DNA of 64,000 nt from Verrucosispora sioxanthis (GTDB lineage: Bacteria; Actinomycetota; Actinomycetes; Mycobacteriales; Micromonosporaceae): positions 1 to 64,000 of the forward strand of contig NZ_SAIY01000005.1 in assembly GCF_010560025.1 (NCBI RefSeq), given 5' to 3'. This document shows, one piece after another, positions 1 through 64,000 of this stretch. Each line of letters begins with the position of its first letter. Position 1 is the first letter of the stretch. Below the pieces are notes generated by a model. That model saw only the letters and a list, made by a program, of their open reading frames with translations, did no database searches and was not told the DNA's origin. The position numbers were made by a program, and so were the translations under genes.

Positions 1-2606
1 CGTCCTCGTCCACGCCAACTGGGCACGCGACGACGGTCCCACCGGCGGGCGGATCCGGATGCCCCGCCTCGCCGAGGACGTCGACGACTTCCGCGCCCGG
101 GCGACGTACGCGCTCGGGACCGACCTGGACGCGGCGCTGCTGCCGCCCATCGCCGTTGTCACCAGCCCGAGCCTCACCATCACCGACGGCGACCGACCGC
201 GTACCCTCCAGGTCACCTACCTGGCCGATGACTTCGGCGGCCCGGACGTGACCTGGATCGCCGGCGACGCACCCGGCCCCGCCACACCCGGGCGGTCCGC
301 CGAGATCCCCCACAACGGACCGCCCTGGCCGATACAGGTCGGCCTGTCCGAGGCGGACGCCGCCGCCCTGCACCTCGGCCCCGGCGATCGAATTCCGGTC
401 CGGGACGGTCAGGGCCACGACAAGGACGTCCGGATCAGCGGGATCTACCGACCCGTGGACAGCGCCGACCCCGCCTGGCGACTCGCCCCGGCCCTGCTGC
501 GACCCGTGCCCGGCGCCGACGGCGTGGGCACCACCCGGATCGCCGGACTGCTGTCGCGCGAGTCGCTGCCGGACGCCCGGCTCGCCTTCGACGAGGACCA
601 GCTGCGGCGCACCGTCCACTTCGCCCCCGAACCCGACGCGCTCGCCTGGGACGCCACCGCGACGCTCGTCAGGCAGGTGGTCACGCTCAAGGCGACCTCC
701 GGCTCGTCAGGTGCCCGCGACCAGTCCCTGAAATGGGAATCACAGCTCGACACCGTGGTGCGCGACGCCCGTACCCAGATCAGTGCCGCCTCGGCACAGG
801 CCGCCGTCCTGCTCGCCGGGCTCCTGACCGGTACGGTGCTGGTCCTGCTGCTCGCCGCCGATCTGCTGGTCCGCCGGCGTACCGCTGTGCTGAGCGCCGC
901 CCGGCAGCGTGGGGCTGCGCTACCCGACCTCGGTGCGGAACTGCTCATCGAGTCCAGCCTGGTGTCCCTGTCGGCCGCCGCCGTCGGGCTCGCGCTCGCC
1001 CGCGCGGTCGCTCCCGGCGTCTCCTGGACCTGGACCGTTCCCGTGGTCCTGGCCGGTGCTGTCGGCGGGCCGACGTTCGGCATCCTCGCCGCCGCCCGCG
1101 CCAGCCGCGACCGGCGTCAACCCGCCAACCCGGCCGCGCGCCGCCGGATCCTGGCCACCGGTCGGTTGCGCCGCGCCGCCGTGGAGGTCGCTGTGCTGAT
1201 CGCCGCGGTCGCCGCCGTCGTGACCCTGCACCAGCGCGGGCTGCTACCCGTCGCCGCCGACGGCGACACCGGCGAGCTGACCGGCGAGCTGACCGGCGAG
1301 CTGACCGGCGACCTGGTCCTACCGGTCAGCGCCGTGGCGCTGGGCGTGCTCGCCGGCACGCTCGTCCTGCTGCGGCTGCTACCCGTCGGAGTGCGGCTCG
1401 CGCTCCGGCAGGCCCTGCGCTCGCGCCGCCCGCTGGCCGTGTTCGGTGCCGCCCAGGCGGCCACCACGGCCGGACGCGCGCTGCCGTTGCTGGCACTTGT
1501 CAGCGCCACGGCGCTCGCGTCGTTCGCCCTTGTCGTCGGCACCACCGTCGCCCGTGGTCTGACCGACGGCGCGTGGAGCGCCGTCGGCGCCGACGCCCGC
1601 CTCGACGTCGACGCCGATGCCGACGCCGCGACGCCCGCGCTCGCCGAGCGCATCGCCGCCGCACCCGGGGTGGAGCAGGTCGTCGTCGCGCAGGTGACCG
1701 ACTCGGCACGTGTTCACCGAATCGGCACTGCTCACCCCACGCCTGGTCGTCGTGGACGCCGTCGCGTTCCAGCGCCTGCTGGCCACCACCCCGCTACCCG
1801 ACGCGCCGGCGTTGGCCCGGCTCGCCGCACCCGGTCCCGACCCTGACGTCCCGGCTCTGGTCCGTTCGAGCAGCGGCGACCTGCGGACCGGCATGCGGCT
1901 GCGGCTGGCCCGACGACGCCCCGGCGATCGGTCTCGCCGCGGTCGGCACTGCTCCCGCCGTCGGCGGCGCCGCCGACGTCGTCATCGTGGAGGCCTCGGC
2001 TCGCCGACGCGGGGCTGCCCGCCGTTCCCAACACCGTCTGGGCGACCGGCCCCGGCGCGGCGCGGGCCGTGTCGAACAGCGGCGTCTCCGCCGACGTGGT
2101 GCTACGCACGGACGTCCTGCGGGCACAGCGGGTGGTCCGCTGACCGCGGGGATCTCCCGGCTGGCGTGGACGGTCGCCGCGGTGTTGGTGGCGCTGGGCC
2201 TGCTCGGCCTCACGCTCGCCGCCGCCGCCGGTGCGCGTCGGAGCGGTGGCAGACCCTGACCCGACTGCGGACCCTCGGCCTGCGGCCACGCGACATCCGC
2301 TGGGTCGCCGCGGGCGAACTGCTGCCGCCGGTCGTGGTCGCCGCCTGCTGCGGCCCGCTACTCGGGGCCCTGCTCGCCCACCTGACCCTCGGCCCGCTCG
2401 AGCTACGGCTGCTCACCGGGCAGGCCGCCGACCCGGCGGCGGTCCTGCCGTGGTGGCTGCTCGGCCTGGTGGGCGTGGCGCTGCTGGCGACGGCCGCCGT
2501 GGTCGTACCTGTCGAGTCGGCGCTGCGGCGACGCGACCGGCTGAGCGAGGTGCTCCGCGTCGGAGGGATTACGACATTAGGTGAAGGTGACGTCGGCAGG
2601 CGATGA
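1..2606 (+). pseudogene. Decayed FtsX/MacB-type ABC transporter permease (5' end outside window)
   Basis: Remnant of a large membrane permease of the FtsX superfamily; such proteins work with an ABC ATPase on lipoproteins or antimicrobial peptides. The reading frame is already open at base 2, so the N-terminus is missing. A periplasmic-type domain is followed by a hydrophobic segment near 780-870 and further membrane segments to about 1550. The protein-like sequence then jumps frame at about 1710, 1905 and 2000, hits a stop at 2141-2143, resumes in a second frame, and jumps again near 2240 into a frame that carries the last FtsX-like block (RLRTLGLRPRDIRW, then two hydrophobic helices) and ends at 2606. 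Five frame changes in about 550 bases mean this copy cannot make the full protein. The family call rests on the membrane pattern and the RTLG(L/V)xxxxI motif; the frame breaks are seen directly. Confidence 0.8.
1268..1315 (+). repeat. Four tandem copies of a 12-bp unit inside the FtsX remnant
   Basis: The unit ACCGGCGAGCTG occurs three times exactly and a fourth time with one change, giving a Thr-Gly-Glu-Leu repeat between two membrane segments. It keeps frame, so it is not one of the breaks. It looks like replication-slippage expansion in an extracytoplasmic or cytoplasmic loop. Confidence 0.9.
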
Positions 2607-2647
2607 TGCCTCTGCGCGCGGCGATGGCGCGTGAGGGAGGTGGCGAG

Positions 2648-4660
2648 GTGGACGACTGGCTGCCTGACGCTCAGGTGCTCGCCATGCTGGACCTGGAACC
2701 GCAGGGCTGGATACTGGCCCGGGCGGTGCACGAGGGTCGCCTGATCGTTGATTTCGAACTGGCCTACATCAACGACGCGGGGTGCGGCCTGGTCGGACGG
2801 TCGCGCGCCGAGTTGATCGGTCGCCGCTACCGGCACCTGTGGCCGGAGACCGTGCACGACGGGACGCTCCCGTTCTACCGGTCGGTCGTGGAGACGGGGA
2901 AGCCGGCCTTACGCACGGTCTACTACGAGCGGCAGTCCATCACCGGACATTTCGAGTTCCGGGTGGGTCCGTACCGCGACGGGATCATGGTGCGGTGCGT
3001 GGATCTGCGTCAGGTGACGGTGTCTCCGCAGTCGGCCGGTGCGGTACGGCTGTACGACATGCTCGACACCGCGTTCGACGGGTTCACGGTGCTGCGTCCG
3101 GTGCGGGATGCCGGTGCAGCGATCGTCGACTTCGTCTGCGAGTACGTCAACCAGGTCGGGGCCAAGATGACCGGCCGCAGCGTGGAGGACGTGATCGGTC
3201 AGCGGCTCAGCGATGTCTCTGCCCACAGCTGGGACAGCGGGCTGTTCGATCGCTATCGCACGGTGGCCGAGACCGGGGAGCCGTGGCGGCAGGAGTTGAC
3301 CTATCCCGAGATCAGTCAGGTGTGGGAGATCAAGGTGGGGCGTACCAGCGGCGGTCATGTCGCGGTGTCGTTCCGGGAGATCACTGAGCAGGTCGACAAA
3401 CAGCGACAGCTGGCCGACAGCGTGGCCCGCGCCGAGAAGGCCGTCGCCCGCGCCCGCAGCCTGGAAAGCGTCACCGTGGCGTTGGTGGCGGCGAGCACGA
3501 CAGCGCAGGTGTATGCCGCCATCGGATCGGTGCTGCGGCCCTCGGCCGGCGGGCAGTCCCTGGCGTTGCTCCTGCGCCAGGAGCAGTCCCTGCGCCTTGC
3601 CTACCACGCCGGGTACGAACCAGAGGTCATCGCGCGGCTGCACGACCTGCCGATCGAGCACTGCTACCCGGCGGCGGCCGTCGCCCACACCGGACAGCCC
3701 TGTTACCTGACCTCACTGGCACAGTTCCACGCCGCTCAGCCCGACCCGGAGACGGCCGTTCCGCCCGGGTCCCGCCAGGCGTGGGCTTTCCTCCCGCTGA
3801 CCGTGGCCGGCGAGGTGCTGGGTGCGCTCGTCGTCGGCTATCGGGAACCACGCGACTTCGATCCCGACACCAGATCGACGCTGACCGCCCTGGCGGGGCT
3901 GGGCGCCCAGGCACTTCAGCGGGCGATGCTGTTCGAAACCAGCGTGTCGATCGCCTCCGAACTGCAGCACGCGCTGCTGCCGGCGACGCTGCCGCAGACG
4001 GCGGGGCTGCGACACGCGGCCCGGTACCTGCCGTGGACCCGCGGCGCCGAAGTAGGCGGCGACTGGTACGACATCATTCCCATCAGTGACGGCGTCGTCG
4101 CCGTCGCGATCGGCGATGTCGCCGGCCACAACACCGCGGCCGCAGCGACGATGGGTCAGGTCCGGGACGCCCTGCGCGCGTACGCCATCACCGGGCAGCG
4201 GCCGGCCACGGTCATGAACAACGTCAACCACCTCATCCGGACGCTGCGGCTGAACACCATGGCCACCTGCTGCTACCTGCAACTGGACGTCGCCGAGGGT
4301 GCCGTCACCGCAGTGCTTGCCGGACATCCGGCCCCGATCCTGCGCGACGCACACACCACCGGCCTGGTCCGCCTCGCCACGCACCCGGCCCTGGGTGTCT
4401 CGGACTCGGTTCTCTACCGTGAGGACCGCTTCGACCTCCCACCCGCCGCCACCTTGGTGCTGTACACCGACGGACTCGTCGAGGACCGCAGCCATCCCCT
4501 CGACCGGGGCTTGGCGGAGCTGTGCGCGGCAGTGCACAGCGCACCCCGCCTCGACCCGGCCGAGATCCTGGATCACATTCTGGCCGGCGGCGTCGGTCCG
4601 TCGCCGCGGCGCGACGACATCGCCCTGCTCTGTCTCACCCGGGACCCGGTCGAGCGCTGA
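2648..4660 (+). CDS. PAS-PAS-GAF-SpoIIE (PP2C) serine/threonine phosphatase
   Basis: Predicted soluble sensor phosphatase of the SpoIIE/RsbU class, which typically dephosphorylates anti-anti-sigma factors. Two PAS-like domains occupy about residues 10-120 and 135-245; a short helical linker leads into a GAF domain at about 280-425 and a PP2C/SpoIIE domain at about 440-665. The metal-binding motifs are visible: EVGGDWYD, GDVAGHNTAAA and LYTDGLVEDR. There is no membrane segment. The chosen GTG start lies 7 bases after a strong GGAGG; an in-frame ATG at 2603 would add 15 residues but has a weaker ribosome site. The usual anti-sigma or STAS partner is not adjacent, so the target is unknown. The ECF sigma gene downstream is not a typical partner-switching sigma factor. 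Confidence 0.88.
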   Translation: MDDWLPDAQVLAMLDLEPQGWILARAVHEGRLIVDFELAYINDAGCGLVGRSRAELIGRRYRHLWPETVHDGTLPFYRSVVETGKPALRTVYYERQSITGHFEFRVGPYRDGIMVRCVDLRQVTVSPQSAGAVRLYDMLDTAFDGFTVLRPVRDAGAAIVDFVCEYVNQVGAKMTGRSVEDVIGQRLSDVSAHSWDSGLFDRYRTVAETGEPWRQELTYPEISQVWEIKVGRTSGGHVAVSFREITEQVDKQRQLADSVARAEKAVARARSLESVTVALVAASTTAQVYAAIGSVLRPSAGGQSLALLLRQEQSLRLAYHAGYEPEVIARLHDLPIEHCYPAAAVAHTGQPCYLTSLAQFHAAQPDPETAVPPGSRQAWAFLPLTVAGEVLGALVVGYREPRDFDPDTRSTLTALAGLGAQALQRAMLFETSVSIASELQHALLPATLPQTAGLRHAARYLPWTRGAEVGGDWYDIIPISDGVVAVAIGDVAGHNTAAAATMGQVRDALRAYAITGQRPATVMNNVNHLIRTLRLNTMATCCYLQLDVAEGAVTAVLAGHPAPILRDAHTTGLVRLATHPALGVSDSVLYREDRFDLPPAATLVLYTDGLVEDRSHPLDRGLAELCAAVHSAPRLDPAEILDHILAGGVGPSPRRDDIALLCLTRDPVER

Positions 4661-4754
4661 CGAGGCGATCCAGGCCGGCGGCGGCCCCACGACGAGCAGG
4701 TGCACGGTGAGTTCGGCGGTACGTTGGTGACAGCTGACCCGGTCGGCCGACGAT

Positions 4755-4770
4755 ATCGTGGTGTCACGAT
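4755..4770. promoter_or_regulatory. Inverted repeat upstream of the ECF sigma gene
   Basis: ATCGTG-GTGT-CACGAT is a perfect 6+4+6 inverted repeat ending 27 bases before the GTG start of the sigma gene. The position suits an operator or an overlapping promoter element. No regulator is assigned. Confidence 0.45.
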
Positions 4771-4797
4771 GCGCCTGGTGCCGGACATACAAAGAAC

Positions 4798-5352
4798 GTG
4801 AGCTCTGAGGATCGGTTCCGGCGCGTCTACGCCGGCAACTTCGAAGCGCTTCTCGCGTACGCCTCACGTCGTGTCCAGCAGCCGGAGGACGCCGCCGACG
4901 TGGTCGCGGAGACCTTCCTGGTGGCGTGGCGGCGCAGCGCCGACCTGCCGCGCGACGATGAGGTCCGGCTGTGGCTGTACGGAGTTGCCCGCCGGGTGTT
5001 GGCGAACCACCACCGCAGCGGGATCCGCCGGGAGCGGTTGGGTGAGCGGCTCCGGCAGTGCCTGACCGCGTTCGCCACACCCGATCCCGGCAACGAGGTG
5101 CCGCAGCGACTCGCGGTGCAGGCCGCGCTGAGTCGACTGAACGACACGGACCGGGAGATGTTGCTGCTCGTCGCGTGGGAGGGCCTGCGGCCCCGGGAGG
5201 CGGCGAGGGTGGTCGGGGTGAGCGCGACCGCAGCCCGGACCCGCCTGTCGCGGGCGCGGGCCCGGCTGCGCGAACTCGTCGGTGACGATCCAGAAGCGCC
5301 CGGACATGTACTCGATGTCCTGGCCGTACCCGTTCCGAAGGAGGGCAGATGA
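4798..5352 (+). CDS. ECF-type RNA polymerase sigma factor
   Basis: A 184-residue sigma-70 family protein with the two-domain ECF layout: region 2 at about residues 8-75 (motif DAADVVAETFLVAWRR) and region 4 at about 115-165 (a helix-turn-helix containing ATAARTRLSRARARLRE). It would direct RNA polymerase to a small regulon. Translation starts at GTG. The stop overlaps the start of the next gene by four bases (ATGA), so the two products are probably made together, as is usual for an ECF factor and its controlling membrane protein. The subgroup cannot be fixed from sequence alone. Confidence 0.9.
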   Translation: MSSEDRFRRVYAGNFEALLAYASRRVQQPEDAADVVAETFLVAWRRSADLPRDDEVRLWLYGVARRVLANHHRSGIRRERLGERLRQCLTAFATPDPGNEVPQRLAVQAALSRLNDTDREMLLLVAWEGLRPREAARVVGVSATAARTRLSRARARLRELVGDDPEAPGHVLDVLAVPVPKEGR

Positions 5353-6416
5353 CCGACGACCACCTCGACCGCCTGATCCGCGACGTCGACCCCTATCGGC
5401 CTGAGATCATCAAGCGCCTCGCCGGGGCGGATGAGCAGCTCCTGGAGGAGATCATGTCCACCCCGAAACCCGACTCGGTGCCGGCGAGACCGCTACGCCG
5501 TACCCTCGTCCGTCGACTCGCCGGCCCTGCAGCCGCCGCGGCCGCCGTGGCCGGCATCGTCGTCGCCTCGTCGGTCTGGTCCACGCCGCCCGACGACCGG
5601 TACGCCGGACCGACCGGCCTGCCCGGCGTGGGCACGGCCGCGATCAGCGGGCGGGAACTCGACCTGAAGGCCGCGCAGCAGCACCCGCGCCTGCTGATCG
5701 ACGAGCCGGGCTGGAACGCGACGAGCGTCTACGGGTTCGCCGAGGAGAGCGGCACCATCGAATTCCGCAACGGCGACCGCAGCCTGGAGATGAACTGGTA
5801 CCCGGACGAGCAGTACCAGGACTACTACGACGACCGGCTGCAGGTGAGCAGACCGGAGGCGACCACCGTGGCGGACCGACCGGCCAGCGTCTTCACCTAC
5901 AGCGAGAACGACATGTCGGCCATGCGCGAACCGCAGGACGGCACGTTCGTCGAGGTGCGCACCGGGGGCAACTGGACGCGGGCCACCTTCGACGGGATCC
6001 TCACCCACGTGATCAAGGTGGATGCCGAGTCGTTCCTCGATGCGCTGCCGCCGGAGATCGTCACGCCCGGCGACGTCCGGGAGGAAGCCGCCAGGATTCT
6101 CGCCGACCTGCCGTCCCCGCCGGGCTTCGACGTGTCGGTACTGGACAACGCCGGGGCCAACGACCCGTACCAGTTCGGCGCCGCAGTGGCCGGCAGGGTC
6201 ACCTGCGACTGGATCGCCGAGTGGATCCGGGCCGACTCGGCCGGTGACACCCAGGCGGTCGAGCAGGCGGCGGCCGCGTTGCGCAGCAGCCACCGGTGGA
6301 AGGTGCTGCACGACATGAACGACGAGGGTGACTACCCGGAGGTCGTCTGGGAGATCGCCGACCAGGTCGCCGACGGCGATGTCCCCAGGTCGTACCAGGA
6401 GAGCCTGGGCTGCTGA
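5349..6416 (+). CDS. Single-pass membrane protein, probable partner of the ECF sigma factor
   Basis: A 355-residue protein coupled to the sigma gene by an ATGA overlap. About 55 N-terminal residues are cytoplasmic and charged, one hydrophobic helix spans about residues 55-76, and the remaining roughly 275 residues would be extracytoplasmic. This is the topology of membrane anti-sigma factors, but no zinc anti-sigma motif (HxxxCxxC) is present in the short cytoplasmic part. Similar CU044_5270-like proteins occur downstream of actinobacterial ECF genes. Sigma inhibition is inferred from context only. Confidence 0.6.
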   Translation: MTDDHLDRLIRDVDPYRPEIIKRLAGADEQLLEEIMSTPKPDSVPARPLRRTLVRRLAGPAAAAAAVAGIVVASSVWSTPPDDRYAGPTGLPGVGTAAISGRELDLKAAQQHPRLLIDEPGWNATSVYGFAEESGTIEFRNGDRSLEMNWYPDEQYQDYYDDRLQVSRPEATTVADRPASVFTYSENDMSAMREPQDGTFVEVRTGGNWTRATFDGILTHVIKVDAESFLDALPPEIVTPGDVREEAARILADLPSPPGFDVSVLDNAGANDPYQFGAAVAGRVTCDWIAEWIRADSAGDTQAVEQAAAALRSSHRWKVLHDMNDEGDYPEVVWEIADQVADGDVPRSYQESLGC

Positions 6417-6420
6417 CCCA

Positions 6421-6459
6421 GCCGGCCGGCACCGGCGGGTGGCGCGGCTTCCGGCCGGC
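6421..6459 (+). terminator. GC-rich hairpin after the sigma operon
   Basis: Nine-base arms GCCGGCCGG and CCGGCCGGC flank a 21-base loop, four bases after the stop codon of the membrane protein gene. There is no T-run, which is common for actinobacterial terminators. Confidence 0.5.
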
Positions 6460-6566
6460 GCTCCACCTCACACCACGGCACCACACGACGACCACGAACA
6501 CGTAACCTCCGAGGTTCGGATCGCGCTCACCCGTGAACGCGGCCCCTCGACCATCAGGGAGCGGTT

Positions 6567-6866
6567 GTGCCGTACGGATACATCGGATCGATGAAGAGCA
6601 CACCGGGCCACCGCGACGAGGTGGTGGACATCCTGCTTCGCGGCGTCGAGGGGCTGCGGCTGATCGGATGCCAGCTGTACGTCGTCAGCGTCTCGGACAC
6701 CGATGACGTCACGATCTGGGTGAGCGAGGTGTGGGAGAGCAAGGAGCAGCACGACGCGTCCCTCCAACTTCCCGAGACCAGGGCTGCGATCAACAAGGCG
6801 ATGCCCATGCTCACGGGCGAGTTCACCGGGCAGGAGGTCACCGTCGTGGGCGGTCTCGGCCTGTGA
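6567..6866 (+). CDS. Antibiotic biosynthesis monooxygenase (ABM) domain protein
   Basis: A 99-residue single-domain protein of the dimeric alpha+beta barrel (ABM) fold. It shows the family pattern: an N-terminal strand, the helix PGHRDEVVDILLRGV, a central strand region (CQLYVVSVS) and VWESKEQHDASLQLPE. Members range from heme-degrading enzymes and quinone monooxygenases to proteins of unknown role. No heme- or substrate-specific residues can be named here. The GTG start follows a GGGAGCGG ribosome site. No co-transcribed neighbour suggests a substrate. Confidence 0.8.
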   Translation: MPYGYIGSMKSTPGHRDEVVDILLRGVEGLRLIGCQLYVVSVSDTDDVTIWVSEVWESKEQHDASLQLPETRAAINKAMPMLTGEFTGQEVTVVGGLGL

Positions 6867-6950
6867 ACCCGGGTCGGTCGGCGCTGCACGGGAAGTCCGA
6901 GGAGGACCCCGGGTTGCCGGGTGAGCCGGCCGGCGACGGACTGCTGTGGT

Positions 6951-7508
6951 TCAGCCCGCGCGGCGGTAGTGCATCGCCACCGCACCGTTGCGCAGCGGCT
7001 CCGCGGAGAGCAGTTCCAGCCGGCGCGTACCGGGCAGCCCGTCCTGGTACAGCGTCGGGCCGTGACCGGCGATCCGGGGATGGACGAGCAGTTTGTACTC
7101 GTCGATCAGGTCCAGCCGGTCGAGCTCGGTCGCGAGCTTGCCGCTTGCGAGCAGGACCCCGGCCGGGGTCGCGTCCTTGAGCTTCCGCACGCCCTCACGC
7201 AGATCACCGGCGATGTGGTGGCTGTTCGCCCACGGGAAGTCCTGACGCGTCGACGACACCACGTACTTCGGCTTGGCCTCCAGCTTGACCGCCCACTCTC
7301 GGATGGCCGGCGGCGCCTCCACGTCGCCGCGGGCGACGGCCGGCCAGTAGCTCTCCATCATCTCGTAGGTGACGCGACCCCACAGCATCGCTCCGCCCTC
7401 GTCCATGAGACGGGTGAAGAAGGCGTGCGTCTCGTCGTCGGCGACTCCCTCCTGATGGTCGACGCAACCGTCCAGGGTGACGTTGAAGCTGAAGGTGAGA
7501 AGTCCCAT
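6951..7508 (-). CDS. Dihydrofolate reductase family protein (RibD C-terminal domain)
   Basis: A 185-residue NADPH-dependent reductase-like protein of the RibD_C/YyaP group, recognised by SFNVTLDGCVDHQ at the N-terminus, GRVTYEMMESYWP in the middle and LLVHPRIAGHGPTLYQDG near the end. These proteins share the dihydrofolate reductase fold but usually have an unknown substrate. The start at MGLLTF was preferred over upstream codons because similarity begins there. It sits 32 bases downstream of the SDR gene on the same strand and may be read from the same transcript. Confidence 0.85.
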   Translation of the reverse strand: MGLLTFSFNVTLDGCVDHQEGVADDETHAFFTRLMDEGGAMLWGRVTYEMMESYWPAVARGDVEAPPAIREWAVKLEAKPKYVVSSTRQDFPWANSHHIAGDLREGVRKLKDATPAGVLLASGKLATELDRLDLIDEYKLLVHPRIAGHGPTLYQDGLPGTRRLELLSAEPLRNGAVAMHYRRAG

Positions 7509-7540
7509 GACCGGCGACTCTAACGCCCACCACCGCGTCG

Positions 7541-8446
7541 TCAGAGGTAGGTGACCCCGGTCAGGTCCTCGGCTGCCGCCCACAGCCGCGTGCCGACGGC
7601 CGGGTCGGCGGCCTCCCGGCTGAGCCGGGCCTCGGTGACCCGGCCCCGCGTCTCCCAGAGCCCGGACGGGCCGAAGAACTGGCCGCCGCGTACCCCGGGC
7701 TCGGTCGCGGCGCGCAACTGCGGCAGCGCGCCGCGCTCCACCGGCTGGGTTGCCAACAGCCCGCCCCAGGCGATCATTCGCCCGAACCGGCCACGGTGCT
7801 CCCAGGCACGCGGAGTCAGGTTGGTGCGGGTGAGACCGGGGTGGGCCAGCGCGCTGACGATCGGCGCTCCGGCGGCGCGCAGGCGGCGGTCCAGTTCGAC
7901 GCCGAAGATCGTGGTGGCGAGCTTGGACCGGCCGTAGGCGGCGGCTGCCCGATAGTCCCGTTCGAACATCAGGTCAGCGAAGTCCAGGTGCGCGCTCCGG
8001 TGAGTGATCGAGCTGAGGCTGACCACGCGGGCTTCCCGCGCCGCGGCCAGGTTCCCGAGCAGCAGGCCGGTCAGCGCGAAGTGGCCCAGCATGTTGGTGG
8101 CGAGGTGCAGCTCGAATCCGTCGGCGCAGGTGCGGCGCGGGCCGAGCAGCACCACACCGGCGTTGTTGACGAGCAGGTCGATCGCCGGGTGGTCGCCGGC
8201 CAGCTTCGCCGCGAAGGCCCGCACGGAGGCCAGGCAGGCCAGGTCCAGCTCGCGGACCTCGACGTCGCCGCCGATCCGGCGGGCGGCCTCCGCACCGGCG
8301 AGGGTGTTGCGTACGGCGAGCACGACGTGGGCGCCGTGGCGGGCCAGTTCGGTGGCGGTGACCAGGCCGAGGCCCGAGTTCGCGCCGGTCACGACGGCGA
8401 CCCGGCCGTGCTGGTCGGGGATACGGTCGGTGCTCCATCCGGTCAT
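7541..8446 (-). CDS. Short-chain dehydrogenase/reductase
   Basis: A 301-residue classical SDR, close in layout to the actinobacterial retinol-dehydrogenase-like proteins. Visible motifs: the NAD(P) loop TGANSGLG at about residue 20, the NNAG strand, the catalytic Ser in VSLSSITH and the Tyr-Lys pair YGRSK. The start was chosen because CAGGAGCAGCAG precedes the ATG. Its regulator is divergent 132 bases away. SDR/MmyB-family pairs of this kind are common in actinomycetes, and the regulator usually controls the dehydrogenase gene. The substrate is unknown. Confidence 0.9.
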   Translation of the reverse strand: MTGWSTDRIPDQHGRVAVVTGANSGLGLVTATELARHGAHVVLAVRNTLAGAEAARRIGGDVEVRELDLACLASVRAFAAKLAGDHPAIDLLVNNAGVVLLGPRRTCADGFELHLATNMLGHFALTGLLLGNLAAAREARVVSLSSITHRSAHLDFADLMFERDYRAAAAYGRSKLATTIFGVELDRRLRAAGAPIVSALAHPGLTRTNLTPRAWEHRGRFGRMIAWGGLLATQPVERGALPQLRAATEPGVRGGQFFGPSGLWETRGRVTEARLSREAADPAVGTRLWAAAEDLTGVTYL

Positions 8447-8578
8447 CTGCTGCTCCTGAAGGTGCCGGTGCGCTGGGGCCATCGACGTTAGGAGCGATCC
8501 GGGGCGGTTCGATCGTTCTCGGTTGCCTAGGTCTGCCGGGCCTACCTTCGGCGGTTCGCGCCACGGCACACTTGCGGC

Positions 8579-9460
8579 ATGAACGGTCCCCATCCGTACG
8601 CTCGGGAACTCGGCGACTTCCTACGCGCTCGGCGTGGCCGGTTGCGTCCACACGACGTCGGCCTGGAGCCGGGCGGCCGACGCAAGGTCACCGGGCTGCG
8701 GCGCGAGGAGCTGGCCCTGCTGGCCGGGCTGAGCACCGACTACTACCAGCGGATCGAGCAAGGCCGGGAGGTACGCCCGTCCGACGACGTCCTGGACGCC
8801 CTCGCCGGCGCGCTCAGTCTCGACCACAAGGAACGTCGGCACCTGTTCACCCTGGCCCACGCCGCCCGCCGGCCCGCGCCCGCCCGCGTGGACCGCGATC
8901 CGGAGCGGGTACCGGAGGGCACCCGACGCCTGCTGCGGGTGCTGGACACCCCTGCGGTCATCCTCGGCCGGCATCTCGACCTGCTCGACTGGAACCCGAT
9001 GGCGCAGGCGCTCCTCGGCGACCCGGACGCCTACCCGGCCGACCGGCTCAACATGCTCCTGCTGCTGTTCGACGACACGCTGACCGACGAGCGTAGCTGC
9101 CCGGACTGGGAGCAGCAGGCGCTGGACTACATCGGCATGATGCGCGCCGCCGTCGCCACCGACCCCAGCCACCCACGCGCCACCGCGATCGTCGGCGAAC
9201 TGAGCATCCGCAGCGCCGAGTTCCGGCGGCTGTGGGCGCAGCACGACGTACGCGAGTCGGTGAGCGGCACCAAGACCTTCCGGTTTCCCGAGGTAGGCGA
9301 CATCGTCCTGGACTGGGACACCTACCCCCTACCGGGAAACCCCGGCCCCGTCATGCTGGTCTTCACCGCCGAGCCGGGCAGCGCCGACTCGGACCGGTTA
9401 CAACTCCTGGCATCGCTGTACGCGACCCGCTCTGCACCCACCCGCAACGCGACTTCATGA
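8579..9460 (+). CDS. MmyB-like XRE family transcriptional regulator
   Basis: A 293-residue DNA-binding protein. An XRE helix-turn-helix covers about residues 10-80 (RREELALLAGLSTDYYQRIEQG) and a MmyB-like ligand-binding domain about 105-275 (WNPMAQALLGD, then FRRLWAQHDVRE). In characterised relatives the C-terminal PAS-like domain binds a fatty-acid-like ligand. Divergent orientation from the SDR gene implies that it controls that gene, and possibly the downstream reductase-like gene, plus itself. I found no convincing long palindrome in the 132-base gap. Confidence 0.88.
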   Translation: MNGPHPYARELGDFLRARRGRLRPHDVGLEPGGRRKVTGLRREELALLAGLSTDYYQRIEQGREVRPSDDVLDALAGALSLDHKERRHLFTLAHAARRPAPARVDRDPERVPEGTRRLLRVLDTPAVILGRHLDLLDWNPMAQALLGDPDAYPADRLNMLLLLFDDTLTDERSCPDWEQQALDYIGMMRAAVATDPSHPRATAIVGELSIRSAEFRRLWAQHDVRESVSGTKTFRFPEVGDIVLDWDTYPLPGNPGPVMLVFTAEPGSADSDRLQLLASLYATRSAPTRNATS

Positions 9461-9494
9461 TCGAGTGCGCTCGGGGCTCCAGGTTCCGCTTCGA

Positions 9495-9510
9495 CGTCCG
9501 ACGACGGACG
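9495..9510. terminator. Hairpin between convergent genes
   Basis: CGTCCG-ACGA-CGGACG is a perfect 6+4+6 inverted repeat in the 62-base gap between the MmyB-like gene and the opposing gene. It could end transcripts from both sides. Confidence 0.45.
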
Positions 9511-9522
9511 CTCCGCTCCGAT

Positions 9523-9972
9523 TCACCGCGGCCGTTTGTCCTCGACGTGTACGACGTTCAGCTCATGGCCGTCCTGGTCTCGCTTTCCGCGTCCGTACAG
9601 ACCAACGGCCAGATCGCTGATGTCCGAGACCTCGTCGGGCCCCACATAGGTCAGCACGTCGTTGTGGTGGCCGTAGACCACCCATCCGGGACCAGGATCG
9701 AGGGTGACGGTACCGAAGTCTCCAGCAGGTGAGCCGGCGTAGACGGGGCCGTACTCGCGGAGGATGTCGACGGCCTGGGCGGCGAGGTCGGCGCTGGGTC
9801 CGGGGTCTGGGAGTACGACGCACGTGCCGTGGGCGAATACGACCCAGGACTTGCCGTCCCCTCGGATGATTCCACGCCAGGTTCCGGCCAGATCATGCTC
9901 GGACATGGCGATGATCATCCCCGAGTTGACGCACCAACGCCACCCGCCAAGGCGCCCGGCGAGCACCTTCAT
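9523..9972 (-). CDS. Conserved-looking protein of unknown function
   Basis: A 149-residue protein I do not recognise. The start at MKVLAGRLGGW follows CTGGAG with good spacing. It contains SEHDLAGTWRG, a strand-rich centre with SWVVFAHGTCVVL, and GPGWVVYGHHNDVLTYVG. It has no signal peptide or membrane helix. The strand-rich, acidic character would fit a small binding or immunity-type protein, but nothing in the sequence proves this. It lies 53 bases downstream of another unrecognised gene on the same strand, so the two may form an operon. Confidence 0.6.
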   Translation of the reverse strand: MKVLAGRLGGWRWCVNSGMIIAMSEHDLAGTWRGIIRGDGKSWVVFAHGTCVVLPDPGPSADLAAQAVDILREYGPVYAGSPAGDFGTVTLDPGPGWVVYGHHNDVLTYVGPDEVSDISDLAVGLYGRGKRDQDGHELNVVHVEDKRPR

Positions 9973-10025
9973 CAACTCCAGAATGCCGGCTGGTTTGTCG
10001 GCACGAGGACGGCTGGCCTTGCCCG

Positions 10026-11237
10026 CTACTGCGGGGCGGCCTTCTCGGCCTCCTTGAGCACGGCCAGACACAGCCACGAGGCGAACTGCTGGTCGATGAT
10101 CTGGCGAGCCCGCAACGCGCTCAGCACTGCCTGCGGTTGGGTGATCTGCCATACCTTGACGTCGAAGCTGGGCAACCCGTCGTCATTGAAGCGTTCTCGG
10201 GGCAGGAACGGCAGCGCCCGCCAGGCGATACCAGCGTTGCGCAGCTGGTCGACCTGCATGAAGGTGCCCAGGTTGGCCAGCAGGGTAGGCAACGGCACTG
10301 CCCGACCACCGCCGTAGGTGGTACGCAGGTCCCGCAAGGTGCTCAGCTCGTTGCCACTGAGGCTGACATGGCTCCGATCGAACTCGGCCCACCAGAACGC
10401 GTCGTACGCGCCGAGATATCCCTGAAACAGCGCAGCCGTTCCATCGGTGGCTCGCTCCAGAACGAACTCGTGGATGGCGTCGTTCACCACGTTGATCAGA
10501 ACCGGGTTCGGATAGGTGGCCTGGACCAGCTGGGTCAGCTTGGCAGCGCCGTTGGCGCCGTACAGTCCCTTCTCCTCGGCCAACAGCTCCACGTGGCCGC
10601 CGAGGTCCTGGATACGGCCGACGAGGTACTTGGCGGTGGGGCCACAGGCGCCGAAGAAGTTGTCGAACTGGAAGCGGCTGAACGTCATGTTCACCGGGTC
10701 ATACCAGGTCAGCACACTCGCCGGATGCCGGACCACGCGGTAGGCCATCAACTGCTGCGGATATCCGGTGCCCGGCACCCACCCCTGCAACGACGTGGCC
10801 ACGTCACTCCAGTCGCCAAACCGCCAGCGATCGGCCACCGTGTCCGCGGCCAGCGCGGCGAATCCGGGGCTGCCCAGCCACGCCGCACCCTGAACCAGCG
10901 CCTGGTACACCTCGGCCTGCTGCAGGTCGAGCAGGGTGGAGTACTCGACAACCGCCTGACCCCGGCCGATACGCACCGTGCCAGGCTTCTCCGCACCGGA
11001 CGGAGCGACGTAGCTCAGCGCGACTGCGGGGGGCGGCGCGACCGACCCGCCGGCCCACTTCGCTTGCAGCAGCACTGCCAGCGCCTTGGCCAGCGCGTCG
11101 ACGTCGACGAACTTCCACAGCTTCGTCGAGCTGCCGAACAGCAGAGCAGGTATCCCGGCTGACACAGCCCCCACCGCAGCGGCGTGCTGGGGCAGATTCT
11201 TGTCCCGGTAGACGAGCGAGCCGACCTGTACCGTCAC
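10026..11237 (-). CDS. Unrecognised 403-residue protein
   Basis: A long intact reading frame with normal codon bias and a GTG start preceded by GGAGGAGGG. I do not recognise a family. The N-terminus has a hydrophobic stretch (AAVGAVSAGIPALLFG) that is probably not a full membrane helix; the rest looks soluble and rich in aromatic residues (WYDPVNMTFSRFQFDNFFG, AYDAFWWAEFDRS). The two genes here, this one and the following 149-aa gene, sit between an SDR/regulator block and a broken small gene. No catalytic motif is evident. Confidence 0.6.
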   Translation of the reverse strand: MTVQVGSLVYRDKNLPQHAAAVGAVSAGIPALLFGSSTKLWKFVDVDALAKALAVLLQAKWAGGSVAPPPAVALSYVAPSGAEKPGTVRIGRGQAVVEYSTLLDLQQAEVYQALVQGAAWLGSPGFAALAADTVADRWRFGDWSDVATSLQGWVPGTGYPQQLMAYRVVRHPASVLTWYDPVNMTFSRFQFDNFFGACGPTAKYLVGRIQDLGGHVELLAEEKGLYGANGAAKLTQLVQATYPNPVLINVVNDAIHEFVLERATDGTAALFQGYLGAYDAFWWAEFDRSHVSLSGNELSTLRDLRTTYGGGRAVPLPTLLANLGTFMQVDQLRNAGIAWRALPFLPRERFNDDGLPSFDVKVWQITQPQAVLSALRARQIIDQQFASWLCLAVLKEAEKAAPQ

Positions 11238-11341
11238 GTTGTCCCTCCTCCGCGGGCCCTCACAAGAGCCGCCGGGATCACGATGGGCCACAGCGCCGGG
11301 CTGATGCAGTCACCAGAGCGACATAGGGCGGTTCGTCGTCG

Positions 11342-11622
11342 TCAATGCGAGAACGGCTCCAGGCAGCCGAATTCGACAGCCGAGCCGGTGACCTCGATGG
11401 CGTCCGCCGCGATGCCAGGTCGAGCAGCGCTCGCCGGGTGGAGCCCGGCGCGAAGTCCCCCGCCTCGCGAAGCGCCTCGAGCTTGGGCCGGATCCGCTCG
11501 GCGAGTCTCTTTCCGGTGCGCTGGTCCGCTTCGGAGAGTTCGTGTCGCCGCCCGGCTGATCCTTCCCACACGCATCGACGCCCCCGTTCATCCTCGTCCG
11601 AGGATCCGATCGTACGACTAGG
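11342..11622 (-). pseudogene. Small gene broken by one frameshift
   Basis: Two protein-like segments lie in adjacent frames. The first, from about 11622, includes HELSEADQRTGKRLAERI and RPKLEALREAGDFAPGST and reads ...LLDLASR. The second continues as ADAIEVTGSAVEFG and ends CLEPFSH at a TGA. A single missing base in the GGCGG run at about 11404-11412 explains the break: inserting one base gives a smooth ...LASRADAIEV... join. The start is uncertain. I do not recognise the family. Confidence 0.5.
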
Positions 11623-11629
11623 CACACTT

Positions 11630-14058
11630 TCACCCCACGACGTCGACGGGGGGCCGCGCGGCCGGATGGCGTAGTGACCGCCAGGTCGGCAGCGCGCTCG
11701 CCAGCGCCGCCAGCAGCAGGCAGAGGCCCACCACCCCGCCGACCACCGACCACGGCACCACCAGGTCGACCGGTACACCGGCCTGCTCGGCGAGCCCGGC
11801 ACGGATGCTCAGTAGACCGACGAACGCGACAGCGCCTCCGAGCAGCGCGCCGATCAGCACCACCAGGGCGGACTCGGCCGTGACCAGCCAGATGACCTGC
11901 CTGCGGGTCGCGCCGGCCAGCCGGATCAGCCGCAGGTCCGGCACCCGACCGGCAGCGGCCATCAGCAGCGTGTTCGCCACCGCGACGGCTCCGTAGCCGG
12001 CCGAGACAGCGATCAGCAGCAGCGTGGCGAGCCAGACGAGACGATCCTCCGCACGGTCCGCCTCGGCCGCCCATGCGGCAACGTCGAGAATCCGCGCTCC
12101 GGGCGGAGGATCGATCCGCTCCCGGACGTACACCGCGGAGGAGAGTGCCGAGGGGTCGTGCTTCCGCACCACCGACCGGGGCAGCAGCAGGTCGCCCGGG
12201 ATCGAGTCGTCGGTGACGACCGCCACCACGCGCAGCGACACCAGCTCCCCGTCGGCGAAGATCAGCGCGAACGGATCGGTCGGCTGCCGGTTCGCCGTAG
12301 CGGTGAGCACCACCGTGTCGTCGCCGCTGAGGTCGCCGAGGGAACCGGCGACGACGGTGAGCGCGCGGTTCGCGGCGGCGAAGCCCGCCGGGTCCACGCC
12401 GAGTGCGGTCAGTGGCCGGTTCTCCGGCGGCGTGCTCGGGTCGCTCACGAAGACCGTCGTCGGTAGCAGGGCGGTCCCCCCGGTCGCCGTGACGGCCTGG
12501 TCCGACAGGCCGGGTGTGCGGTCGGGCACGACGATCCAACCGGCGTTCACGTCGCCGGCCCGACCCGCCGCGTAGGCGGCCGTGGTGGTGCGCACCATGC
12601 CGGAGACCAGCACCGCGAACGCCACCGTGAGCAGCACCGGGGCGGCGATCGAGGCGGTTCGTCGGGTCGCGGTCAACGCCCCGGCCCGGATCAGCATGCC
12701 GATCGCACCGCCTCGTCGACGCACCGGCACACGCAGCATCCGCACCACCGGGCCGACGACCGCCGGGGCGAGCACCGCGGCGCCAGCCACCAGGGCCATC
12801 ACCGCGTAGAGGGCGAACGTGGCGGCGCTGCGGGCGTCGTCGGAGGTCGCGGTACCGAGGCTGAGGGCGGCCCCCACCGCGACGAGCAGTGCCCCGGTGG
12901 CGACCGTAGCCGTCCGATCGGCCGCTGCTCCACGGCCGCCGCACGCAGCGCCTCCAGCGGGCGAACGCGTGCCGCGCGGCGCGACGCCGACCAGACGGCC
13001 AGCAGCGCGATCACCGGCCCGGCGGCGAGCGACACCGCGACCGGCCAGGGCTCGTAGCGGACCCGGAAGGTCGCCGGCTGGAATCCGGCGTCGACAAGCA
13101 GTCGATCCAGCACCGGAGCGAGCCCCGCGCCGACCAGCAGCCCGGCGAGGCCGGCCGTGACACCGACGACGAGCGCCTCGACGTACACCATGCGGCGGAC
13201 CTGACGACCTGTGGCGCCGACGGCGCGTAACAGACCCAGCTCACGGCGGCGTTGCGCGACCGTGAAGGCGAAGGCGGAGGCGACCACGAAGACCGTGACG
13301 AAGCCGGCGAGAGCCGCCGTGGCGGTGAGCACCTGCATGCCGATCCAGCGGGTGCGGGCGTCGCCCCGAGGTTCCAACGCGCCGCGTCCGTCGGCGGTCA
13401 GCGCCCGGCCGTCGCCGCCGACGACACCGCGAGCCGCCGCGGCGACGTCCTCGGCATCGGCGTCCGGCGCGATGAGCAGACCGATGGCCCGGACACCGGG
13501 CGCGAGTGCGGCGGCGACCTCGTCCGCGACGTAGACGCCGGGCGCATCGACCAGACCGGTGACGGTGTACGACTGGGGCCCTGCCGCCGTGAGCAGGGTG
13601 ACCGGCCCGCCGGGAGGCAGCCCGAGCGCACGGTCGACGACCACCTCGCCGGCCTGCCGGGGTGGCTGCCCGGCGGTGAGACGGAACCCGCCCAGCCGGG
13701 TGCTGGACCAGCCGTGCCCCTGGTGGGCGTCCTCGCGCTGGCCATCGGTGGGAGGGGGCCGGCCGTCGACAAGCGCCTGGGCGTAGAAGGTCCGGTCCGG
13801 CACCACGGCCGTGACACCCGGCACCTCGGTCAGCCTGCTGGTGAGTTCCGCTGCCCTGGCGGCCGACCAGGGCCGGGTCGGCGCGAACGAGTCAGCCGGC
13901 GCACCGGCCTCGGGGCTCTGAACGACGACTGCCGCGTATGCCAGCCGGTCGGGCACCCGCGGGCGTCCGGAGGCGAGCAGCAGGGTGGCCGCCGCGACAA
14001 GTGCCACACCGACGGCGACGAGCACGAACGCGCTCACCGACCGTCGGACACTCAGCAC
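11630..14058 (-). pseudogene. FtsX-type ABC transporter permease, frameshifted
   Basis: A two-block FtsX permease of about 810 residues. The first half starts at a GTG that overlaps the end of the ATPase gene and has an N-terminal helix, a long extracytoplasmic domain and the RRRELGLLRAVGATGRQVRRM motif. The second half continues in another frame with further helices and a second FtsX block (LRLIRLAGATRRQVIWL). The join is at about 12915: one frame reads to EQRPIGR and the other picks up as TATVATGALLVAVGAALSL. Apart from this one slip the gene is complete, so it could equally be a sequencing indel. Its partners are the upstream ATPase and the divergent two-component system. A role in export of, or resistance to, a peptide or other envelope-active compound is inferred from this layout. 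Confidence 0.85.
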
Positions 14059-14816
14059 GACCGCTCCACGGTGGTTCCCGCCGGAGCCGTCTCCTGCTCG
14101 GCGATCCGCGCGGCGACGACCGCGGCGGTGATCCCGCCGGTCATGTCGTCGACGATGCGGCCATCGGCGAGCAGCAGGACCCGATCGGCGTACGCGGCGG
14201 CGATCGGATCGTGGGTCACCATCACCACGGTCTGCCGGTGGTCGTCAACGAGTGCGCGCAGCAGCCGCAGGATCTGCCGGGACGCCGCGCTGTCCAGTGC
14301 CCCGGTCGGTTCGTCGGCGAAGACCACCGCCGGACGGGTGATCAACGCCCGGGCCACGGCGACGCGTTGCTGCTCGCCGCCGGACAGTTCGCTCGGCCGG
14401 TGCCCGGCCCGACCGGCCAGTCCGACGGCGGCGAGCGCGGCAGTGACGTCCCGGGCCGGCGGACGGCGCCCGGCCAGGCGCAACGGCAACTCGACGTTCT
14501 GCGCCGCGGTCAGCGTCGATACCAGGTTGAACGCCTGGAACACGAAGCCGATCCGCTCGCGGCGCAGCCGAGTCACCTCGTCCTCGCCCAGGTCGTCGAG
14601 GCGTCTGCCGTCGATGACGACGGTCCCCTCGGCGGGCCTGTCCAACCCGGCCGCGCAGTGCAGCAGGGTGGACTTGCCCGAGCCCGACGGGCCCATCACC
14701 GCGGTGAACGTGCCGCTGGCGAAGCTGGTCGTCACGTCGTCGAGCGCCGTCACCCGGCGCGCCCCGGTGCCGTACACGGCGCGTAACCCGGTCAGGGTCA
14801 CCGTCTGTGTGGTCAT
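14052..14816 (-). CDS. ABC transporter ATP-binding protein (MacB/LolD type)
   Basis: A 254-residue ATPase with Walker A GPSGSGKS, Q-loop VFQAFNL, signature LSGGEQQRVA, Walker B VVFADEP and switch histidine in MVTHD. It is the motor for the FtsX-type permease encoded immediately downstream. The permease GTG lies inside the last codons of this gene, so translation is probably coupled. Expression is likely controlled by the divergent histidine kinase/response regulator pair, the usual arrangement of actinobacterial peptide-sensing exporters. Confidence 0.93.
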   Translation of the reverse strand: MTTQTVTLTGLRAVYGTGARRVTALDDVTTSFASGTFTAVMGPSGSGKSTLLHCAAGLDRPAEGTVVIDGRRLDDLGEDEVTRLRRERIGFVFQAFNLVSTLTAAQNVELPLRLAGRRPPARDVTAALAAVGLAGRAGHRPSELSGGEQQRVAVARALITRPAVVFADEPTGALDSAASRQILRLLRALVDDHRQTVVMVTHDPIAAAYADRVLLLADGRIVDDMTGGITAAVVAARIAEQETAPAGTTVERSC

Positions 14817-14859
14817 GACCGCCAGGGTGCCGGCTCCGGCGGGTGCCGGGCGTCGTGCC

Positions 14860-14893
14860 GGAGCGGACACTTTCCGGTCCGCTCCGGAGCGGA
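14860..14893. promoter_or_regulatory. Cluster of GGAGCGGA half-sites between ABC exporter and two-component genes
   Basis: Three copies of the octamer GGAGCGGA alternate in orientation: plus at 14860-14867, minus at 14878-14885 and plus at 14886-14893. They form a 9+8+9 inverted repeat (GGAGCGGAC / GTCCGCTCC) and an abutting perfect 16-bp palindrome (TCCGCTCCGGAGCGGA). The cluster starts 44 bases upstream of the ATPase start and ends 93 bases before the kinase start. The obvious candidate ligand is the NarL-type response regulator encoded nearby. Confidence 0.65.
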
Positions 14894-14985
14894 TCCGGGA
14901 TCCTGGAACGCACCAGACGTCCTGCCTGAGGATGACCACCCGCGGGTGGACGCGCCCGGTCCGGGTGGCCGATACGCTCGGGCAG

Positions 14986-16143
14986 GTGACCGCCTTCCTG
15001 CTGACCCGGCGGCTCCGGCCGGCGGAACTGGCCACCGTGGACGTCGTACTCGCCGTGGCGGTCGGCGGGTTGCTCGGCCCGTACGCGGCGTTGGAATCGC
15101 CGCTGCGGGGTGGAGTGCACGAACCGCTGTGGGTGTCGGTGCTCGTCGGGATGGCCCTCGGGCTGCCGCTGGGCGTCCGGCGACAGTGGCCGATCACGGT
15201 CGCCGTCGTGATCAGCTGTGTCGCCGCCGTCGCCCTGATCAGCGGCGTGGTTCCCAACTACGCCGCCGCCGCGCCCGGGCTCGCCGTCGGTCTGTCCGTC
15301 TACACGGTGGCCGTGTCGACGAGCCCGCACCGGTCGGTGCTCTGCGCCGCCGGTTGTCTCGCTCTGGTGAGCATCGCCCTGATGTTCACCGAGAGTGATC
15401 TCTGGTCGCGGACCGGCGCGGTCGGCTACGCCGCCGTCATGATCGTGCCGGCTGGGATGATCGGCTGGCTGGTCCGGGAGCGTCGTGCCGTCGCCGTCCG
15501 TCAGGGCGAGCACCTGGTCCGTCAGGCTGCGGCCGAGGAGCGGTTACGGGTGGCCAGGGAACTGCACGACGTGGTCGCGCACACGCTCAGCCTCATCGTG
15601 GTGAAGGCGGCCGTCGCCAACCACGTCGCCGAGGCCGACCCTCGCGAGGCGGGAGCCGCCCTGCGGGTGATCGAGGAGACCGGTCGCAACGCGTTGACCG
15701 ACGTCCGCCGGGTGCTCGGTGTCCTGCGCGAGGACACCCCGTACGCCCCGCAACCCGGACTGGACGAGTTGCCCGCGCTCGCCCGGCAGGCCGCGATCGG
15801 CGGTGTCGACGTACGTCTCGACGTGCGACGGGACGAATCGGCCGAAGCGGTGCCGGAGTCGGTGGGTCTGGCGGTGTACCGGATCGTGCAGGAGGCGGTG
15901 ACGAACGTGGTGAAGCACGCGGCGCCGGCCACCTGCCGGGTGACGGTGATCGTCGCCCCTGGCGAGGTCAGGGTCGAGGTGACCGATGACGGCCGCCGGC
16001 CGGTCTCGACGGTCGGTGAGGGGCACGGGATCATCGGTATGCGGGAACGGGTGGCGCTGCACGGCGGCGAGTTCCACGCCGGCCCACGCTCCGGCGGCGG
16101 CTTCGTGGTGACGGCCGGCCTGCCCTACCGGGTGAACGCGTGA
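14986..16143 (+). CDS. Sensor histidine kinase (HisKA_3 type)
   Basis: A 385-residue membrane kinase. Five or so hydrophobic helices fill residues 20-160, followed by the dimerisation/phosphoacceptor motif RELHDVVAHTLS (His at about 194) and an ATP-binding domain with QEAVTNVVKHA, VTDDG and GHGIIGM. The GTG start at the VTAFLL sequence is preferred: the TACGCT hexamer ending 9 bases before it fits a leaderless -10 element. An in-frame ATG at 14932 is possible. The stop overlaps the response regulator start. It probably senses a compound handled by the divergent ABC exporter. Confidence 0.9.
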   Translation: MTAFLLTRRLRPAELATVDVVLAVAVGGLLGPYAALESPLRGGVHEPLWVSVLVGMALGLPLGVRRQWPITVAVVISCVAAVALISGVVPNYAAAAPGLAVGLSVYTVAVSTSPHRSVLCAAGCLALVSIALMFTESDLWSRTGAVGYAAVMIVPAGMIGWLVRERRAVAVRQGEHLVRQAAAEERLRVARELHDVVAHTLSLIVVKAAVANHVAEADPREAGAALRVIEETGRNALTDVRRVLGVLREDTPYAPQPGLDELPALARQAAIGGVDVRLDVRRDESAEAVPESVGLAVYRIVQEAVTNVVKHAAPATCRVTVIVAPGEVRVEVTDDGRRPVSTVGEGHGIIGMRERVALHGGEFHAGPRSGGGFVVTAGLPYRVNA

Positions 16144-16808
16144 TCCGGGTGCTGATCGCCGACGACCAGGCGCTGCTGCGTGGCAGTTTTCGGCTGTTGG
16201 TCGATTCGACCCCGGACCTCGTCACCGTCGCTGAGGCGGGCACCGGTGCGGCGGCCGTGGCGCTGTCGGCCGAGTACCGGCCGGACGTGGTGCTGATGGA
16301 CGTGCGGATGCCGGAGATGGACGGCATCGAGGCGACCCGACGGATCTGCGGCGACCCGACGGGCACCGGCACCCGGGTCATCATCCTCACGACCTTCGAC
16401 CTGGACGAGTACGTCTACGGGGCACTGCGCGCCGGAGCCAGCGGGTTCCTGCTCAAGGACACCCCGCCGGCGGATCTGCTGGCCGGCATCCGGGTGGTGG
16501 CCGCCGGGGAGGGACTGCTCGCGCCGACGGTGACCCGGCGGCTGATCGACGAGTTCGCGCGTCGACCCGAGCCGGCCCGGCCGCTGCCGCGACGGCTGGA
16601 GGCGGTGACCGAGCGGGAACGGGAGGTGCTCACGCTCATCGCCCGTGGCCTGTCCAACGCGGAACTGGCCGCGTACCTCAATCTCAGCCCGACCACCGTC
16701 AAGACGCACGTCGGACGGTTGTTGACCAAGCTGGCGGTACGTGATCGGGCGCAACTGGTCATCGTCGCCTACGAAACGGGCCTGGTGCAGCCGAGCAACC
16801 CACGTTGA
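16140..16808 (+). CDS. NarL/LuxR-family response regulator
   Basis: A 222-residue regulator: receiver domain with phosphoacceptor Asp at about residue 54 (VVLMDVRMPEMDG) and conserved Lys in FLLKDTPP, then a LuxR helix-turn-helix at about 155-210 (TEREREVLTLIARGLSNAEL, ending TVKTHVGRLLTKL). The GTG start lies within the last codons of the kinase gene (GTGA overlap). The octamer cluster between the kinase and the ABC genes is its likely binding site. Confidence 0.93.
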   Translation: MIRVLIADDQALLRGSFRLLVDSTPDLVTVAEAGTGAAAVALSAEYRPDVVLMDVRMPEMDGIEATRRICGDPTGTGTRVIILTTFDLDEYVYGALRAGASGFLLKDTPPADLLAGIRVVAAGEGLLAPTVTRRLIDEFARRPEPARPLPRRLEAVTEREREVLTLIARGLSNAELAAYLNLSPTTVKTHVGRLLTKLAVRDRAQLVIVAYETGLVQPSNPR

Positions 16809-16813
16809 GACGA

Positions 16814-16833
16814 TTTCCGGAATGTTTCCGGAA
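16814..16833. promoter_or_regulatory. Tandem TTTCCGGAA repeat upstream of the xylanase promoter
   Basis: TTTCCGGAA occurs twice with a two-base gap, ending four bases before a consensus -35 hexamer. Each copy contains the palindrome TTCCGGAA. The position suits an operator for carbon-source control of the xylanase gene. It does not match the CebR operator (TGGGAGCGCTCCCA). Confidence 0.6.
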
Positions 16834-16837
16834 GTTG

Positions 16838-16867
16838 TTGACATCGCGGCCGGCCGATATCGAGACT
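16838..16867 (+). promoter_or_regulatory. Probable sigma-70 promoter of the xylanase gene
   Basis: A perfect TTGACA -35 element is followed after 18 bases by GAGACT, which keeps the key A and T of a -10 box. It lies about 58 bases upstream of the xylanase start and immediately downstream of the tandem repeat. Confidence 0.55.
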
Positions 16868-16924
16868 GACCGTCCGGGACATGCATCCGCGTCGATAGAT
16901 GACGTCCGGCACCAAGGAGGACCC

Positions 16925-18442
16925 GTGCACAGCGACCTGCGGCACCGTAGAAAGGTTGCTCGAACAGCTTTGCCGGCGGCGGTGTTGTTGCTGATGGGCA
17001 GCGCTGTGGTGGTTCAGTCCAGCGCCCCCGCCGCGGCCGCCGAGACCACGCTGCGGGCCGCAGCCGCCAAGGCCGGGCTGTTCTTCGGCGTCGCCGCCTC
17101 ACCCAACCGGCTCTACCCGATCGTCGGGCAGGAGTTCAGCCAACTGACGCCCGAGAACGACATGAAGCCGGACAGGATCGCCACCTCCAGCGGCGGGTTG
17201 CAGAACACCAGCGGCGCGGACACCTTGGTCAACCATGCCCAGAGCAACAACATGCTGGTCCGCGGCCACACGCTGGTCTGGCACTCGCAGGCCGGCGCGT
17301 TGCAGGGTGCCAGCCAGGCGACGCTGAACACCTTCATCGGCAACGCCATCAACCGCTGGGGCAGCAGGATCGCCTACTGGGACGTCGTCAACGAGGCGTT
17401 GGAGGACAACAACACCGGCCGGCGGCGCAACCAGTGGCCACACACCATGAACCGGGACGCCAACGGCGACGGTGACTTCTTCGACGCCGGCGACACCGAC
17501 GTCATGCGGGACTCGTTCATCCGGGCCAAGCAGGTCGTGCAGGCCGGTGGGCTGACCACCAAGCTCTGCATCAACGACTACGACGTCGACGGCCTGACGG
17601 TCCAGGGCGGCACCCCGAACCGCAAGGCCAACGCGCTCTACGACATCGTCCGCAACTACCGGCAGTACATCGACTGCGTCGGGTTCCAGGCGCACTTCAA
17701 CGACAACCCGAACAGCATCATCACCGACGACCTGCAGGCCAACATCCAGCGCTTCGCCGACCTCGGCGTCGAGGTGCACATCACCGAGCTGGACATCGAC
17801 GACGACCTGAGCAACAACGACATCGGAGCGGGCCAGGCGGAGAACTACCGCAAGGTCGTCCGGGCCTGCCTGAACGTCGCACAGTGCACCGGCATCACCG
17901 TCTGGGGCATCTCCGACAGCGAGTCGTGGCGCTCTTCGGAGCGGGGCCTGCTGTTCACCGGCGGCAACGGCAGCTACCAGAAGAAGGCCGCCTACCACGC
18001 GGTTCTCGACGAGCTGAACAAGGGCCGCAACCCCACCACGCCGCCGACCACACCGCCGGTGACGCCGTCCGTCCCGCCGACCACGCCGCCGGTCGATCCG
18101 ACCACGCCACCGCCGCCGACCACCCCACCCCCGCCGACCACGCCGCCGGCCACCGGGTGCTCCGCGACGGTGTCGCTGAACTCTTGGACCGGTGGCTTCG
18201 TCGCCACCGTGCGGGTCACCGCCGGTACCGCGCCGATCAGCGGTTGGAGCGTCCAACTCACCCTGCCCTCCGGGGCCACCGTCACCAACGCCTGGAACGC
18301 CAACCGCTCCGGCAGCAGCGGCACCGTGCAGTTCAGCAACGTCAGCTACAACGGCTCGGTGAACGCCGGCCAGTCCACCGAGTTCGGCTTCCAGGGCGTC
18401 GGGACCGCCACCGGCCTGACCCCGGTGTGCAGCGCCGGCTGA
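16925..18442 (+). CDS. Secreted endo-1,4-beta-xylanase, GH10 with C-terminal CBM2
   Basis: Extracellular xylan-degrading enzyme of about 505 residues. A twin-charged N-terminus (RHRRK) and hydrophobic core with an APAAAA cleavage region form a signal peptide of about 39 residues. The GH10 barrel spans about 45-355, with the acid/base Glu at about 157 in WDVVNEALED and the nucleophile Glu at about 288 in HITELDID. A Pro/Thr linker (about 365-407) leads to a family 2 carbohydrate-binding module with paired cysteines and conserved Trp residues. The GTG start follows AAGGAGG. The gene has its own promoter and a strong hairpin after the stop, so it is monocistronic. Confidence 0.95.
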   Translation: MHSDLRHRRKVARTALPAAVLLLMGSAVVVQSSAPAAAAETTLRAAAAKAGLFFGVAASPNRLYPIVGQEFSQLTPENDMKPDRIATSSGGLQNTSGADTLVNHAQSNNMLVRGHTLVWHSQAGALQGASQATLNTFIGNAINRWGSRIAYWDVVNEALEDNNTGRRRNQWPHTMNRDANGDGDFFDAGDTDVMRDSFIRAKQVVQAGGLTTKLCINDYDVDGLTVQGGTPNRKANALYDIVRNYRQYIDCVGFQAHFNDNPNSIITDDLQANIQRFADLGVEVHITELDIDDDLSNNDIGAGQAENYRKVVRACLNVAQCTGITVWGISDSESWRSSERGLLFTGGNGSYQKKAAYHAVLDELNKGRNPTTPPTTPPVTPSVPPTTPPVDPTTPPPPTTPPPPTTPPATGCSATVSLNSWTGGFVATVRVTAGTAPISGWSVQLTLPSGATVTNAWNANRSGSSGTVQFSNVSYNGSVNAGQSTEFGFQGVGTATGLTPVCSAG

Positions 18443-18448
18443 GCACCA

Positions 18449-18488
18449 CCTGTGCTGGACGGCCGGCGCGCCGGCCGTCCAGCACAGG
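18449..18488. terminator. Perfect 40-bp palindrome after the xylanase gene
   Basis: Twenty-base arms (CCTGTGCTGG...GGCGCGCC...CCAGCACAGG) with no spacer begin seven bases after the stop codon. The RNA would fold into a very stable hairpin. No T-run follows. Confidence 0.8.
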
Positions 18489-18607
18489 CAACGCGGTGGT
18501 GACACTCCGTTGCTGGCGCGGCCGGGCCGTTGCGTCCGATCTGCCGGCGTTTGCGGCGCCACGCCGAGGGAACCCGACGAAGGTATCCCCGGAACAGGAG
18601 GACCATC

Positions 18608-18790
18608 GTGGGTGACTTCATGAACAAGGCCAAGGACTTCGCGGACAAGCACGACAAGCAGGTTGACCAAGGGCTGGAGCGGGCCGGTGACATGGCCGAC
18701 AAGCGCACCGGCGGCAAGTACGACCAGCACATCGACAAGGGCGTGGACCAGGCCCAGGCGCGTACCGGCGAGGGTGACCAGGTGCGCTGA
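18608..18790 (+). CDS. MT0933-like small antitoxin-family protein
   Basis: A 60-residue, highly charged protein with the pattern MNKAKDFADKHDKQVDQGLE, then DKRTGGKYDQHIDKGVDQAQ, matching the MT0933-like antitoxin family (PF14013) of Mycobacterium and other actinobacteria. The GTG start follows AGGAGG by six bases. No toxin gene is adjacent: the next gene is a methyltransferase in the same direction 272 bases away. Family membership therefore does not establish antitoxin activity here. Confidence 0.8.
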   Translation: MGDFMNKAKDFADKHDKQVDQGLERAGDMADKRTGGKYDQHIDKGVDQAQARTGEGDQVR

Positions 18791-19062
18791 CGGCAACGCC
18801 GATCCCGGGTCGCCCGCAAAGGGTGACCCGGGATCCGGATTTCCGACGGTCGGGCCAGGTCGACGTCGACCGTCGGCCACCACGACCTTCGCGAGCGCCA
18901 CGGGTCAGCCGTATTCTCGAGCAGCCGCGAACGTCGCCTCTGCTGGGAGCGATACCAGCGGGGCGACAATCCGCACCGTCCGATCGCTACACTTCGCACC
19001 AAGGTCCGGCGCCGCCCAACAGACCCCCGGTGCGTCGGTCAGATTCGGATGGAGATGCCATT

Positions 19063-19890
19063 GTGACCCGCGACGAGGCCGCACCCCCCGGAATCGACCT
19101 CACCGTCCCCAGCGTGGCCCGGGTCTACGACTACTTTCTGGGCGGTAAGGACAACTTCGAGGTCGACCGGAAGGTCGCCGAGCACGCCCTGCGGATCACT
19201 CCCGACGGCCCGGCCGCCGGCCAGGCGAACCGGGCCTTCCTGCGTCGGGTGATCCGTTTCCTCGTCACCGAGGCCGGCATCGACCAGTTCCTCGACATCG
19301 GGTCGGGGCTGCCCACTCAGGGCAACGTGCACGAGGTCGCCGCCGAGCACAACCCGAGCGCCCGGGTGGTCTACGTGGACAACGACCCGATCGTCCTGGC
19401 GCACGGGCGGGCGCTGCTCGCCGCGGAGGGCCGGGCAACGGTGATCCAGGCCGACGTCCGTCGACCGCAGGAGATCCTCGGTCATCCGGACGTCCGTCAG
19501 TTCCTCGACCTGGACCGGCCGATCGGGTTGTTGCTCTTCGCGATCCTGCACCACCTCGGCGACGACGAGGAGCCGCGAGCGGTGTCGGCCGAGTTGATCG
19601 AGGCGCTGCCGTCGGGCAGCTACGTGGCCATCTCACACTTCCGTGACCCGGGTGAGCGGGATCCGGAAGGCTCCCGTAAGGCCCGTGAGGTCGAGCGGGT
19701 CTTCAACGAGTCGCTGGGTACCGGTCGCTGGCGTACCGACGAGGAGATCCTCTCCTTCGCCGACGGGCTGACCCTGCTGGAGCCGGGCCTGGTGCCGCTC
19801 GCCGAGTGGCGTCCGGATCCGGACACGCCCGCGCCGAAGCAGACCGACACCTACCACACCTTCGTCGGGCTGCTTGCCCGCAAGCCGTAG
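19063..19890 (+). CDS. SAM-dependent methyltransferase, Methyltransf_19 (DUF574) family
   Basis: A 275-residue protein of a family greatly expanded in Streptomyces and relatives. Diagnostic sequence: PSVARVYDYFLGGKDNFEVD near the N-terminus, then the SAM-binding block FLDIGSGLPT and VVYVDNDPIV. The GTG start follows GGAG at eight bases; an upstream extension in the same frame has no family similarity. The substrates of most members are unknown, and no neighbour gives a clue. Confidence 0.9.
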   Translation: MTRDEAAPPGIDLTVPSVARVYDYFLGGKDNFEVDRKVAEHALRITPDGPAAGQANRAFLRRVIRFLVTEAGIDQFLDIGSGLPTQGNVHEVAAEHNPSARVVYVDNDPIVLAHGRALLAAEGRATVIQADVRRPQEILGHPDVRQFLDLDRPIGLLLFAILHHLGDDEEPRAVSAELIEALPSGSYVAISHFRDPGERDPEGSRKAREVERVFNESLGTGRWRTDEEILSFADGLTLLEPGLVPLAEWRPDPDTPAPKQTDTYHTFVGLLARKP

Positions 19891-19954
19891 GCGGTCGCGA
19901 CGGAGCCGCCGATCATCGTCGCCCGCGCCGGACCGTCCGCTGTGCTGGTAAAGC

Positions 19955-22900
19955 CTACGTTCCGGCCGGCGCGGCGCCGTACACGGTGAACGAGACCCAG
20001 TCGGCAAGTCCGGCGAACGGACGGACCGTCCGGTACGCCGGCGCGCTCGTGGACACGTGTCGGGACGTCGCCCCCGCCGGTAGTGGCTGACCCTCCACGA
20101 GCCTGCTCAGATGGCGCTGCCAGGTCACGAACGCCTCCATCTCGCCCGCCGTCCGGTGCGCCACGGCGATGGTGCGGCACCCCAGCACGGCCTGGTCGCC
20201 CCCCGCCGCCACCAGGTGGACGCCTCGCTCCACCAGGTCGGCCGCACTCGCCCCGCGCAACTGCCGCTGCGCCTGGCCGAGGACCGTGCCGACCTGTGCC
20301 AAACCAAGCTGACCCGCCGGGTCCAGCCCGTCGTAGAACCAACCCATCAGCAGCGCCGTCGCCAGGTCGGGGACCGGCCGGATCGCCGTCACCAGGCCGC
20401 TGGCGCCAGCCGCCAGCAGGGTCCGGCCCAGCCCGACGAGTTCGTCTCCGTCGCGCACCTCATGCCGACCGCTGTCGCAGGCGCTCAGGACGACGAGCGC
20501 CCCGCTCTAGTTCCACTGCGCCAGTCGTGCCAGGCTCACCAGATCGGCGCCCGAATCCGGCTCGGCGGCGGCGCGCGGATCCAGCGGTTCGCCGCGTCGC
20601 CGGTCCCCGTCGAGATGCCGTCCCCGCATACCCTCGTCCAGGTTCCTCGACGCACCAGGTGTCGGCGCGGCAAGCACCAGTCCGCTGCGCTCGGGGCGCC
20701 GCCGATCGAAGACGGCGTGGCAGGCCAGATGCACCAACCGGGGGCGTTCGGGCCCGGCGAGGGTGTCGGCGAGCCAGGTCGAGGTGACCGCCGCGCCGGT
20801 CCGCCCCGAGCCGCCGAGCCGGGCAGCCACGTAGGCGCACTCGGCACGCGCATACGGCAGGTCACCGAGGGTATCGCCGCACACGAGGACGCGGCCCACC
20901 GACGCGGTGTGCCTGTCGGGTTCGCCGCCGCGCGGGTTGGTGCGTGCGGGGACTGACCGGTGTGCTCGCAGCAGCGAGGCGCTCGGCAGCAGGTACGTCC
21001 TGGGCCGAACCCTGATGTCTGCGGTATCGGACGGCCCGGCTGCACCGGCATCGTCGACGGTCCTGGCCGGTGGAAGCACATGCAGGGGAACCAGATGCAG
21101 GGTGCCGTGCGGTACCACGTACACGGGCCGGCTGGGCGGCACGTCGGCGATGGGCGCGGTGAGCGCGGCGTGCACCGGATGCTCGACCAGCTCGCGGAGC
21201 CCGTCGTCGTCCGCCGAGGCGAGCAGGTCCGCCCAGCCGTCGACGTCGGTGGCGGCCACCGCGCCGGGATCGTGCGGCCCCAGCAGACGTCGGGCGGTGA
21301 GGTCGGTGCCGCTCAACGTGAACGCCCACACGCCGAACGGGCCGGTCAGGTACTCCACCAGGACGGCGTCTCCCGCGTCGGCCAGTAACGGAGCCACCTC
21401 GTCGGCAGTGATCGGCTCGGCCATCCGGTGGGCGCGCATCGTCGGATGGGTCGTGGCCATCTGCTGCCACAGGTCATGCAGCTCACCGCGTACCCGCGAC
21501 TGCTCCTCGGAGGCCGACATCCGACGCACCAACAGCCGTCGACGCTCCTCGACATCGACGGAGCCGCCGACGTCCATGCCCGAGGCACGCAGCCGCCGCA
21601 GCTCGGCCCAGAGCGCGGCCTCACGGGCCACCAGCGGGTCGGCCGGGTCGACGCCGGTCTCCCGGTCCCGCATCGCCTCCAGCAGCGCCCGCGACTTCGC
21701 CCGTTCCAGCAGCGCGAACGCCTCCTCGACCCGGCCCAACTCCACCGCCAGGTCCGCGGCCTCGACAAACGGCGGCGTGAAGATCGCACCGTAGCCTGCC
21801 GCCTCGCTCAGGTCGGCGATCCCCTGGCGCAGCTCGTCGTAACCGTCGCAGGCGTCGCGGAGCACCCGCAGCGTCTCTTCGGTGCGCTCGCCGGCGGCCA
21901 GCGCGGCGAGGCCCAGCGCCGCGTCCGCCGGATAGCGCACGGCCGCCGCTGTCGCCTCGTCGCGCAACGCGACAAGTCGGGCCCGGAAGGGCGCGGCCTG
22001 CTCCGCCCGGCCCGAGCGCGACCAGTTCAGCACCAGTGTGCCGAGTCGGAGCGCCAACCGGTCCAGGCCGGCGAAGGGTAGCTCCGCACCGTGCCGGTCG
22101 TGTGCGCGCTGCATCGTGTCGATCGAGGCCAGCAGGTAGCGGTCGGCGAGCGCCGTCGCGCCGTAGCCGCAGGCCACCCCCGCCATGATGGAGTCCAGGA
22201 TGCCCAGGTCGCCGGTGTTCTCGACGGGGATCTGCGCGGTCAGGAAGGCGATCAGCGCCCGAGCCTGCGCTGCCAGCTCCAACAGGGGTCATCCCGGTAC
22301 GGGTCGGGTCGCGGGACAGCAGCGTACACAGGTTGATCAACGCGGTGAACTCGGCGCGGGCGTCGCCGATCTCGTGTGCCGTCCGTCGGGCCTGCTCCAG
22401 CAGTGCCAGCGCCTCGTCGTGGCGACCGACCGTGGTGTAGAGCAGGCCGAGGGACGACCAGACCGCCGGCAGCGCGTGTACGGCGCCGAGCTGGTTCCAC
22501 AGTTCCCCGGCCGTGCGCAGGGAGCGCTCCGCCTCGCCGTAGCGGTGCTCCAACAGATGCCGCTGACCATCCTCACTCGCCCGCTGGGCGAAATAGGCCG
22601 GCGCACCGATCGTCAGATCCCGACGTATCCGTGGGTCCAGCTTCGCGACCATCTCCCGGAAGGCCGGGTGGGCCAGGGCCATCGGGTCAGCGCCCATCCG
22701 CTCCCGGGTCGCCGCCTCGATGCGCTCGACCCGCGCCCGGAAGCCGGTCGTGTAGTGCGCGGCGTCCACCTCGGAGTGCAGGTCGTGAATGAGGTCGTGG
22801 GCGGCGGTGAATGCGTCACCGGCGGAGCCGCCGTCTGCCTCCCGGCGCATCGTCGCCAGATTGATCATCGCCTTGTAGGCGTCGTACCGGGCCGGCGAGT

Positions 22901-23585
22901 CGGCCAGCAATCGTACGGCCCCAGCCGCTGCCTCGATCGCCTCGTCGTGCCGGCCCTGCCGGAACAACTCCCGGGCCAGGTTGTCCAGCAGGATCCCCCG
23001 CCGGGGCCCCGCCACGCCAGGCTGGGCCAGCGCCCGCCGGTAGAGCTCCTCGGCACCGTCCCTGCCCTGCTGGTGCAACACCTCCGCGTGCCCGGAGAGG
23101 GCCGAGGCCAGGCCGATCTTGTCGGTAACCAGCTCCGCGAGCTGGGTCGCCATGCCGAACAACTTGGCCGCCTGCTCCAGACGATCATCGGCGATCTCGA
23201 CGGTGGCCATCCCGATGATCGCCGCGACCCGCAGGTCCACCGCCCGCTCCCCGTCGCTCTCCGGCATGGCGGCGGCCACCTCGAAGGCCATCGCGTACGC
23301 CCTACGGGCGTCGTCGAGCCGACCGACGATCCGCGCGCACTGGCCGAGCAGCCGGAAGACCAGGAAGCTGCCGGGGCTGGGCGAAAGGGCCTGGGCGTGG
23401 CCGACCAGTCCCCGCAACACCCGGTCCGCCTCCGCCAGCTGACCGGTGTTGACGAGTTCGTGCGCCCAGTTGGCGGCGCCCAGCAACATCTCCTCGGTGA
23501 CCTCGCCGCCTTCGCTCGGCCCTGTCGACCGGCCCTTGTCGGCCGGGGCACCGGAGCCGGATCGGCGTCGACGGAAGAACGGCAT
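19955..23585 (-). pseudogene. TPR-CHAT domain protease-like protein, broken by frameshift and amber codon
   Basis: A very large protein (about 1,210 residues if restored). The N-terminal two-thirds is helical with TPR-like repeats (GRLDDARRAYAMAFEVAA, QGRHDEAIEAAAGAVRLL, VGRHDEALALLEQARR). The C-terminal CHAT domain is a caspase-fold peptidase with the catalytic His in HLACHAVFD and Cys in VVLSACDSG. Two lesions separate these parts: a frame slip at about 22283-22290, within the TPR region, and an in-frame TAG at 20507-20509, which lies between the His and the Cys (AQWN-stop-SGALVVLSACDSG). As read, the Cys cannot be made without suppression. The gene starts four bases after the preceding gene ends, so the two form an operon. 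Confidence 0.85.
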
Positions 23586-23589
23586 GGCC

Positions 23590-24690
23590 TCAACGCCCCA
23601 ATCGTCGCAGCAGGATCTCCGGGTCGTCTTCGAACTCCGTCGCACCGTTGCGCTCAGGCCCGCCGTCGTCGCCATGTTCGCCGCCACGTACCGTGCCAGC
23701 CGGGGCGCAGGCGCGCTCCACCAGCGCGACGTACTGGCGTTGGTATTCCTCGAACAGGGCCTCCTGTTGCGGGCGGATCAACTCGTCGGTGCAGAGCGCC
23801 CCGGCGGTCTGCCGCCACAGCACCTGGGCCGCTCCCAGGTCGCCGTCCGCGAGGTGTTGGCGGGTCCGCTGCCAGAGCTGGAAGAAGGCCAGCTGGCGGT
23901 AGTCGTCGCGGTGGCGGGTCGCCTCGACGCGGACCAGGATGAAGTCGTGCTCCGTATAGGGCGCGATCGTGCCGTCCGCGGCCACCCGGCAGAGCCGACC
24001 ACCGACCACCCCGAGCGACGCCAACTCCGCCTGGGTCGTCTTCCCCGCCGGCCGGCGGATGATCACGAAGTGGGTAGGCGCCAGCTCCGTCGGGCCACGG
24101 GCCACCCCACCCGCACCGGTCGGAGCGGACCAGGACTGGTGTACGCCCACGCGCAGCTCCAGCGCCGCCGAGTCCATGAAGGACTCGATGCCGTCGATGA
24201 GCGCCGTGGCGACCCTGGCGGAGCCCAGTAGCCCGGCGAAGCCGATGGCGCTGCTCACGTTCTCGATCAGGTTGAGCGATCGCTGCAACGTGTCCGACGT
24301 CTTCGCTCGAAACAGGGCCAACAACAGACTCACGTCGTCGCCCTCGTAGGGCACCGGTCCGGCCACCCGCAGGTTCGAGATCTCCACCGCGTCGCGTTCA
24401 CCGGTGACCTGCAGCCGCCGACTCAGCTCGCTCGCACCGATCAGGTACGGCACCGCGACCCGGTTGCCATCGCGCAGGAACTCCGTCACCACGGCACCGA
24501 AGGGCAGGAACTCCCGCCACAACTCGCGCTCGTTGGCCAGCCACAACTGGCTGACCCTGATCACCAGATAGACCTCGTCGGTCACGAACGGCGTAGCGTC
24601 GGTCGGCCCGTCCAGTGTGGGCACCGGTCGAGCGATGATGCCCTCCGACTGCCGCGCGAGCACCCGGCGCACAAGGTCACGCAACGCCAT
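23590..24690 (-). CDS. Unrecognised protein encoded just upstream of the TPR-CHAT gene
   Basis: A 366-residue soluble protein. The start at MALRDLVRR has a GGGGAG ribosome site. It contains VYLVIRVSQLWLANERELWR, a central hydrophobic segment (LNLIENVSSAIGFAGLLGSA) that could be amphipathic, and an acidic C-terminus (EFEDDPEILLRRLGR). I do not recognise the family. Tight coupling to a CHAT peptidase gene suggests it is the partner, activator or substrate of that peptidase. Nothing inside the sequence proves this. Confidence 0.6.
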   Translation of the reverse strand: MALRDLVRRVLARQSEGIIARPVPTLDGPTDATPFVTDEVYLVIRVSQLWLANERELWREFLPFGAVVTEFLRDGNRVAVPYLIGASELSRRLQVTGERDAVEISNLRVAGPVPYEGDDVSLLLALFRAKTSDTLQRSLNLIENVSSAIGFAGLLGSARVATALIDGIESFMDSAALELRVGVHQSWSAPTGAGGVARGPTELAPTHFVIIRRPAGKTTQAELASLGVVGGRLCRVAADGTIAPYTEHDFILVRVEATRHRDDYRQLAFFQLWQRTRQHLADGDLGAAQVLWRQTAGALCTDELIRPQQEALFEEYQRQYVALVERACAPAGTVRGGEHGDDGGPERNGATEFEDDPEILLRRLGR

Positions 24691-24790
24691 GCACTGCTCC
24701 CCACTCCAGCTCGACTCCGTCACGTTAGCGCGTGATCGCAAAGCGCGAAGTGCCGCCCGACCGAGCAGGTCGTCGTAGCCGTTGCGGACG

Positions 24791-24816
24791 GCCCGGGAAC
24801 GCGTACGTTCCCGGGC
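24791..24816. terminator. Perfect 11+4+11 hairpin between the SnoaL-like gene and the CHAT operon
   Basis: GCCCGGGAACG-CGTA-CGTTCCCGGGC lies 37 bases beyond the stop of the SnoaL-like gene on the minus strand and 101 bases before the start of the CHAT operon. It would end the first transcript and insulate the second. Confidence 0.65.
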
Positions 24817-24852
24817 GTTCGAGAGATGCCCCTCGTAGCGGCTCACCCAGGG

Positions 24853-25242
24853 TCAACGCTGAGCAGGCTCCCACCACACCAGATTTGCGGCGACCTGGGC
24901 GACCGGCTCGATGATCTCCCACCCCTCGGCGATCAGCCCGTCGTCGATCCGCCAGATGTCGACGACCGCGATCTCCGGCCCGGTGTCCGCAAGCCAGCGC
25001 CGCGAGTACACCACGACGTGATCGCCATCGGCCAGCACCTGATGGATCTCCACCCGCATGCCGGCGAGCGGCACCAGCGCGGCCCGGACGGCGGCGAGCC
25101 ACTCCCCCTTGGTCGAGGTGGTCGAACCCGGCCGGTGGTGGACGAAGTCGTCACGCAGCGACTGGGCGAGCGTGTCGACGTCACCCGTCTCGATCAACCC
25201 GGCCAGCGCCCGTTGGACGATGTTCTTGTTCTCCGTGGTCAT
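24853..25242 (-). CDS. SnoaL-like (NTF2-fold) protein
   Basis: A 129-residue protein of the SnoaL/ketosteroid-isomerase-like superfamily: NIVQRALAGLIETGDVDTLA helix, LRDDFVHHRPG, then VEIHQVLADGDHVVVYSRRW and IDDGLIAEGWEIIEP. This is the ester cyclase-like layout. The fold houses cyclases, isomerases and binding proteins; substrate unknown. A regulator is divergent 80 bases away with a palindrome between, so the gene is probably under its control. Confidence 0.85.
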   Translation of the reverse strand: MTTENKNIVQRALAGLIETGDVDTLAQSLRDDFVHHRPGSTTSTKGEWLAAVRAALVPLAGMRVEIHQVLADGDHVVVYSRRWLADTGPEIAVVDIWRIDDGLIAEGWEIIEPVAQVAANLVWWEPAQR

Positions 25243-25265
25243 GGACGCAGTGTTTCCGCATCCGC

Positions 25266-25299
25266 GTCGCCTGTCGATGACATCGGATGTCATGGCGAC
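25266..25299. promoter_or_regulatory. Nested inverted repeat between SnoaL-like gene and XRE regulator
   Basis: A perfect inner repeat ATGACAT-CGG-ATGTCAT (25277-25293) lies within outer arms GTCGCC (25266-25271) and GGCGAC (25294-25299). It fills the middle of the 80-base divergent gap and is the likely operator of the adjacent XRE regulator. Confidence 0.65.
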
Positions 25300-25322
25300 C
25301 GGCTCCACGATGGGTACGCTCC

Positions 25323-26090
25323 ATGATCGTGCACACGGTCGGGGAACTCCTACGACAGTGGCGGAAACGCCGGGGACTCAGCCAACTCGATCTCGCCATC
25401 GTCGCGGACGTCTCGGCCCGCCACGTCAGCCTGGTCGAGACCGGCAGATCCAGGCCGAGCGCCGACATGATCCTCCGGCTCGCGGATCAACTTCACGTGC
25501 CGCTGCGCGACCGCAACCGGCTCCTGCTCGCCGGCGGCTTCGCACCCCGCTACACCGAGCGTCCACTCCACGACGACGCACTGTCGGCCGTCCACGACGC
25601 GATCAGCCGGGTGCTCCGCGCACACGAACCGTATCCAGCGGTGGTGTTCGACCGCCGGTGGAACATCGTGATGACCAATCGCGCCGTCGAACCGTTCTTC
25701 GCACAGGTGGCTCCCGACCTGCTGCGGCCACCGGTCAACCTGGTACGGCTGGGACTGCACCCGCGCGGGCTCGCCCGCCTGGTCGTCAACCTGGCCGACG
25801 TGCGCGCGGTGTTCCGCGCACGGATCTCACGCCAGCTCGCCACGGCTCCCGACCCCGAACTCACCGCACTCTACGAAGAACTACTGGCACCCGAGGCCGA
25901 CGACACGTCCGATCAACGGATCGACGCCGACGTGGTGATCCCGATGATCCTCAACGTCGGCGGACGAGAACTGCGGCTGTTCTCCACCATCACGACGTTC
26001 GGCACCCCGATGGACATCACCATCGACGAGGTCGCGGTCGAGTCCTACTACCCGGCGGACGCGGAGAGCGCCGCCTACTTCAGGAAGTAG
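25323..26090 (+). CDS. XRE family regulator with MmyB-like C-terminal domain
   Basis: A 255-residue regulator: XRE helix-turn-helix at residues 5-65 (GLSQLDLAIVADVSARHVSL, VETGRSRPS) and a MmyB-like domain from about 90 to 250 (WNIVMTNRAVEPFF). The ATG used here leaves the palindrome free in the upstream gap; an in-frame upstream ATG at 25287 would lie inside it. Divergent from the SnoaL-like gene, which it probably represses or activates. Confidence 0.88.
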   Translation: MIVHTVGELLRQWRKRRGLSQLDLAIVADVSARHVSLVETGRSRPSADMILRLADQLHVPLRDRNRLLLAGGFAPRYTERPLHDDALSAVHDAISRVLRAHEPYPAVVFDRRWNIVMTNRAVEPFFAQVAPDLLRPPVNLVRLGLHPRGLARLVVNLADVRAVFRARISRQLATAPDPELTALYEELLAPEADDTSDQRIDADVVIPMILNVGGRELRLFSTITTFGTPMDITIDEVAVESYYPADAESAAYFRK

Positions 26091-26119
26091 CGCATGCCGC
26101 ACACCGGGCACGCTACCCG

Positions 26120-26476
26120 TCAGCCGTAGTACTCGACCAGGCAGAACTCGTGGCCCTCCGGGTCGGCCATGACGACGACGACACCCTCCTCGTAGTCGTG
26201 CCGCTCACCGGTGGACCGGCCACCGAGCTTGACGACCTCCGTCATGGCCTCGTCAATATCGTCCACCGAGATGTCGAGGTGGATCCGCACCTTGCCGGCC
26301 TGAAGCTCAGGCACTGGCTGGAACACCAGCCGTGGCTGCGGGTCACCTCGTTCGCCCAGGTAGACCCAGCCCTCCTGCGACGAGCCGGGCTCGCGACCGA
26401 GGAGGGCGCTCCAGAATCCGGCGACCCGCTCGGGGTCGAGGCAGTCGATCGTCACACCGGACCAGACGTTCGCCAT
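26120..26476 (-). CDS. VOC-family (glyoxalase/bleomycin-resistance-like) protein
   Basis: A 118-residue protein with the VOC pattern: GVTIDCLDPERVAGFWSALL at the N-terminus, RIHLDISVDDIDEAMTEV in the middle and VMADPEGHEFCLVE at the C-terminus. VOC proteins include metal-dependent lyases, dioxygenases and drug-binding proteins; this subgroup is usually annotated only as VOC. Convergent with the XRE regulator. Confidence 0.88.
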   Translation of the reverse strand: MANVWSGVTIDCLDPERVAGFWSALLGREPGSSQEGWVYLGERGDPQPRLVFQPVPELQAGKVRIHLDISVDDIDEAMTEVVKLGGRSTGERHDYEEGVVVVMADPEGHEFCLVEYYG

Positions 26477-26640
26477 GCGCCGATCCTGACAGAGCACGTC
26501 CATCGAGGACGCGAGAGCGTCGCCCATGCTGCCGGGGTTCTTCGGCGGCCGCCTCTGGCCGCCGTACGGTCGTCGCTCCGCGTCACGGCGGTCGTGGCCG
26601 GCAGACACCGTGGCTCCGGAGGTTCCGGCATTCGCCGCGA

Positions 26641-27579
26641 TCATGGACTCGCGGGCGTCGCGGCAGCGCCGCCGAGGTGGTGGTGCAGGAAGGCCGCGGC
26701 CGCTTCGGCAGCCTGGCTGACGTACGGCTCCACGTCGTAGAGGTCGATGTGCTGCTTGGCGTCGAGCCAGCGAATCTCCTTCGGTCCGGTCGCGTCGGTG
26801 TAGAGCGCCTCGGCGAGTTCCGGTGCGCAGTAGGCGTCGGTGCGGCCATGCACGACCAGCAGCGGGGTGGCGGCGAGCAACGGCGCCGCGCCAAGTGCGT
26901 CGAAGGTCATCAGAGCGTGCAGCGAGCCGTAGGCGACCCGGTTCTCCCAGTGCGCCGCCGCCGACCGCTCGGTGCCGTAGTAGGCGAACGGCTCGTCGCC
27001 GCCCATCGCCGCGAGTGCGCCGTCGGCCGCCACCGCCGGCAACTCGTCGTCGTAGCGCTCCACGAAGGAGCGCAGCGCCCGACGGTATCCGTCGAGGTCG
27101 CCGGCACTGAAGCGGACCGGGCTGTTGTACCCGCCGGCAATGCCCACGACCGCGCGGATCCTCGGGTCGGTGGCGGCCGCGCGGACCGCGTAGCCGCCGC
27201 CGAGACAGATCCCGACTGCGGCCACCCGAGCGGCGTCCACGGCCGGATGCGCGGCGAGCAGGCTGACCGCTGCGCGCAGGTCGGCGAGCTTGCCCTGGCT
27301 GTCCTCGTGGGCACGGCGTCCGCCGCTCTCGCCGAAGCCGCGGTGGTCGAAGGCGAGTGTGGTGAGACCGTGTTCGCGCAGCCGAGCGGCGTACGTGCCG
27401 ACGACCTGCTCCTTGACGCCGGTGAACGGCCCGGTCAGTACGACGGCAGGTGCGCCGTCGGCGGCCACGGCGAGGCTGCCGACCAGCGTGAGACCGTCGG
27501 CGGTGAATGTGACACGCTCGGTGGTCATGCCGCCAGCGGGATACGTGTGGGTGCGGTACTCGGACGTGCGGTCGGACAT
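26641..27579 (-). CDS. Alpha/beta hydrolase, dienelactone-hydrolase-like with Cys nucleophile
   Basis: A 312-residue hydrolase. The nucleophile elbow is GICLGGG, with Cys in place of the usual Ser, as in dienelactone hydrolases. The Asp is likely in VVHGRTDAYC and the His in DAKQHIDLYD. It resembles the large soluble family with HRGFGESGG after the first strand. No signal peptide. Divergent from an HxlR regulator, which probably controls it. Substrate unknown. Confidence 0.85.
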   Translation of the reverse strand: MSDRTSEYRTHTYPAGGMTTERVTFTADGLTLVGSLAVAADGAPAVVLTGPFTGVKEQVVGTYAARLREHGLTTLAFDHRGFGESGGRRAHEDSQGKLADLRAAVSLLAAHPAVDAARVAAVGICLGGGYAVRAAATDPRIRAVVGIAGGYNSPVRFSAGDLDGYRRALRSFVERYDDELPAVAADGALAAMGGDEPFAYYGTERSAAAHWENRVAYGSLHALMTFDALGAAPLLAATPLLVVHGRTDAYCAPELAEALYTDATGPKEIRWLDAKQHIDLYDVEPYVSQAAEAAAAFLHHHLGGAAATPASP

Positions 27580-27649
27580 GGCGGCGGTGTTCCCTTCGGG
27601 CGTCTACTGTTGACTCGACGCTAGGTCGCACGGTGCTCGTCGAACAGAA

Positions 27650-27665
27650 GGCACTTCCCGGTGCC
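27650..27665. promoter_or_regulatory. Inverted repeat between the hydrolase and HxlR genes
   Basis: GGCAC-TTCCCG-GTGCC is a perfect 5+6+5 repeat, nearly extended by GAA/TTC on the outside. It lies between the hydrolase start (27579) and the preferred HxlR start (27699), so it is a candidate HxlR operator. Confidence 0.4.
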
Positions 27666-27698
27666 CTTCGCCGCACGGTCCGATACCCGGGGGTGCTC

Positions 27699-28061
27699 AT
27701 GTCGCTGGTGGTTCCGGACGTGCTCGACGAGGGCTGCACGACGCGGCAGGCGATCGAGCGGCTCGCCTCGAAGTGGCGGATCCTGATCATCTACGCGCTG
27801 CTCGCCGGTCCCCAACGGCACGCCGAGTTGCGTCGCCGCGTCGCGGGGATCACCCAGAAGGTCCTGACCGAAACGCTGCGCGAGATGGAGCGCGACGGGC
27901 TGGTGCAGCGACGGGTGCTCAGGGAGACACCGCCACAGCACGTCGAGTACGCGTTGACCGCCCTCGGCAAGACCCTTCAGGAACCACTCGCCGCCATCTG
28001 CGCTTGGGCGACGGAGAACAATCCCGTCCGATCATCTGCCGTGCCGCCGTCTGGGCAGTGA
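27699..28061 (+). CDS. HxlR-family winged-helix regulator
   Basis: A 120-residue MarR-like regulator of the HxlR group: RQAIERLASKWRILIIYALL, then RHAELRRRVAGITQKVLTET and LREMERDGLVQRRV, ending in the wing VEYALTALGKTL. A Cys near the N-terminus (DEGCTTRQ) occupies the position of the redox-sensing Cys of YodB/HypR-type members, so thiol sensing is possible. The ATG follows GGGGG; a GTG at 27633 would add 22 residues and cover the inverted repeat. Confidence 0.85.
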   Translation: MSLVVPDVLDEGCTTRQAIERLASKWRILIIYALLAGPQRHAELRRRVAGITQKVLTETLREMERDGLVQRRVLRETPPQHVEYALTALGKTLQEPLAAICAWATENNPVRSSAVPPSGQ

Positions 28062-28216
28062 CATCGGTCGGGGAAGTCGGGACGGTGCGAACGGGCCGGC
28101 CCTCGCTGGCCTGACTCGAAGACCACGTCCGGTAACAGCCGCCCGGCGCCTCTGGTCCCGGTTCCATCGGCTGGGCGTTACTGTGACGGTCGTCGGCATG
28201 GCGGCTCACCGGGCGC

Positions 28217-29125
28217 TCAGTTCGCGAGACGGATCCGGGCCCACGCCACGACGCGTCGGATGACCCAGTCGTCTATCGGCCTGCGGAGCTGACCTCGGTA
28301 CCGCCACAGTCCTGGCGGTCCGCAGTCGCGACGTAGCAGGTGGGTGAGGTCGGTCGGCAGTTCACCATCGAACTGGCCGGTCACCAGCCGGCCGATTCGT
28401 GGGACGTCTGCCGGGTCGACCTGGACGTCCTTGCCGCCGGTGATCGCCAGCACCGGCCGGTCGATGGCGGCCAGGTCCGGCCGTGGGTCGTGGGCCAGGT
28501 ACTCGCGTAGCCATCGGTCGGTGAGGCGCGAGCGGGGCATCCGGTCATGTCGGTCTGCGGTGGACCGGCGGATCCGGTCGCGCTCGCGGGCCTGGCGCCG
28601 TACCAGTACCGGGCCCAGCGGGCGTAGCAGCCGTGGCAGCGTGGCCGCGATCCGCTCGCTCTGCCAGGCCATCACCTGGTCACCGGGCTGTGCGGCACCG
28701 GCGAGTAGCACATAGCCGGCGGGCGGTCGAACTGCCCGTACGAGGTTGGCCGCCACCACCGCTCCGGTCGAGTGCCCGACGACGAAGACGCGCTCCGGGT
28801 CCACCGCGGGATGGGCGCGCAGCGCGGCGAGGGCGGCTGCGGCGTCGCGGCACTCGTCGTGGAAGCCGGTACCGAGATAGTCACCCTGCGAGGAACCCAC
28901 GCCCCGTTTGTCGTAGCGCAGAACGACGCAGTCCTCGTCAGCCAGCGCCACCGCGAGTGCCGGGCCCAGCCCCAGCGCCAGCCCGGGCATGGCGGAGTCG
29001 CGGTCTATCGGTCCGGAACCGTTGACAAGTAACGCGGCGGGACGTCGGCCGTCCACGTCGGGCCGAGTGAGTGTGCCGGCCAGCAGCGCCCCCGCAGCTT
29101 CGATCTCGACGGTCTGCTTCCGCAC
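28217..29125 (-). CDS. Alpha/beta hydrolase
   Basis: A 302-residue soluble hydrolase with oxyanion region LLVNGSGPIDRDS, nucleophile Ser in VVGHSTGAVVAA, and LAITGGKDVQVDP holding the likely acid. It resembles the peptidase-S9/BAAT-like group of small-molecule esterases. The GTG start is preceded by GAGGGTGG. A helix-turn-helix regulator is divergent 62 bases away and two inverted repeats lie between them, so regulation by that protein is likely. Confidence 0.85.
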   Translation of the reverse strand: MRKQTVEIEAAGALLAGTLTRPDVDGRRPAALLVNGSGPIDRDSAMPGLALGLGPALAVALADEDCVVLRYDKRGVGSSQGDYLGTGFHDECRDAAAALAALRAHPAVDPERVFVVGHSTGAVVAANLVRAVRPPAGYVLLAGAAQPGDQVMAWQSERIAATLPRLLRPLGPVLVRRQARERDRIRRSTADRHDRMPRSRLTDRWLREYLAHDPRPDLAAIDRPVLAITGGKDVQVDPADVPRIGRLVTGQFDGELPTDLTHLLRRDCGPPGLWRYRGQLRRPIDDWVIRRVVAWARIRLAN

Positions 29126-29141
29126 CGATCCACCCTCTAAC

Positions 29142-29159
29142 ATTCTCATATCTGAGAAT
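29142..29159. promoter_or_regulatory. Operator-like inverted repeat, hydrolase side
   Basis: ATTCTCA-TATC-TGAGAAT is a perfect 7+4+7 repeat 17 bases upstream of the hydrolase start, AT-rich in an otherwise GC-rich region. Confidence 0.65.
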
Positions 29160-29181
29160 CAGAGGGCTCAAGCTAACATTC

Positions 29182-29198
29182 TTGATTGTGATAATCAA
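29182..29198. promoter_or_regulatory. Operator-like inverted repeat overlapping the regulator start
   Basis: TTGATT-GTGAT-AATCAA is a perfect 6+5+6 repeat that contains the GTG start codon of the regulator gene. A TAACAT hexamer ends eight bases before that GTG and would serve as a -10 box for a leaderless transcript, so protein bound here would block initiation. Confidence 0.55.
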
Positions 29199-29748
29199 CG
29201 CCCAGCCCGCGAGATCCAACGCCCGAATCGTGGAGACCGTGCTGCATCCGGGCCGGTTGCGCATCGTGCACGCGCTCATGGACCGCGAGCTGACCGCACG
29301 CCAGCTGAGCGCCGAACTCAGCGACATCCCGCAAGCATCGCTCTACCGACACGTCGGGCGTCTGGTGGACGCGGGGGTGCTACGGGTTACCCGCGAGGAG
29401 CGGGTCCGCGGCGGCACGCAACGCACCTACACGGTGGTAAAGTCCGCGGTCACCCTCGGCCCCCGCGACCTCGACACCGCATCTTCCGCCGACCATCAGC
29501 GCTACTTCGCCGCGTTCGTCGGCGCACTGGTCGCCGGGTTCGAGCAGTACCTGCGAACCACCGACGCCGACCCCACCCGCGACGGCGTGGCGTACCAGCA
29601 GATTCCGGTCTGGATCACTCCTGCCGAATCGCGCCAGCTCGCCGCCGCGATCACCGATCTTGTGCAACCTCTGCGGATGCGGACACACGGAAGGCGACGC
29701 CGCCGGGCAACCTTCGCAATGGTCCTGCACCCCGACCCGGCCACGTAG
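29188..29748 (+). CDS. ArsR-like helix-turn-helix regulator
   Basis: A 186-residue regulator with an N-terminal winged helix: ARIVETVLHPGRLRIVHALM, then LTARQLSAELSDIPQASLYR and HVGRLVDAGVLRV. The C-terminal half may bind an effector. The GTG start is chosen because a leaderless -10 element precedes it and no ribosome site exists for any upstream codon. It probably controls itself and the divergent hydrolase through the two inverted repeats. Confidence 0.82.
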   Translation: MIINAQPARSNARIVETVLHPGRLRIVHALMDRELTARQLSAELSDIPQASLYRHVGRLVDAGVLRVTREERVRGGTQRTYTVVKSAVTLGPRDLDTASSADHQRYFAAFVGALVAGFEQYLRTTDADPTRDGVAYQQIPVWITPAESRQLAAAITDLVQPLRMRTHGRRRRRATFAMVLHPDPAT

Positions 29749-30012
29749 CGGACACCCGCTCATGGCCGGGCGGCGATCCTGCCGCCGCGCTGACCGCCGC
29801 GTGAGGGCGATAGCCCGGTTGCCGCCGAGCGCTCTACTGCGGTGACCCGGTCTACCGGCCGGGCCCCTGGGACGAGGTGACCTGCTCAGCCACGGGTCGC
29901 CGATCCCCCGGAGGAGGTCGGGTCGCCACAGCACCACGACCGGAAGGACCGAGGACTCATCGCACCGATGCGCGCGGCGGCAAGGCACCGCCATCTGACC
30001 TGCCGTAGCTGT

Positions 30013-30834
30013 TCAGTGCCGGCGGTCCTGGCGCAGGAAGCCTGACAGCAGGTCCCTGAACTCGTGCGGCTGCTCGATCGCCGGCACGTGCCCGCACCCG
30101 CCGAACACGTGCAGCCGGACATCGGCCAGGTGCCCCAGGAGGGGCCGGGCTGCCGTCTCGAGGGGGGTGATCCGGTCCTCGGCGCCGTGCACGAGCAGCA
30201 CGGGCGCGCGGACCGCTGCCAGCGCCTGCGTCGAGAGGGTGAGTTCGTCGACCCATCGTGCCCTCGGTGGAGGGAACAACGACGCGTACGCGGTCGCCCC
30301 GGCTCGCATCGCGGCTGCGCGGGCATCGACGGCCGAGTCGGTCACCAGCGCCTGGTCGTGGACGAGGCGACTCAGCATGTCCCGTGCTCCGAGGGCGGTG
30401 GCGGGGGCGGCCCAGATCGCATCGAGCCCGGCCGACAGCGGCGCCCCGGGGGCGCCCATCGTCGAGACCGCCACGACCCGGGTGACCTGCTGGGGTCTCA
30501 CGGCCGCCAACGCCAGCGCCACGGCACCGCCCATGGAGTGACCCACCACGGCGTAGCGGTCGATACCGAGGGCATCCATCAGGCCCGCAGCCTGCTCCGA
30601 CCACAGCCGCAGCCCACTGCGGGAACCCGTCGGGACCGGCGTCCCACCGAACCCCGCCTGGTCAGGAGCCACCAGGTGCCAGGACGTGCCGAGCGCCTCG
30701 GCCGTCGGTGCCCAGGCTCCGGTCCCGGTCGTGCCGGGTCCGGAGCCGTGCAGCATCAGTACCGCGGGCCCGGTGCCGCCTTCCATGACGTGGACGGGCG
30801 AGCCGTCCACTGTGACGGTGCGAAGCGTCGTCAC
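30013..30834 (-). CDS. Alpha/beta hydrolase, meta-cleavage-product-hydrolase-like
   Basis: A 273-residue hydrolase with HGSGPGTTGTGAW (oxyanion hole typical of meta-cleavage product hydrolases), nucleophile Ser in VVGHSMGGAVAL, Asp in LVHGAEDRITP and His in GCGHVPAIEQP. Such enzymes cleave C-C bonds in dioxygenase ring-fission products, but the family also includes esterases. It lies 19 bases downstream of the DJ-1/PfpI gene and shares its strand with the GntR gene, so it probably belongs to the same catabolic locus. Confidence 0.85.
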   Translation of the reverse strand: MTTLRTVTVDGSPVHVMEGGTGPAVLMLHGSGPGTTGTGAWAPTAEALGTSWHLVAPDQAGFGGTPVPTGSRSGLRLWSEQAAGLMDALGIDRYAVVGHSMGGAVALALAAVRPQQVTRVVAVSTMGAPGAPLSAGLDAIWAAPATALGARDMLSRLVHDQALVTDSAVDARAAAMRAGATAYASLFPPPRARWVDELTLSTQALAAVRAPVLLVHGAEDRITPLETAARPLLGHLADVRLHVFGGCGHVPAIEQPHEFRDLLSGFLRQDRRH

Positions 30835-30853
30835 CGGGGCGGGCCAGGTGTGC

Positions 30854-31423
30854 TCATGCCGACCCGGAGCTGACGGACTTCGAGAAGAGCTCCATCATGG
30901 CCCTGCCGAACTGCGGCATGTCCGGCCAGCCTCGGCAGGAGACGAGGTTGCCGTCCACCACGTCGGGAGCGTCGATGACCGTCGCGCCCGCGTTCTCCAT
31001 GTCTCCGGTGATGGGTGGGAAGCACGCCGTCTTCCGGCCCTTCAGCAGCCCGTACACCGCCGGCACCTGCGCGCCGTGGCATACCAGCGCGATGGGGAGG
31101 TTGCGCGCGAAGAAGTGCTCGGTGATGCGCCGGACGTCGGCGTCGACCCGGATCCACTCGGGGGCACGTCCCCCGGGGATGATGAGGGCGTCGTAGCGCT
31201 CGACGTCGACCTCGGCCCAGGGCACGTCGACCGGCAACTTCCGGCCGTTCTTCTCCACGTAGGCGTCGGAGTTCGGGTCGAACTCGTGGATGACCAGTTG
31301 CACGTCACGCCTCGTCCGTGACGAGACGTCGACGTCCCAGCCGCCCTCCTGCACGCGGTAGTAGGGATACATGGTGTCGAGTTCCTCGGCGGCGTCGCCG
31401 GTCAGGAGCAGCGCTCTGGGCAC
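30854..31423 (-). CDS. DJ-1/PfpI family protein
   Basis: A 189-residue protein of the class-I glutamine-amidotransferase-like fold with the nucleophile Cys in ALVCHGAQ and YDALIIPGGRAPEW upstream. Members act as glyoxalases/deglycases, hydratases or chaperones. The 19-base gap to the hydrolase gene indicates an operon. The gap upstream of it holds a sequence also found in front of the ABC operon, which suggests shared control by the GntR regulator. Confidence 0.88.
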   Translation of the reverse strand: MPRALLLTGDAAEELDTMYPYYRVQEGGWDVDVSSRTRRDVQLVIHEFDPNSDAYVEKNGRKLPVDVPWAEVDVERYDALIIPGGRAPEWIRVDADVRRITEHFFARNLPIALVCHGAQVPAVYGLLKGRKTACFPPITGDMENAGATVIDAPDVVDGNLVSCRGWPDMPQFGRAMMELFSKSVSSGSA

Positions 31424-31462
31424 CTGCTTCTCCTCGCGTCCGGGGGCGGGTGAGTAGATCCA

Positions 31463-31472
31463 ATCCGATCCG
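31463..31472 (-). promoter_or_regulatory. Candidate GntR half-operator, DJ-1 side
   Basis: On the minus strand this reads CGGATCGGAT, 9 of 10 bases identical to CGGATCGTAT at 32329-32338 in front of the ABC transporter operon. It is inside a larger AATC-CGATCC-GATT repeat (31462-31475) upstream of the DJ-1 gene. Confidence 0.4.
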
Positions 31473-31505
31473 ATTCAGTTAGCATTCCCCGGCCCGGCCC
31501 GCCCG

Positions 31506-32249
31506 TCAAGCCTCCAGCGCCACCGCGTCGGCGTCCTTGGCCTCGTCGAACAATCGCCGGAAACGCTCGCCGGACCGCAGGATGTGCCGGCGCATCGCGT
31601 ACGCGGCGGCGTCGGGGTCACGCGCGGCGATCGCTGCCACGATGTCCTCGTGCTCGGCCATGGCCAGGTGGGTGACCTGGGTGTCGTGGTGCAGCCGGAA
31701 GAGGTGCACATGGCTGTGCAGGCGCGCCAGCGCCTCCCGGATGACCTGGTTCTCCGCGCTCAGGGCGACGAGATCGTGAAAGGCGGCGTCACGTAGGCCG
31801 AAGGCGCCGTAGGCCGTGGGCCCGCTGCCCCCCTCCAGCTCCGCCATCTCCTCCAGCATCGCCCGCAGACCGGCCACCTGGGCCAGGGACGCGCGTTCGG
31901 CCGACCGGCGCGCCGCTGCCGGCTCCAGGAGCAGGCGGACCTCCAGCATGTCCTCGAAGCGGCGACGGGTGATCTGCGGAGGTATGCGGTAGCCGGCGTG
32001 GGGCACCCGCACGACCAGGCCCTCGGCCTCCATGCGGTTCAGGGCGTCCCGGATCGGCGTCTGCGAGACCCCCAGCTCGCGCGCCAGAACGTCGATCGTG
32101 ACGCGGGAGCCAGGCTCGATCCGGAGCGACATCAGCTGTCCGAGCAGCGTGTCGTACACCTCGTCGGCGAGCCGGCCGCCAGATCTTCCCGACGACGTTC
32201 CGCCCGCCACCGTCCGACGGCCCCGCGCGATCATTCCTTCGTCGTCCAT
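31506..32249 (-). CDS. GntR-family (FadR/FCD) transcriptional regulator
   Basis: A 247-residue regulator: GntR winged helix at about residues 25-90 (IEPGSRVTIDVLARELGVSQ, then TPIRDALNRMEAEGLV) and an all-helical FCD effector domain to the end (AAFHDLVALSAENQ, HEDIVAAIAARDPDAA with metal-binding His positions). FCD proteins usually sense an organic acid or sugar acid. It lies between the DJ-1/hydrolase operon and the ABC/dehydrogenase operon, and is the likely regulator of both. Confidence 0.9.
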   Translation of the reverse strand: MDDEGMIARGRRTVAGGTSSGRSGGRLADEVYDTLLGQLMSLRIEPGSRVTIDVLARELGVSQTPIRDALNRMEAEGLVVRVPHAGYRIPPQITRRRFEDMLEVRLLLEPAAARRSAERASLAQVAGLRAMLEEMAELEGGSGPTAYGAFGLRDAAFHDLVALSAENQVIREALARLHSHVHLFRLHHDTQVTHLAMAEHEDIVAAIAARDPDAAAYAMRRHILRSGERFRRLFDEAKDADAVALEA

Positions 32250-32287
32250 CGTGACGTGAGGCCCTTCTTTGCGTCTTCCGGAACCTG

Positions 32288-32317
32288 TTGACATCAGTCA
32301 CAACTCTGCGACATGCT
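32288..32317 (+). promoter_or_regulatory. Probable promoter of the ABC transporter operon
   Basis: A consensus TTGACA (32288-32293) is followed after 18 bases by CATGCT (32312-32317). It lies upstream of the small leader ORF and the binding-protein gene. Confidence 0.5.
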
Positions 32318-32328
32318 GACGCCCCAGC

Positions 32329-32338
32329 CGGATCGTAT
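32329..32338 (+). promoter_or_regulatory. Candidate GntR half-operator, ABC operon side
   Basis: CGGATCGTAT, downstream of the predicted -10 box, matches the element upstream of the DJ-1 gene at 9 of 10 bases. Position just after the start of transcription would suit repression. Confidence 0.4.
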
Positions 32339-32420
32339 AGGAAAAGTGGCGAACCACCGCCATCCCCCACCGTCGCGGAGCCACCCCGCGATCGCGCTAC
32401 CCCGATCACCTGGAGCTCCC

Positions 32421-32522
32421 ATGAGCGTGCTCGACGTCCTGCTCGGTCCGCCTCCGGGCCGCTGCTGGACCGGAGGGCCGCTCGACGGCACGAAGATCCA
32501 GTACATCACGACGTACTCGTGA
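32421..32522 (+). CDS. 33-residue leader ORF before the ABC transporter operon
   Basis: A short reading frame with a good ribosome site (TGGAG, ATG five bases later) encoding MSVLDVLLGPPPGRCWTGG followed by 14 more residues ending ITTYS. It is in the long leader between the predicted promoter and the binding-protein gene, 119 bases upstream of the latter. I recognise no family. It may be a regulatory leader peptide, a small protein, or the stump of a lost gene. Translation is inferred only from the ribosome site and the GC-biased third positions. Confidence 0.4.
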   Translation: MSVLDVLLGPPPGRCWTGGPLDGTKIQYITTYS

Positions 32523-32641
32523 CGCCGGTTCGCGGGTCGGTCCCGCGACAGCCCGCCAACCCGCCGGAAAGAACCCAGCAACTGCTCGGCGAAGCACAGG
32601 GCGAGGTTCCAGAAGCTCTCATCCGGAAAGCAGGCGAGAAG

Positions 32642-34075
32642 ATGCGCTATCAACAGCGAATAGGACGACTATCCGTTCCCGGTCGGAAGGTGCAGCTGGC
32701 GACGGCGGCCATGCTGCTGGTGGCCACGACCATGGTGGCCTGCGGCGATGGCCAGGACGACGGCGGCCAGGCGAGCGCCCCCAAGGCACCGGCGACCATC
32801 CCGGAGCTCACCAACGACCCGCTGACCCTCAGCTTCATCTGGTTCGACTGGCCGCCCGCCCAGGCACTGGAGGCCTTCGCGAACGCGGAGTACAAGAAGG
32901 AACGGCCGAACGCGACGATCAAGGTCAACACCGTGCCGAACGCGAACTGGCACGACGCGATGTTCACCCAGTTCGCCGCCCGCAAGACCGACTTCGACAT
33001 CGCGATCCTGGACTCGCAGCACATCGGCGAGGCCGTGACGAACGGCAACATCCTCGACATCACCGACTTCGTCAAGAGCAACATCGACGTCGCGGCCTAC
33101 AACCCGTACCTCCTGGCGGCGTACGGCCAGTTCCCCCAGGCGGAGACCGGCAAGCGCGACGAGAACGCCAGCCTGTACGGGCTGCCGCTGCTCGGCGACA
33201 CCTGGACGATGATCTATCGCAAGGACCTGATCGGCGACCAGCCACCGCAGACCTGGGATGAGATGATCTCAGTCGCCGAGAAGTGCCAGGCGGACCACCC
33301 CGGCGTCAGCGGGCTGGCTTTCCACCAGGCCAACGGCTCCGACGCCGCGGCCGTCACCTACAACACGGTGAACGGCGTCTACGGCGGCAACCTCTGGGAC
33401 CCCAAGACACGCAAGATCGAGGGTGTCCTCAACGACGCCGCCGGCCAGGAGGCGATGGACGTCCTGGTCAACCGGATGAAGCCACTGACCGCCACGGGAT
33501 CCGGCAACTGGTTCATCGACGAGGTGAACGCGGCGGTCGCCCAGGGCAAGGCGTGCATCGCGTTCAACTGGATCGCGGCGAGCGGCGGCCTGCTCGATCC
33601 GAAGCAGTCGACGCTCGGCTCCACCCGGGAGCAGATTCTCGACAAGCTGGGTTTTGCCACCCTGCCGAGCCAGAAGACCAACCTGGTCCCGCTCGGCGGC
33701 ATGGGGATGCACGTGTCGGCCTACTCCCCCGAGGCGAACCAGGTTGAGGCCCTGAACTTCATGAAGTGGTTCCAGCGGGCCGACATCCAGAAGAAGTGGG
33801 CCGCGGCCGGTGGTGTGCCGTCGCGTACGGACGCCCTGCAGTCGCCCGAGTTCCTCAATGCCGGTCCGTTCAACCAGGTGTACGCCGACTCGGTGCCGCG
33901 GATGCGGGACATGTGGAACGTGCCGGAGTACGCCCGCCTCGTCGACATCGAGAACACCAACGTGAACGCGGCGCTCAACGGCGCGAAGGCGCCGAAGGAC
34001 GCGCTCGACGACATCGCCAAGGAGCAACAGGCCGTGCTCGACTCCAGCAGCCGCAGGGGCGGCGGCGGACTGTGA
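32642..34075 (+). CDS. Extracellular solute-binding lipoprotein (family 1, sugar/polyol type)
   Basis: A 477-residue binding protein for an ABC importer. The signal peptide ends in a lipobox (MVAC), so the mature protein is anchored by a lipid at Cys of VACGDG. The body has the family-1 layout: TLSFIWFDWPPAQALEAF, DFDIAILDS, YGLPLLGDTWTMIYRKDL and GGMGMHVSAYSPEANQ. It supplies substrate to the two permeases that follow. The GTG of the first permease overlaps its stop. The ligand cannot be read from sequence; the enzymes of the operon suggest a compound with an oxidisable hydroxyl group. Confidence 0.92.
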   Translation: MRYQQRIGRLSVPGRKVQLATAAMLLVATTMVACGDGQDDGGQASAPKAPATIPELTNDPLTLSFIWFDWPPAQALEAFANAEYKKERPNATIKVNTVPNANWHDAMFTQFAARKTDFDIAILDSQHIGEAVTNGNILDITDFVKSNIDVAAYNPYLLAAYGQFPQAETGKRDENASLYGLPLLGDTWTMIYRKDLIGDQPPQTWDEMISVAEKCQADHPGVSGLAFHQANGSDAAAVTYNTVNGVYGGNLWDPKTRKIEGVLNDAAGQEAMDVLVNRMKPLTATGSGNWFIDEVNAAVAQGKACIAFNWIAASGGLLDPKQSTLGSTREQILDKLGFATLPSQKTNLVPLGGMGMHVSAYSPEANQVEALNFMKWFQRADIQKKWAAAGGVPSRTDALQSPEFLNAGPFNQVYADSVPRMRDMWNVPEYARLVDIENTNVNAALNGAKAPKDALDDIAKEQQAVLDSSSRRGGGGL

Positions 34076-35022
34076 GTGACGCCGTACCTGTGACGACCGA
34101 CCAGCCCGGGCAGGTGGCGTCCGTGACGCCACCTGCACCGGGTCGGTCCCGCCGGCTGAGCGACCGCTGGCTCGCCGTGGCCTTCATCTCCCCGGCGCTG
34201 CTGCTGTTGCTCGCGATGTCGGTGTTCCCGCTGCTGTGGGCGTTGTACCTGTCCTTCACCGACTACTCGGCCACCCGGGGCGGGCCCGCCCGTTCCGTCG
34301 GGTTCGGGAACTACACCGCCATCCTGACATCGGCGCAGGTTCACCAGCGGGCCCTGACGACGTTGGTCTACGTGGTCGGCGCGGTCACCCTGCAGACCGT
34401 GCTCGGTTTCGGCATCGCCTACCTGATCTCACGGCGCACGCACGGGCGAGGGGTGCTGACCACTCTGTTCCTGGTACCGATGATGCTGTCGCCGGTGGTG
34501 GTCGGGCTGTTCTGGCGATTCATGCTCGACGCACAGTTCGGCGTGATCAACAGCATGCTCGGCTCGCTCGGCCTGGGACCGGTGGAGTGGCTCACCCGAC
34601 AGCGGACCGCGTTGATCTCCCTGATCGTGGTCGACACCTGGCAATGGACACCGTTCATCATGCTCATCGCGCTCGCCGGCCTCACCGCCGTGCCCAAGTA
34701 CCTGTACGAGGCCGCCTCGATCGACCGGGCGTCCGAATGGTTCCGGTTCCGCACCATCACTCTTCCGCTGGTGTGGCCGCTGCTGCTCATCGCCGTGCTG
34801 TTCCGGGCCATCGAGGCCTTCCGCCTGTTCGACCTCGTCTACATCCTCACCAACGGCGGCCCGGGGGTCTCCACCGAGACGTTGTCGTTCCACGTCTACA
34901 AGGTGGCGTTCCTGGGCTTCAACACCGGGACCGCCTCGGCGTACGGGATCCTCATGGTCCTCGTCGTCATCGTTCTCACGCAGCTCTACCTGCGCTACCT
35001 GAACAAGCTCAAGGAGGGCTGA
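34072..35022 (+). CDS. ABC transporter permease, MalF/UgpA type
   Basis: A 316-residue inner-membrane protein with six hydrophobic helices and the binding-protein-dependent transport EAA loop YEAASIDRASEWFRFRTITL, which docks on the ATPase. Start GTG overlaps the stop of the binding-protein gene, and its own stop overlaps the next ATG (both four bases), so the operon is translated as a coupled unit. Confidence 0.93.
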   Translation: MSDAVPVTTDQPGQVASVTPPAPGRSRRLSDRWLAVAFISPALLLLLAMSVFPLLWALYLSFTDYSATRGGPARSVGFGNYTAILTSAQVHQRALTTLVYVVGAVTLQTVLGFGIAYLISRRTHGRGVLTTLFLVPMMLSPVVVGLFWRFMLDAQFGVINSMLGSLGLGPVEWLTRQRTALISLIVVDTWQWTPFIMLIALAGLTAVPKYLYEAASIDRASEWFRFRTITLPLVWPLLLIAVLFRAIEAFRLFDLVYILTNGGPGVSTETLSFHVYKVAFLGFNTGTASAYGILMVLVVIVLTQLYLRYLNKLKEG

Positions 35023-35933
35023 TGGCCGTCTCCGTCGACGAGGCCGTGTCCACAGGTCCCGCCCGGGACCGCACGCCTCCCGCGCGCCGCCTCGGCGGCC
35101 GGGGCCGCTCCGCGTTGGAGGTCGCGCTGCTGACCGTCCTGGCCGTCGTGATGCTCTTCCCCGTGCTGTGGATGATCGAGACGTCCATCAAGGAGAACCG
35201 GGACGTCTACGCCGTACCGGCCCAGTTCTTCGGCTTCACGGTCACCATGGATCACTTCAAGGACGTGTTCGTCGGCCCAGACGGGGGTCGCTCGGCCCTG
35301 TCCGTCGCGTTCCTCAACTCCGCCGTGGTCGCCGGAGTCTCCACGGTGCTGGCCACCGTGCTGGGAGTCCCGGCGGCCTGGGCCTACTCCCGCCTCGCCG
35401 TGAAGGCCAGGAAGGACCAGCTGTTCTTCATCCTGTCCACCCGCTTCATGCCGCCCGTCGTGGTCGTGATCCCGATCTTCCTCATGTACCGCCAGGTCGG
35501 ACTCATCGACAGCAAGCTCGGCCTGATCCTCATCTACACCGCGTTCAACGTCCCGTTCACGATCTGGATGATGAAGGGGTTCGTCGACGAGGTGCCCGCG
35601 GAGTACGAGGACGCCGCCATGCTCGACGGCTACACCCGTCTACAGGCGTTCTGGCGATTCACTCTCCCCCTGCTCGTACCCGGCATCGCCGCGACGGCGG
35701 TCTTCGCGCTCATCTTCTCGTGGAACGAGTTCGTGTTCGCCATCTTCCTCACCTCCAGCGACAGCGTGCGGACAGCGCCACCAGCCATCGCCGGCCTCAT
35801 CGGTGGCACCACCACGGACTGGGGTCTCGTGGCCGCCGCGTCCGTGGTGTTCGCCCTGCCGGTGCTCGTCTTCGCCTACCTGGTACGCAAGCACCTCGTC
35901 GCCGGTGTGACGCTCGGGGCGGTGCGACGCTGA
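35022..35933 (+). CDS. ABC transporter permease, MalG/UgpE type
   Basis: A 303-residue six-helix permease with EAA loop YEDAAMLDGYTRLQAFWRFT. Forms the transport channel with the preceding permease. The final stop overlaps the ATG of the first ATPase gene by one base. Confidence 0.93.
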   Translation: MAVSVDEAVSTGPARDRTPPARRLGGRGRSALEVALLTVLAVVMLFPVLWMIETSIKENRDVYAVPAQFFGFTVTMDHFKDVFVGPDGGRSALSVAFLNSAVVAGVSTVLATVLGVPAAWAYSRLAVKARKDQLFFILSTRFMPPVVVVIPIFLMYRQVGLIDSKLGLILIYTAFNVPFTIWMMKGFVDEVPAEYEDAAMLDGYTRLQAFWRFTLPLLVPGIAATAVFALIFSWNEFVFAIFLTSSDSVRTAPPAIAGLIGGTTTDWGLVAAASVVFALPVLVFAYLVRKHLVAGVTLGAVRR

Positions 35934-37000
35934 TGGCGGGCATCGAGGTGACCGCCCTGCACAAGCGCTACCCGGACGGGACGGTCGCGGTTGATCACGT
36001 GGACCTGTCCATCGACGACGGTGAGCTGTTCGTGATGCTCGGCCCGTCGGGTTGCGGCAAGACGACCACCCTGCGGGCCATCGCCGGCCTGGAGCGGCAG
36101 ACGACGGGCGACATCCGCATCGGCGACACCCTGGTCAACGACCTGCTGCCCGCCGAGCGCGACATCGCCATGGTGTTCCAGTTCTACGCCCTCTACCCGC
36201 ATCTGAGGACCCGCGACAACCTGGCGTTCCCACTGCGGGCCGAGGGGCTGCCGAAGGCGGAGGTACGCGAGCGGGTCGCCGAGGCCGCCCGGTTGATGCG
36301 GCTCGATTCGCTGCTCGACCGGCGACCACGCCAGTTGTCCGGCGGGGAGCAGCAACGCGTCGCATTGGCTCGCGCCCTGGTGCGACGACCGCGCGCGTTC
36401 CTCATGGACGAGCCGCTCACCAATCTGGACGCGGAGCTGCGGGCGGACATGCGTACGGAGATCAAGCACCTGCAGGGGGAACTGGGGACGACGATGGTCT
36501 ACGTCACCCACGACCAGGTCGAGGCGATGTCGCTCGGGCACCGGATCGCGATCCTCAACAAGGGCCGCGTCGAGCAGATCGGGACGCCGCTGGAGGTCTA
36601 CAACCGTCCGGCGAGTCTGTTCTGCGCCGCGTTCATCGGCTCCCCGCCGATGAACCTGATCGAGGTGGAGGTGGCCGACGGGAAGCTGCGCAGCCAGGGC
36701 GGACTGGTCCTCACGCCACCGCCCGGGCTGCCACGCGACCGTCGCCTGGTCGCCGGCGTCCGGCCGGAGGCGTTGGAGGTCACCGAACCGGGGGCGCAAC
36801 GTTCCGTCCCGGCCCGGGTGGTCTCGGCGGAGTGGCTGGGCGACGAAATCATCTACGCGATCGACCACAGCGGCCAACGCGACGTACGGGTGCGGATGCC
36901 ACCGACGGTCCGGTTCGCCGCTGACGCGCCGGTCGGGCTGCGGCACACCGGCGGCACCCCGACGGTCTACGACGTGCACACGGAAGAACTGGTGGCCTGA
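35933..37000 (+). CDS. ABC transporter ATPase 1 (MalK/UgpC type)
   Basis: A 355-residue sugar-importer ATPase with intact catalytic motifs: Walker A GPSGCGKTT, Q-loop VFQFYALYP, signature LSGGEQQRVA, Walker B AFLMDEP and switch His in VYVTHDQVEA. A C-terminal OB/TOBE-like domain begins at about residue 240. It is followed, with a one-base overlap, by a second MalK-like ATPase gene, so the transporter probably uses a heterodimer. Confidence 0.94.
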   Translation: MAGIEVTALHKRYPDGTVAVDHVDLSIDDGELFVMLGPSGCGKTTTLRAIAGLERQTTGDIRIGDTLVNDLLPAERDIAMVFQFYALYPHLRTRDNLAFPLRAEGLPKAEVRERVAEAARLMRLDSLLDRRPRQLSGGEQQRVALARALVRRPRAFLMDEPLTNLDAELRADMRTEIKHLQGELGTTMVYVTHDQVEAMSLGHRIAILNKGRVEQIGTPLEVYNRPASLFCAAFIGSPPMNLIEVEVADGKLRSQGGLVLTPPPGLPRDRRLVAGVRPEALEVTEPGAQRSVPARVVSAEWLGDEIIYAIDHSGQRDVRVRMPPTVRFAADAPVGLRHTGGTPTVYDVHTEELVA

Positions 37001-38076
37001 TGGGAACCGTGGCAGCGCACGGGCTGTGCAAGTCCTTCGGCAAGGTCCAGGCCCTGGACGGGGTGACGCTGGACGTCCCGGACGGCTCGTTCTTCGTCGT
37101 GCTCGGGCCCTCCGGGGCGGGCAAGACGACGACCCTGCGGGCGATCGCCGGCCTTGAGAAGCTCGACGCCGGGTCGGTGCATCTGGACGGCCGGGATGCG
37201 ACCGGTGACGCCCCGGCCGACCGCGACCTGGCCATGGTCTTCCAGAACTACGCCCTCTACCCGCGACACACGGCGTACGAGAACATCGCGTCGCCGCTGC
37301 GGGCGCGCCGCTGTTCGTCGAGTGAGATTGCCGCCGCCGTCGAGCGGATGTCGAGGCTGCTGCACATCGACCGACTGCTGCAACGTCGTCCCGCGCAGTT
37401 GTCGGGCGGTGAGATGCAGCGGGTCGCCCTGGCTCGGGCACTGGTCCGTAGCCCGCGCGCGTTTCTCATGGACGAGCCGCTGACAAACCTCGATCTCAAG
37501 CTCCGCGTCGAGATGCGCACCGAGCTCACCCGCATCCACCGCAGCCTCGGAGCGACCTTCGTCTACGTGACGAACGACCAGGTGGAGGCGCTGTCCATGG
37601 CCGACCAGGTGGCGGTCCTCAAGGAGGGGAAGGTGCAACAGGTCGGCACGCCGACCGAGGTGTACGAGCGTCCCGCCAACCAGTGGGTCGCCGGCTTCGT
37701 CGGGAGCCCGCCGATCAGCCTGCTCGCCTGCCACGCGGAGGGAGATCGTCTGGTCGGTGCGCAGGGCTGGACGCTGCCGCGGCCGCGCTGGACCACCGCC
37801 GAGGACGGTCGTGCGCTGCTGCTCGGTGTGCGCGCGGAGGACCTGTCCGTCGAGCAGCGTGGGAACGCGTCGTTGTCCGGGCAGCTCTACGGCCTCGAGC
37901 CGCTCGGTGACCGAACGGTGGTCGACGTCCAGGTGGGATCGGAGATCCTCAAGGTCAAGGCTCGACCCACCGTCACCGGAACGCCGGGCGAACGGGTGCA
38001 GGTCACCGTCGACCTGGACCGTGCGCACCTGTTCGACGCGGACACCGGGCTGTCGCTGTCCGAGGCCGGGCGGTAA
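37000..38076 (+). CDS. ABC transporter ATPase 2 (MalK/UgpC type) lacking the switch histidine
   Basis: A 358-residue MalK-like ATPase with Walker A GPSGAGKTT, Q-loop VFQNYALYP, signature LSGGEMQRVA and Walker B AFLMDEP, but VYVTNDQVEA where the first ATPase has VYVTHDQVEA. The His of the H-loop (switch) is therefore Asn. In MalK-type proteins this His is needed for ATP hydrolysis, so this subunit's own site may be impaired while its partner's is intact. This gives an asymmetric pair, as in several heterodimeric ABC proteins. It closes the transport part of the operon. Confidence 0.93.
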   Translation: MGTVAAHGLCKSFGKVQALDGVTLDVPDGSFFVVLGPSGAGKTTTLRAIAGLEKLDAGSVHLDGRDATGDAPADRDLAMVFQNYALYPRHTAYENIASPLRARRCSSSEIAAAVERMSRLLHIDRLLQRRPAQLSGGEMQRVALARALVRSPRAFLMDEPLTNLDLKLRVEMRTELTRIHRSLGATFVYVTNDQVEALSMADQVAVLKEGKVQQVGTPTEVYERPANQWVAGFVGSPPISLLACHAEGDRLVGAQGWTLPRPRWTTAEDGRALLLGVRAEDLSVEQRGNASLSGQLYGLEPLGDRTVVDVQVGSEILKVKARPTVTGTPGERVQVTVDLDRAHLFDADTGLSLSEAGR

Positions 38077-38350
38077 CCGCCCCGGGCGGCGACGGCACCA
38101 TGCGCCCGTACCCGGCGATCGGACCCCGGCGGACCGTCACCACTGCGCGCGGCCCGACGGCGCGCAGACCGCCGTGGCCCGGAAAGGCGACCGGTGACGC
38201 GCGGCGTCGACCGGCAGACCAGACCACCGCCACATCCGACCCGCTCGGCGACCTCGCCCCCGGCGCGGGCGGGTGACCCGTCCGGCTACCCGCACCGCGC
38301 GGTCGTCGAGGCAGCCGGACATCACCAGGAAGATCAGAGGAGGCGGCGCA

Positions 38351-39811
38351 ATGAGTGACCCGATGGACGTCCTGGCTCCCGAACATCGACGGCTCCGGAT
38401 CGGCGACGTCTGGCGAGACGCCGCGAGTGGAGCCACCTTCGCCGTCGAGGACCCCGCCACCGGCACGACCATCGCCGAGGTGGCGGATGCCGACGTCGTG
38501 GACGGGCTCGCGGCTCTGGACGCGGCGAGCGCGGCGATGGGGCGGTGGGCGGCGACTCCGCCGCGGAGACGGTCGGAGTTGTTGACGGCGACGCACCGGG
38601 CCCTGACCGAGCGGACCGAGGAGATAGCCCGGTTGATAACGCTCGAGATGGGCAAGCCGCTCGCCGAGGCTCGGGCGGAGGTGGCGTACGGCGCCGAGTT
38701 CTTCCGCTGGTTCGCCGAGGAGGCGGTACGCGTCGAAGGGCGCTACAGCACCGCTCCCGCGGGCGGGTACCGCGTCCTCACCGTGCCGAAGCCGGTCGGC
38801 CCGTGCGTCTTCGTGACACCCTGGAACTTCCCACTGGCCATGGGCGCCCGCAAGATCGCCCCCGCGTTGGCCGCCGGCTGCACGACAATCACCAAACCAG
38901 CAGGTCAGACGCCACTCACCATGCTGCTCCTGACCCGCATCATGGAGGAGGTGGGCGTTCCCCCGGGCGTCGTCAACGTGGTGACCACCAGTCGTTCCGG
39001 CGCCGTGGTCTCCGCACTGCTGGCCGACAGCCGCACCCGAAAGCTGTCGTTCACCGGGTCGACCGAGGTCGGGCGAGTGCTGCTCCGACAGGCTGCGGAC
39101 AACGTGCTGCGCACCTCCATGGAGCTGGGCGGCAACGCGGCCCTGATCGTGTGTGCCGACGCGGACCTGGATGTCGCGGTGGACGGTGCCATGGTGGCCA
39201 AGATGCGCAACATCGGAGAGTCCTGCATCGCGGCCAACCGGATCTACGTCGAGGAACCGGTGCGCGAGGAGTTCACGGCACGTTTCGCCGAGCGGATGGG
39301 TTCGCTCTCGGTGGGTCACGGTCTCGACGACGGCGTGGACGTCGGTGCACTGATCGACGAGGCGTCGGTCGCCACCATCGACGGGCTGGTCGCCGACGCG
39401 GTCGATCGCGGCGCCCGGGTCGTGGTGGGTGGCAAGCGTCCGGACGGGCCGGGTCACTTCTACCCGCCCACCGTCCTGGTCGACGTGCCCGAGGACGCGC
39501 GGATGCTCAGCACGGAAATCTTCGGCCCGGTCGCGCCGATCATCTCGTTCACCTCCGACGACGAGGTGCTGGCGAAGGCCAACGACACCGAGCACGGCCT
39601 GGTCGGGTACGTCTTCACCCGCGACCTGGCGCGGGCGCTCCGGTTCACCGAAGGGCTGGAGACGGGGATGATCGGCATCAACCGTGGTCTGATATCGGAC
39701 CCGTCGGCTCCGTTCGGCGGCGTGAAGCAGTCCGGGATCGGCAAGGAGGGGTCGCACGAGGGCATCCTCGAGTACCTCGACGTCACCTACGCGGCGATCG
39801 ACCTACCGTGA
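38351..39811 (+). CDS. NAD(P)-dependent aldehyde dehydrogenase (semialdehyde-dehydrogenase-like)
   Basis: A 486-residue ALDH: NAD-binding FVTPWNFPLAM and FTGSTEVGR, general-base Glu in MELGGNAAL, catalytic Cys in GESCIAANRIYV, and FGPVAPI with GVKQSGIGKEG at the end. It most resembles succinate-semialdehyde dehydrogenases. One oddity: TKPAGQTP has Gly where the usual motif KPAExTP has Glu, a residue that often contacts the adenosine ribose; cofactor preference could differ. ATG follows AGAGGAGG. The 274-base gap after the transporter has no gene, but the direction and spacing are compatible with one operon. Confidence 0.92.
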   Translation: MSDPMDVLAPEHRRLRIGDVWRDAASGATFAVEDPATGTTIAEVADADVVDGLAALDAASAAMGRWAATPPRRRSELLTATHRALTERTEEIARLITLEMGKPLAEARAEVAYGAEFFRWFAEEAVRVEGRYSTAPAGGYRVLTVPKPVGPCVFVTPWNFPLAMGARKIAPALAAGCTTITKPAGQTPLTMLLLTRIMEEVGVPPGVVNVVTTSRSGAVVSALLADSRTRKLSFTGSTEVGRVLLRQAADNVLRTSMELGGNAALIVCADADLDVAVDGAMVAKMRNIGESCIAANRIYVEEPVREEFTARFAERMGSLSVGHGLDDGVDVGALIDEASVATIDGLVADAVDRGARVVVGGKRPDGPGHFYPPTVLVDVPEDARMLSTEIFGPVAPIISFTSDDEVLAKANDTEHGLVGYVFTRDLARALRFTEGLETGMIGINRGLISDPSAPFGGVKQSGIGKEGSHEGILEYLDVTYAAIDLP

Positions 39812-39949
39812 CCGGCCTGCCGCCGTGGACGTACGCCGGGCATCCCCACGCCCTGCGCACGTCCGCCCTCGCCGACGCCGTCCCGGTCTCGCAGGTGACC
39901 TGGACGTCCGCACAGCACATCACCGCCGACGTTCCGGAGAGGCACCGAC

Positions 39950-41176
39950 ATGCTTGAGACCGTCCGCGGACCACGCCAGCTGATAGTGGGCGAAGGGGTC
40001 GCACAGAACATCCCACGGGTGGTGGCCGAGACCGGCTCGCGCGTCCTCGTCGTGACCGACCGGGTTCTGCTGGGGCAGCCGGGCGTGGCCGAGATCGTCG
40101 CCGCCGTGCGGGAGAAGGTCGAGATCGTCGAGGTGTTCTCCGACGCGACTCCGGACGTGCCACTGGCCGATGTCGCCCTGGCCGTCTCGGTCGCCGCCGA
40201 GGTGGACGCCGACGTGATCCTCGCCGTCGGCGGTGGCACGGTGATCGACCTCGCCAAGGTCGTCGGCGTCATTCGACGCCACGGTGGGACCCCGCGCGAC
40301 TTCTACGGCGAGTCGAAGGTGCCGGGGCGGACGATTCCGCTCGTCGCGGTCCCGACGACGTCAGGCACCGGCTCCGAACTCACCCCGGTCTCGGTGCTGA
40401 CCGACCCGGACCGCGAGCTGAAGGTGGGTATCTCCAGCGTCCACATCGTGCCCGACTTCGCCATCGTCGACCCCGAACTCACGTACACCTGCCCGCCGAC
40501 CGTAACCGCCCACTCCGGCATCGACGCGCTCTGTCACGCCGTGGAGAGCTACACCGCGCGACCCCGGCCGCACGGACCGCGCGACCCGGTGGAGCAGGTG
40601 TTCCTCGGCCGCAACCCGATCACCGACCACTACGCCCTCCTGGCGGCGGAGCGGATCGCCCGTAGCCTGCCTCGGGCTGTCCGCGACGGCGGCGACACGG
40701 ACGCGCGCGCCGACATGTCCTACGGGTCCATGCTCGCCGGGCTCGCCTTCTCCCACGCCGGCAACGCGGCCCCGCACGCCCTTCAGTACCCCATCGGCGC
40801 GGCCACGCACACGCCGCACGGCCTGGGCGTCGGGCTGCTGCTGCCCTACGCGCTGGACGCGGCCAGGGACGCCATCGCCGACCGATTGGCCATCCTCGCC
40901 GGAGTGTGCGGGCTTGACGTGGCCGACGCCTCGGACGTCGAGGCCGCGGATGCGTTCCTCACCTGGCTCGACGGGCTCCTCGCCGACATCGGCATCCCAC
41001 CCACCTTGGCGGACATCGGCGTGGCCCGCGCCGACCTCCCCCGCTTCGCGGAGATGGCCAGTGGCGTCACCCGCCTGATCCAGAACCACCCGGGCCCGAC
41101 CGACACCGCCAGCCTGACCGCGATCCTCGAAGCGGCCTGGACCGGGGATCGGACCCGACACGTCCTGAAACAGTGA
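39950..41176 (+). CDS. Iron-containing alcohol dehydrogenase
   Basis: A 408-residue group-III alcohol dehydrogenase. Cofactor loop GGGTVIDLAKVVG, TTSGTGSE, and metal ligands in HSGIDALCHAVES (Asp, His), in AGNAAPHALQYP (His) and in THTPHG (His). It interconverts an alcohol and an aldehyde with NAD(P) and Fe2+. Together with the aldehyde dehydrogenase it would take an alcohol to an acid. Sequence does not fix the substrate; maleylacetate reductase and hydroxyacid-oxoacid dehydrogenases are relatives. Confidence 0.92.
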   Translation: MLETVRGPRQLIVGEGVAQNIPRVVAETGSRVLVVTDRVLLGQPGVAEIVAAVREKVEIVEVFSDATPDVPLADVALAVSVAAEVDADVILAVGGGTVIDLAKVVGVIRRHGGTPRDFYGESKVPGRTIPLVAVPTTSGTGSELTPVSVLTDPDRELKVGISSVHIVPDFAIVDPELTYTCPPTVTAHSGIDALCHAVESYTARPRPHGPRDPVEQVFLGRNPITDHYALLAAERIARSLPRAVRDGGDTDARADMSYGSMLAGLAFSHAGNAAPHALQYPIGAATHTPHGLGVGLLLPYALDAARDAIADRLAILAGVCGLDVADASDVEAADAFLTWLDGLLADIGIPPTLADIGVARADLPRFAEMASGVTRLIQNHPGPTDTASLTAILEAAWTGDRTRHVLKQ

Positions 41177-41200
41177 CTCACCCCGGATGCCGGACTGCGG

Positions 41201-42445
41201 TCAACCCGTCGACCAGGCGACAGTGAGGTTGTTCCGCTTGCCAGCCCAGAAGAAGACGTACGTGGTCTGGTCGGCGGTCGAAGGGCTGTCGATCACCACG
41301 CTGTCGCCGGTGTCCCGTCCTCCGGCGGACTGGACGCTGGTCCCACGGATCGGCGTCCAGGTCTGCCCGGTGCCGCCCTGCCAGATCGGGCCGACCGCGT
41401 CGAGTTGGGCCACGTGAACTCGGGGTACCGCCGGTCCGACCCGATTCTCCCGGACGGCGACCACCCCGACCGGGTCCACCCACTGGGTGCCGGTCACCAC
41501 CCCCTGCGGCGTCCATCCGCCGGTGTCGCCGTACAGGTCGAAGGCGAACACCTGGGCACCGTAGGCGGTGTAGGCGGCGACGTGGCTGGTGCGGGTCCTG
41601 GGGTCCGGGAGGTCGACCACCCCGAGACCGTGCGGCCAGGCCACCGTCGGCACCGGCCGGCCGTGGTTGGTCCACCGCCAGGCGCTACCGTCCCAGCCGT
41701 GCCGCCACAGGTCGCCACGGACGTCCAGCAGGAACGCCTGCGGATGCTCCGGTCCGCCCGGCGAAGGCTGGCGCACCGTCACACCGACGCGTGCGTAGTA
41801 CGGGTTGACCACCGCACCGGGCGGCGTGCCCCGGTCGTCCCAGTGCCAGTCGCGGCCGGTCCACCAGGTGAGCCACAGTTTCCCGTCCGCACCGGTGACG
41901 AAGACGTACGGCCGGCCGGCGAGGCCCTGACCGTCGTGGACGGCGACCGCTCCGACGGCGGCCACGATGTCACCGCCGGGTGGGGTGCCCAGGTCGGTCC
42001 ACACCCAGTCGACGCCGACCAGCGAACACACCCACAGGTGCCCGTCGGTGCCCCGGACGAAGACGTACGGCCGCTCCGCCTGCCCGTTCAGTGGCTGCCC
42101 GACGACCACGCCGATGGGCAACTCGGCGGCGACCCGACCCGACGGCGGGCCCGTCTTCGCCCACTGCCACCGCCCGTCGTACCGGTAGGTCATGAATATC
42201 TCGCCGGCGAGGATGCTGAACAGGTACGGCACCCGGGTATCTGCCTGGTCGGTCTGGACGGCGACGGCCCCGACGGCGACCCCGGCAGGGGCGCCCGGGA
42301 CCGGGTTGCCGAGTTCCAGGATCTGCCAGTCAGTCTGGGCCGCCCGGGCCGGCGCCACCGCGCCGGACAGCGCCAGAGCCGTCAGCAGCACGCCGGTGAC
42401 ACACCCTGCCATCCACCGCGATTCCGAACGCCGAGCCATGACCAT
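41201..42445 (-). CDS. Secreted repeat protein, probably beta-propeller lectin-like
   Basis: A 414-residue exported protein with a clear signal peptide (ESRWMAGCVTGVLLTALALS, cleavage after about ARA). The mature part consists of roughly seven imperfect repeats of about 48 residues with the core VGxVxV...RPYVFVxGxDGxLW...W.W...GxPPG. The pattern suggests a beta-propeller related to PLL/fucose-lectin proteins. There is no catalytic motif. Two ATGs are possible (42445 and 42439), both after GGGAG. Function in surface binding is a guess. Confidence 0.7.
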   Translation of the reverse strand: MVMARRSESRWMAGCVTGVLLTALALSGAVAPARAAQTDWQILELGNPVPGAPAGVAVGAVAVQTDQADTRVPYLFSILAGEIFMTYRYDGRWQWAKTGPPSGRVAAELPIGVVVGQPLNGQAERPYVFVRGTDGHLWVCSLVGVDWVWTDLGTPPGGDIVAAVGAVAVHDGQGLAGRPYVFVTGADGKLWLTWWTGRDWHWDDRGTPPGAVVNPYYARVGVTVRQPSPGGPEHPQAFLLDVRGDLWRHGWDGSAWRWTNHGRPVPTVAWPHGLGVVDLPDPRTRTSHVAAYTAYGAQVFAFDLYGDTGGWTPQGVVTGTQWVDPVGVVAVRENRVGPAVPRVHVAQLDAVGPIWQGGTGQTWTPIRGTSVQSAGGRDTGDSVVIDSPSTADQTTYVFFWAGKRNNLTVAWSTG

Positions 42446-42602
42446 CCGACTCCCACCCGCCCCGCGTCAGTCCACTTCGGAACAGCTTGCGTCGACGGTC
42501 TCACACGTCTCCCCGGTCAGCCAGACCGGTTGCGCATAGCGACCCGATCGGCCATCATCTAGCGATGATCTCCAACCGGAAGGGCGGACACGCCCTGGCG
42601 CG

Positions 42603-43457
42603 TTGACCGCGCCCACGCGGCACGACGAGGCCGCGACCCTCTCCCCGACCTCCCGCGAACTGTGGCGGCAGGCCGAAGTGATCCGGCAGGAGTGGCTGGG
42701 GTACGCCCTCTCCACCGAACCCGCCGACCGACCCACCACGCAACAGTGCCTCACGGCGATCTACGCCCGGGCCGGTCGCCGCGAGCCCCGGTTCGCCTGG
42801 GTGGACTCCCCCGCCGCGGCCGTGCCGCTGATCCAGCGGCTGCCCACTCTCGACCAACTCCTCCAGTGGGTCCGCGACCCCGTCCCGGCCGGCCCACCGA
42901 CTCCGGCCAGCGACGTCGCGACCGTGGCGTCCCGGCTGAGGGCAGCGCTCAGCGACGGCGTCCGGCACACCGACCCTGAACTGTCGCCCGTCCGCCGGGG
43001 CAGAGCGCGCGAACCCTGGCCGGACCTGCCGCCGCAGGATGCCCTCGACCGGCAGGTACCACTCGGCGTCGTGCTGCACCGAGGCGTCCGCAACGCCCTG
43101 CACCGCAGCCTGGTACCCGGCTTCACGCAACCGGTCCGCGCGGGGCTGCCCGGTGGCGACCGACAGACCCCGGTCTGCTGGTACGGCCAGCAGGACGCAT
43201 TCTGGGTCGGCTACTACGACACGCTGCACCGGCTCGGGCTGGCCGCGTACCCCGCCGAGGTGAGCGACCAGCTGCGGACCTGGACCGAGCTGGCGCGATC
43301 CGGCGGCTGGTGGTGGCCCGGCTCGACCGTCTGCGTCGTGGTGGAGCGGCCGGCAGTGATCCACACCGAACCGGTGCCCGGCTCGTGGTACGACGAGGTC
43401 CGGCTCCGGCCGGACGGTGTCGAGTACCGCGACGGCTGGCGACCACCGCCGTGCTGA
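42603..43457 (+). CDS. DUF6745-like protein
   Basis: A 284-residue protein with the marker block SGGWWWPGSTVCVVVERPAV near the end and YRDGW at the C-terminus, which resemble the DUF6745 family that I recall as (C)GWWWPF..VCVVS(D/E)RP. The N-terminus has LTAIYARAGRREPRFAWVDS and then a helix-rich middle. No membrane segment, no catalytic motif known. The start is uncertain: only a TTG is available near the first conserved residues, without a clear ribosome site. Confidence 0.6.
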   Translation: MTAPTRHDEAATLSPTSRELWRQAEVIRQEWLGYALSTEPADRPTTQQCLTAIYARAGRREPRFAWVDSPAAAVPLIQRLPTLDQLLQWVRDPVPAGPPTPASDVATVASRLRAALSDGVRHTDPELSPVRRGRAREPWPDLPPQDALDRQVPLGVVLHRGVRNALHRSLVPGFTQPVRAGLPGGDRQTPVCWYGQQDAFWVGYYDTLHRLGLAAYPAEVSDQLRTWTELARSGGWWWPGSTVCVVVERPAVIHTEPVPGSWYDEVRLRPDGVEYRDGWRPPPC

Positions 43458-43676
43458 CCGACGGCTGAACACCGCCACGAGGACGGGGCAGGCTTGGCGG
43501 GCGGCCGTTGCGGCAGCCAACGACGCCGCAACGCGGGAGGGCCGGGAACACGAGCCGGTCGTCGCCCGCCAAGCCGCTCACGTCCGCCATTGCCGGCATG
43601 GCCGGCACACGTCGGCCATCCGCGTGCAGACCGCCAGCCGTCCGGTCCGGGCGCGCTTCGCTGCGGCAGCGTCGAG

Positions 43677-44558
43677 TCATCCGGCCAGGGCGATGGTGAA
43701 CGTGCGGAGACGATCGCGGTCGGCGGTGATCTGAACGGTGGTGATGGCCGGGCCCAGGAAGCCGAACTGGATCACCAGCGACAGTTGGCCGAGTGGGGCC
43801 ATGACCAGAGCCGGGCTTCCATCGACCAGGGCCAGGGCGGTGTGGCGTGCCCGGGGCGTCGCCGCCACGGCGCTCTTCGCCACGGCCAGGGCGCCGTGGA
43901 GAGTCAGGGGCTTCCCGGTCCCGGTGACCGTCGCGTCCGCGCGGAGTTCGATCTCGGGGTCCAGCAGGGTCAGCAGCGCCGCGAAGTCCCCCACCCGCGT
44001 CGCCGCGAGGTACGCCTCGACCGCCGCACGTCGACGGTCCCGATCCGCCGTCCGCACCTGCCTGCCGCGCACCTTGACACGAGCTCGGCTGGCGAGCTGT
44101 CTGACGGCGGTGACGCTGCGCTGCATCGTGTGCGCGATATCGCTGAAGGCCACATCGAACATGTCGTGCAGGACAAACGCGATCCGCTCCGCGGGGGTGA
44201 GACGGTCGAGCACCACCAGCATCGCCAGACCGACCGATTCGGCCCACTCGACCTCTTCCTGCGGGATCCGGTTCTCGTCGACCGCTGTCAACCAGTCGGC
44301 GGTGTGACCGTCCAGCGGCTGCTCACGCCGGGCCTGCCGGGCCCGCAGCAGGTTGAGGCATACGCGGCTGAGCACGGTCGTCAGCCAGGCCGCCACGTTC
44401 TTCACCTCGGACATGTCGGTGCGGTCGTAGCGCAGCCACACTTCCTGGACCGCGTCGTCCGCCTCGGCACTGGAGCCGAGCATCCGACAGGCCTGCGCCC
44501 GTAGCCGGGGCCGCTCCGCCTCGAACCGGTCGAGCAGCGTGGCGCCCTGGACCGTCAT
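43677..44558 (-). CDS. ECF sigma factor with C-terminal SnoaL-like domain (SigJ/ECF41-related)
   Basis: A 293-residue sigma factor with sigma-2 (residues about 10-75, EADDAVQEVWLRYDRT), sigma-4 (about 110-165, FSDIAHTMQRSVTAVRQLAS) and a SnoaL/NTF2-like tail (about 175-290). In ECF41 proteins this tail controls the sigma core, replacing an anti-sigma factor. The diagnostic linker WLPEP appears here as WLTAV and the DGGGK motif of the tail is not found, so it belongs to a related, not canonical, group. It is divergent from an oxidoreductase gene, the typical ECF41 neighbour. The ATG at 44558 is preferred, leaving a TGTCACA box in the gap. Confidence 0.85.
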   Translation of the reverse strand: MTVQGATLLDRFEAERPRLRAQACRMLGSSAEADDAVQEVWLRYDRTDMSEVKNVAAWLTTVLSRVCLNLLRARQARREQPLDGHTADWLTAVDENRIPQEEVEWAESVGLAMLVVLDRLTPAERIAFVLHDMFDVAFSDIAHTMQRSVTAVRQLASRARVKVRGRQVRTADRDRRRAAVEAYLAATRVGDFAALLTLLDPEIELRADATVTGTGKPLTLHGALAVAKSAVAATPRARHTALALVDGSPALVMAPLGQLSLVIQFGFLGPAITTVQITADRDRLRTFTIALAG

Positions 44559-44591
44559 GTCACGTCTGCTGGCCGGTTCGGGTCGTAGCCG

Positions 44592-44598
44592 TGTCACA
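44592..44598 (+). promoter_or_regulatory. TGTCACA box, ECF41-like -35 element
   Basis: TGTCACA is the -35 motif reported for ECF41-group promoters. It lies 29 bases before the start of the oxidoreductase gene, pointing towards it. No CGTC -10 motif is present at the usual 16-17 base distance, so the match is partial. Confidence 0.4.
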
Positions 44599-44627
44599 TT
44601 CCAAACCTACAAGAGGGAGATCGACAG

Positions 44628-45395
44628 ATGTCCTCCACAACTCTGGTCACCGGCGGTACCGGTCTGCTGGGTTCGCAGGTCGTACCGCTGCTTCGGGATG
44701 CCGGGCAGACGGTCCGAACCCTCAGCCGTCACCACCGGCAGCCGGTCGAGGGCGTGCAGCACGCGGCCGTCGATCTGTTGGCCACGCACGATGTCGACCA
44801 CGCTCTCGACCGGGTACGCATCGTGCTCCACCTCGCCGGAGGACCCAAGGGTGACGACGTCAGCACCGGTAACCTGGTCCGGGCCGCCCGGCGGGCGGGC
44901 ACCGTGGAACACCTGATACTCATCTCGGTCATCGGCGCGGACGCCGTCCCGATCGGCTACTTCGCCCGCAAGGCGCAGGCGGAGCGGATCGTGGCCACCT
45001 CCGGCATCTCGCACACGATCCTGCGCGCCGCGCAGTTTCACGACCTGGCGCTGCGAACAGTCCGAGCCATGGCAAGGTTGCCGGTCCTGCTCGCGCCCAC
45101 CGGAGTCCGCTGGCAGCCGGTCGCCTCCGCCGAAGTGGCATCGCGGCTCGCTGAGTTGACTCTGGGGAACCCAACTGGCCGGGTGACCGACCTGGCCGGA
45201 CCACACACGTACACCCTGGAGGAACTCCAACGTAGCTATCTGGCCACCGTCGGCAAGCGCCGAATCCGCCTTCCGATCCATGTCCCCGGCAAGCTGGGAA
45301 GGGCCTACCGATCCGGCGCCAACCTCGCGGCGGAAGCATCGGCCGGCATCGAAACCTGGGAACAGTTCCTCGCCGCCCGGACCACCCCGAGGTGA
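44628..45395 (+). CDS. NAD(P)-binding oxidoreductase/epimerase (NmrA-like SDR)
   Basis: A 255-residue atypical SDR with the N-terminal nucleotide loop VTGGTGLLGSQVV and LISVIGADAVPIGYFARKAQ, as in NmrA/YbjT-type proteins. The classical Tyr-Lys catalytic pair is replaced by YFARK. RBS AGAGGGAG precedes the ATG. Genes of this type are the usual neighbours and targets of SnoaL-tailed ECF factors; here the sigma gene is 69 bases away in the opposite direction. Confidence 0.88.
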   Translation: MSSTTLVTGGTGLLGSQVVPLLRDAGQTVRTLSRHHRQPVEGVQHAAVDLLATHDVDHALDRVRIVLHLAGGPKGDDVSTGNLVRAARRAGTVEHLILISVIGADAVPIGYFARKAQAERIVATSGISHTILRAAQFHDLALRTVRAMARLPVLLAPTGVRWQPVASAEVASRLAELTLGNPTGRVTDLAGPHTYTLEELQRSYLATVGKRRIRLPIHVPGKLGRAYRSGANLAAEASAGIETWEQFLAARTTPR

Positions 45396-45410
45396 ATGCT
45401 CGCGTCGGAG

Positions 45411-45441
45411 CAGGTGGCGGCCCGTTGCGGGCCGCCACCTG
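45411..45441. terminator. Perfect 14+3+14 hairpin between convergent genes
   Basis: CAGGTGGCGGCCCG-TTG-CGGGCCGCCACCTG lies centrally in the 70-base gap between the oxidoreductase and CorA-like genes. It is a strong bidirectional terminator candidate; no T-run. Confidence 0.8.
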
Positions 45442-45465
45442 GCCCGGCGACCCGTACCGCGCCGC

Positions 45466-46686
45466 TCAGCTCCGGGGACGGCGGGATCGGGCCCGCACCA
45501 CCAGGATCAGGCAGACGCTGATCAGTCCGGCGAGGACCGAACCGAGCAGCATGAACCAGAGACCCTCCCGCGCGTCGGCGCCCGGCAGGCCCTTCACGTT
45601 CGCCCCGTAGAACGCGGCGATCAGGCCGGGTGCCACGAAAACGGCCGCCAGGATTCCCACGATGGCCTGGAAGGCGCCGTCCCGGTCGGCCCGCTCCTGG
45701 GCCAACCGGAACTGCTGGCCCGAGGTGGCGTTGGCGACGAGGTCGAACGACTGCCGGACCGCCCGGCGCTGCGCCTGCGACTGGGACAGGAACCGCTCAC
45801 ACTTCTCCCTGACCAGGTCGCGGACGTCGGCGGGAATGCCAGGCTGGATCTCGATCCGGCGGACCAGGGTACGCATGGCGTCCCGGTTGAGCGCGGTGCC
45901 GTGACCGAGCAGGGCGAGATGGCGCTGCAGGCGGTGGAAGTCCGGCCCGACGAACAGGCCGCCGTCGCCGGCCGCCTGCGCCAGGAAGTAGTTTTCCCAG
46001 GTCTCCAACTCCAGGTCGACCATGTCGACGGACCACTCGATGTGCCGCACCACCGCGCGCAGGATGCGGGCCATCCGCTCCGCGCCGCCGCCGTCCGACG
46101 GCCGACCCTCGAACCGCCGGTCGGGCAGCCCCCACGTCCGGTACTTCGAGCCCTCGCCACCGGTCCGTCCGGTCCAGACGACCACGCACCAGCGCGGCGC
46201 CCAGATGATCCGGGCGTGCCGGTGATGGGCCACCGGATCGGCAGCGGCGTCGTCCTGCCGCCAGTTCACCGACGGCACCAGCACGTCGAACCAGGCGGCG
46301 CCCTCGCCGGCCAGGGCCGGCGGGACGGGCGGGACCCACTCGGCATGCCAGGGCATCGGGTCGTCGCACAACTCGTCGGCGAGCGCGGCCAGTTCGTCCA
46401 CCGCCCCGGCCGGAAGCAGGTCGGCGAGGAGCAGCCGCAACCCGGCGCTGGCCCCGGCCCCGGACTCGCCGACCTCCAGGTCCCAGCCGTCCGCGCCGGC
46501 GGCGACCATCGCGGCCAGGTCGACGCCGTCACTGATCCAGCCGGCCCCGAGCGCCTCATGCTGGAAGGTGTCCGCGTCGGGGATCGTACGGTTGCGTCGT
46601 TCGATCTCGGCTCGGGCGCCGGTGACCAGCCTCAGATCCTGGTCGTTTCGGCTGACCCGCAGTTCGCAGCTGGCCGGTGCGCTCAT
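45466..46686 (-). CDS. CorA-like membrane protein
   Basis: A 406-residue protein with a long soluble N-terminal region, a helical middle (LNRDAMRTLVRRIEI, EKCERFLSQSQAQRRAVRQS) and two C-terminal membrane helices separated by YGANVKG. This is the architecture of CorA/ZntB transporters, but the selectivity motif YGMN has become YGAN, so Mg2+ transport is not assured. The ATG overlaps the end of the glycosyltransferase gene (ATGA), so the two products are translationally coupled. Confidence 0.75.
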   Translation of the reverse strand: MSAPASCELRVSRNDQDLRLVTGARAEIERRNRTIPDADTFQHEALGAGWISDGVDLAAMVAAGADGWDLEVGESGAGASAGLRLLLADLLPAGAVDELAALADELCDDPMPWHAEWVPPVPPALAGEGAAWFDVLVPSVNWRQDDAAADPVAHHRHARIIWAPRWCVVVWTGRTGGEGSKYRTWGLPDRRFEGRPSDGGGAERMARILRAVVRHIEWSVDMVDLELETWENYFLAQAAGDGGLFVGPDFHRLQRHLALLGHGTALNRDAMRTLVRRIEIQPGIPADVRDLVREKCERFLSQSQAQRRAVRQSFDLVANATSGQQFRLAQERADRDGAFQAIVGILAAVFVAPGLIAAFYGANVKGLPGADAREGLWFMLLGSVLAGLISVCLILVVRARSRRPRS

Positions 46687-47534
46687 CCGGCGGTGACCTG
46701 ACCGGCGATCTCGGCCTGCCATTCCGGCGTCGTGAACGTGCTGATCTCCTCGGGCGAGGGCAAGGGCGTCTCCAGCTTCCGCAACTCGTCGGGATCGTCG
46801 CCGCGCAGCGTCCGCAGCGCGACCAGCCGGGCATGAGTCCACCGCCGGTAGCTCTCCCGGTTGGCCTCGAACCGGGCGGTCCGCACGGTCTGGTCCCGGT
46901 GCTGCCGGTAGAGATGGACCGGGTGCGGCACGTACCACCCCGGCGCGAACGTCGAGATGGCCAGCAGGACGTCCTGGTCCTCCATCTGGGTACCAGCCGG
47001 CCACCCACCGGCGGCGAGCAACCAGGTGCGGTCGAACATCACCGCGCCCGGATGGAAGAACAGGTTCTTGTGGTGCCGCCAGATCTCCTCCAGGCGCCCG
47101 GGTGGCACCGGACCCGGCTGGTACGGCCGGCGGGTGAAGCGGGTCAGCCGCTTGCCGTCCGGGAAGACGTCGACGCTCTCACCGAAGACGAACCTCACCT
47201 CCGGGCGGGTCCGCAACGGCTCGGAGAGCAGCGCGAGCGTGTCCGGGAAGAACTCGTCGTCGGCGTCGAGCGGCGCCACCCAGCGCCCGGTCGAGCGCAG
47301 CAGGGCCCGGTTCCGCGCCGCGCTGACGCCGAGTCGGTCCCCGTTGGCGGCAACCCGGATCCGGCCGTCGCCGGCCGCCGCCGGGAAGTCCACCTCGACC
47401 GGCCGCTCGAGGGTGCCGTCGATCTGGATCAGCCACTCCCAGTCCGGGCCGCCGTCCTGCCGGAGCAGGGACTCGTGGGCCTGGGCGAGCAGGTCAACGT
47501 GAGCCGGCAGAACAGGCGTGATGACGCTGATCAT
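46683..47534 (-). CDS. Family 2 glycosyltransferase
   Basis: A 283-residue GT2-fold protein: MISVITPVLPAH at the N-terminus, GVSAARNRALL and the DXD-type motif PLDADDEFF at about residue 90. No membrane helix. The donor and acceptor cannot be inferred. Translationally coupled to the CorA-like gene, an unusual pairing that may concern envelope glycan or membrane homeostasis. Confidence 0.88.
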   Translation of the reverse strand: MISVITPVLPAHVDLLAQAHESLLRQDGGPDWEWLIQIDGTLERPVEVDFPAAAGDGRIRVAANGDRLGVSAARNRALLRSTGRWVAPLDADDEFFPDTLALLSEPLRTRPEVRFVFGESVDVFPDGKRLTRFTRRPYQPGPVPPGRLEEIWRHHKNLFFHPGAVMFDRTWLLAAGGWPAGTQMEDQDVLLAISTFAPGWYVPHPVHLYRQHRDQTVRTARFEANRESYRRWTHARLVALRTLRGDDPDELRKLETPLPSPEEISTFTTPEWQAEIAGQVTAG

Positions 47535-47704
47535 TCCTTGATCCTAGGTGCGGTGTCCACGAACGGTCCGGCCCACGTGAGCGCCGCTGATCTTGTGCGA
47601 GGTAGATTGACGCGGCTGGTCACGGCGCGTCAACCGGATCTGCGCCGTCGCATTCGTCGTGCTCGGACTACGACTGGCCGCCGGCTGACCCCTGCGGCGT
47701 GGCC

Positions 47705-49327
47705 TCACCGCTCCTTGCGATGGTCGAGCCGGACGGCGCGCAGCACGACGTCGTTGACGTGGTGGGTGCTGATCGCTCCCGGCGGACGCGGCCGGCTCTC
47801 GTTCACGGCGACGCGCCAGTCGCCCGAGGCCGTGAGCGCGGCGGCGATCTCGTCGATGCCGACGTACGCCTGCGGGTCGTACATGCGGGTCTGCTCGCCG
47901 GGGTCCGACGGCTGCTCGAGCCAGGTCAGGTCGTGACCGACGACGAGCAGCGTCCCGCCGACGGCCACGGCGTCGAGCAGGTTGCGCAGGCCGCGCTGCT
48001 CGGGCGTGCGCTGGAACGAACCGTACTGTAGCGAGACGAGGTCGTAGGTCTCGTCTGCGTACGCGGCGGGGTCGTTGGCGTCGCGGTGCAGCGTGCGCAC
48101 GTCGAGCCCGCGACGTTCCGCTTCGGCCCGGATGCGGTCCAGTGCCCTGCCGGAGACGTCGGAGGCGGTCACCTGCCAGCCTCGTTCGGCCAGCCAGAGC
48201 GCGTCGGCTCCCTCACCCGCGCCGACGTCGAGCGCCCGCCCCGGGGGCAGGTCCGTGGCCTCCGCCACGAGGGTGCCGTTCGGGTTGGCGCTCCACACGC
48301 GTTCCTGATCCCCGTAGCGACCGTCCCACTCGATCTCGACGCCGGAGGGGCGGAGGCCCGCCGTGGTGTCCTCGGCAGCGAGGCTGAAGGCGATCTGGGC
48401 GCCGATCCAACTTCCGTTCGCGGCGGCCGGCAGGACCTGGGCGCTCGGGTCCGTCAGGTTCCCGGCGGCGAACACGCCCGGCACGCTGGTACGTCCGGTG
48501 GAGTCGACCGCGACGAGATCACCGAGTCCGCTGGGGTGAGCCGTGATGTCGATGCCCAGCCCGGCGAGCATCTCGACCCGGGGACGGAACCGGGCCCCGG
48601 TGAGGATCGCGTCGGCTGGCAGGCTGCGGCCGTCGGCGAGTTCGACGACGAGTGACCCGTCCGGGTCGGCGTCGGCCACCCGGCGCACCGCACTCTCGAC
48701 CACGGCTACCCCGGAGGCGACGAGGGTCTGCACCGCGGCCGGGTCGATCCCCGTCGCGTCATGCAGCACCACGGTCAACCGGTCGGTCAGGTGCCGCATC
48801 AGCTGGGTCGGGTGCAGTCCCATCGGCGTCGTGACGATCTGCACGACCCGCAGGTCGCGGACCTCCCAGCCATGGCAGAACGGACAGTTGAACACCTGAG
48901 CGCCCCAACGCTCGGCGAGACCCTCGATGTCGGGAAGCTCGTCAACGATGCCGGTCGCGGCCAGTACCCGGCGGGCGACGAGACCGTGCCCGCCCGAGAG
49001 GGCGAGGTGGAATCCGTCCTCCTCTTGCCGCACCGCCAGGACACGACCGGTGAGGACGTTGCCACCATAGCTACGGACCTCTTCGCGCCCGATGGCCCGC
49101 ATCTCCTCGGGCGGGGTGCCCTCGCGTCCGAGGTAGCCGTGCATGTGCGCGGCCGGCGCGTTCCGCGGGGTGCCGTCGTCGACGACGATGACCGAGCGTC
49201 GCTGACGGGCGAGTTGCAGGGCGGCCGCCAGACCGGCCGCCGAGCCGCCGATGACGGCAACGTCGCACCGGCGGACGACGCGCTGGTGGGGTGGGTGGTC
49301 GGAGGCTTCGTGAGCGTGGTTCGTCAT
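47705..49327 (-). CDS. Flavin-dependent oxidoreductase (TrxR-like) fused to a class I methyltransferase
   Basis: A 540-residue two-domain protein. Residues about 20-315 are a thioredoxin-reductase-like flavoprotein: FAD loop VIGGSAAGLAAALQLA, redox-type CPFC in NCPFCHGWE, and the second FAD motif GVFAAGNLTDPS. Residues about 335-540 are a Rossmann methyltransferase: RALDVGAGEGADALWLAERG and DLVSLQYGSFQRTP. Both halves are intact in one frame. Such fusions are known in actinomycetes; the joint substrate is unknown, and a dithiol-containing small molecule is a reasonable guess. The divergent XRE-cupin regulator probably controls it. Confidence 0.88.
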   Translation of the reverse strand: MTNHAHEASDHPPHQRVVRRCDVAVIGGSAAGLAAALQLARQRRSVIVVDDGTPRNAPAAHMHGYLGREGTPPEEMRAIGREEVRSYGGNVLTGRVLAVRQEEDGFHLALSGGHGLVARRVLAATGIVDELPDIEGLAERWGAQVFNCPFCHGWEVRDLRVVQIVTTPMGLHPTQLMRHLTDRLTVVLHDATGIDPAAVQTLVASGVAVVESAVRRVADADPDGSLVVELADGRSLPADAILTGARFRPRVEMLAGLGIDITAHPSGLGDLVAVDSTGRTSVPGVFAAGNLTDPSAQVLPAAANGSWIGAQIAFSLAAEDTTAGLRPSGVEIEWDGRYGDQERVWSANPNGTLVAEATDLPPGRALDVGAGEGADALWLAERGWQVTASDVSGRALDRIRAEAERRGLDVRTLHRDANDPAAYADETYDLVSLQYGSFQRTPEQRGLRNLLDAVAVGGTLLVVGHDLTWLEQPSDPGEQTRMYDPQAYVGIDEIAAALTASGDWRVAVNESRPRPPGAISTHHVNDVVLRAVRLDHRKER

Positions 49328-49368
49328 GCGTCAAGCGTAGGAACACCTGGCGCAGACTGAAAGACGGT

Positions 49369-49383
49369 TTGCGGAATTCGCAA
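49369..49383. promoter_or_regulatory. Inverted repeat between oxidoreductase-methyltransferase and XRE-cupin genes
   Basis: TTGCG-GAATT-CGCAA is a perfect 5+5+5 repeat ending 20 bases before the regulator start and beginning 42 bases from the oxidoreductase start. It is the best candidate operator for the adjacent regulator. Confidence 0.5.
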
Positions 49384-49402
49384 GGCGTGGCATGCTGGGG
49401 GT

Positions 49403-49960
49403 ATGACCGACCGCAGTGACGTGGAGCATCTGGCGCGCACCCGGCTGCGAAGCATCCGCACCACGCTCGGCTACTCCCTCGACGAACTCGCCGAACGCAC
49501 CAACCTCAGCCCGTCGACGATCAGCCGGGTCGAAACGGGCAAGCGCACACTCAGCCTCGACGTGCTGGTGCCGCTGGCCAACGCGCTACAGATCAGCCTC
49601 GACGTCCTGTTCGAGGCGACCAGCGACGAGGACGTGGTGATCCGTCCCGTGCAGCACCGTTCGGGTTCGCGCACCACCTGGCCGCTGAGCCGCGTCGACG
49701 GACGCACCATGGCGATGAAGGTCCGGTTAGAGCCCGAGGCGACGATGCCGGCCCAGCGGGTCCATCCCGGGTACGACTGGTTCCTGGTCCTCGACGGCAG
49801 GGTGCTGCTGTGGCTCGGCGAGCGGCGGATCGAGGTCGGAAAGGGCGAAGCGGCCGAGTTCTCGACGATGACGCCCCACTCGATGACAGCGCTCGACGAG
49901 CCGGCCGAGCTGATCATGATCTTCGACCGCGAGGGCCAGCGCGCACATCTGCACCAGTGA
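49403..49960 (+). CDS. XRE regulator with cupin domain
   Basis: A 185-residue regulator: XRE helix-turn-helix at about residues 12-68 (YSLDELAERTNLSPSTISRV) and a cupin barrel at about 95-180 (HPGYDWFLVLDGRVLLWLG, FSTMTPHSM). The cupin would bind a small ligand or metal. Divergent from the oxidoreductase-methyltransferase fusion, which it probably controls through the inverted repeat in the gap. Confidence 0.9.
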   Translation: MTDRSDVEHLARTRLRSIRTTLGYSLDELAERTNLSPSTISRVETGKRTLSLDVLVPLANALQISLDVLFEATSDEDVVIRPVQHRSGSRTTWPLSRVDGRTMAMKVRLEPEATMPAQRVHPGYDWFLVLDGRVLLWLGERRIEVGKGEAAEFSTMTPHSMTALDEPAELIMIFDREGQRAHLHQ

Positions 49961-49989
49961 GCGCGAACCGGGCAGGGGGGTGCCTCGCG

Positions 49990-50184
49990 TCAGCTAAGCC
50001 CCAGATTGTGCTGTTCGAGGGCGGCCTCGATGATGTCCAGTGCCTTCGGCCCCACGCCGTGCAACCTGGCGAGCTCCGCACGGGGCGCACCGGCGAGCTG
50101 GCGTAGGGCCGTGTAGCCGGCGGCGTTCAGCGCCCGCGTCGCGGGTGCGCCGATCTTCGGCAGGGCGTCAAGGGACGATTCCAC
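49990..50184 (-). CDS. Small helix-hairpin-helix protein
   Basis: A 64-residue protein with two helix-hairpin-helix motifs: LPKIGAPATRALNAAGYTAL and LARLHGVGPKALDIIEAAL. Both have the GxG/GxGP-like turn typical of sequence-nonspecific DNA binding. Small proteins of this type are widespread in actinobacteria and have no assigned function. Convergent with the XRE-cupin gene. Confidence 0.8.
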   Translation of the reverse strand: MESSLDALPKIGAPATRALNAAGYTALRQLAGAPRAELARLHGVGPKALDIIEAALEQHNLGLS

Positions 50185-50364
50185 CGCTCGATGCTAGACC
50201 GCCGATCCCACTCGGGATCGACCCGTCGCGGCAATCCGGACACGGTTCTGCGGCAGCCGTGCGCCCCGAACCGGAACCCCGCATCGACGACCATGGCGAA
50301 GGTGCCGGTCGGAACGCCAACCTGGCCGGCGTCGCCCAGGCCGGAATGCGGTCGATTCCGGGCC

Positions 50365-50991
50365 TCACGCCAGGTGCTGGGTGTCGTTGAGTTGGACGAT
50401 CCAGCGGTTATGAAAGTAATCGTCCTCGCGCAGGTGGGTGATGCCGCCAGCAGAGAAGCGGATGCCCACCAGACCCGCCGCGCCGATGGGCATGCCGATC
50501 CAGGCCGCGAGCAGGAACGTGGCCGTTCCCCCGTGGGTCACCACAACCTGATGCTCCACCTTCGACCGTAGGATCCCCTCCAGCGCGGCGTAGGCCCGTA
50601 CGGCCAGCTCCCATTTCGTCTCCGCGCCGGATATGCCCTCGTCATGACGCATCCGCTCACCGGTGGCGGGCGGCGGCACGAACCGTCCGTCCAGCCACGC
50701 CTGCGGGCGTCCTCCGGCTTCACCGTACAATTTCTCACGGAGGTCGGCGTCCAGCACCACGCTCGATCCGAGCCGTTCACCGATCGTCTCCGCTGTCCGC
50801 CGGGCACGTAGCAAGTCGGACGAGAACACCTCGACGCCGGCAGCAGACCACAACCGGTCGGCGAGCACCTGCGCGATCAGGTCAGCGTGCGCGCGGCCCC
50901 GGGCAGTCAGGTCAGAGTCGAACCACCCACCGACCAGTCCATCGACGTGGTGTGTCGCCTCTGGGTGCGTCACGACGTACAGGTCCCTCAC
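50365..50991 (-). CDS. Histidine phosphatase superfamily protein with THPE variant motif
   Basis: A 208-residue phosphoglycerate-mutase-fold protein. The usual RHGE motif reads THPE (VVTHPEATHH), so the first Arg is Thr and the Gly is Pro, while the catalytic His is kept. Other active-site elements are present: FSSDLLRARRTAE and the second His in VVTHGGTATF. The GTG start follows AGGAGG. I recall this THPEA variant as a recurring subgroup, so it may be a functional variant and not a dead enzyme. Confidence 0.82.
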   Translation of the reverse strand: MRDLYVVTHPEATHHVDGLVGGWFDSDLTARGRAHADLIAQVLADRLWSAAGVEVFSSDLLRARRTAETIGERLGSSVVLDADLREKLYGEAGGRPQAWLDGRFVPPPATGERMRHDEGISGAETKWELAVRAYAALEGILRSKVEHQVVVTHGGTATFLLAAWIGMPIGAAGLVGIRFSAGGITHLREDDYFHNRWIVQLNDTQHLA

Positions 50992-51142
50992 TCGGCCTCC
51001 TGCTCCGCATCAGGGGATTTCTGCCCCATCCCGACGTCCGGCGCTATCCAGAATCCCACCCCTCCGGTAGCCGCCGACCGGTCCCCCGCGACCGCGCCGG
51101 CCGGATGAACCGCCAACTGTGCCCTTGCACCGCTGTCGTCAG

Positions 51143-52099
51143 ATGGGTGGTGTGGCTGACGACATCGAACAACGGCTGGCTTCGGCCGCCGAAGCGCTCC
51201 GTGAGTACGAGATGACCACCCGGCGTAGTGCGGAACTGCGCCGGCGCACGGAGGAGATGACCGCGCAGCTCGCCGCGTTGCGCGCACGGCACGCCCGCGA
51301 GCGGGAGGACGTCGAGCGGTTGGAGGGTCTGTCCCTGACCCGGGTGCTGGTCTCGTTGCGCGGTGCCCGTGGCGACACGCTGGCGCGTGAACGTGCGGAG
51401 GCCGAGGCCGCGCGCTATCGGGTGGCCGAGGCCGAGGGCCGGCTTGAGGCGATACGGCGGGAGCACAGCGCGGCGGAGGCGCGGCTGCGTCGGCTCGCCG
51501 GGGCGCCGAACACCTATGCCGCCGTACTCGACGACAAGGAGCGATACCTGGCCGACTCCGGGGATCCGCGCCGTGCGCCACTGTTGGAGCTGGCTGCCGA
51601 GCGGGGCCGGCTCACTAGTGAGACGCATGAGGTGACCGAGGCCATGCAGGCCGCGCACACCGCTTCGCGCGCCCTGTCTCAGGTACGGGACAAGCTCGGT
51701 AATGCGTCCGGTTGGTCAACCTATGACACGTTTCTCGGCGGCGGTGCGATCAGCAGCGCGATCAAACACTCTCGGCTGGACGAGGCGGCACAGGCCGCAG
51801 CCTACGCCGATCGTTGCCTCGCCGTGCTGCGCACCGAACTCGCCGACGTCCCAGGGGTGACGCTGACGGCTCCGCAGCTGGCAGTCGACGGCCTGACCCG
51901 GTTCGTCGACGTCTGGTTCGACAACATCTTCACCGACCTCGCGGTACGAGATCGAATCAAGCAAGCCGAGCAGAACATCGCCCGGTCCATGCACCTGGTA
52001 CGCGACGTGCAAGCCCGGCTGGAGCAACGGGCAGCCCAGGTACGCGCCAGACTCGCCACCATCGACACCGAACGCCGCGAACTCCTCACCCAACAGTAG
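51143..52099 (+). CDS. Coiled-coil protein of unknown function
   Basis: A 318-residue, highly charged protein that is almost wholly helical in its first and last thirds: heptads in SAELRRRTEEMTAQLAALRA, in LARERAEAEAARYRVAEAEG and again in RDRIKQAEQNIARSMHLVRD. The middle has a globular segment around WSTYDTFLGGGAISSAIKHS and LTRFVDVWFDNIFTDLAVRD. No signal peptide or membrane segment. I do not recognise the family. The start is uncertain between ATG 51143, GTG 51119 and GTG 51152; none has a clear ribosome site. Confidence 0.7.
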   Translation: MGGVADDIEQRLASAAEALREYEMTTRRSAELRRRTEEMTAQLAALRARHAREREDVERLEGLSLTRVLVSLRGARGDTLARERAEAEAARYRVAEAEGRLEAIRREHSAAEARLRRLAGAPNTYAAVLDDKERYLADSGDPRRAPLLELAAERGRLTSETHEVTEAMQAAHTASRALSQVRDKLGNASGWSTYDTFLGGGAISSAIKHSRLDEAAQAAAYADRCLAVLRTELADVPGVTLTAPQLAVDGLTRFVDVWFDNIFTDLAVRDRIKQAEQNIARSMHLVRDVQARLEQRAAQVRARLATIDTERRELLTQQ

Positions 52100-52151
52100 G
52101 CGGCTCGGCGCACCCGACGGCTTCCTGACCGGCAGCTACCTTCGGTGTCGC

Positions 52152-52439
52152 TCAGCGCGAGGCGATCGCTTGAGACCCGTACCGTTCGGCCGCGCGCGCC
52201 TTGGCCTTGGCCGCCTCCACTTCGCGGTCACGGGGAGGCGCCTTCGTCACGAGGCTGTCCAGCAGTGTCCGGGTGGCTGCCGTGACGGCGCGGACCGCCT
52301 CACCGAACGCCTCCTCGTTGGCCGCTGAGGGCCGGGTCGTGCCGCTGACCTTGCGCACGTACTGGAGGGCGGCGGCTTCGATCTCATCGTCGGTCACCGG
52401 CGGTTCGAAGTTGTGAAGCACGCGTATGTTTCTGCACAT
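52152..52439 (-). CDS. DUF2277 family protein
   Basis: A 95-residue protein beginning MCRNIRVLHNFEPPVTDDEI and continuing AALQYVRKVSGTTRPS, the signature of DUF2277, a small family of unknown function common in actinobacteria. The conserved Cys and His near the start could bind metal. It ends with a lysine- and alanine-rich tail. The start was chosen at the conserved MCRNIR. Confidence 0.92.
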   Translation of the reverse strand: MCRNIRVLHNFEPPVTDDEIEAAALQYVRKVSGTTRPSAANEEAFGEAVRAVTAATRTLLDSLVTKAPPRDREVEAAKAKARAAERYGSQAIASR

Positions 52440-52702
52440 GCCCCTACCATGCCACGCAGCTCCACCTGGCCAGCATGCCGAGCTGGCTTTCACCCGAGCC
52501 ACCTGAGGTGAACCACGTGGATGAGGAAACCGCGTCGGCTCGACAGAGCGGGTAACCCCGAGACCTCTACGGCCAGGCACACCCGATCAGGTAAGTCTTG
52601 AGCTTCTAGTCGCGGTCGGCGATTCCCAGCGCCCTGGCCCACTATCGTCGGCCGTTGGCGGGTGGACGTCCGAAACCGCAGGTGCAGAGAGGCGAAAGTG
52701 AC

Positions 52703-53134
52703 ATGGCCGATGCCGTTCGTAGCGGGGACATCGACGGGCTCACCTTCATCAACCCGAAGGGCCTCTATGATCCACGGCCGAACGCCTATTCGCATCTCGC
52801 GGTGTTTCCGGCCGGCTGGCGGATGATCCTTCCGGCGGGCCAGGGCGGGGAGACCGAGGACGGCGTCCTGTCGGACGACTTCGAGACGCAGCTCAGGCAG
52901 GCGCTGACGAACACGCAGACGGTGCTCGCCGCCGCCGGCGCCGCGATGTCGGACGTGGCCAAGTTCAACCTTCTCATCGTCGATCACGACGAGGACAAGT
53001 TCGGGGTGGTGAAGCAGGAGTTCGCTCGGGTGTGGGGTGACCGTAAGCCGGCCTGGACCCTGATCCCGGTACCCGCGCTGGCGCTGCCCGGCATGCTGGT
53101 GGAGATCGACGTTATCGCTGTCGTGCCGCAGTGA
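52703..53134 (+). CDS. RidA-family protein
   Basis: A 143-residue chorismate-mutase-like trimer protein of the Rid superfamily: LTFINPKGLYDP, TQLRQALTNTQTVLAAAGAA and MLVEIDVIAVVP. Canonical RidA deaminates reactive imines with an Arg in the PARxxVEV segment. The equivalent stretch here is PAWTLIPVPAL, with Trp in the Arg position, so classical imine hydrolysis is doubtful and it may belong to a Rid subgroup of unknown function. The ATG follows GAGAGGCG. Confidence 0.85.
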   Translation: MADAVRSGDIDGLTFINPKGLYDPRPNAYSHLAVFPAGWRMILPAGQGGETEDGVLSDDFETQLRQALTNTQTVLAAAGAAMSDVAKFNLLIVDHDEDKFGVVKQEFARVWGDRKPAWTLIPVPALALPGMLVEIDVIAVVPQ

Positions 53135-53289
53135 GGTGGCGCTCCACCAGCCACGACGCGGAGGCGCTGATCAGAAACCTCGTCGCTCGGCCCGCCGACG
53201 GCCACTGCCGGCCGCGGTCTGGTGTCGGATCGGAAACGGCGTGGGTACGCGAGGGAACGTTTCCCATCGCTGTCCGCTAGCGTGTCGCC

Positions 53290-53697
53290 GTGACCGAGAC
53301 AGCACGGCTGATCAGTAGGAGTTGCACGACTGGATGGGGCGATTGGATCCATGGTGAGCTGTGGTTGCTGCCACGTCATCTGGTGCGACGCCGGCTGACC
53401 CTTCGTGAGTCACGAGCCAACAAGAACGGCCGTACCGTCCCCGTCCCGCTGCCCGAGGTGCCGGCGTCGTCCTTGGCTCTGCGAGACATCACGTCCGCGC
53501 ACCGGACCAACAAGGTGATCCCACTCGATGAGGTAGCTGAGGCCCGGCTTCACCGCGGGATCCTGACGGATCGGCTGGCGCTGAAGATGGGTGACGGCAG
53601 CCGCCACAAGTTGCTGTGGCTGAAGGTTGATCCGGCACACGAGATCCTCGACACCACACTGGGGCACCTTCTAGGTGCCCGCTTCACGCGAGATTGA
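53290..53697 (+). CDS. Small protein with possible PH-like/GRAM-like fold
   Basis: A 135-residue protein with a strand-rich pattern: WIHGELWLLPRHLVRRRLTL, IPLDEVAEARLHRGILTDRL and ALKMGDGSRHKLLWLKVDP. The order (basic strand pair, VIPLDEV, LALKMGDG, LWLKV) resembles short bacterial PH-like or GRAM-like domains, but I cannot confirm it. No signal peptide. The GTG start is in the usual position; no neighbour suggests a role. Confidence 0.6.
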   Translation: MTETARLISRSCTTGWGDWIHGELWLLPRHLVRRRLTLRESRANKNGRTVPVPLPEVPASSLALRDITSAHRTNKVIPLDEVAEARLHRGILTDRLALKMGDGSRHKLLWLKVDPAHEILDTTLGHLLGARFTRD

Positions 53698-53719
53698 GCC
53701 GAAGCGCGGGCCCCTGAAC

Positions 53720-53758
53720 CGCCCCGGATCTTGTATAGACTCCACAGAACCCGGGGCG
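53720..53758. terminator. Hairpin between convergent genes
   Basis: CGCCCCGG (53720-53727) and CCGGGGCG (53751-53758) can pair across a 23-base loop in the 80-base gap between the PH-like gene and the epoxide hydrolase gene. Confidence 0.5.
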
Positions 53759-53777
53759 CTTCAGATCTCCTGCTGCG

Positions 53778-54716
53778 CTAGACGACACCCCGCTGGTCCA
53801 GCCACTTGAGGATAATTTGGTTTGTTTCTTCCGGCTTTTCCTGCTGGATCCAATGACCGCAGTCCAGACTGACCACGTCCACATTCGGCACGAATTGTGG
53901 CAGTCTTTCAGACCTCGCGACCGGGTCGCGGTCGCCGTAGATCATGAGGGTGGGCTGCCGGATGATGGGGTCCACGTCCGCCAGCAACCGCCAGTTGCGG
54001 TCCAGGTTGCGGTACCAGTTGATTCCGCCCGTGAACCCTGTTGACTCGAAGGCGGCGACGAAGACGGCCAGTTCGCTGTCGCTCATGATGGGTTCACCGA
54101 GTGGGGTTTCCATTCTGGCGAGGTTGATCAATGCGTTGCCCGGCTGCGGCCCCGCGGGGGGCACGTCCTTCCGGTACAGGTTCCGCAGGAACTGGAACGT
54201 GTTCTCCTCGAACACGGCGTCCGCGACGCCCGGCTGCCGGTTGAAGTGGACGAAATAGAAGTCGCTACCGAGCACATCCTCCATGACCTCGATCCAGGGT
54301 CTGTCGCCGCGCTCTAGGTACGGCAGGCTCAGGTTGATCACCTTGTCGACCCGATGCGGATGCAACAGGGTCAGGCCCCAGACGACGGCCGCGCCCCAGT
54401 CATGGCCGACGAAGGTGGCATCGTCGTATCCGTAGTAATCGAGCAGTGCGACGAGGTCGCCCGACAGGTGTGCGATGTCGTAGTCGGTCACCTCGGTCGG
54501 GCGGGACGAGCCGCCGTAACCCCGCTGGTTCGGAACGATGACGTGAAAGCCCGCAGCCGCGAGGGCGGGCATCTGATGGCGCCAGGAGAAGGCGTGCTCC
54601 GGCCAGCCGTGACACAGCACGACGGGGTTCCCCGCGTTCTGCCGACCGGCTTCGAACACCTCCAGTTCCACACCGTTGACCGAAACACGGGTGGGCTCGG
54701 GAAAGTCGGTTGTCAT
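53778..54716 (-). CDS. Epoxide-hydrolase-like alpha/beta hydrolase
   Basis: A 312-residue soluble hydrolase with oxyanion motif HGWPEHAFSWRHQ, Asp nucleophile in FVGHDWGAAVVW, an acid in YGDRDPVARS and the His in CGHWIQQEKP. Asp as nucleophile and HGWP fit soluble epoxide hydrolases; haloalkane dehalogenases share the GHDWG elbow. It is divergent from a WYL regulator with a clear palindrome in between. Confidence 0.88.
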   Translation of the reverse strand: MTTDFPEPTRVSVNGVELEVFEAGRQNAGNPVVLCHGWPEHAFSWRHQMPALAAAGFHVIVPNQRGYGGSSRPTEVTDYDIAHLSGDLVALLDYYGYDDATFVGHDWGAAVVWGLTLLHPHRVDKVINLSLPYLERGDRPWIEVMEDVLGSDFYFVHFNRQPGVADAVFEENTFQFLRNLYRKDVPPAGPQPGNALINLARMETPLGEPIMSDSELAVFVAAFESTGFTGGINWYRNLDRNWRLLADVDPIIRQPTLMIYGDRDPVARSERLPQFVPNVDVVSLDCGHWIQQEKPEETNQIILKWLDQRGVV

Positions 54717-54735
54717 GCCGGCATCCTGCCCACCG

Positions 54736-54760
54736 AAACCGGTCACCTCCTGACCGGTTT
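54736..54760. promoter_or_regulatory. Inverted repeat between epoxide hydrolase and WYL genes
   Basis: AAACCGGT-CACCTCCTG-ACCGGTTT is a perfect 8+9+8 repeat in the centre of the 63-base divergent gap. It is the probable operator of the WYL regulator. Confidence 0.7.
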
Positions 54761-54779
54761 TCCTGCCAGAGTTGTCCGA

Positions 54780-55727
54780 GTGCGCGCCGACCGCTTGATG
54801 GCCATCCTCCTGCTGCTGCAACATCGCGAGCAGGTGACCGCAGCGGAGGTCGCCCGGGAGTTGGAGATCTCCGAGCGCACCGCCCGCCGCGACCTCGACG
54901 CCCTGGGCATGGCCGGCGTCCCGGTGTACTCCATCCAGGGCCGAGGTGGCGGCTGGCGCCTCGTGGGCGGCGCCCGTACCGACCTGTCCGGGTTGACCGC
55001 GAGGGAGGCCCGCGCCCTGTTCCTGGTCGCCGGCCCGGCCTCGGCGGCGACGCCGGCCGTGAAAGCGGCGCTGCGCAAGCTCGTCCGGGCCCTACCGGAA
55101 CCCTTCCGGGTACAGGCCGAGGCGGCAGCCTCGTCGCTCGTCCTGGACCCGCGACGATGGGGAGCGAGCCGGATCGAGCCCCGACCACCCCGCTTCCTCG
55201 ACGCGCTCCAGGACGCGGTGATCCGCGGCGTCCAGGTCCGGCTCGGCTACGTCGACCGCGAAGGCACCGAAACCGAGCGCACCGTGCACCCGCTGGGCAT
55301 CGTCGCCAAGGGCCCGTCGTGGTACCTCGTCGCCGACACCGAGGCCGGTCGGCGGACCTTCCGGATCGACCGCGTGTCGTCCGCCGACCCGACCTGTGAC
55401 CCCGTGCGCCGGCCGGAGGACTTCGACCTCGCCGCAAGCTGGCGCGCGATCGCCGACGACGTCGACCGAAAACGAACACCTCTCGAAGCCCGGGCGGTGT
55501 GCGCGCCCGAGGCGATAGGCATACTCCGGATGGGATTCGGCGGTCGGCTCGAAGTCGGGGGCGCCACGACCGACGGCCGCATCGAGGTCGTGATCCGCGG
55601 CAACGACGAACACACACTCGCTGGCGAGCTTGCCGGGCTCGTCGAATGGATCGAAGTCACCAGCCCTCCGGCTGTGCGAGGCCACCTAGCCTCGATCGGC
55701 AACGCACTCGTCGAGCGATACAGCTGA
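54780..55727 (+). CDS. YafY/DeoR-like helix-turn-helix regulator with WYL domain
   Basis: A 315-residue regulator: winged helix at residues 2-60 (HREQVTAAEVARELEISERT, ARRDLDALGMAGVPVY), WYL domain at about 125-200 (PLGIVAKGPSWYLVADTEAG, FRIDRVSS) and a WCX-type C-terminal extension to 315. WYL domains bind nucleotides or other ligands. GTG is the first start compatible with the fold; extended versions would cover the palindrome. It is expected to control the divergent epoxide hydrolase gene. Confidence 0.9.
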   Translation: MRADRLMAILLLLQHREQVTAAEVARELEISERTARRDLDALGMAGVPVYSIQGRGGGWRLVGGARTDLSGLTAREARALFLVAGPASAATPAVKAALRKLVRALPEPFRVQAEAAASSLVLDPRRWGASRIEPRPPRFLDALQDAVIRGVQVRLGYVDREGTETERTVHPLGIVAKGPSWYLVADTEAGRRTFRIDRVSSADPTCDPVRRPEDFDLAASWRAIADDVDRKRTPLEARAVCAPEAIGILRMGFGGRLEVGGATTDGRIEVVIRGNDEHTLAGELAGLVEWIEVTSPPAVRGHLASIGNALVERYS

Positions 55728-55934
55728 GACCGGCAGCGCCGCCGTACGGCAGGACGCCGACCCGGGTTGACTCGATCGCCATGCCGACCATGAGGGCGGC
55801 GACGACGCCCGCCACCCCCACCGAAACGGTGAGAGTACGGCGCCCTGGGCGGCGCACCGCAGCGTACGGCTGCAACAGAAGAGCATGCGTCCGCCGCCCG
55901 GCATGAACGGCTGTAGCCTGCCAGGGATTCCTTC

Positions 55935-56399
55935 TCAGAGCTCATCCAGAAGCAGAGCGCCCTGTGGTGAGTAGAAGTAGGTGCGCATGTGCCGCGCCCA
56001 GTCTTCGATCTTCGGATCCTCCGCGTGCAACAACCATTCGGAGAGCTGCGCGTGCTCGTCGGTGTACCCGTTCTCCGAGAGCCACCGAAGCGTCTCGTGC
56101 CGCCCGGCTCCGAAGATGGCCTGGGCGTCGAAGCCGGTGCCCAGGTCCATATCACCGGTGCGGAACTTCGCGGCGTACAGACGGCACGAATCGGCGGGGT
56201 CACCGATCAGGAACAGCAGGAAGGCAGCTACGTAGATCTGCTCGTACTCGTCACTCTCGCCACCGTCCGGACCCTCGCGCCAGTCCCTCTCGAGGTCGAA
56301 GAGCTCCCGTAGCATCCCGTGGTGGGGACGCGGGTCACCGACGTCCACCATCCGGAGTGCTTCCCGGCGCGAAGCCGGACTCGACAGGTCCACCGACAT
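55935..56399 (-). CDS. Unrecognised 154-residue protein
   Basis: A soluble, acidic protein without recognisable motif. It contains YEQIYVAAFLLFLIGDPADS, LYAAKFRTGDMDLGTGFDAQ and LRWLSENGYTDEHAQLSEWL. Codon bias is normal. It may belong to a helical, ankyrin- or SUFU-like immunity-type family, but I cannot assign it. Alternative GTG start at 56405. Confidence 0.6.
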   Translation of the reverse strand: MSVDLSSPASRREALRMVDVGDPRPHHGMLRELFDLERDWREGPDGGESDEYEQIYVAAFLLFLIGDPADSCRLYAAKFRTGDMDLGTGFDAQAIFGAGRHETLRWLSENGYTDEHAQLSEWLLHAEDPKIEDWARHMRTYFYSPQGALLLDEL

Positions 56400-56513
56400 G
56401 GGCACGCGTGCACAGTAGACGAGAACTCCTCGTGCACGTGGGCCGTCCGGAAACAGGATCGCACTGGGCTGCCGACCGCGACGGCGCAGAGCGGACGGTG
56501 TCAGATCCGCGCA

Positions 56514-57173
56514 CTACGCGTTCGTGGAGCCGGTCTTGCGGACCAGCATGTACCCGTACGCGGGCTCTGGCTCTTCGGGCGGGGTGCTGCCCTGGAAGAC
56601 CAGGGCGAACCCGGCCGCGGTGAACCGGTCCGCCATCTCGCGGGCCGAGAGCCAGTACCGATCGAAGTCGACGCCGAGGCTGCCGACGCGGCTACCGGGA
56701 CCGTTACGATGCCCGGTGCCGTCGCCGTGCTTGAACGCCGCCACGAGGTAGCCGCCCGGCCGCACGACCCGAGCCAACTCGGCGAACGCCCGTACCCGGG
56801 CGTCCGGCGCCAGGAAGATCAACGAGTACCAGCACACCACCCCGGCCAGCGACGCGTCCCCGAACGGCAATTCCCGCAGATCGGCGACCTCGTACTCGAA
56901 ACCCGGATGCTCCCGCCGCGCCACCTCCACCATGCCTGGCGACAGATCCACCCCGCACGGCGACAGGCCCCGGCCCGCGAGGTACGGAAGGAGTCTCCCG
57001 GTGCCGCAGCCCACGTCCGCGACCTCCACACCCACGGTCAAGGTCAGCTCGGCGAACAGGTCGAGCATCGTCCGCTCGACCGGCATGCTCTCCAGCGCCC
57101 CGACCAGGTTCTCCGCATACCACTGCGACAGCACGTCGTGCGCGTCCCGCAGTTCCTCCGTACTGGCGTCCAT
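56514..57173 (-). CDS. Class I SAM-dependent methyltransferase
   Basis: A 219-residue methyltransferase with SAM motif VADVGCGTGRLLPYLA at about residue 50, VDLSPGMVEVARREHP, and LARVVRPGGYLVAAFKHG. The start MDASTEELRDAHD was chosen by similarity in length to the family. Substrate unknown. A VOC gene is 28 bases upstream on the same strand, so the pair may be co-transcribed. Confidence 0.9.
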   Translation of the reverse strand: MDASTEELRDAHDVLSQWYAENLVGALESMPVERTMLDLFAELTLTVGVEVADVGCGTGRLLPYLAGRGLSPCGVDLSPGMVEVARREHPGFEYEVADLRELPFGDASLAGVVCWYSLIFLAPDARVRAFAELARVVRPGGYLVAAFKHGDGTGHRNGPGSRVGSLGVDFDRYWLSAREMADRFTAAGFALVFQGSTPPEEPEPAYGYMLVRKTGSTNA

Positions 57174-57201
57174 CCCCCGCTGATCCTCCCCGTCCTCAGC
57201 G

Positions 57202-57585
57202 TCAAGCGACACAGAACTCGTTGCCCTCCGGGTCGTGCATGACGACGTGTCCGAGGTCGTCGCCGTACCACTGCTCACTGACCACCGTCGCGCCGGCGGC
57301 AACCAGCTCGGGCACTTTCTGCTGGATCAGTCGGGTGCGCTCGGCCATGTCCCAGGGGCCTGGACCGGCCACCCGGATATCGATGTGCATGCGGTTCTTG
57401 GCAGACTTGCCCTCGGGTACCTTGAGGAAGCCGATGGCAGGGCCCTGGCCATCCGGGTCGACGATCGAGGCGTTGCCGGGCTCGTCGAAACCGGGTTCCT
57501 TGACATAGCCGAGGGCCAGCGCCCAGAAGACGGCGATCCGCTGGGGATCGTCGGCGTCGCAGCCCAAGGTCCATAAAGTCGCCAC
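57202..57585 (-). CDS. VOC-family protein
   Basis: A 127-residue glyoxalase-fold protein: LGCDADDPQRIAVFWALALG at the start, NRMHIDIRVAGPGPWDMAER in the middle, WYGDDLGHVVMHDPEGNEF at the end. This is the glyoxalase_6-like subgroup; metal-binding residues of true glyoxalases are not evident. It is the likely first gene of a two-gene unit with the methyltransferase. Confidence 0.88.
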   Translation of the reverse strand: MATLWTLGCDADDPQRIAVFWALALGYVKEPGFDEPGNASIVDPDGQGPAIGFLKVPEGKSAKNRMHIDIRVAGPGPWDMAERTRLIQQKVPELVAAGATVVSEQWYGDDLGHVVMHDPEGNEFCVA

Positions 57586-57961
57586 GGCGTCAACGTACGC
57601 GAGCTATGACGCGCTGTCATCGCCTACCACCGAGCGTCCATCTGCGCGGCTCGCTGGCAAACGATGGCCTGCGGACTGGAGCGGTTCCAGCTCGACTGAA
57701 CTTGCCGCACTCTAGCGTCGGGCAACGCACTCAACTCGATGAGCCATGAGCGAGCGTGCATCTCGGCGAGGGCTGCTCGCCGGCCTCGACGTGCACACCA
57801 GAGGTTGGGCCTGACCGCCACGGTGGCCCCGCTGACCGCGTCGGGCACATTCCGTTCCATCCGGCCGCCACCACCTCCTCAGCGAGAGTCGGTCCCGTCC
57901 GGGGGCGATCGCCTTGCCCGACCATTGCCGGGACGGGCAGGCTTGGCAGATGCGTCCGGGG
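57586..57961. other. Intergenic stretch without a supported gene
   Basis: I see only short frames here with no ribosome site or family similarity, and no strong palindrome. It presumably holds the divergent promoters of the VOC gene and the downstream membrane-protein gene. Confidence 0.6.
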
Positions 57962-58801
57962 ATGGCAAGCCGTCGTCTGCCGGCGCTTCAGCGTATGGTG
58001 ACGCACCCGGCGGTCTGGCCGGTGCCGGCGATGGCGCTGCTCGTGCTCGTGGCCATGCCGTTCAACGACGCGTTCTACGGCTTCTTCGTCAACTACGACG
58101 CGCAGGGTGAGGCGCAGCAGCACGAGCTGCTGCACACCACGCGCATCTTCCGGTACACCTCCGGCGTCCTCTGCGGGCAGGTGTTGGCGTTGCTGGCCGG
58201 CGCCGCCCTCGCCGGTCGGAACGCACAGGCGAGGGCGCTGGCGGTGGCCGCACCGCTCTCGGTGCTCCGGGCCGGGGTGGCCGTCGCGGCCGCGTACCCG
58301 CTCGCCCGGGCTCGCGAGGGCGTCTCCTTCACGACCTCGGCACTCGACGACCCGATCCTGGTGCGGGTCCTCCTGTGCGAGGTGGCCGCCTACCCGCTCT
58401 ACGCCGCTGCCGGCGTCGGCCTCGGCGCGCTGCTCGGGGGGCGCCTGCGGCGACCCGCGACGCGCTGGCCGCTCATGCTCCTGCTCCTGTTCGGCTGGTT
58501 CGTCACCACCATGACGGGACTCCTACAGGACGACCAGTTCGCGGGGCCGGACGCGCTGCTGTGGACCGTCCCACCGATCGCGGCCGGCACGGCGATCGCA
58601 CTGGCCGGCCTGTCGACGGATGTCTGGGCCGTACCGCCCGTGACGGTGGGCGACTGGGGACGCGGCGCCAGTACTGCCCTGCTGGTGAGCGCCGCCGCGT
58701 ACGCCCTGGGGTTGAACCTGCTCGCCTGCTGGACCCGTCGCCGGGTGCTCACGCGAACCGACCGGTTCGAACCCAACGGCAACCGGAGCACCCTGGCGTG
58801 A
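57962..58801 (+). CDS. Multi-pass membrane protein of unknown function
   Basis: A 279-residue protein with about seven hydrophobic helices: the first near residues 15-35 (VWPVPAMALLVLVAMPF), further segments around LCGQVLALLAGAAL, LAVAAPLSVLRAGVAVAAAY, PLYAAAGVGLGALLGG, LMLLLLFGWFVTTMTG and ALLVSAAAYALGLNLLACW. There is no transporter motif. The pattern resembles ABC-2-type permease subunits, but no ATPase gene is adjacent. Start uncertain; ATGs at 57950 and 57995 are alternatives. Confidence 0.65.
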   Translation: MASRRLPALQRMVTHPAVWPVPAMALLVLVAMPFNDAFYGFFVNYDAQGEAQQHELLHTTRIFRYTSGVLCGQVLALLAGAALAGRNAQARALAVAAPLSVLRAGVAVAAAYPLARAREGVSFTTSALDDPILVRVLLCEVAAYPLYAAAGVGLGALLGGRLRRPATRWPLMLLLLFGWFVTTMTGLLQDDQFAGPDALLWTVPPIAAGTAIALAGLSTDVWAVPPVTVGDWGRGASTALLVSAAAYALGLNLLACWTRRRVLTRTDRFEPNGNRSTLA

Positions 58802-58834
58802 GGGCCCCGTCCCGGGGACCGACGCTCGGTACAG

Positions 58835-58868
58835 GGAACCGGCAGACCGGATCTCGGTCGCCGGTTCC
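58835..58868 (+). terminator. Hairpin after the membrane protein gene
   Basis: GGAACCGGC (58835-58843) and GCCGGTTCC (58860-58868) form a perfect 9-bp stem with a 16-base loop, 34 bases after the stop. The rest of the 302-base gap before the next, convergent gene holds no supported gene. Confidence 0.6.
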
Positions 58869-59103
58869 ACACCCTCCGACGAGGCACCGCGTATCGCCTT
58901 TTGCTCTTGACCTTGGTGTTCTTGGCTGTCACGCGGTGCCTACGCCGACGCCATCCGGTGAGCGGGCGGCCGTAGGTAGGAATTGGCATCGACGCCGAGA
59001 GGCACCGTCTTTTGCTCAACCCGGCCGGCCGTCTCGAGATCGGTGGCCCGATGGGCGACGCCGGTCTCACCGGCCGCAAGGTCATCGTTGACACGTACGG
59101 TGG

Positions 59104-60375
59104 CTACGCGCGCCACGGTGGCGGAACGTTCTCCGGCAAGGATCCGCCGGCCGGAAATTGGCCGGGTCGATAGGGATGTGCGGGGTGACGCTCGTGCACG
59201 CTCCTCGTCCGTCGGGTGCTCCGGTGGTAGGCCTTGTTCGCGATGCGCCAACTGTGATCCACGTAGATCAGTAGAAAGACGTCGGTGAAGACGTCCGCGC
59301 CGTGCCAGAGCGTCATCGACGCGGTCGCAACGGTGCCGTGGACGTCGACGGCGTTGATGCGGCGAAAGCGGCCGGGTTCGTCCGGGGCCGGCCGGCCGCG
59401 GAAGAGAGCGCAGTACTCGTCCAGGCGCCACGACACGAATTCGCCGTCGCGGATTCCCTCGATGTGGGCGGTGGGCAGGAACGCGTCCCGGAAGTGGGCA
59501 GGGTCTCCGGTGGCGTGTCCGCGAATGTAGGCGCGTAGCGGTTCGAGCACAGCATCAGCCACGGTAGGGACGGTGGCGGCAACCGCGATGTCCGCCTCAG
59601 GGCCGGCGACGGTGTCGGCCAGATCTGCTGCGCTGGCCAGGGGCGTGTCTGACGCGGCAGCAAGCAGTGCCATGTCTTTGGCCAGGGCGCCGATCGTGAA
59701 TTCGGCCCGAGCCGTGGCGGCGGTCGACTGGCCGGTGAGGAAGGCCCGCTTACGAGCAACGAGTCCGCCGAGCTGGCCGAGTTCGAGGACGTCCAGCACC
59801 TGGGCGCGCGGCAGACCCAACGCGTCGGCTTGCCGCAGTGAGTCGCGCAGCGCCAGGAGGGCACCCGCGAGACTGCTGTTGGCGACCAGCTTGAGCGCGG
59901 CGGCGGTGGGAACGTCGTCGACGTGCCGCACGGTGCCGAGCGCTTCCAGCACCGGGCGTACCCGGTCGAGTGTGTCCTGGTCGGCGGCGGCGAGGATCTG
60001 CAGGGCGCCGGCGGTGGCGGCCGGTACGGAACCGAGCACCGGCGCGTGGACGTAGGACGGACCGAGCCACCGGGCCAACTGCGACGCCTCCACGGGCGCG
60101 ACCGTGCTGGTGTTGACGACGATCGTGCCCGTTCGCAACGAGCCGCGGACCCGCTCGACGACCCGCTGACAGGCTTCGCCGTCGAACAGGGCCAGGAGAA
60201 CGGTGCCGGCCTGCGCCGCGGCTTCGTTCGGGTCGCCGGTCACCTCGACGGTGACTCCCGCGCGCCCGGAGCGCGTCCAACCGACGACGTGCCAATCGAG
60301 GTCGGCGAGTCGTGTCGCTATCGCGGCGCCCATGCGGCCCAGGCCGAGCACGGCGATCGTGTGCGGTGCGGTCAT
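59104..60375 (-). CDS. NAD(P)-binding beta-hydroxyacid-dehydrogenase-like protein fused to an NTF2-like domain
   Basis: A 423-residue fusion. Residues about 5-285 are a 6-phosphogluconate/3-hydroxyisobutyrate-dehydrogenase-type protein: nucleotide loop [34 protein letters not shown] and the helical dimer domain. Here the catalytic Lys region reads [20 protein letters not shown]. Residues about 295-395 match a lumazine-binding-like NTF2 domain ([35 protein letters not shown]), followed by a Pro-rich tail. Imine reductase-like proteins share the first fold. The start [11 protein letters not shown] is at the beginning of the fold. A LysR gene is divergent. Confidence 0.82.
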
Positions 60376-60433
60376 CCATCGCACTTTGCGGCAACGCGAC
60401 GGGTGCGACAAGCGCAGATCCATCAGGGCAGCC

Positions 60434-60448
60434 ATGCGGACTACGCAT
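60434..60448. promoter_or_regulatory. LysR-type T-N11-A box
   Basis: ATGCG-GACTA-CGCAT is a perfect 5+5+5 repeat and contains T-N11-A (T at 60435, A at 60447), the classic LysR recognition pattern. It lies 24 bases before the LysR start in the gap to the fusion gene. Confidence 0.65.
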
Positions 60449-60471
60449 ATCGGCCGGGCATACTCGGGGTT

Positions 60472-61467
60472 ATGGAGTTGACCGCGTGGCGGACGTTCGT
60501 GACGGCGTGCCAGCTCGGATCACTGTCCGCGGCGGCCGCCGAACTCGGCTACACACAGTCGGCCGTCTCCCGGCAGATCGCCGGGCTGGAGCGCCGGCTC
60601 GGCACACCGCTGATACAACGACACGCGCGCGGCGTGCGTCCGACGCCTGCCGGTGAAGTGTTCCAGCACCACGCCCGGATCACACTGATGGAGAGCGACC
60701 GGGCGCTGAACGCCGTCCGGGACATCCGTGACGGAACGCTCCGCCGGCCGCTGGCCATCGGCGCGACTCCCGCACTGGCGGCCGGGATCGTGCCCAAAGC
60801 GATCCGCCGCCTGCTCGACGAGGCCGGACCCCTCCGGTGGAGCCTGTCACCCGGACTGAGCGCACAACTGCACGACCAGGTGATCGCTGGCGACCTTGAC
60901 GTCGCCGTCATCACCGACGCGCCACCCGGTCTACCCAACGATCCGCGTGTCGAACGACGCTTCCTGGGGCTGGACGAAATGGTGGTCGTGCTGCCCGTCG
61001 ACCATCCGCAGGCCGGGCGCGGTCCGGTCCACATCCGAACCCTTGCCGGCCAGGCCTGGGTCGAGGACAACGACGGCTCGGCCGCGCTGCTGCGCCAGCA
61101 CGCCGCCCGCGCCGGAGTCGCCACCCGTATCGACCTGACCGCAGCCGACCTACCCGGCAAGATAGCCCTGGTCGCCACCGGCCACGCTATCGCCCTGATA
61201 CCCGGGATACTGACGTGCGCGCTGCGAACCGACGTCACTACGGTGACACTCGTCGATCCCCCAACCCGTGGCATCTACATGATCACACCACGTCGCGACC
61301 CACACCCATCCGCGACGGCGCTGGGCGACCAACTCGTGGTGGCATTCGGCCCGCGCCGACCCGCCCCACTCGCGTCCCCGGCCGAGCCGGCAGGCACCGT
61401 TCTCGCTGCTGACGGCGGTCACCCGCACGCCGTCGGAGACGCATCCCGATGGGATGACCCGGTCTGA
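60472..61467 (+). CDS. LysR-family transcriptional regulator
   Basis: A 331-residue LTTR: winged helix at residues 1-60 (LGSLSAAAAELGYTQSAVSR, QIAGLERRLGTPLIQRH) and an effector-binding domain to about 300 (VVVLPVDHPQAG, VATGHAIALIPG). The ATG follows CATACT by eight bases, which looks like a leaderless -10 box. The T-N11-A palindrome in the divergent gap is its likely site, controlling the dehydrogenase-NTF2 fusion gene. A Pro/Ala-rich tail of about 30 residues is extra. Confidence 0.9.
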   Translation: MELTAWRTFVTACQLGSLSAAAAELGYTQSAVSRQIAGLERRLGTPLIQRHARGVRPTPAGEVFQHHARITLMESDRALNAVRDIRDGTLRRPLAIGATPALAAGIVPKAIRRLLDEAGPLRWSLSPGLSAQLHDQVIAGDLDVAVITDAPPGLPNDPRVERRFLGLDEMVVVLPVDHPQAGRGPVHIRTLAGQAWVEDNDGSAALLRQHAARAGVATRIDLTAADLPGKIALVATGHAIALIPGILTCALRTDVTTVTLVDPPTRGIYMITPRRDPHPSATALGDQLVVAFGPRRPAPLASPAEPAGTVLAADGGHPHAVGDASRWDDPV

Positions 61468-61479
61468 CGGACATCCCGG

Positions 61480-61905
61480 CTATGGGTATGGCCGGGTGGC
61501 GGTGCTCGCGGCGGGCGCCTGGTCGAACTCGTCGCGGTTTCGGGCGATGTCGCTCTGATGGTCTCGGACCCAGCCCACGAGTCCGTCCACCGCTTCACAC
61601 AGTGAACGGCCGAGTGGCGTCAGGGCATACTCCACCCTCGGGGGTACGTGCGGGTACGCGGTCCTGGTCACCAACCCGTCGCGGGTGAGCCCGCGCAGCG
61701 TCTGGCTGAGCATCCGTTGCGAGATGCCGGCGACCTGATCGTGCAGCGCGGTGAAGCGCAGCGGGCCGGGCGCCAGGACCGTGAGGGTCAGCAGCGTCCA
61801 CTTGTCGCCGACCCGCGCCAGTACGTCACGGACGAGCTCGATCGTCCGCACGCAGTCCGGCGCGACCCCGCGCTGTGCGAGTTCGGCGCCGAGGGAGCTT
61901 GTCAT
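61480..61905 (-). CDS. HxlR-family regulator
   Basis: A 141-residue MarR-like winged-helix protein: VRDVLARVGDKWTLLTLTVL, LHDQVAGISQRMLSQTLRGL, TRDGLVTRTAYPHVPPRVEY. A Cys at about residue 18 (APDCVRTIEL) sits where redox-sensing HxlR members carry their reactive Cys. Divergent from the SRPBCC gene, with a palindrome in the gap; it probably represses that gene. Confidence 0.9.
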   Translation of the reverse strand: MTSSLGAELAQRGVAPDCVRTIELVRDVLARVGDKWTLLTLTVLAPGPLRFTALHDQVAGISQRMLSQTLRGLTRDGLVTRTAYPHVPPRVEYALTPLGRSLCEAVDGLVGWVRDHQSDIARNRDEFDQAPAASTATRPYP

Positions 61906-61924
61906 GGCTCGTTGTTCCTCGTCC

Positions 61925-61937
61925 GTCAGTAACTGAC
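61925..61937. promoter_or_regulatory. Palindrome between HxlR and SRPBCC genes
   Basis: GTCAGT-A-ACTGAC is a perfect 6+1+6 repeat 20 bases upstream of the HxlR start. A second small repeat, ACTT-CA-AAGT, follows directly. Candidate HxlR operator. Confidence 0.55.
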
Positions 61938-62048
61938 TTCAAAGTGCGTATCGGAAAGCCGGACTAAAACCGGTGGACGCACGTTTCTTCTGATCGTAAC
62001 TGGGTGTGCGGCCACCCTCTCTGTGGCCGTGACAGCGGAAGGAACGGC

Positions 62049-62561
62049 ATGGTCCGACACGACACGTTCACGATCTCGCGGCACCTCGACGCGTCGCCGG
62101 ACGAGGTCTTCACGGCCTTCGCCGACACCACGGTCAGGCGGCGGTGGTTCCGGCTCCCCGGCCACGCAGCCTCGTACGAGCACGACTTCCGCGTGGGCGG
62201 AGGCGAGACGGCCCGCAGTACCTACACCGGGCTGGACACCGCGCCGGAACGGCTGGAGTACCGGTCGCGATACATCGACATCGCCCGTATCCACCGGATC
62301 GTCTACGGCTACGAGGCCATCGTCGACGACGAACTGCGTTGGACCTCGCTGGTCACCGTCCAACTCGACGCCGAGACGGACGGAACCCGCCTGCACTGGA
62401 CCGAACAGGCGGCCTTTGTCATGTACACGGGGGACGGTAGTACGGACCTGGCGCACCTGCGCGGCGCAAGCGTGCTGCGACTGAACGGCCTCGACGCGGT
62501 CCTGCGACCCGGACCTCCGCGTCGGCCGGCGGTGGACATGCGTACTGGATCTCGTGATTGA
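62049..62561 (+). CDS. SRPBCC (AHSA1/START-like) family protein
   Basis: A 170-residue protein with a single AHSA1-type hydrophobic-ligand fold: FTISRHLDASPDEVFTAFAD, RRRWFRLPG, FRVGGGETARSTY and WTSLVTVQLDAETDGTRLHW. Typical sequences end shortly after the HLRGA helix; here about 20 further residues follow. HxlR/SRPBCC pairs are common and the SRPBCC protein is often of unknown function. Confidence 0.88.
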   Translation: MVRHDTFTISRHLDASPDEVFTAFADTTVRRRWFRLPGHAASYEHDFRVGGGETARSTYTGLDTAPERLEYRSRYIDIARIHRIVYGYEAIVDDELRWTSLVTVQLDAETDGTRLHWTEQAAFVMYTGDGSTDLAHLRGASVLRLNGLDAVLRPGPPRRPAVDMRTGSRD

Positions 62562-62664
62562 TCGCGCAGCACAACGTTCTCGGGCACGCCTCGTCGGTCG
62601 GACCAGTGACGGCCGTGCTCCGGGTCAGGCCGGGGGCGACTCGGCGATCCGCCGGGACGGGTGC

Positions 62665-63239
62665 TCACCGGCGAGCCCCGAGCACGGCGTGGGTGACCAC
62701 GCCGACGACGGCGATGGTCGCGGCGCAGGCAGCGGCCGAGGTGGTGGCGGCCGGCTGCAGCATCCAGGTCAGGATCTCCTGGTACAGGTGCCCGCTCGCC
62801 GGCCCGGACAGGATCACCACGAGCGTCCACCCGACCGGGAGAAGCCAGGCCCACTGCGCACCCCAGACCGCTCCGACGGCGAGGAGTCCACCGAGCCCGG
62901 CGGTGTTCCGGATCATCAGCGCCGCCGTCGCCAGCGGTGCGCCGGTCAGCGCCGGCGCCGCGGCGATGAGCGTCGCGCTGGCCATCACCGCCAGGATGTG
63001 CGCGGCGCGGCGCGGCGGCCACGGCAGGGACGCCGTCCGCTCCAACGCGGATCGGCGCCGGCGAGCCCGGGCCCGAACGCGACGGTGGCGACGAGCGTCG
63101 ACAACAACGCGACCGCGAGCCTGAGGCGCGACTCCTCGGCCGTCTGGCCCAGCCCCCACAACACGAGTACGCCGGCCGCCGCCGCCCCGGCGGCGGCCGG
63201 GACACCCCGGCACCGCAGGTACAACGTGAGCCACCTCAT
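62665..63239 (-). pseudogene. Membrane protein gene with one frameshift
   Basis: Starting at the ATG overlapping the preceding gene, the frame encodes an amphipathic N-terminus and a helix (AAAAGVLVLWGLG), then LLSTLVATVAFGPGLAGADP, after which the protein-like sequence continues in another frame as ALERTASLPWPPRRAAHILA with several more helices to VVTHAVLGARR. The slip is at about 63055. Without it, a product of about 190 residues with five to six helices would be made. Together with the preceding gene it looks like part of an ABC-2-type or other membrane complex. Family not recognised. Confidence 0.7.
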
Positions 63240-64000
63240 GAGTGGTCACCGACCAGCAGGTCGAGCAGGTTCACCTCGGTGCAGGCCAGCGCCGCCCTGC
63301 GTAGCGCGGCGACGCGGTCCCGCTGCTCGGCCGCCGGGAACGCGCGAAGGACCTGCCACGTCTGACGCGCCGCCTCGCCGTCCGGGCCGTCCGGTGGCGC
63401 ACTGTCGGCCAGCCAGGCGGCCGCGGCCAGCCGGGCGACGCGGTTCGCCCGGGCCACGTCGGGATTTCCGATGGTGTACGCACACGGCCGGGTACCCGCT
63501 CCGTCCAGGAGACGCCACCGCAACTCGTCGGGGCTTGCCTTCGCACCACCCCAGGGCGCGAGCTCGAGTTCCACGAGCAGCACATCCCTCGGTCGTGGTG
63601 TCGGCTGGGTCTCGTACCAGGATTCGGGTGTTTCGTGGACCGAGGTCGGTGCCTGCGGGAGCTTCGCCGACATCGTCGCGAGCGCCTGCCGCGCCGGATC
63701 CCGCAGCTCCGCCAGCGCGCTGACGTGGACCCGGGTGACACACACCTCGGGCCCCGGTCCGACGCTGCAGACCAGCGCGGTGGCCGCCGCATCGGGTACC
63801 GGCAGCCGCTGCCGGCCGTCGGGAAGTATCGCCAGGGCCACCACGGCCGCCACCACGGCGGGCAGGGCCGCCGCCATCCGGACGGTCCGGGTGGCGCAGA
63901 GGAAACTGGCGAGCGCGCTCACCGCCAGTCCGACCAGCCAGACAGTGTGGGCGACGCTGACTCTGCCCAGCACCGTCACGAAGTCGCCCCAGAACCCGAA
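63236..64000 (-). CDS. Membrane protein, 5' end outside window
   Basis: An open frame running off the right edge; the first visible residues are FGFWGDFVTVLGRV. It has at least two hydrophobic helices (VWLVGLAVSALASFLCA, MAAALPAVVAAVVALAIL) followed by about 180 soluble residues (ETPESWYETQPTPRPRDVLL, LACTEVNLLDLLVGDHS). An in-frame GTG at 63979 is an unlikely start because the frame continues upstream. The stop overlaps the next ATG by four bases, so the two genes are coupled. No family recognised. Confidence 0.6.
   Translation of the reverse strand, partial: FGFWGDFVTVLGRVSVAHTVWLVGLAVSALASFLCATRTVRMAAALPAVVAAVVALAILPDGRQRLPVPDAAATALVCSVGPGPEVCVTRVHVSALAELRDPARQALATMSAKLPQAPTSVHETPESWYETQPTPRPRDVLLVELELAPWGGAKASPDELRWRLLDGAGTRPCAYTIGNPDVARANRVARLAAAAWLADSAPPDGPDGEAARQTWQVLRAFPAAEQRDRVAALRRAALACTEVNLLDLLVGDHS

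Follow-up and report, generated by a model that had tools for sequence, protein, structure and literature searches.

Bacterial gasdermins are encoded beside dedicated proteases, are inhibited by a short C-terminal peptide and are freed by proteolysis (according to excerpts of PMC10989679). In Canu, Hachiman and AVAST a constant protein goes with trypsin-like or caspase proteases and is activated by cleavage, the target of the Canu type being a nuclease of the MBL fold (excerpts of PMC12799240), and in Craspase, composed of gRAMP, TPR-CHAT and Csx30, a TPR-CHAT protease has a separate protein as its target (excerpts of PMC9729208 and PMC11106740).

Here we compare with these systems a pair of genes from a 64,000-nucleotide stretch of Verrucosispora sioxanthis (positions 1 to 64,000 of contig NZ_SAIY01000005.1, assembly GCF_010560025.1; hereafter the window). 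An earlier note had proposed that a gene for a 366-residue protein of no known family is the partner of an adjacent TPR-CHAT peptidase gene. We found that relatives of this partner recur beside proteases of different kinds, which suggests a part that these proteases switch on or work through and perhaps a role in bacterial self-defence. The partner family is apparently the unnamed, soluble, non-enzymatic and constant part of modules in which the peptidase varies.

The partner gene (Table 1) is translated from 24690 to 23590 on the minus strand into 366 residues without an inner stop. A longer open frame would begin with a GTG at 24846; we prefer the ATG at 24690, because the matches of three relatives from genome contigs start at partner residue 1 and four close relatives align from the Met at that position. 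The sequence GGGGAG stands six bases 5' of this ATG, and the partner stop ends at 23590 with the CHAT ATG at 23585, so that the ribosome site of the earlier note is plausible and its four-base spacing stands up. The same 4-base gap is found in L008 and L015, and L009 and L010 have a 4-base overlap. The protein is 93, 83, 55 and 52% identical to its four relatives, and dN/dS among the window, L008 and L015 is 0.16, 0.19 and 0.22, which together exclude a chance open reading frame and make the partner a real gene. The same comparisons give 0.31–0.37 across both parts of the CHAT gene, so the partner is under the stronger selective constraint of the two; values obtained with L009 and L010 (0.44–0.65) carry little information, as dS is high there.

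Table 1. Features of the gene pair, and coordinates of three cassette loci (positions are those of the window unless another locus is named)
Feature	Position	Strand	Basis or remark
Partner gene, 366 residues	23590..24690	minus	open reading frame, relatives, dN/dS
Ribosome-binding sequence (GGGGAG) plus the six bases 5' of the ATG	24691..24702	minus	read from the sequence
Residues 133–172 of the partner, two predicted amphipathic helices	24175..24294	minus	low-confidence models
Residues 329–350, variable Gly/Asp-rich linker, putative cleavage region	23641..23706	minus	mostly pLDDT <50
Residues 351–366, short C-terminal tail containing DDPxxLLRRLG and ending in a predicted helix	23593..23640	minus	
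TPR-CHAT gene, broken: residues 1–434 in one frame, remainder in another, one in-frame stop	19955..23585	minus	
Frame break of the TPR-CHAT gene	22282..22290	minus	approximate
In-frame stop within TPR-CHAT, 5' of the catalytic-Cys block	20507..20509	minus	
Predicted catalytic His codon (HLACHAVF)	20717..20719	minus	counted by hand
Predicted catalytic Cys codon (LSACDSG), 3' of the in-frame stop	20477..20479	minus	counted by hand
DNA common to the window and G079 (L015): two genes and about 55 bases upstream	19974..24745	minus	
Cassette in L016	8490-17746		distant partner member
Cassette in L017	965-10482		distant partner member
Cassette in L018	9163-18528		distant partner member

The 366-residue protein has no match above the curated cut-offs of Pfam and NCBIfam, none in PADLOC up to an E value of 5 and none among PDB sequences below an E value of 0.5, which bears out for these four sources the statement that it belongs to no known family. 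PADLOC models matched none of three partner members scanned, and 14 members compared with PHROGs and NCBIfam gave one stray match in each (E values of 0.04 and 0.03), in single members only. We considered a known enzyme as the identity of the partner and rejected it, as the members scanned match no enzyme family in Pfam, NCBIfam, PADLOC or PHROGs. Neither the family nor the cassette discussed below is described in the titles and abstract beginnings of the literature matches listed, or in the passages of PMC7159879, PMC8195603 and PMC10907252 that were covered. The partner family is real, constrained and unnamed in the libraries searched.

Family members are about 330–430 residues long. Across 14 of them, Y41, P63, P114, L126, L233, D249 and D263 are invariant and L51, R55, G117, G167 and L304 nearly so; His, Cys, Glu and Lys are absent from the invariant positions, which speaks against an enzyme. 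AlphaFold2 models of the partner, made twice with four sequences, reached pLDDT values of 47.3 and 47.0 and no usable fold, and Foldseek returned no match below an E value of 1 for the first of them. Both low-confidence models show, in rough agreement, strands, a pair of central helices, a helical part towards the C terminus and, after a poorly predicted linker, one more short helix at the end. In 23 of the 25 family rows the most hydrophobic 19-residue segment is centred on residues 133–172, where hydrophobicity is no higher than in 72 control proteins; nothing, therefore, points to a pore or membrane role. Residues 321–350 are among the most variable of the alignment. Of the two motifs of the tail, DDPxx(L/I)LR is found in four of five close members and LTLxxLL in 11 of 25 family rows, and because ten of the 25 rows have neither, inhibition by the tail cannot be claimed for the whole family.

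We counted 25 partner loci in five phyla (the window, L008–L010, L015–L019, L021–L023, L025–L028 and L041–L049), which are not independent, eight coming from one genus and three from another. Two weak candidates, in genomes G119 and G787 (loci L020 and L024), were unmatched by a wider profile at an E value of 0.001 and were dropped before the count. Across the genomes searched, occurrence is rare and patchy: with the window's own genome included each time, the partner was found in 7 of 250 genomes at the level of the family (one, G119, later dropped), 4 of 397 at that of the order, 10 of 394 at that of the class and 2 of 396 at that of the phylum (the other one weak and dropped), all of these being lower bounds because only a handful of candidates were scored per genome. 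Genome contigs yielded three partner loci, and a search of 72,556 plasmid records with the window protein yielded three, a fourth plasmid locus, in Rhizobium, being found with other partner members as query. The plasmid members belong to Chlorobiota, Cyanobacteriota, Bacillota and Pseudomonadota, which with Actinomycetota make up the five phyla; two of the four plasmids were typed as mobilizable, one as conjugative and one as non-mobilizable. Four scans of viral contigs gave no relative of the partner, and phage records gave no match to the single query used, the L026 member.

Within about 10 kb of the partner, a CHAT gene is found at 16 of the 25 loci, including the broken copy of the window; 15 of these were identified with a local profile and confirmed with Pfam, and that of the window with Pfam. 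The background, drawn from the window's genus and order only, is 79 CHAT matches in 31 related genomes (about 185 Mb, or about 0.43 per Mb), a chance expectation of about 0.0085 per 20 kb. Against this expectation, the association that the earlier note proposed to check by genome neighbourhood is real. A peptidase gene of some kind lies beside the partner at 18 of the 25 loci (16 with CHAT, one with caspases and one papain-like), and one more holds a CHAT remnant. Caspase-domain proteins flank the partner on both sides in L026, where a MoxR ATPase, a VMAP-C protein and an EAD10 protein are also found around it; a papain-family peptidase lies directly upstream in L027, and L028 has an annotated S8 serine peptidase downstream of the partner besides its CHAT gene.

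At L010, an intact partner lies alongside a gene for 75 residues (11065–11292), the last 22 of which match the C terminus of TPR-CHAT (23 aligned columns, E value of 2 × 10−9 with short-query settings); its resemblance to the TPR-CHAT N terminus is not significant. The gene looks as if the bulk of a TPR-CHAT gene had been lost. In L043, L045 and L049 the contig edges are too near to judge the neighbours. In the stretches seen of L021, L025 and L048 there is no gene of the CHAT, caspase or papain-like kind, and the only peptidase returned by a Pfam scan of their neighbours (four, three and two proteins, respectively) is a zincin of the ArdC type, about 5.4 kb away from the L025 partner. The partner looks incomplete in L021 (no recognisable N-terminal part) and in L048 (interrupted), and not in L025. 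Near the incomplete-looking partner of L021 lie two adjacent genes (6722–8601) with a GNTFHGPxxFQVGDxN motif, neither of which has a Pfam match up to an E value of 0.01.

Of the 14 CHAT domains in a rough alignment, 13 retain the catalytic His and Cys. L023 has two CHAT proteins flanking the partner, one (6832–9627) with both catalytic residues missing and the other (10813–12375) with both kept, and two proteins with FHIPEP matches come next. Among 150 genomes of the family, the CHAT subfamily of the window was found only in its own genome and in G079 (by the CHAT C terminus, E value of 1 × 10−20), which are also the two genomes with a close partner in the search of 250 genomes. Partner and CHAT distances are correlated over 13 loci (Spearman 0.70, reached by 0 of 2,000 permutations; the CHAT alignment is rough and the catalytically dead CHAT protein of L023 was left out), a correlation that the relatedness of the species partly explains. 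These neighbourhoods show the partner family's link to peptidases. The earlier note had named two outcomes that would speak against its pair, a family that occurs mostly without CHAT genes and a match to a known enzyme; we looked for both and found CHAT at the majority of loci and no enzyme match.

The idea of a TPR-CHAT gene plus a partner describes an arrangement that occurs, but it is too narrow, as the partner is also found in arrangements with an HExxH protein, a CHAT protein and a STAND-like NTPase, with caspases and with a papain-like peptidase. In a partner tree rooted by midpoint only (L021 and L049 were left out and L048 never entered), one side holds the window type, in which the partner is followed by TPR-CHAT, together with L023, L025, L026 and L028, and L027, L022 and the cassette loci fall on the other; the long branches of L022, L023, L025, L027 and L028 leave their placement uncertain.

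The cassette loci combine the partner with an HExxH protein, a CHAT protein and an NTPase. HExxH was found in five of six cassette proteins inspected, the sixth being a different gene, and the five are related to one another and to truncated pieces at the edges of L022, L042, L044 and L046. The NTPases are likewise related to one another, with a P-loop in nine of nine, and match AAA_16 and partly NACHT in Pfam: only that of L018 exceeds the AAA_16 cut-off, those of L016, L017, L019 and L042 fall below it, and that of L022 has no AAA_16 match and weak AAA_22 and ABC matches. The label STAND-like is therefore putative. The partner follows the NTPase gene in L016–L018 and L022 and faces it in L041–L047. 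In L019, a single frame of 1,820 residues (10690–16152) joins a STAND-like NTPase to a C-terminal partner domain, its N-terminal part being related to the NTPases of other cassettes, and a second, free-standing partner copy (9447–10481) comes after the HExxH gene. For L016, the HExxH protein, the NTPase and the partner have no PADLOC match up to an E value of 0.01 and no Pfam family above the cut-off, and the CHAT protein matches general CHAT models of PADLOC weakly. The window has no STAND-like NTPase beside the partner, where TPR-CHAT and a SnoaL-like gene are the called neighbours.

The neighbour in the window is indeed a CHAT gene, above the PF12770 cut-off and with both the His and the Cys codons present, but it is not intact, since it has a frame break and an in-frame stop. 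The stop separates the two codons, and thus the gene as it stands cannot yield an active protein. Its parts are 84 and 87% identical to an intact protein of 1,214 residues in Micromonospora sp. C95 (L008), and other intact copies are found in G079 (1,230 residues) and Amycolatopsis sp. NBRC 101858 (1,085 residues). Nonsynonymous/synonymous changes in the two CHAT parts number 35/32 and 46/53 on the window branch, which resembles the L008 branch with 30/23 and 37/48. Long-standing decay of the gene is unsupported by these counts; because the window branch is not relaxed, the two lesions are either recent or errors of the draft. In PADLOC, the CHAT and TPR proteins scanned match general TPR or CHAT models, weakly.

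Outside the DNA shared by the pair (Table 1), the comparison of window positions 10001–35000 with L015 gave one further match only, of 625 bases at 14139–14754. The pair of the window and that of one relative (G079) match as a bare two-gene cassette. The DNA match to L008 also includes the methyltransferase downstream and picks up again at 29874. Adjacent to the partner, some 5 kb (24798–29874) are unmatched in L008, between stretches that are 89 and 92% identical.

What the partner does can be read in several ways. We place first, and favour tentatively, the reading in which it is a non-enzymatic partner of peptidases of the conflict type and is itself acted on by them, most likely as a target that is switched on, because protease-activated executors follow the same pattern, one constant protein with exchangeable peptidases; the cleavage, its site, its trigger and its outcome are what we infer. 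The cell would produce the partner in an inert precursor form, kept in check by the short tail at its C terminus. A peptidase triggered through the TPR part in the window type, or through the STAND-like NTPase in the cassette type, would cut it in the variable linker, and the released core may then harm or arrest the cell. It is rather unlikely, on present evidence, that the partner represents a new class of cell-arrest proteins that proteases activate and that are related neither to gasdermins nor to gated nucleases, with the HExxH, CHAT, STAND-like NTPase and partner cassette as an undescribed NLR-like immune system that uses it and the window pair as its minimal form.

A close second, and itself quite possible, is an adaptor or gating subunit that would bind, position or restrain the peptidase (and the NTPase in the cassette), with the peptidase as the effector. 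The fusion of L019 to the C terminus of a STAND-like NTPase favours such a subunit, though it fits a target as well; so do the partner's lack of invariant residues of catalytic type, the resemblance of its short C-terminal tail to a docking motif and a precedent in Canu, where CanB is in complex with the caspase CanA (excerpts of PMC12799240). Yet an adaptor would need to bind CHAT, caspase and papain folds alike, and the partner is intact where CHAT is broken, as in the window, or down to 75 residues, as in L010, the loss in the window being recent or maybe an error.

A role as sensor, in which the partner would bind the trigger and then activate the CHAT protein, is improbable. This would suit the window type, which shows no NTPase gene beside the pair and has TPR-CHAT and the partner only, but the cassette type already has a STAND-like NTPase, a usual type of sensor, and one would not expect a sensor of fast-changing ligands to be so strongly constrained and to vary markedly in the linker alone.

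We rejected two further readings as highly improbable. A toxin–antitoxin pair, in which one gene poisons and the other neutralises, fits the close spacing of the genes and the DNA in common with G079, which ends at the borders of the pair, but the partner is kept where CHAT is broken or lost (the window and L010), the stretch seen of L025 holds a partner and no CHAT gene, neither of the two genes is small, and elsewhere the partner accompanies further genes. Chance neighbours, with the partner a housekeeping or metabolic protein that has no functional tie to the peptidase, would agree with the three loci without a CHAT, caspase or papain-like gene, but this is at odds with an association far above background, the presence of both subfamilies in the same two genomes, a 4-base gap or overlap kept in five close members and the patchy occurrence.

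Returning to the favoured reading of the partner as a target, the conflict systems built on VMAP, MoxR and STAND proteins (Kaur et al. 2020, 2021) join NTPase switches to caspase-type peptidases, as is seen at L026, and differ in that the partner members scanned have no Pfam domain above the cut-off; in the portions of these papers covered, 'chat' and 'catra' are absent from the main text of the former and 'catra' occurs once in the latter. As in Craspase, the TPR-CHAT gene of the window comes with a separate partner protein; unlike in Craspase, no gRAMP was recognised by eye among the called neighbours. Csx30 chains are present in the PDB, and the partner has no match to PDB sequences below an E value of 0.1. 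The partner differs from the target proteins of Canu, Hachiman and AVAST in having no invariant His of the metal-ligand type across 14 members and no Pfam nuclease match among the members scanned. Gasdermin chains are in the PDB as well, and that same search gave no sequence match to them; bacterial gasdermins are roughly 250 residues long, shorter than members of the partner family, in which no membrane-prone segment stands out. With bacterial gasdermins the partner shares its place beside protease genes, and its short tail may be compared with their inhibitory C-terminal peptide; both gasdermins and gated nucleases show this pattern of one constant protein with proteases that can be exchanged. 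If the favoured reading is true, the partner would add a further class of protease-controlled executor, spread over five phyla and carried on plasmids of four of them, and would offer a small two-gene system for direct tests of caspase-like signalling in bacteria.
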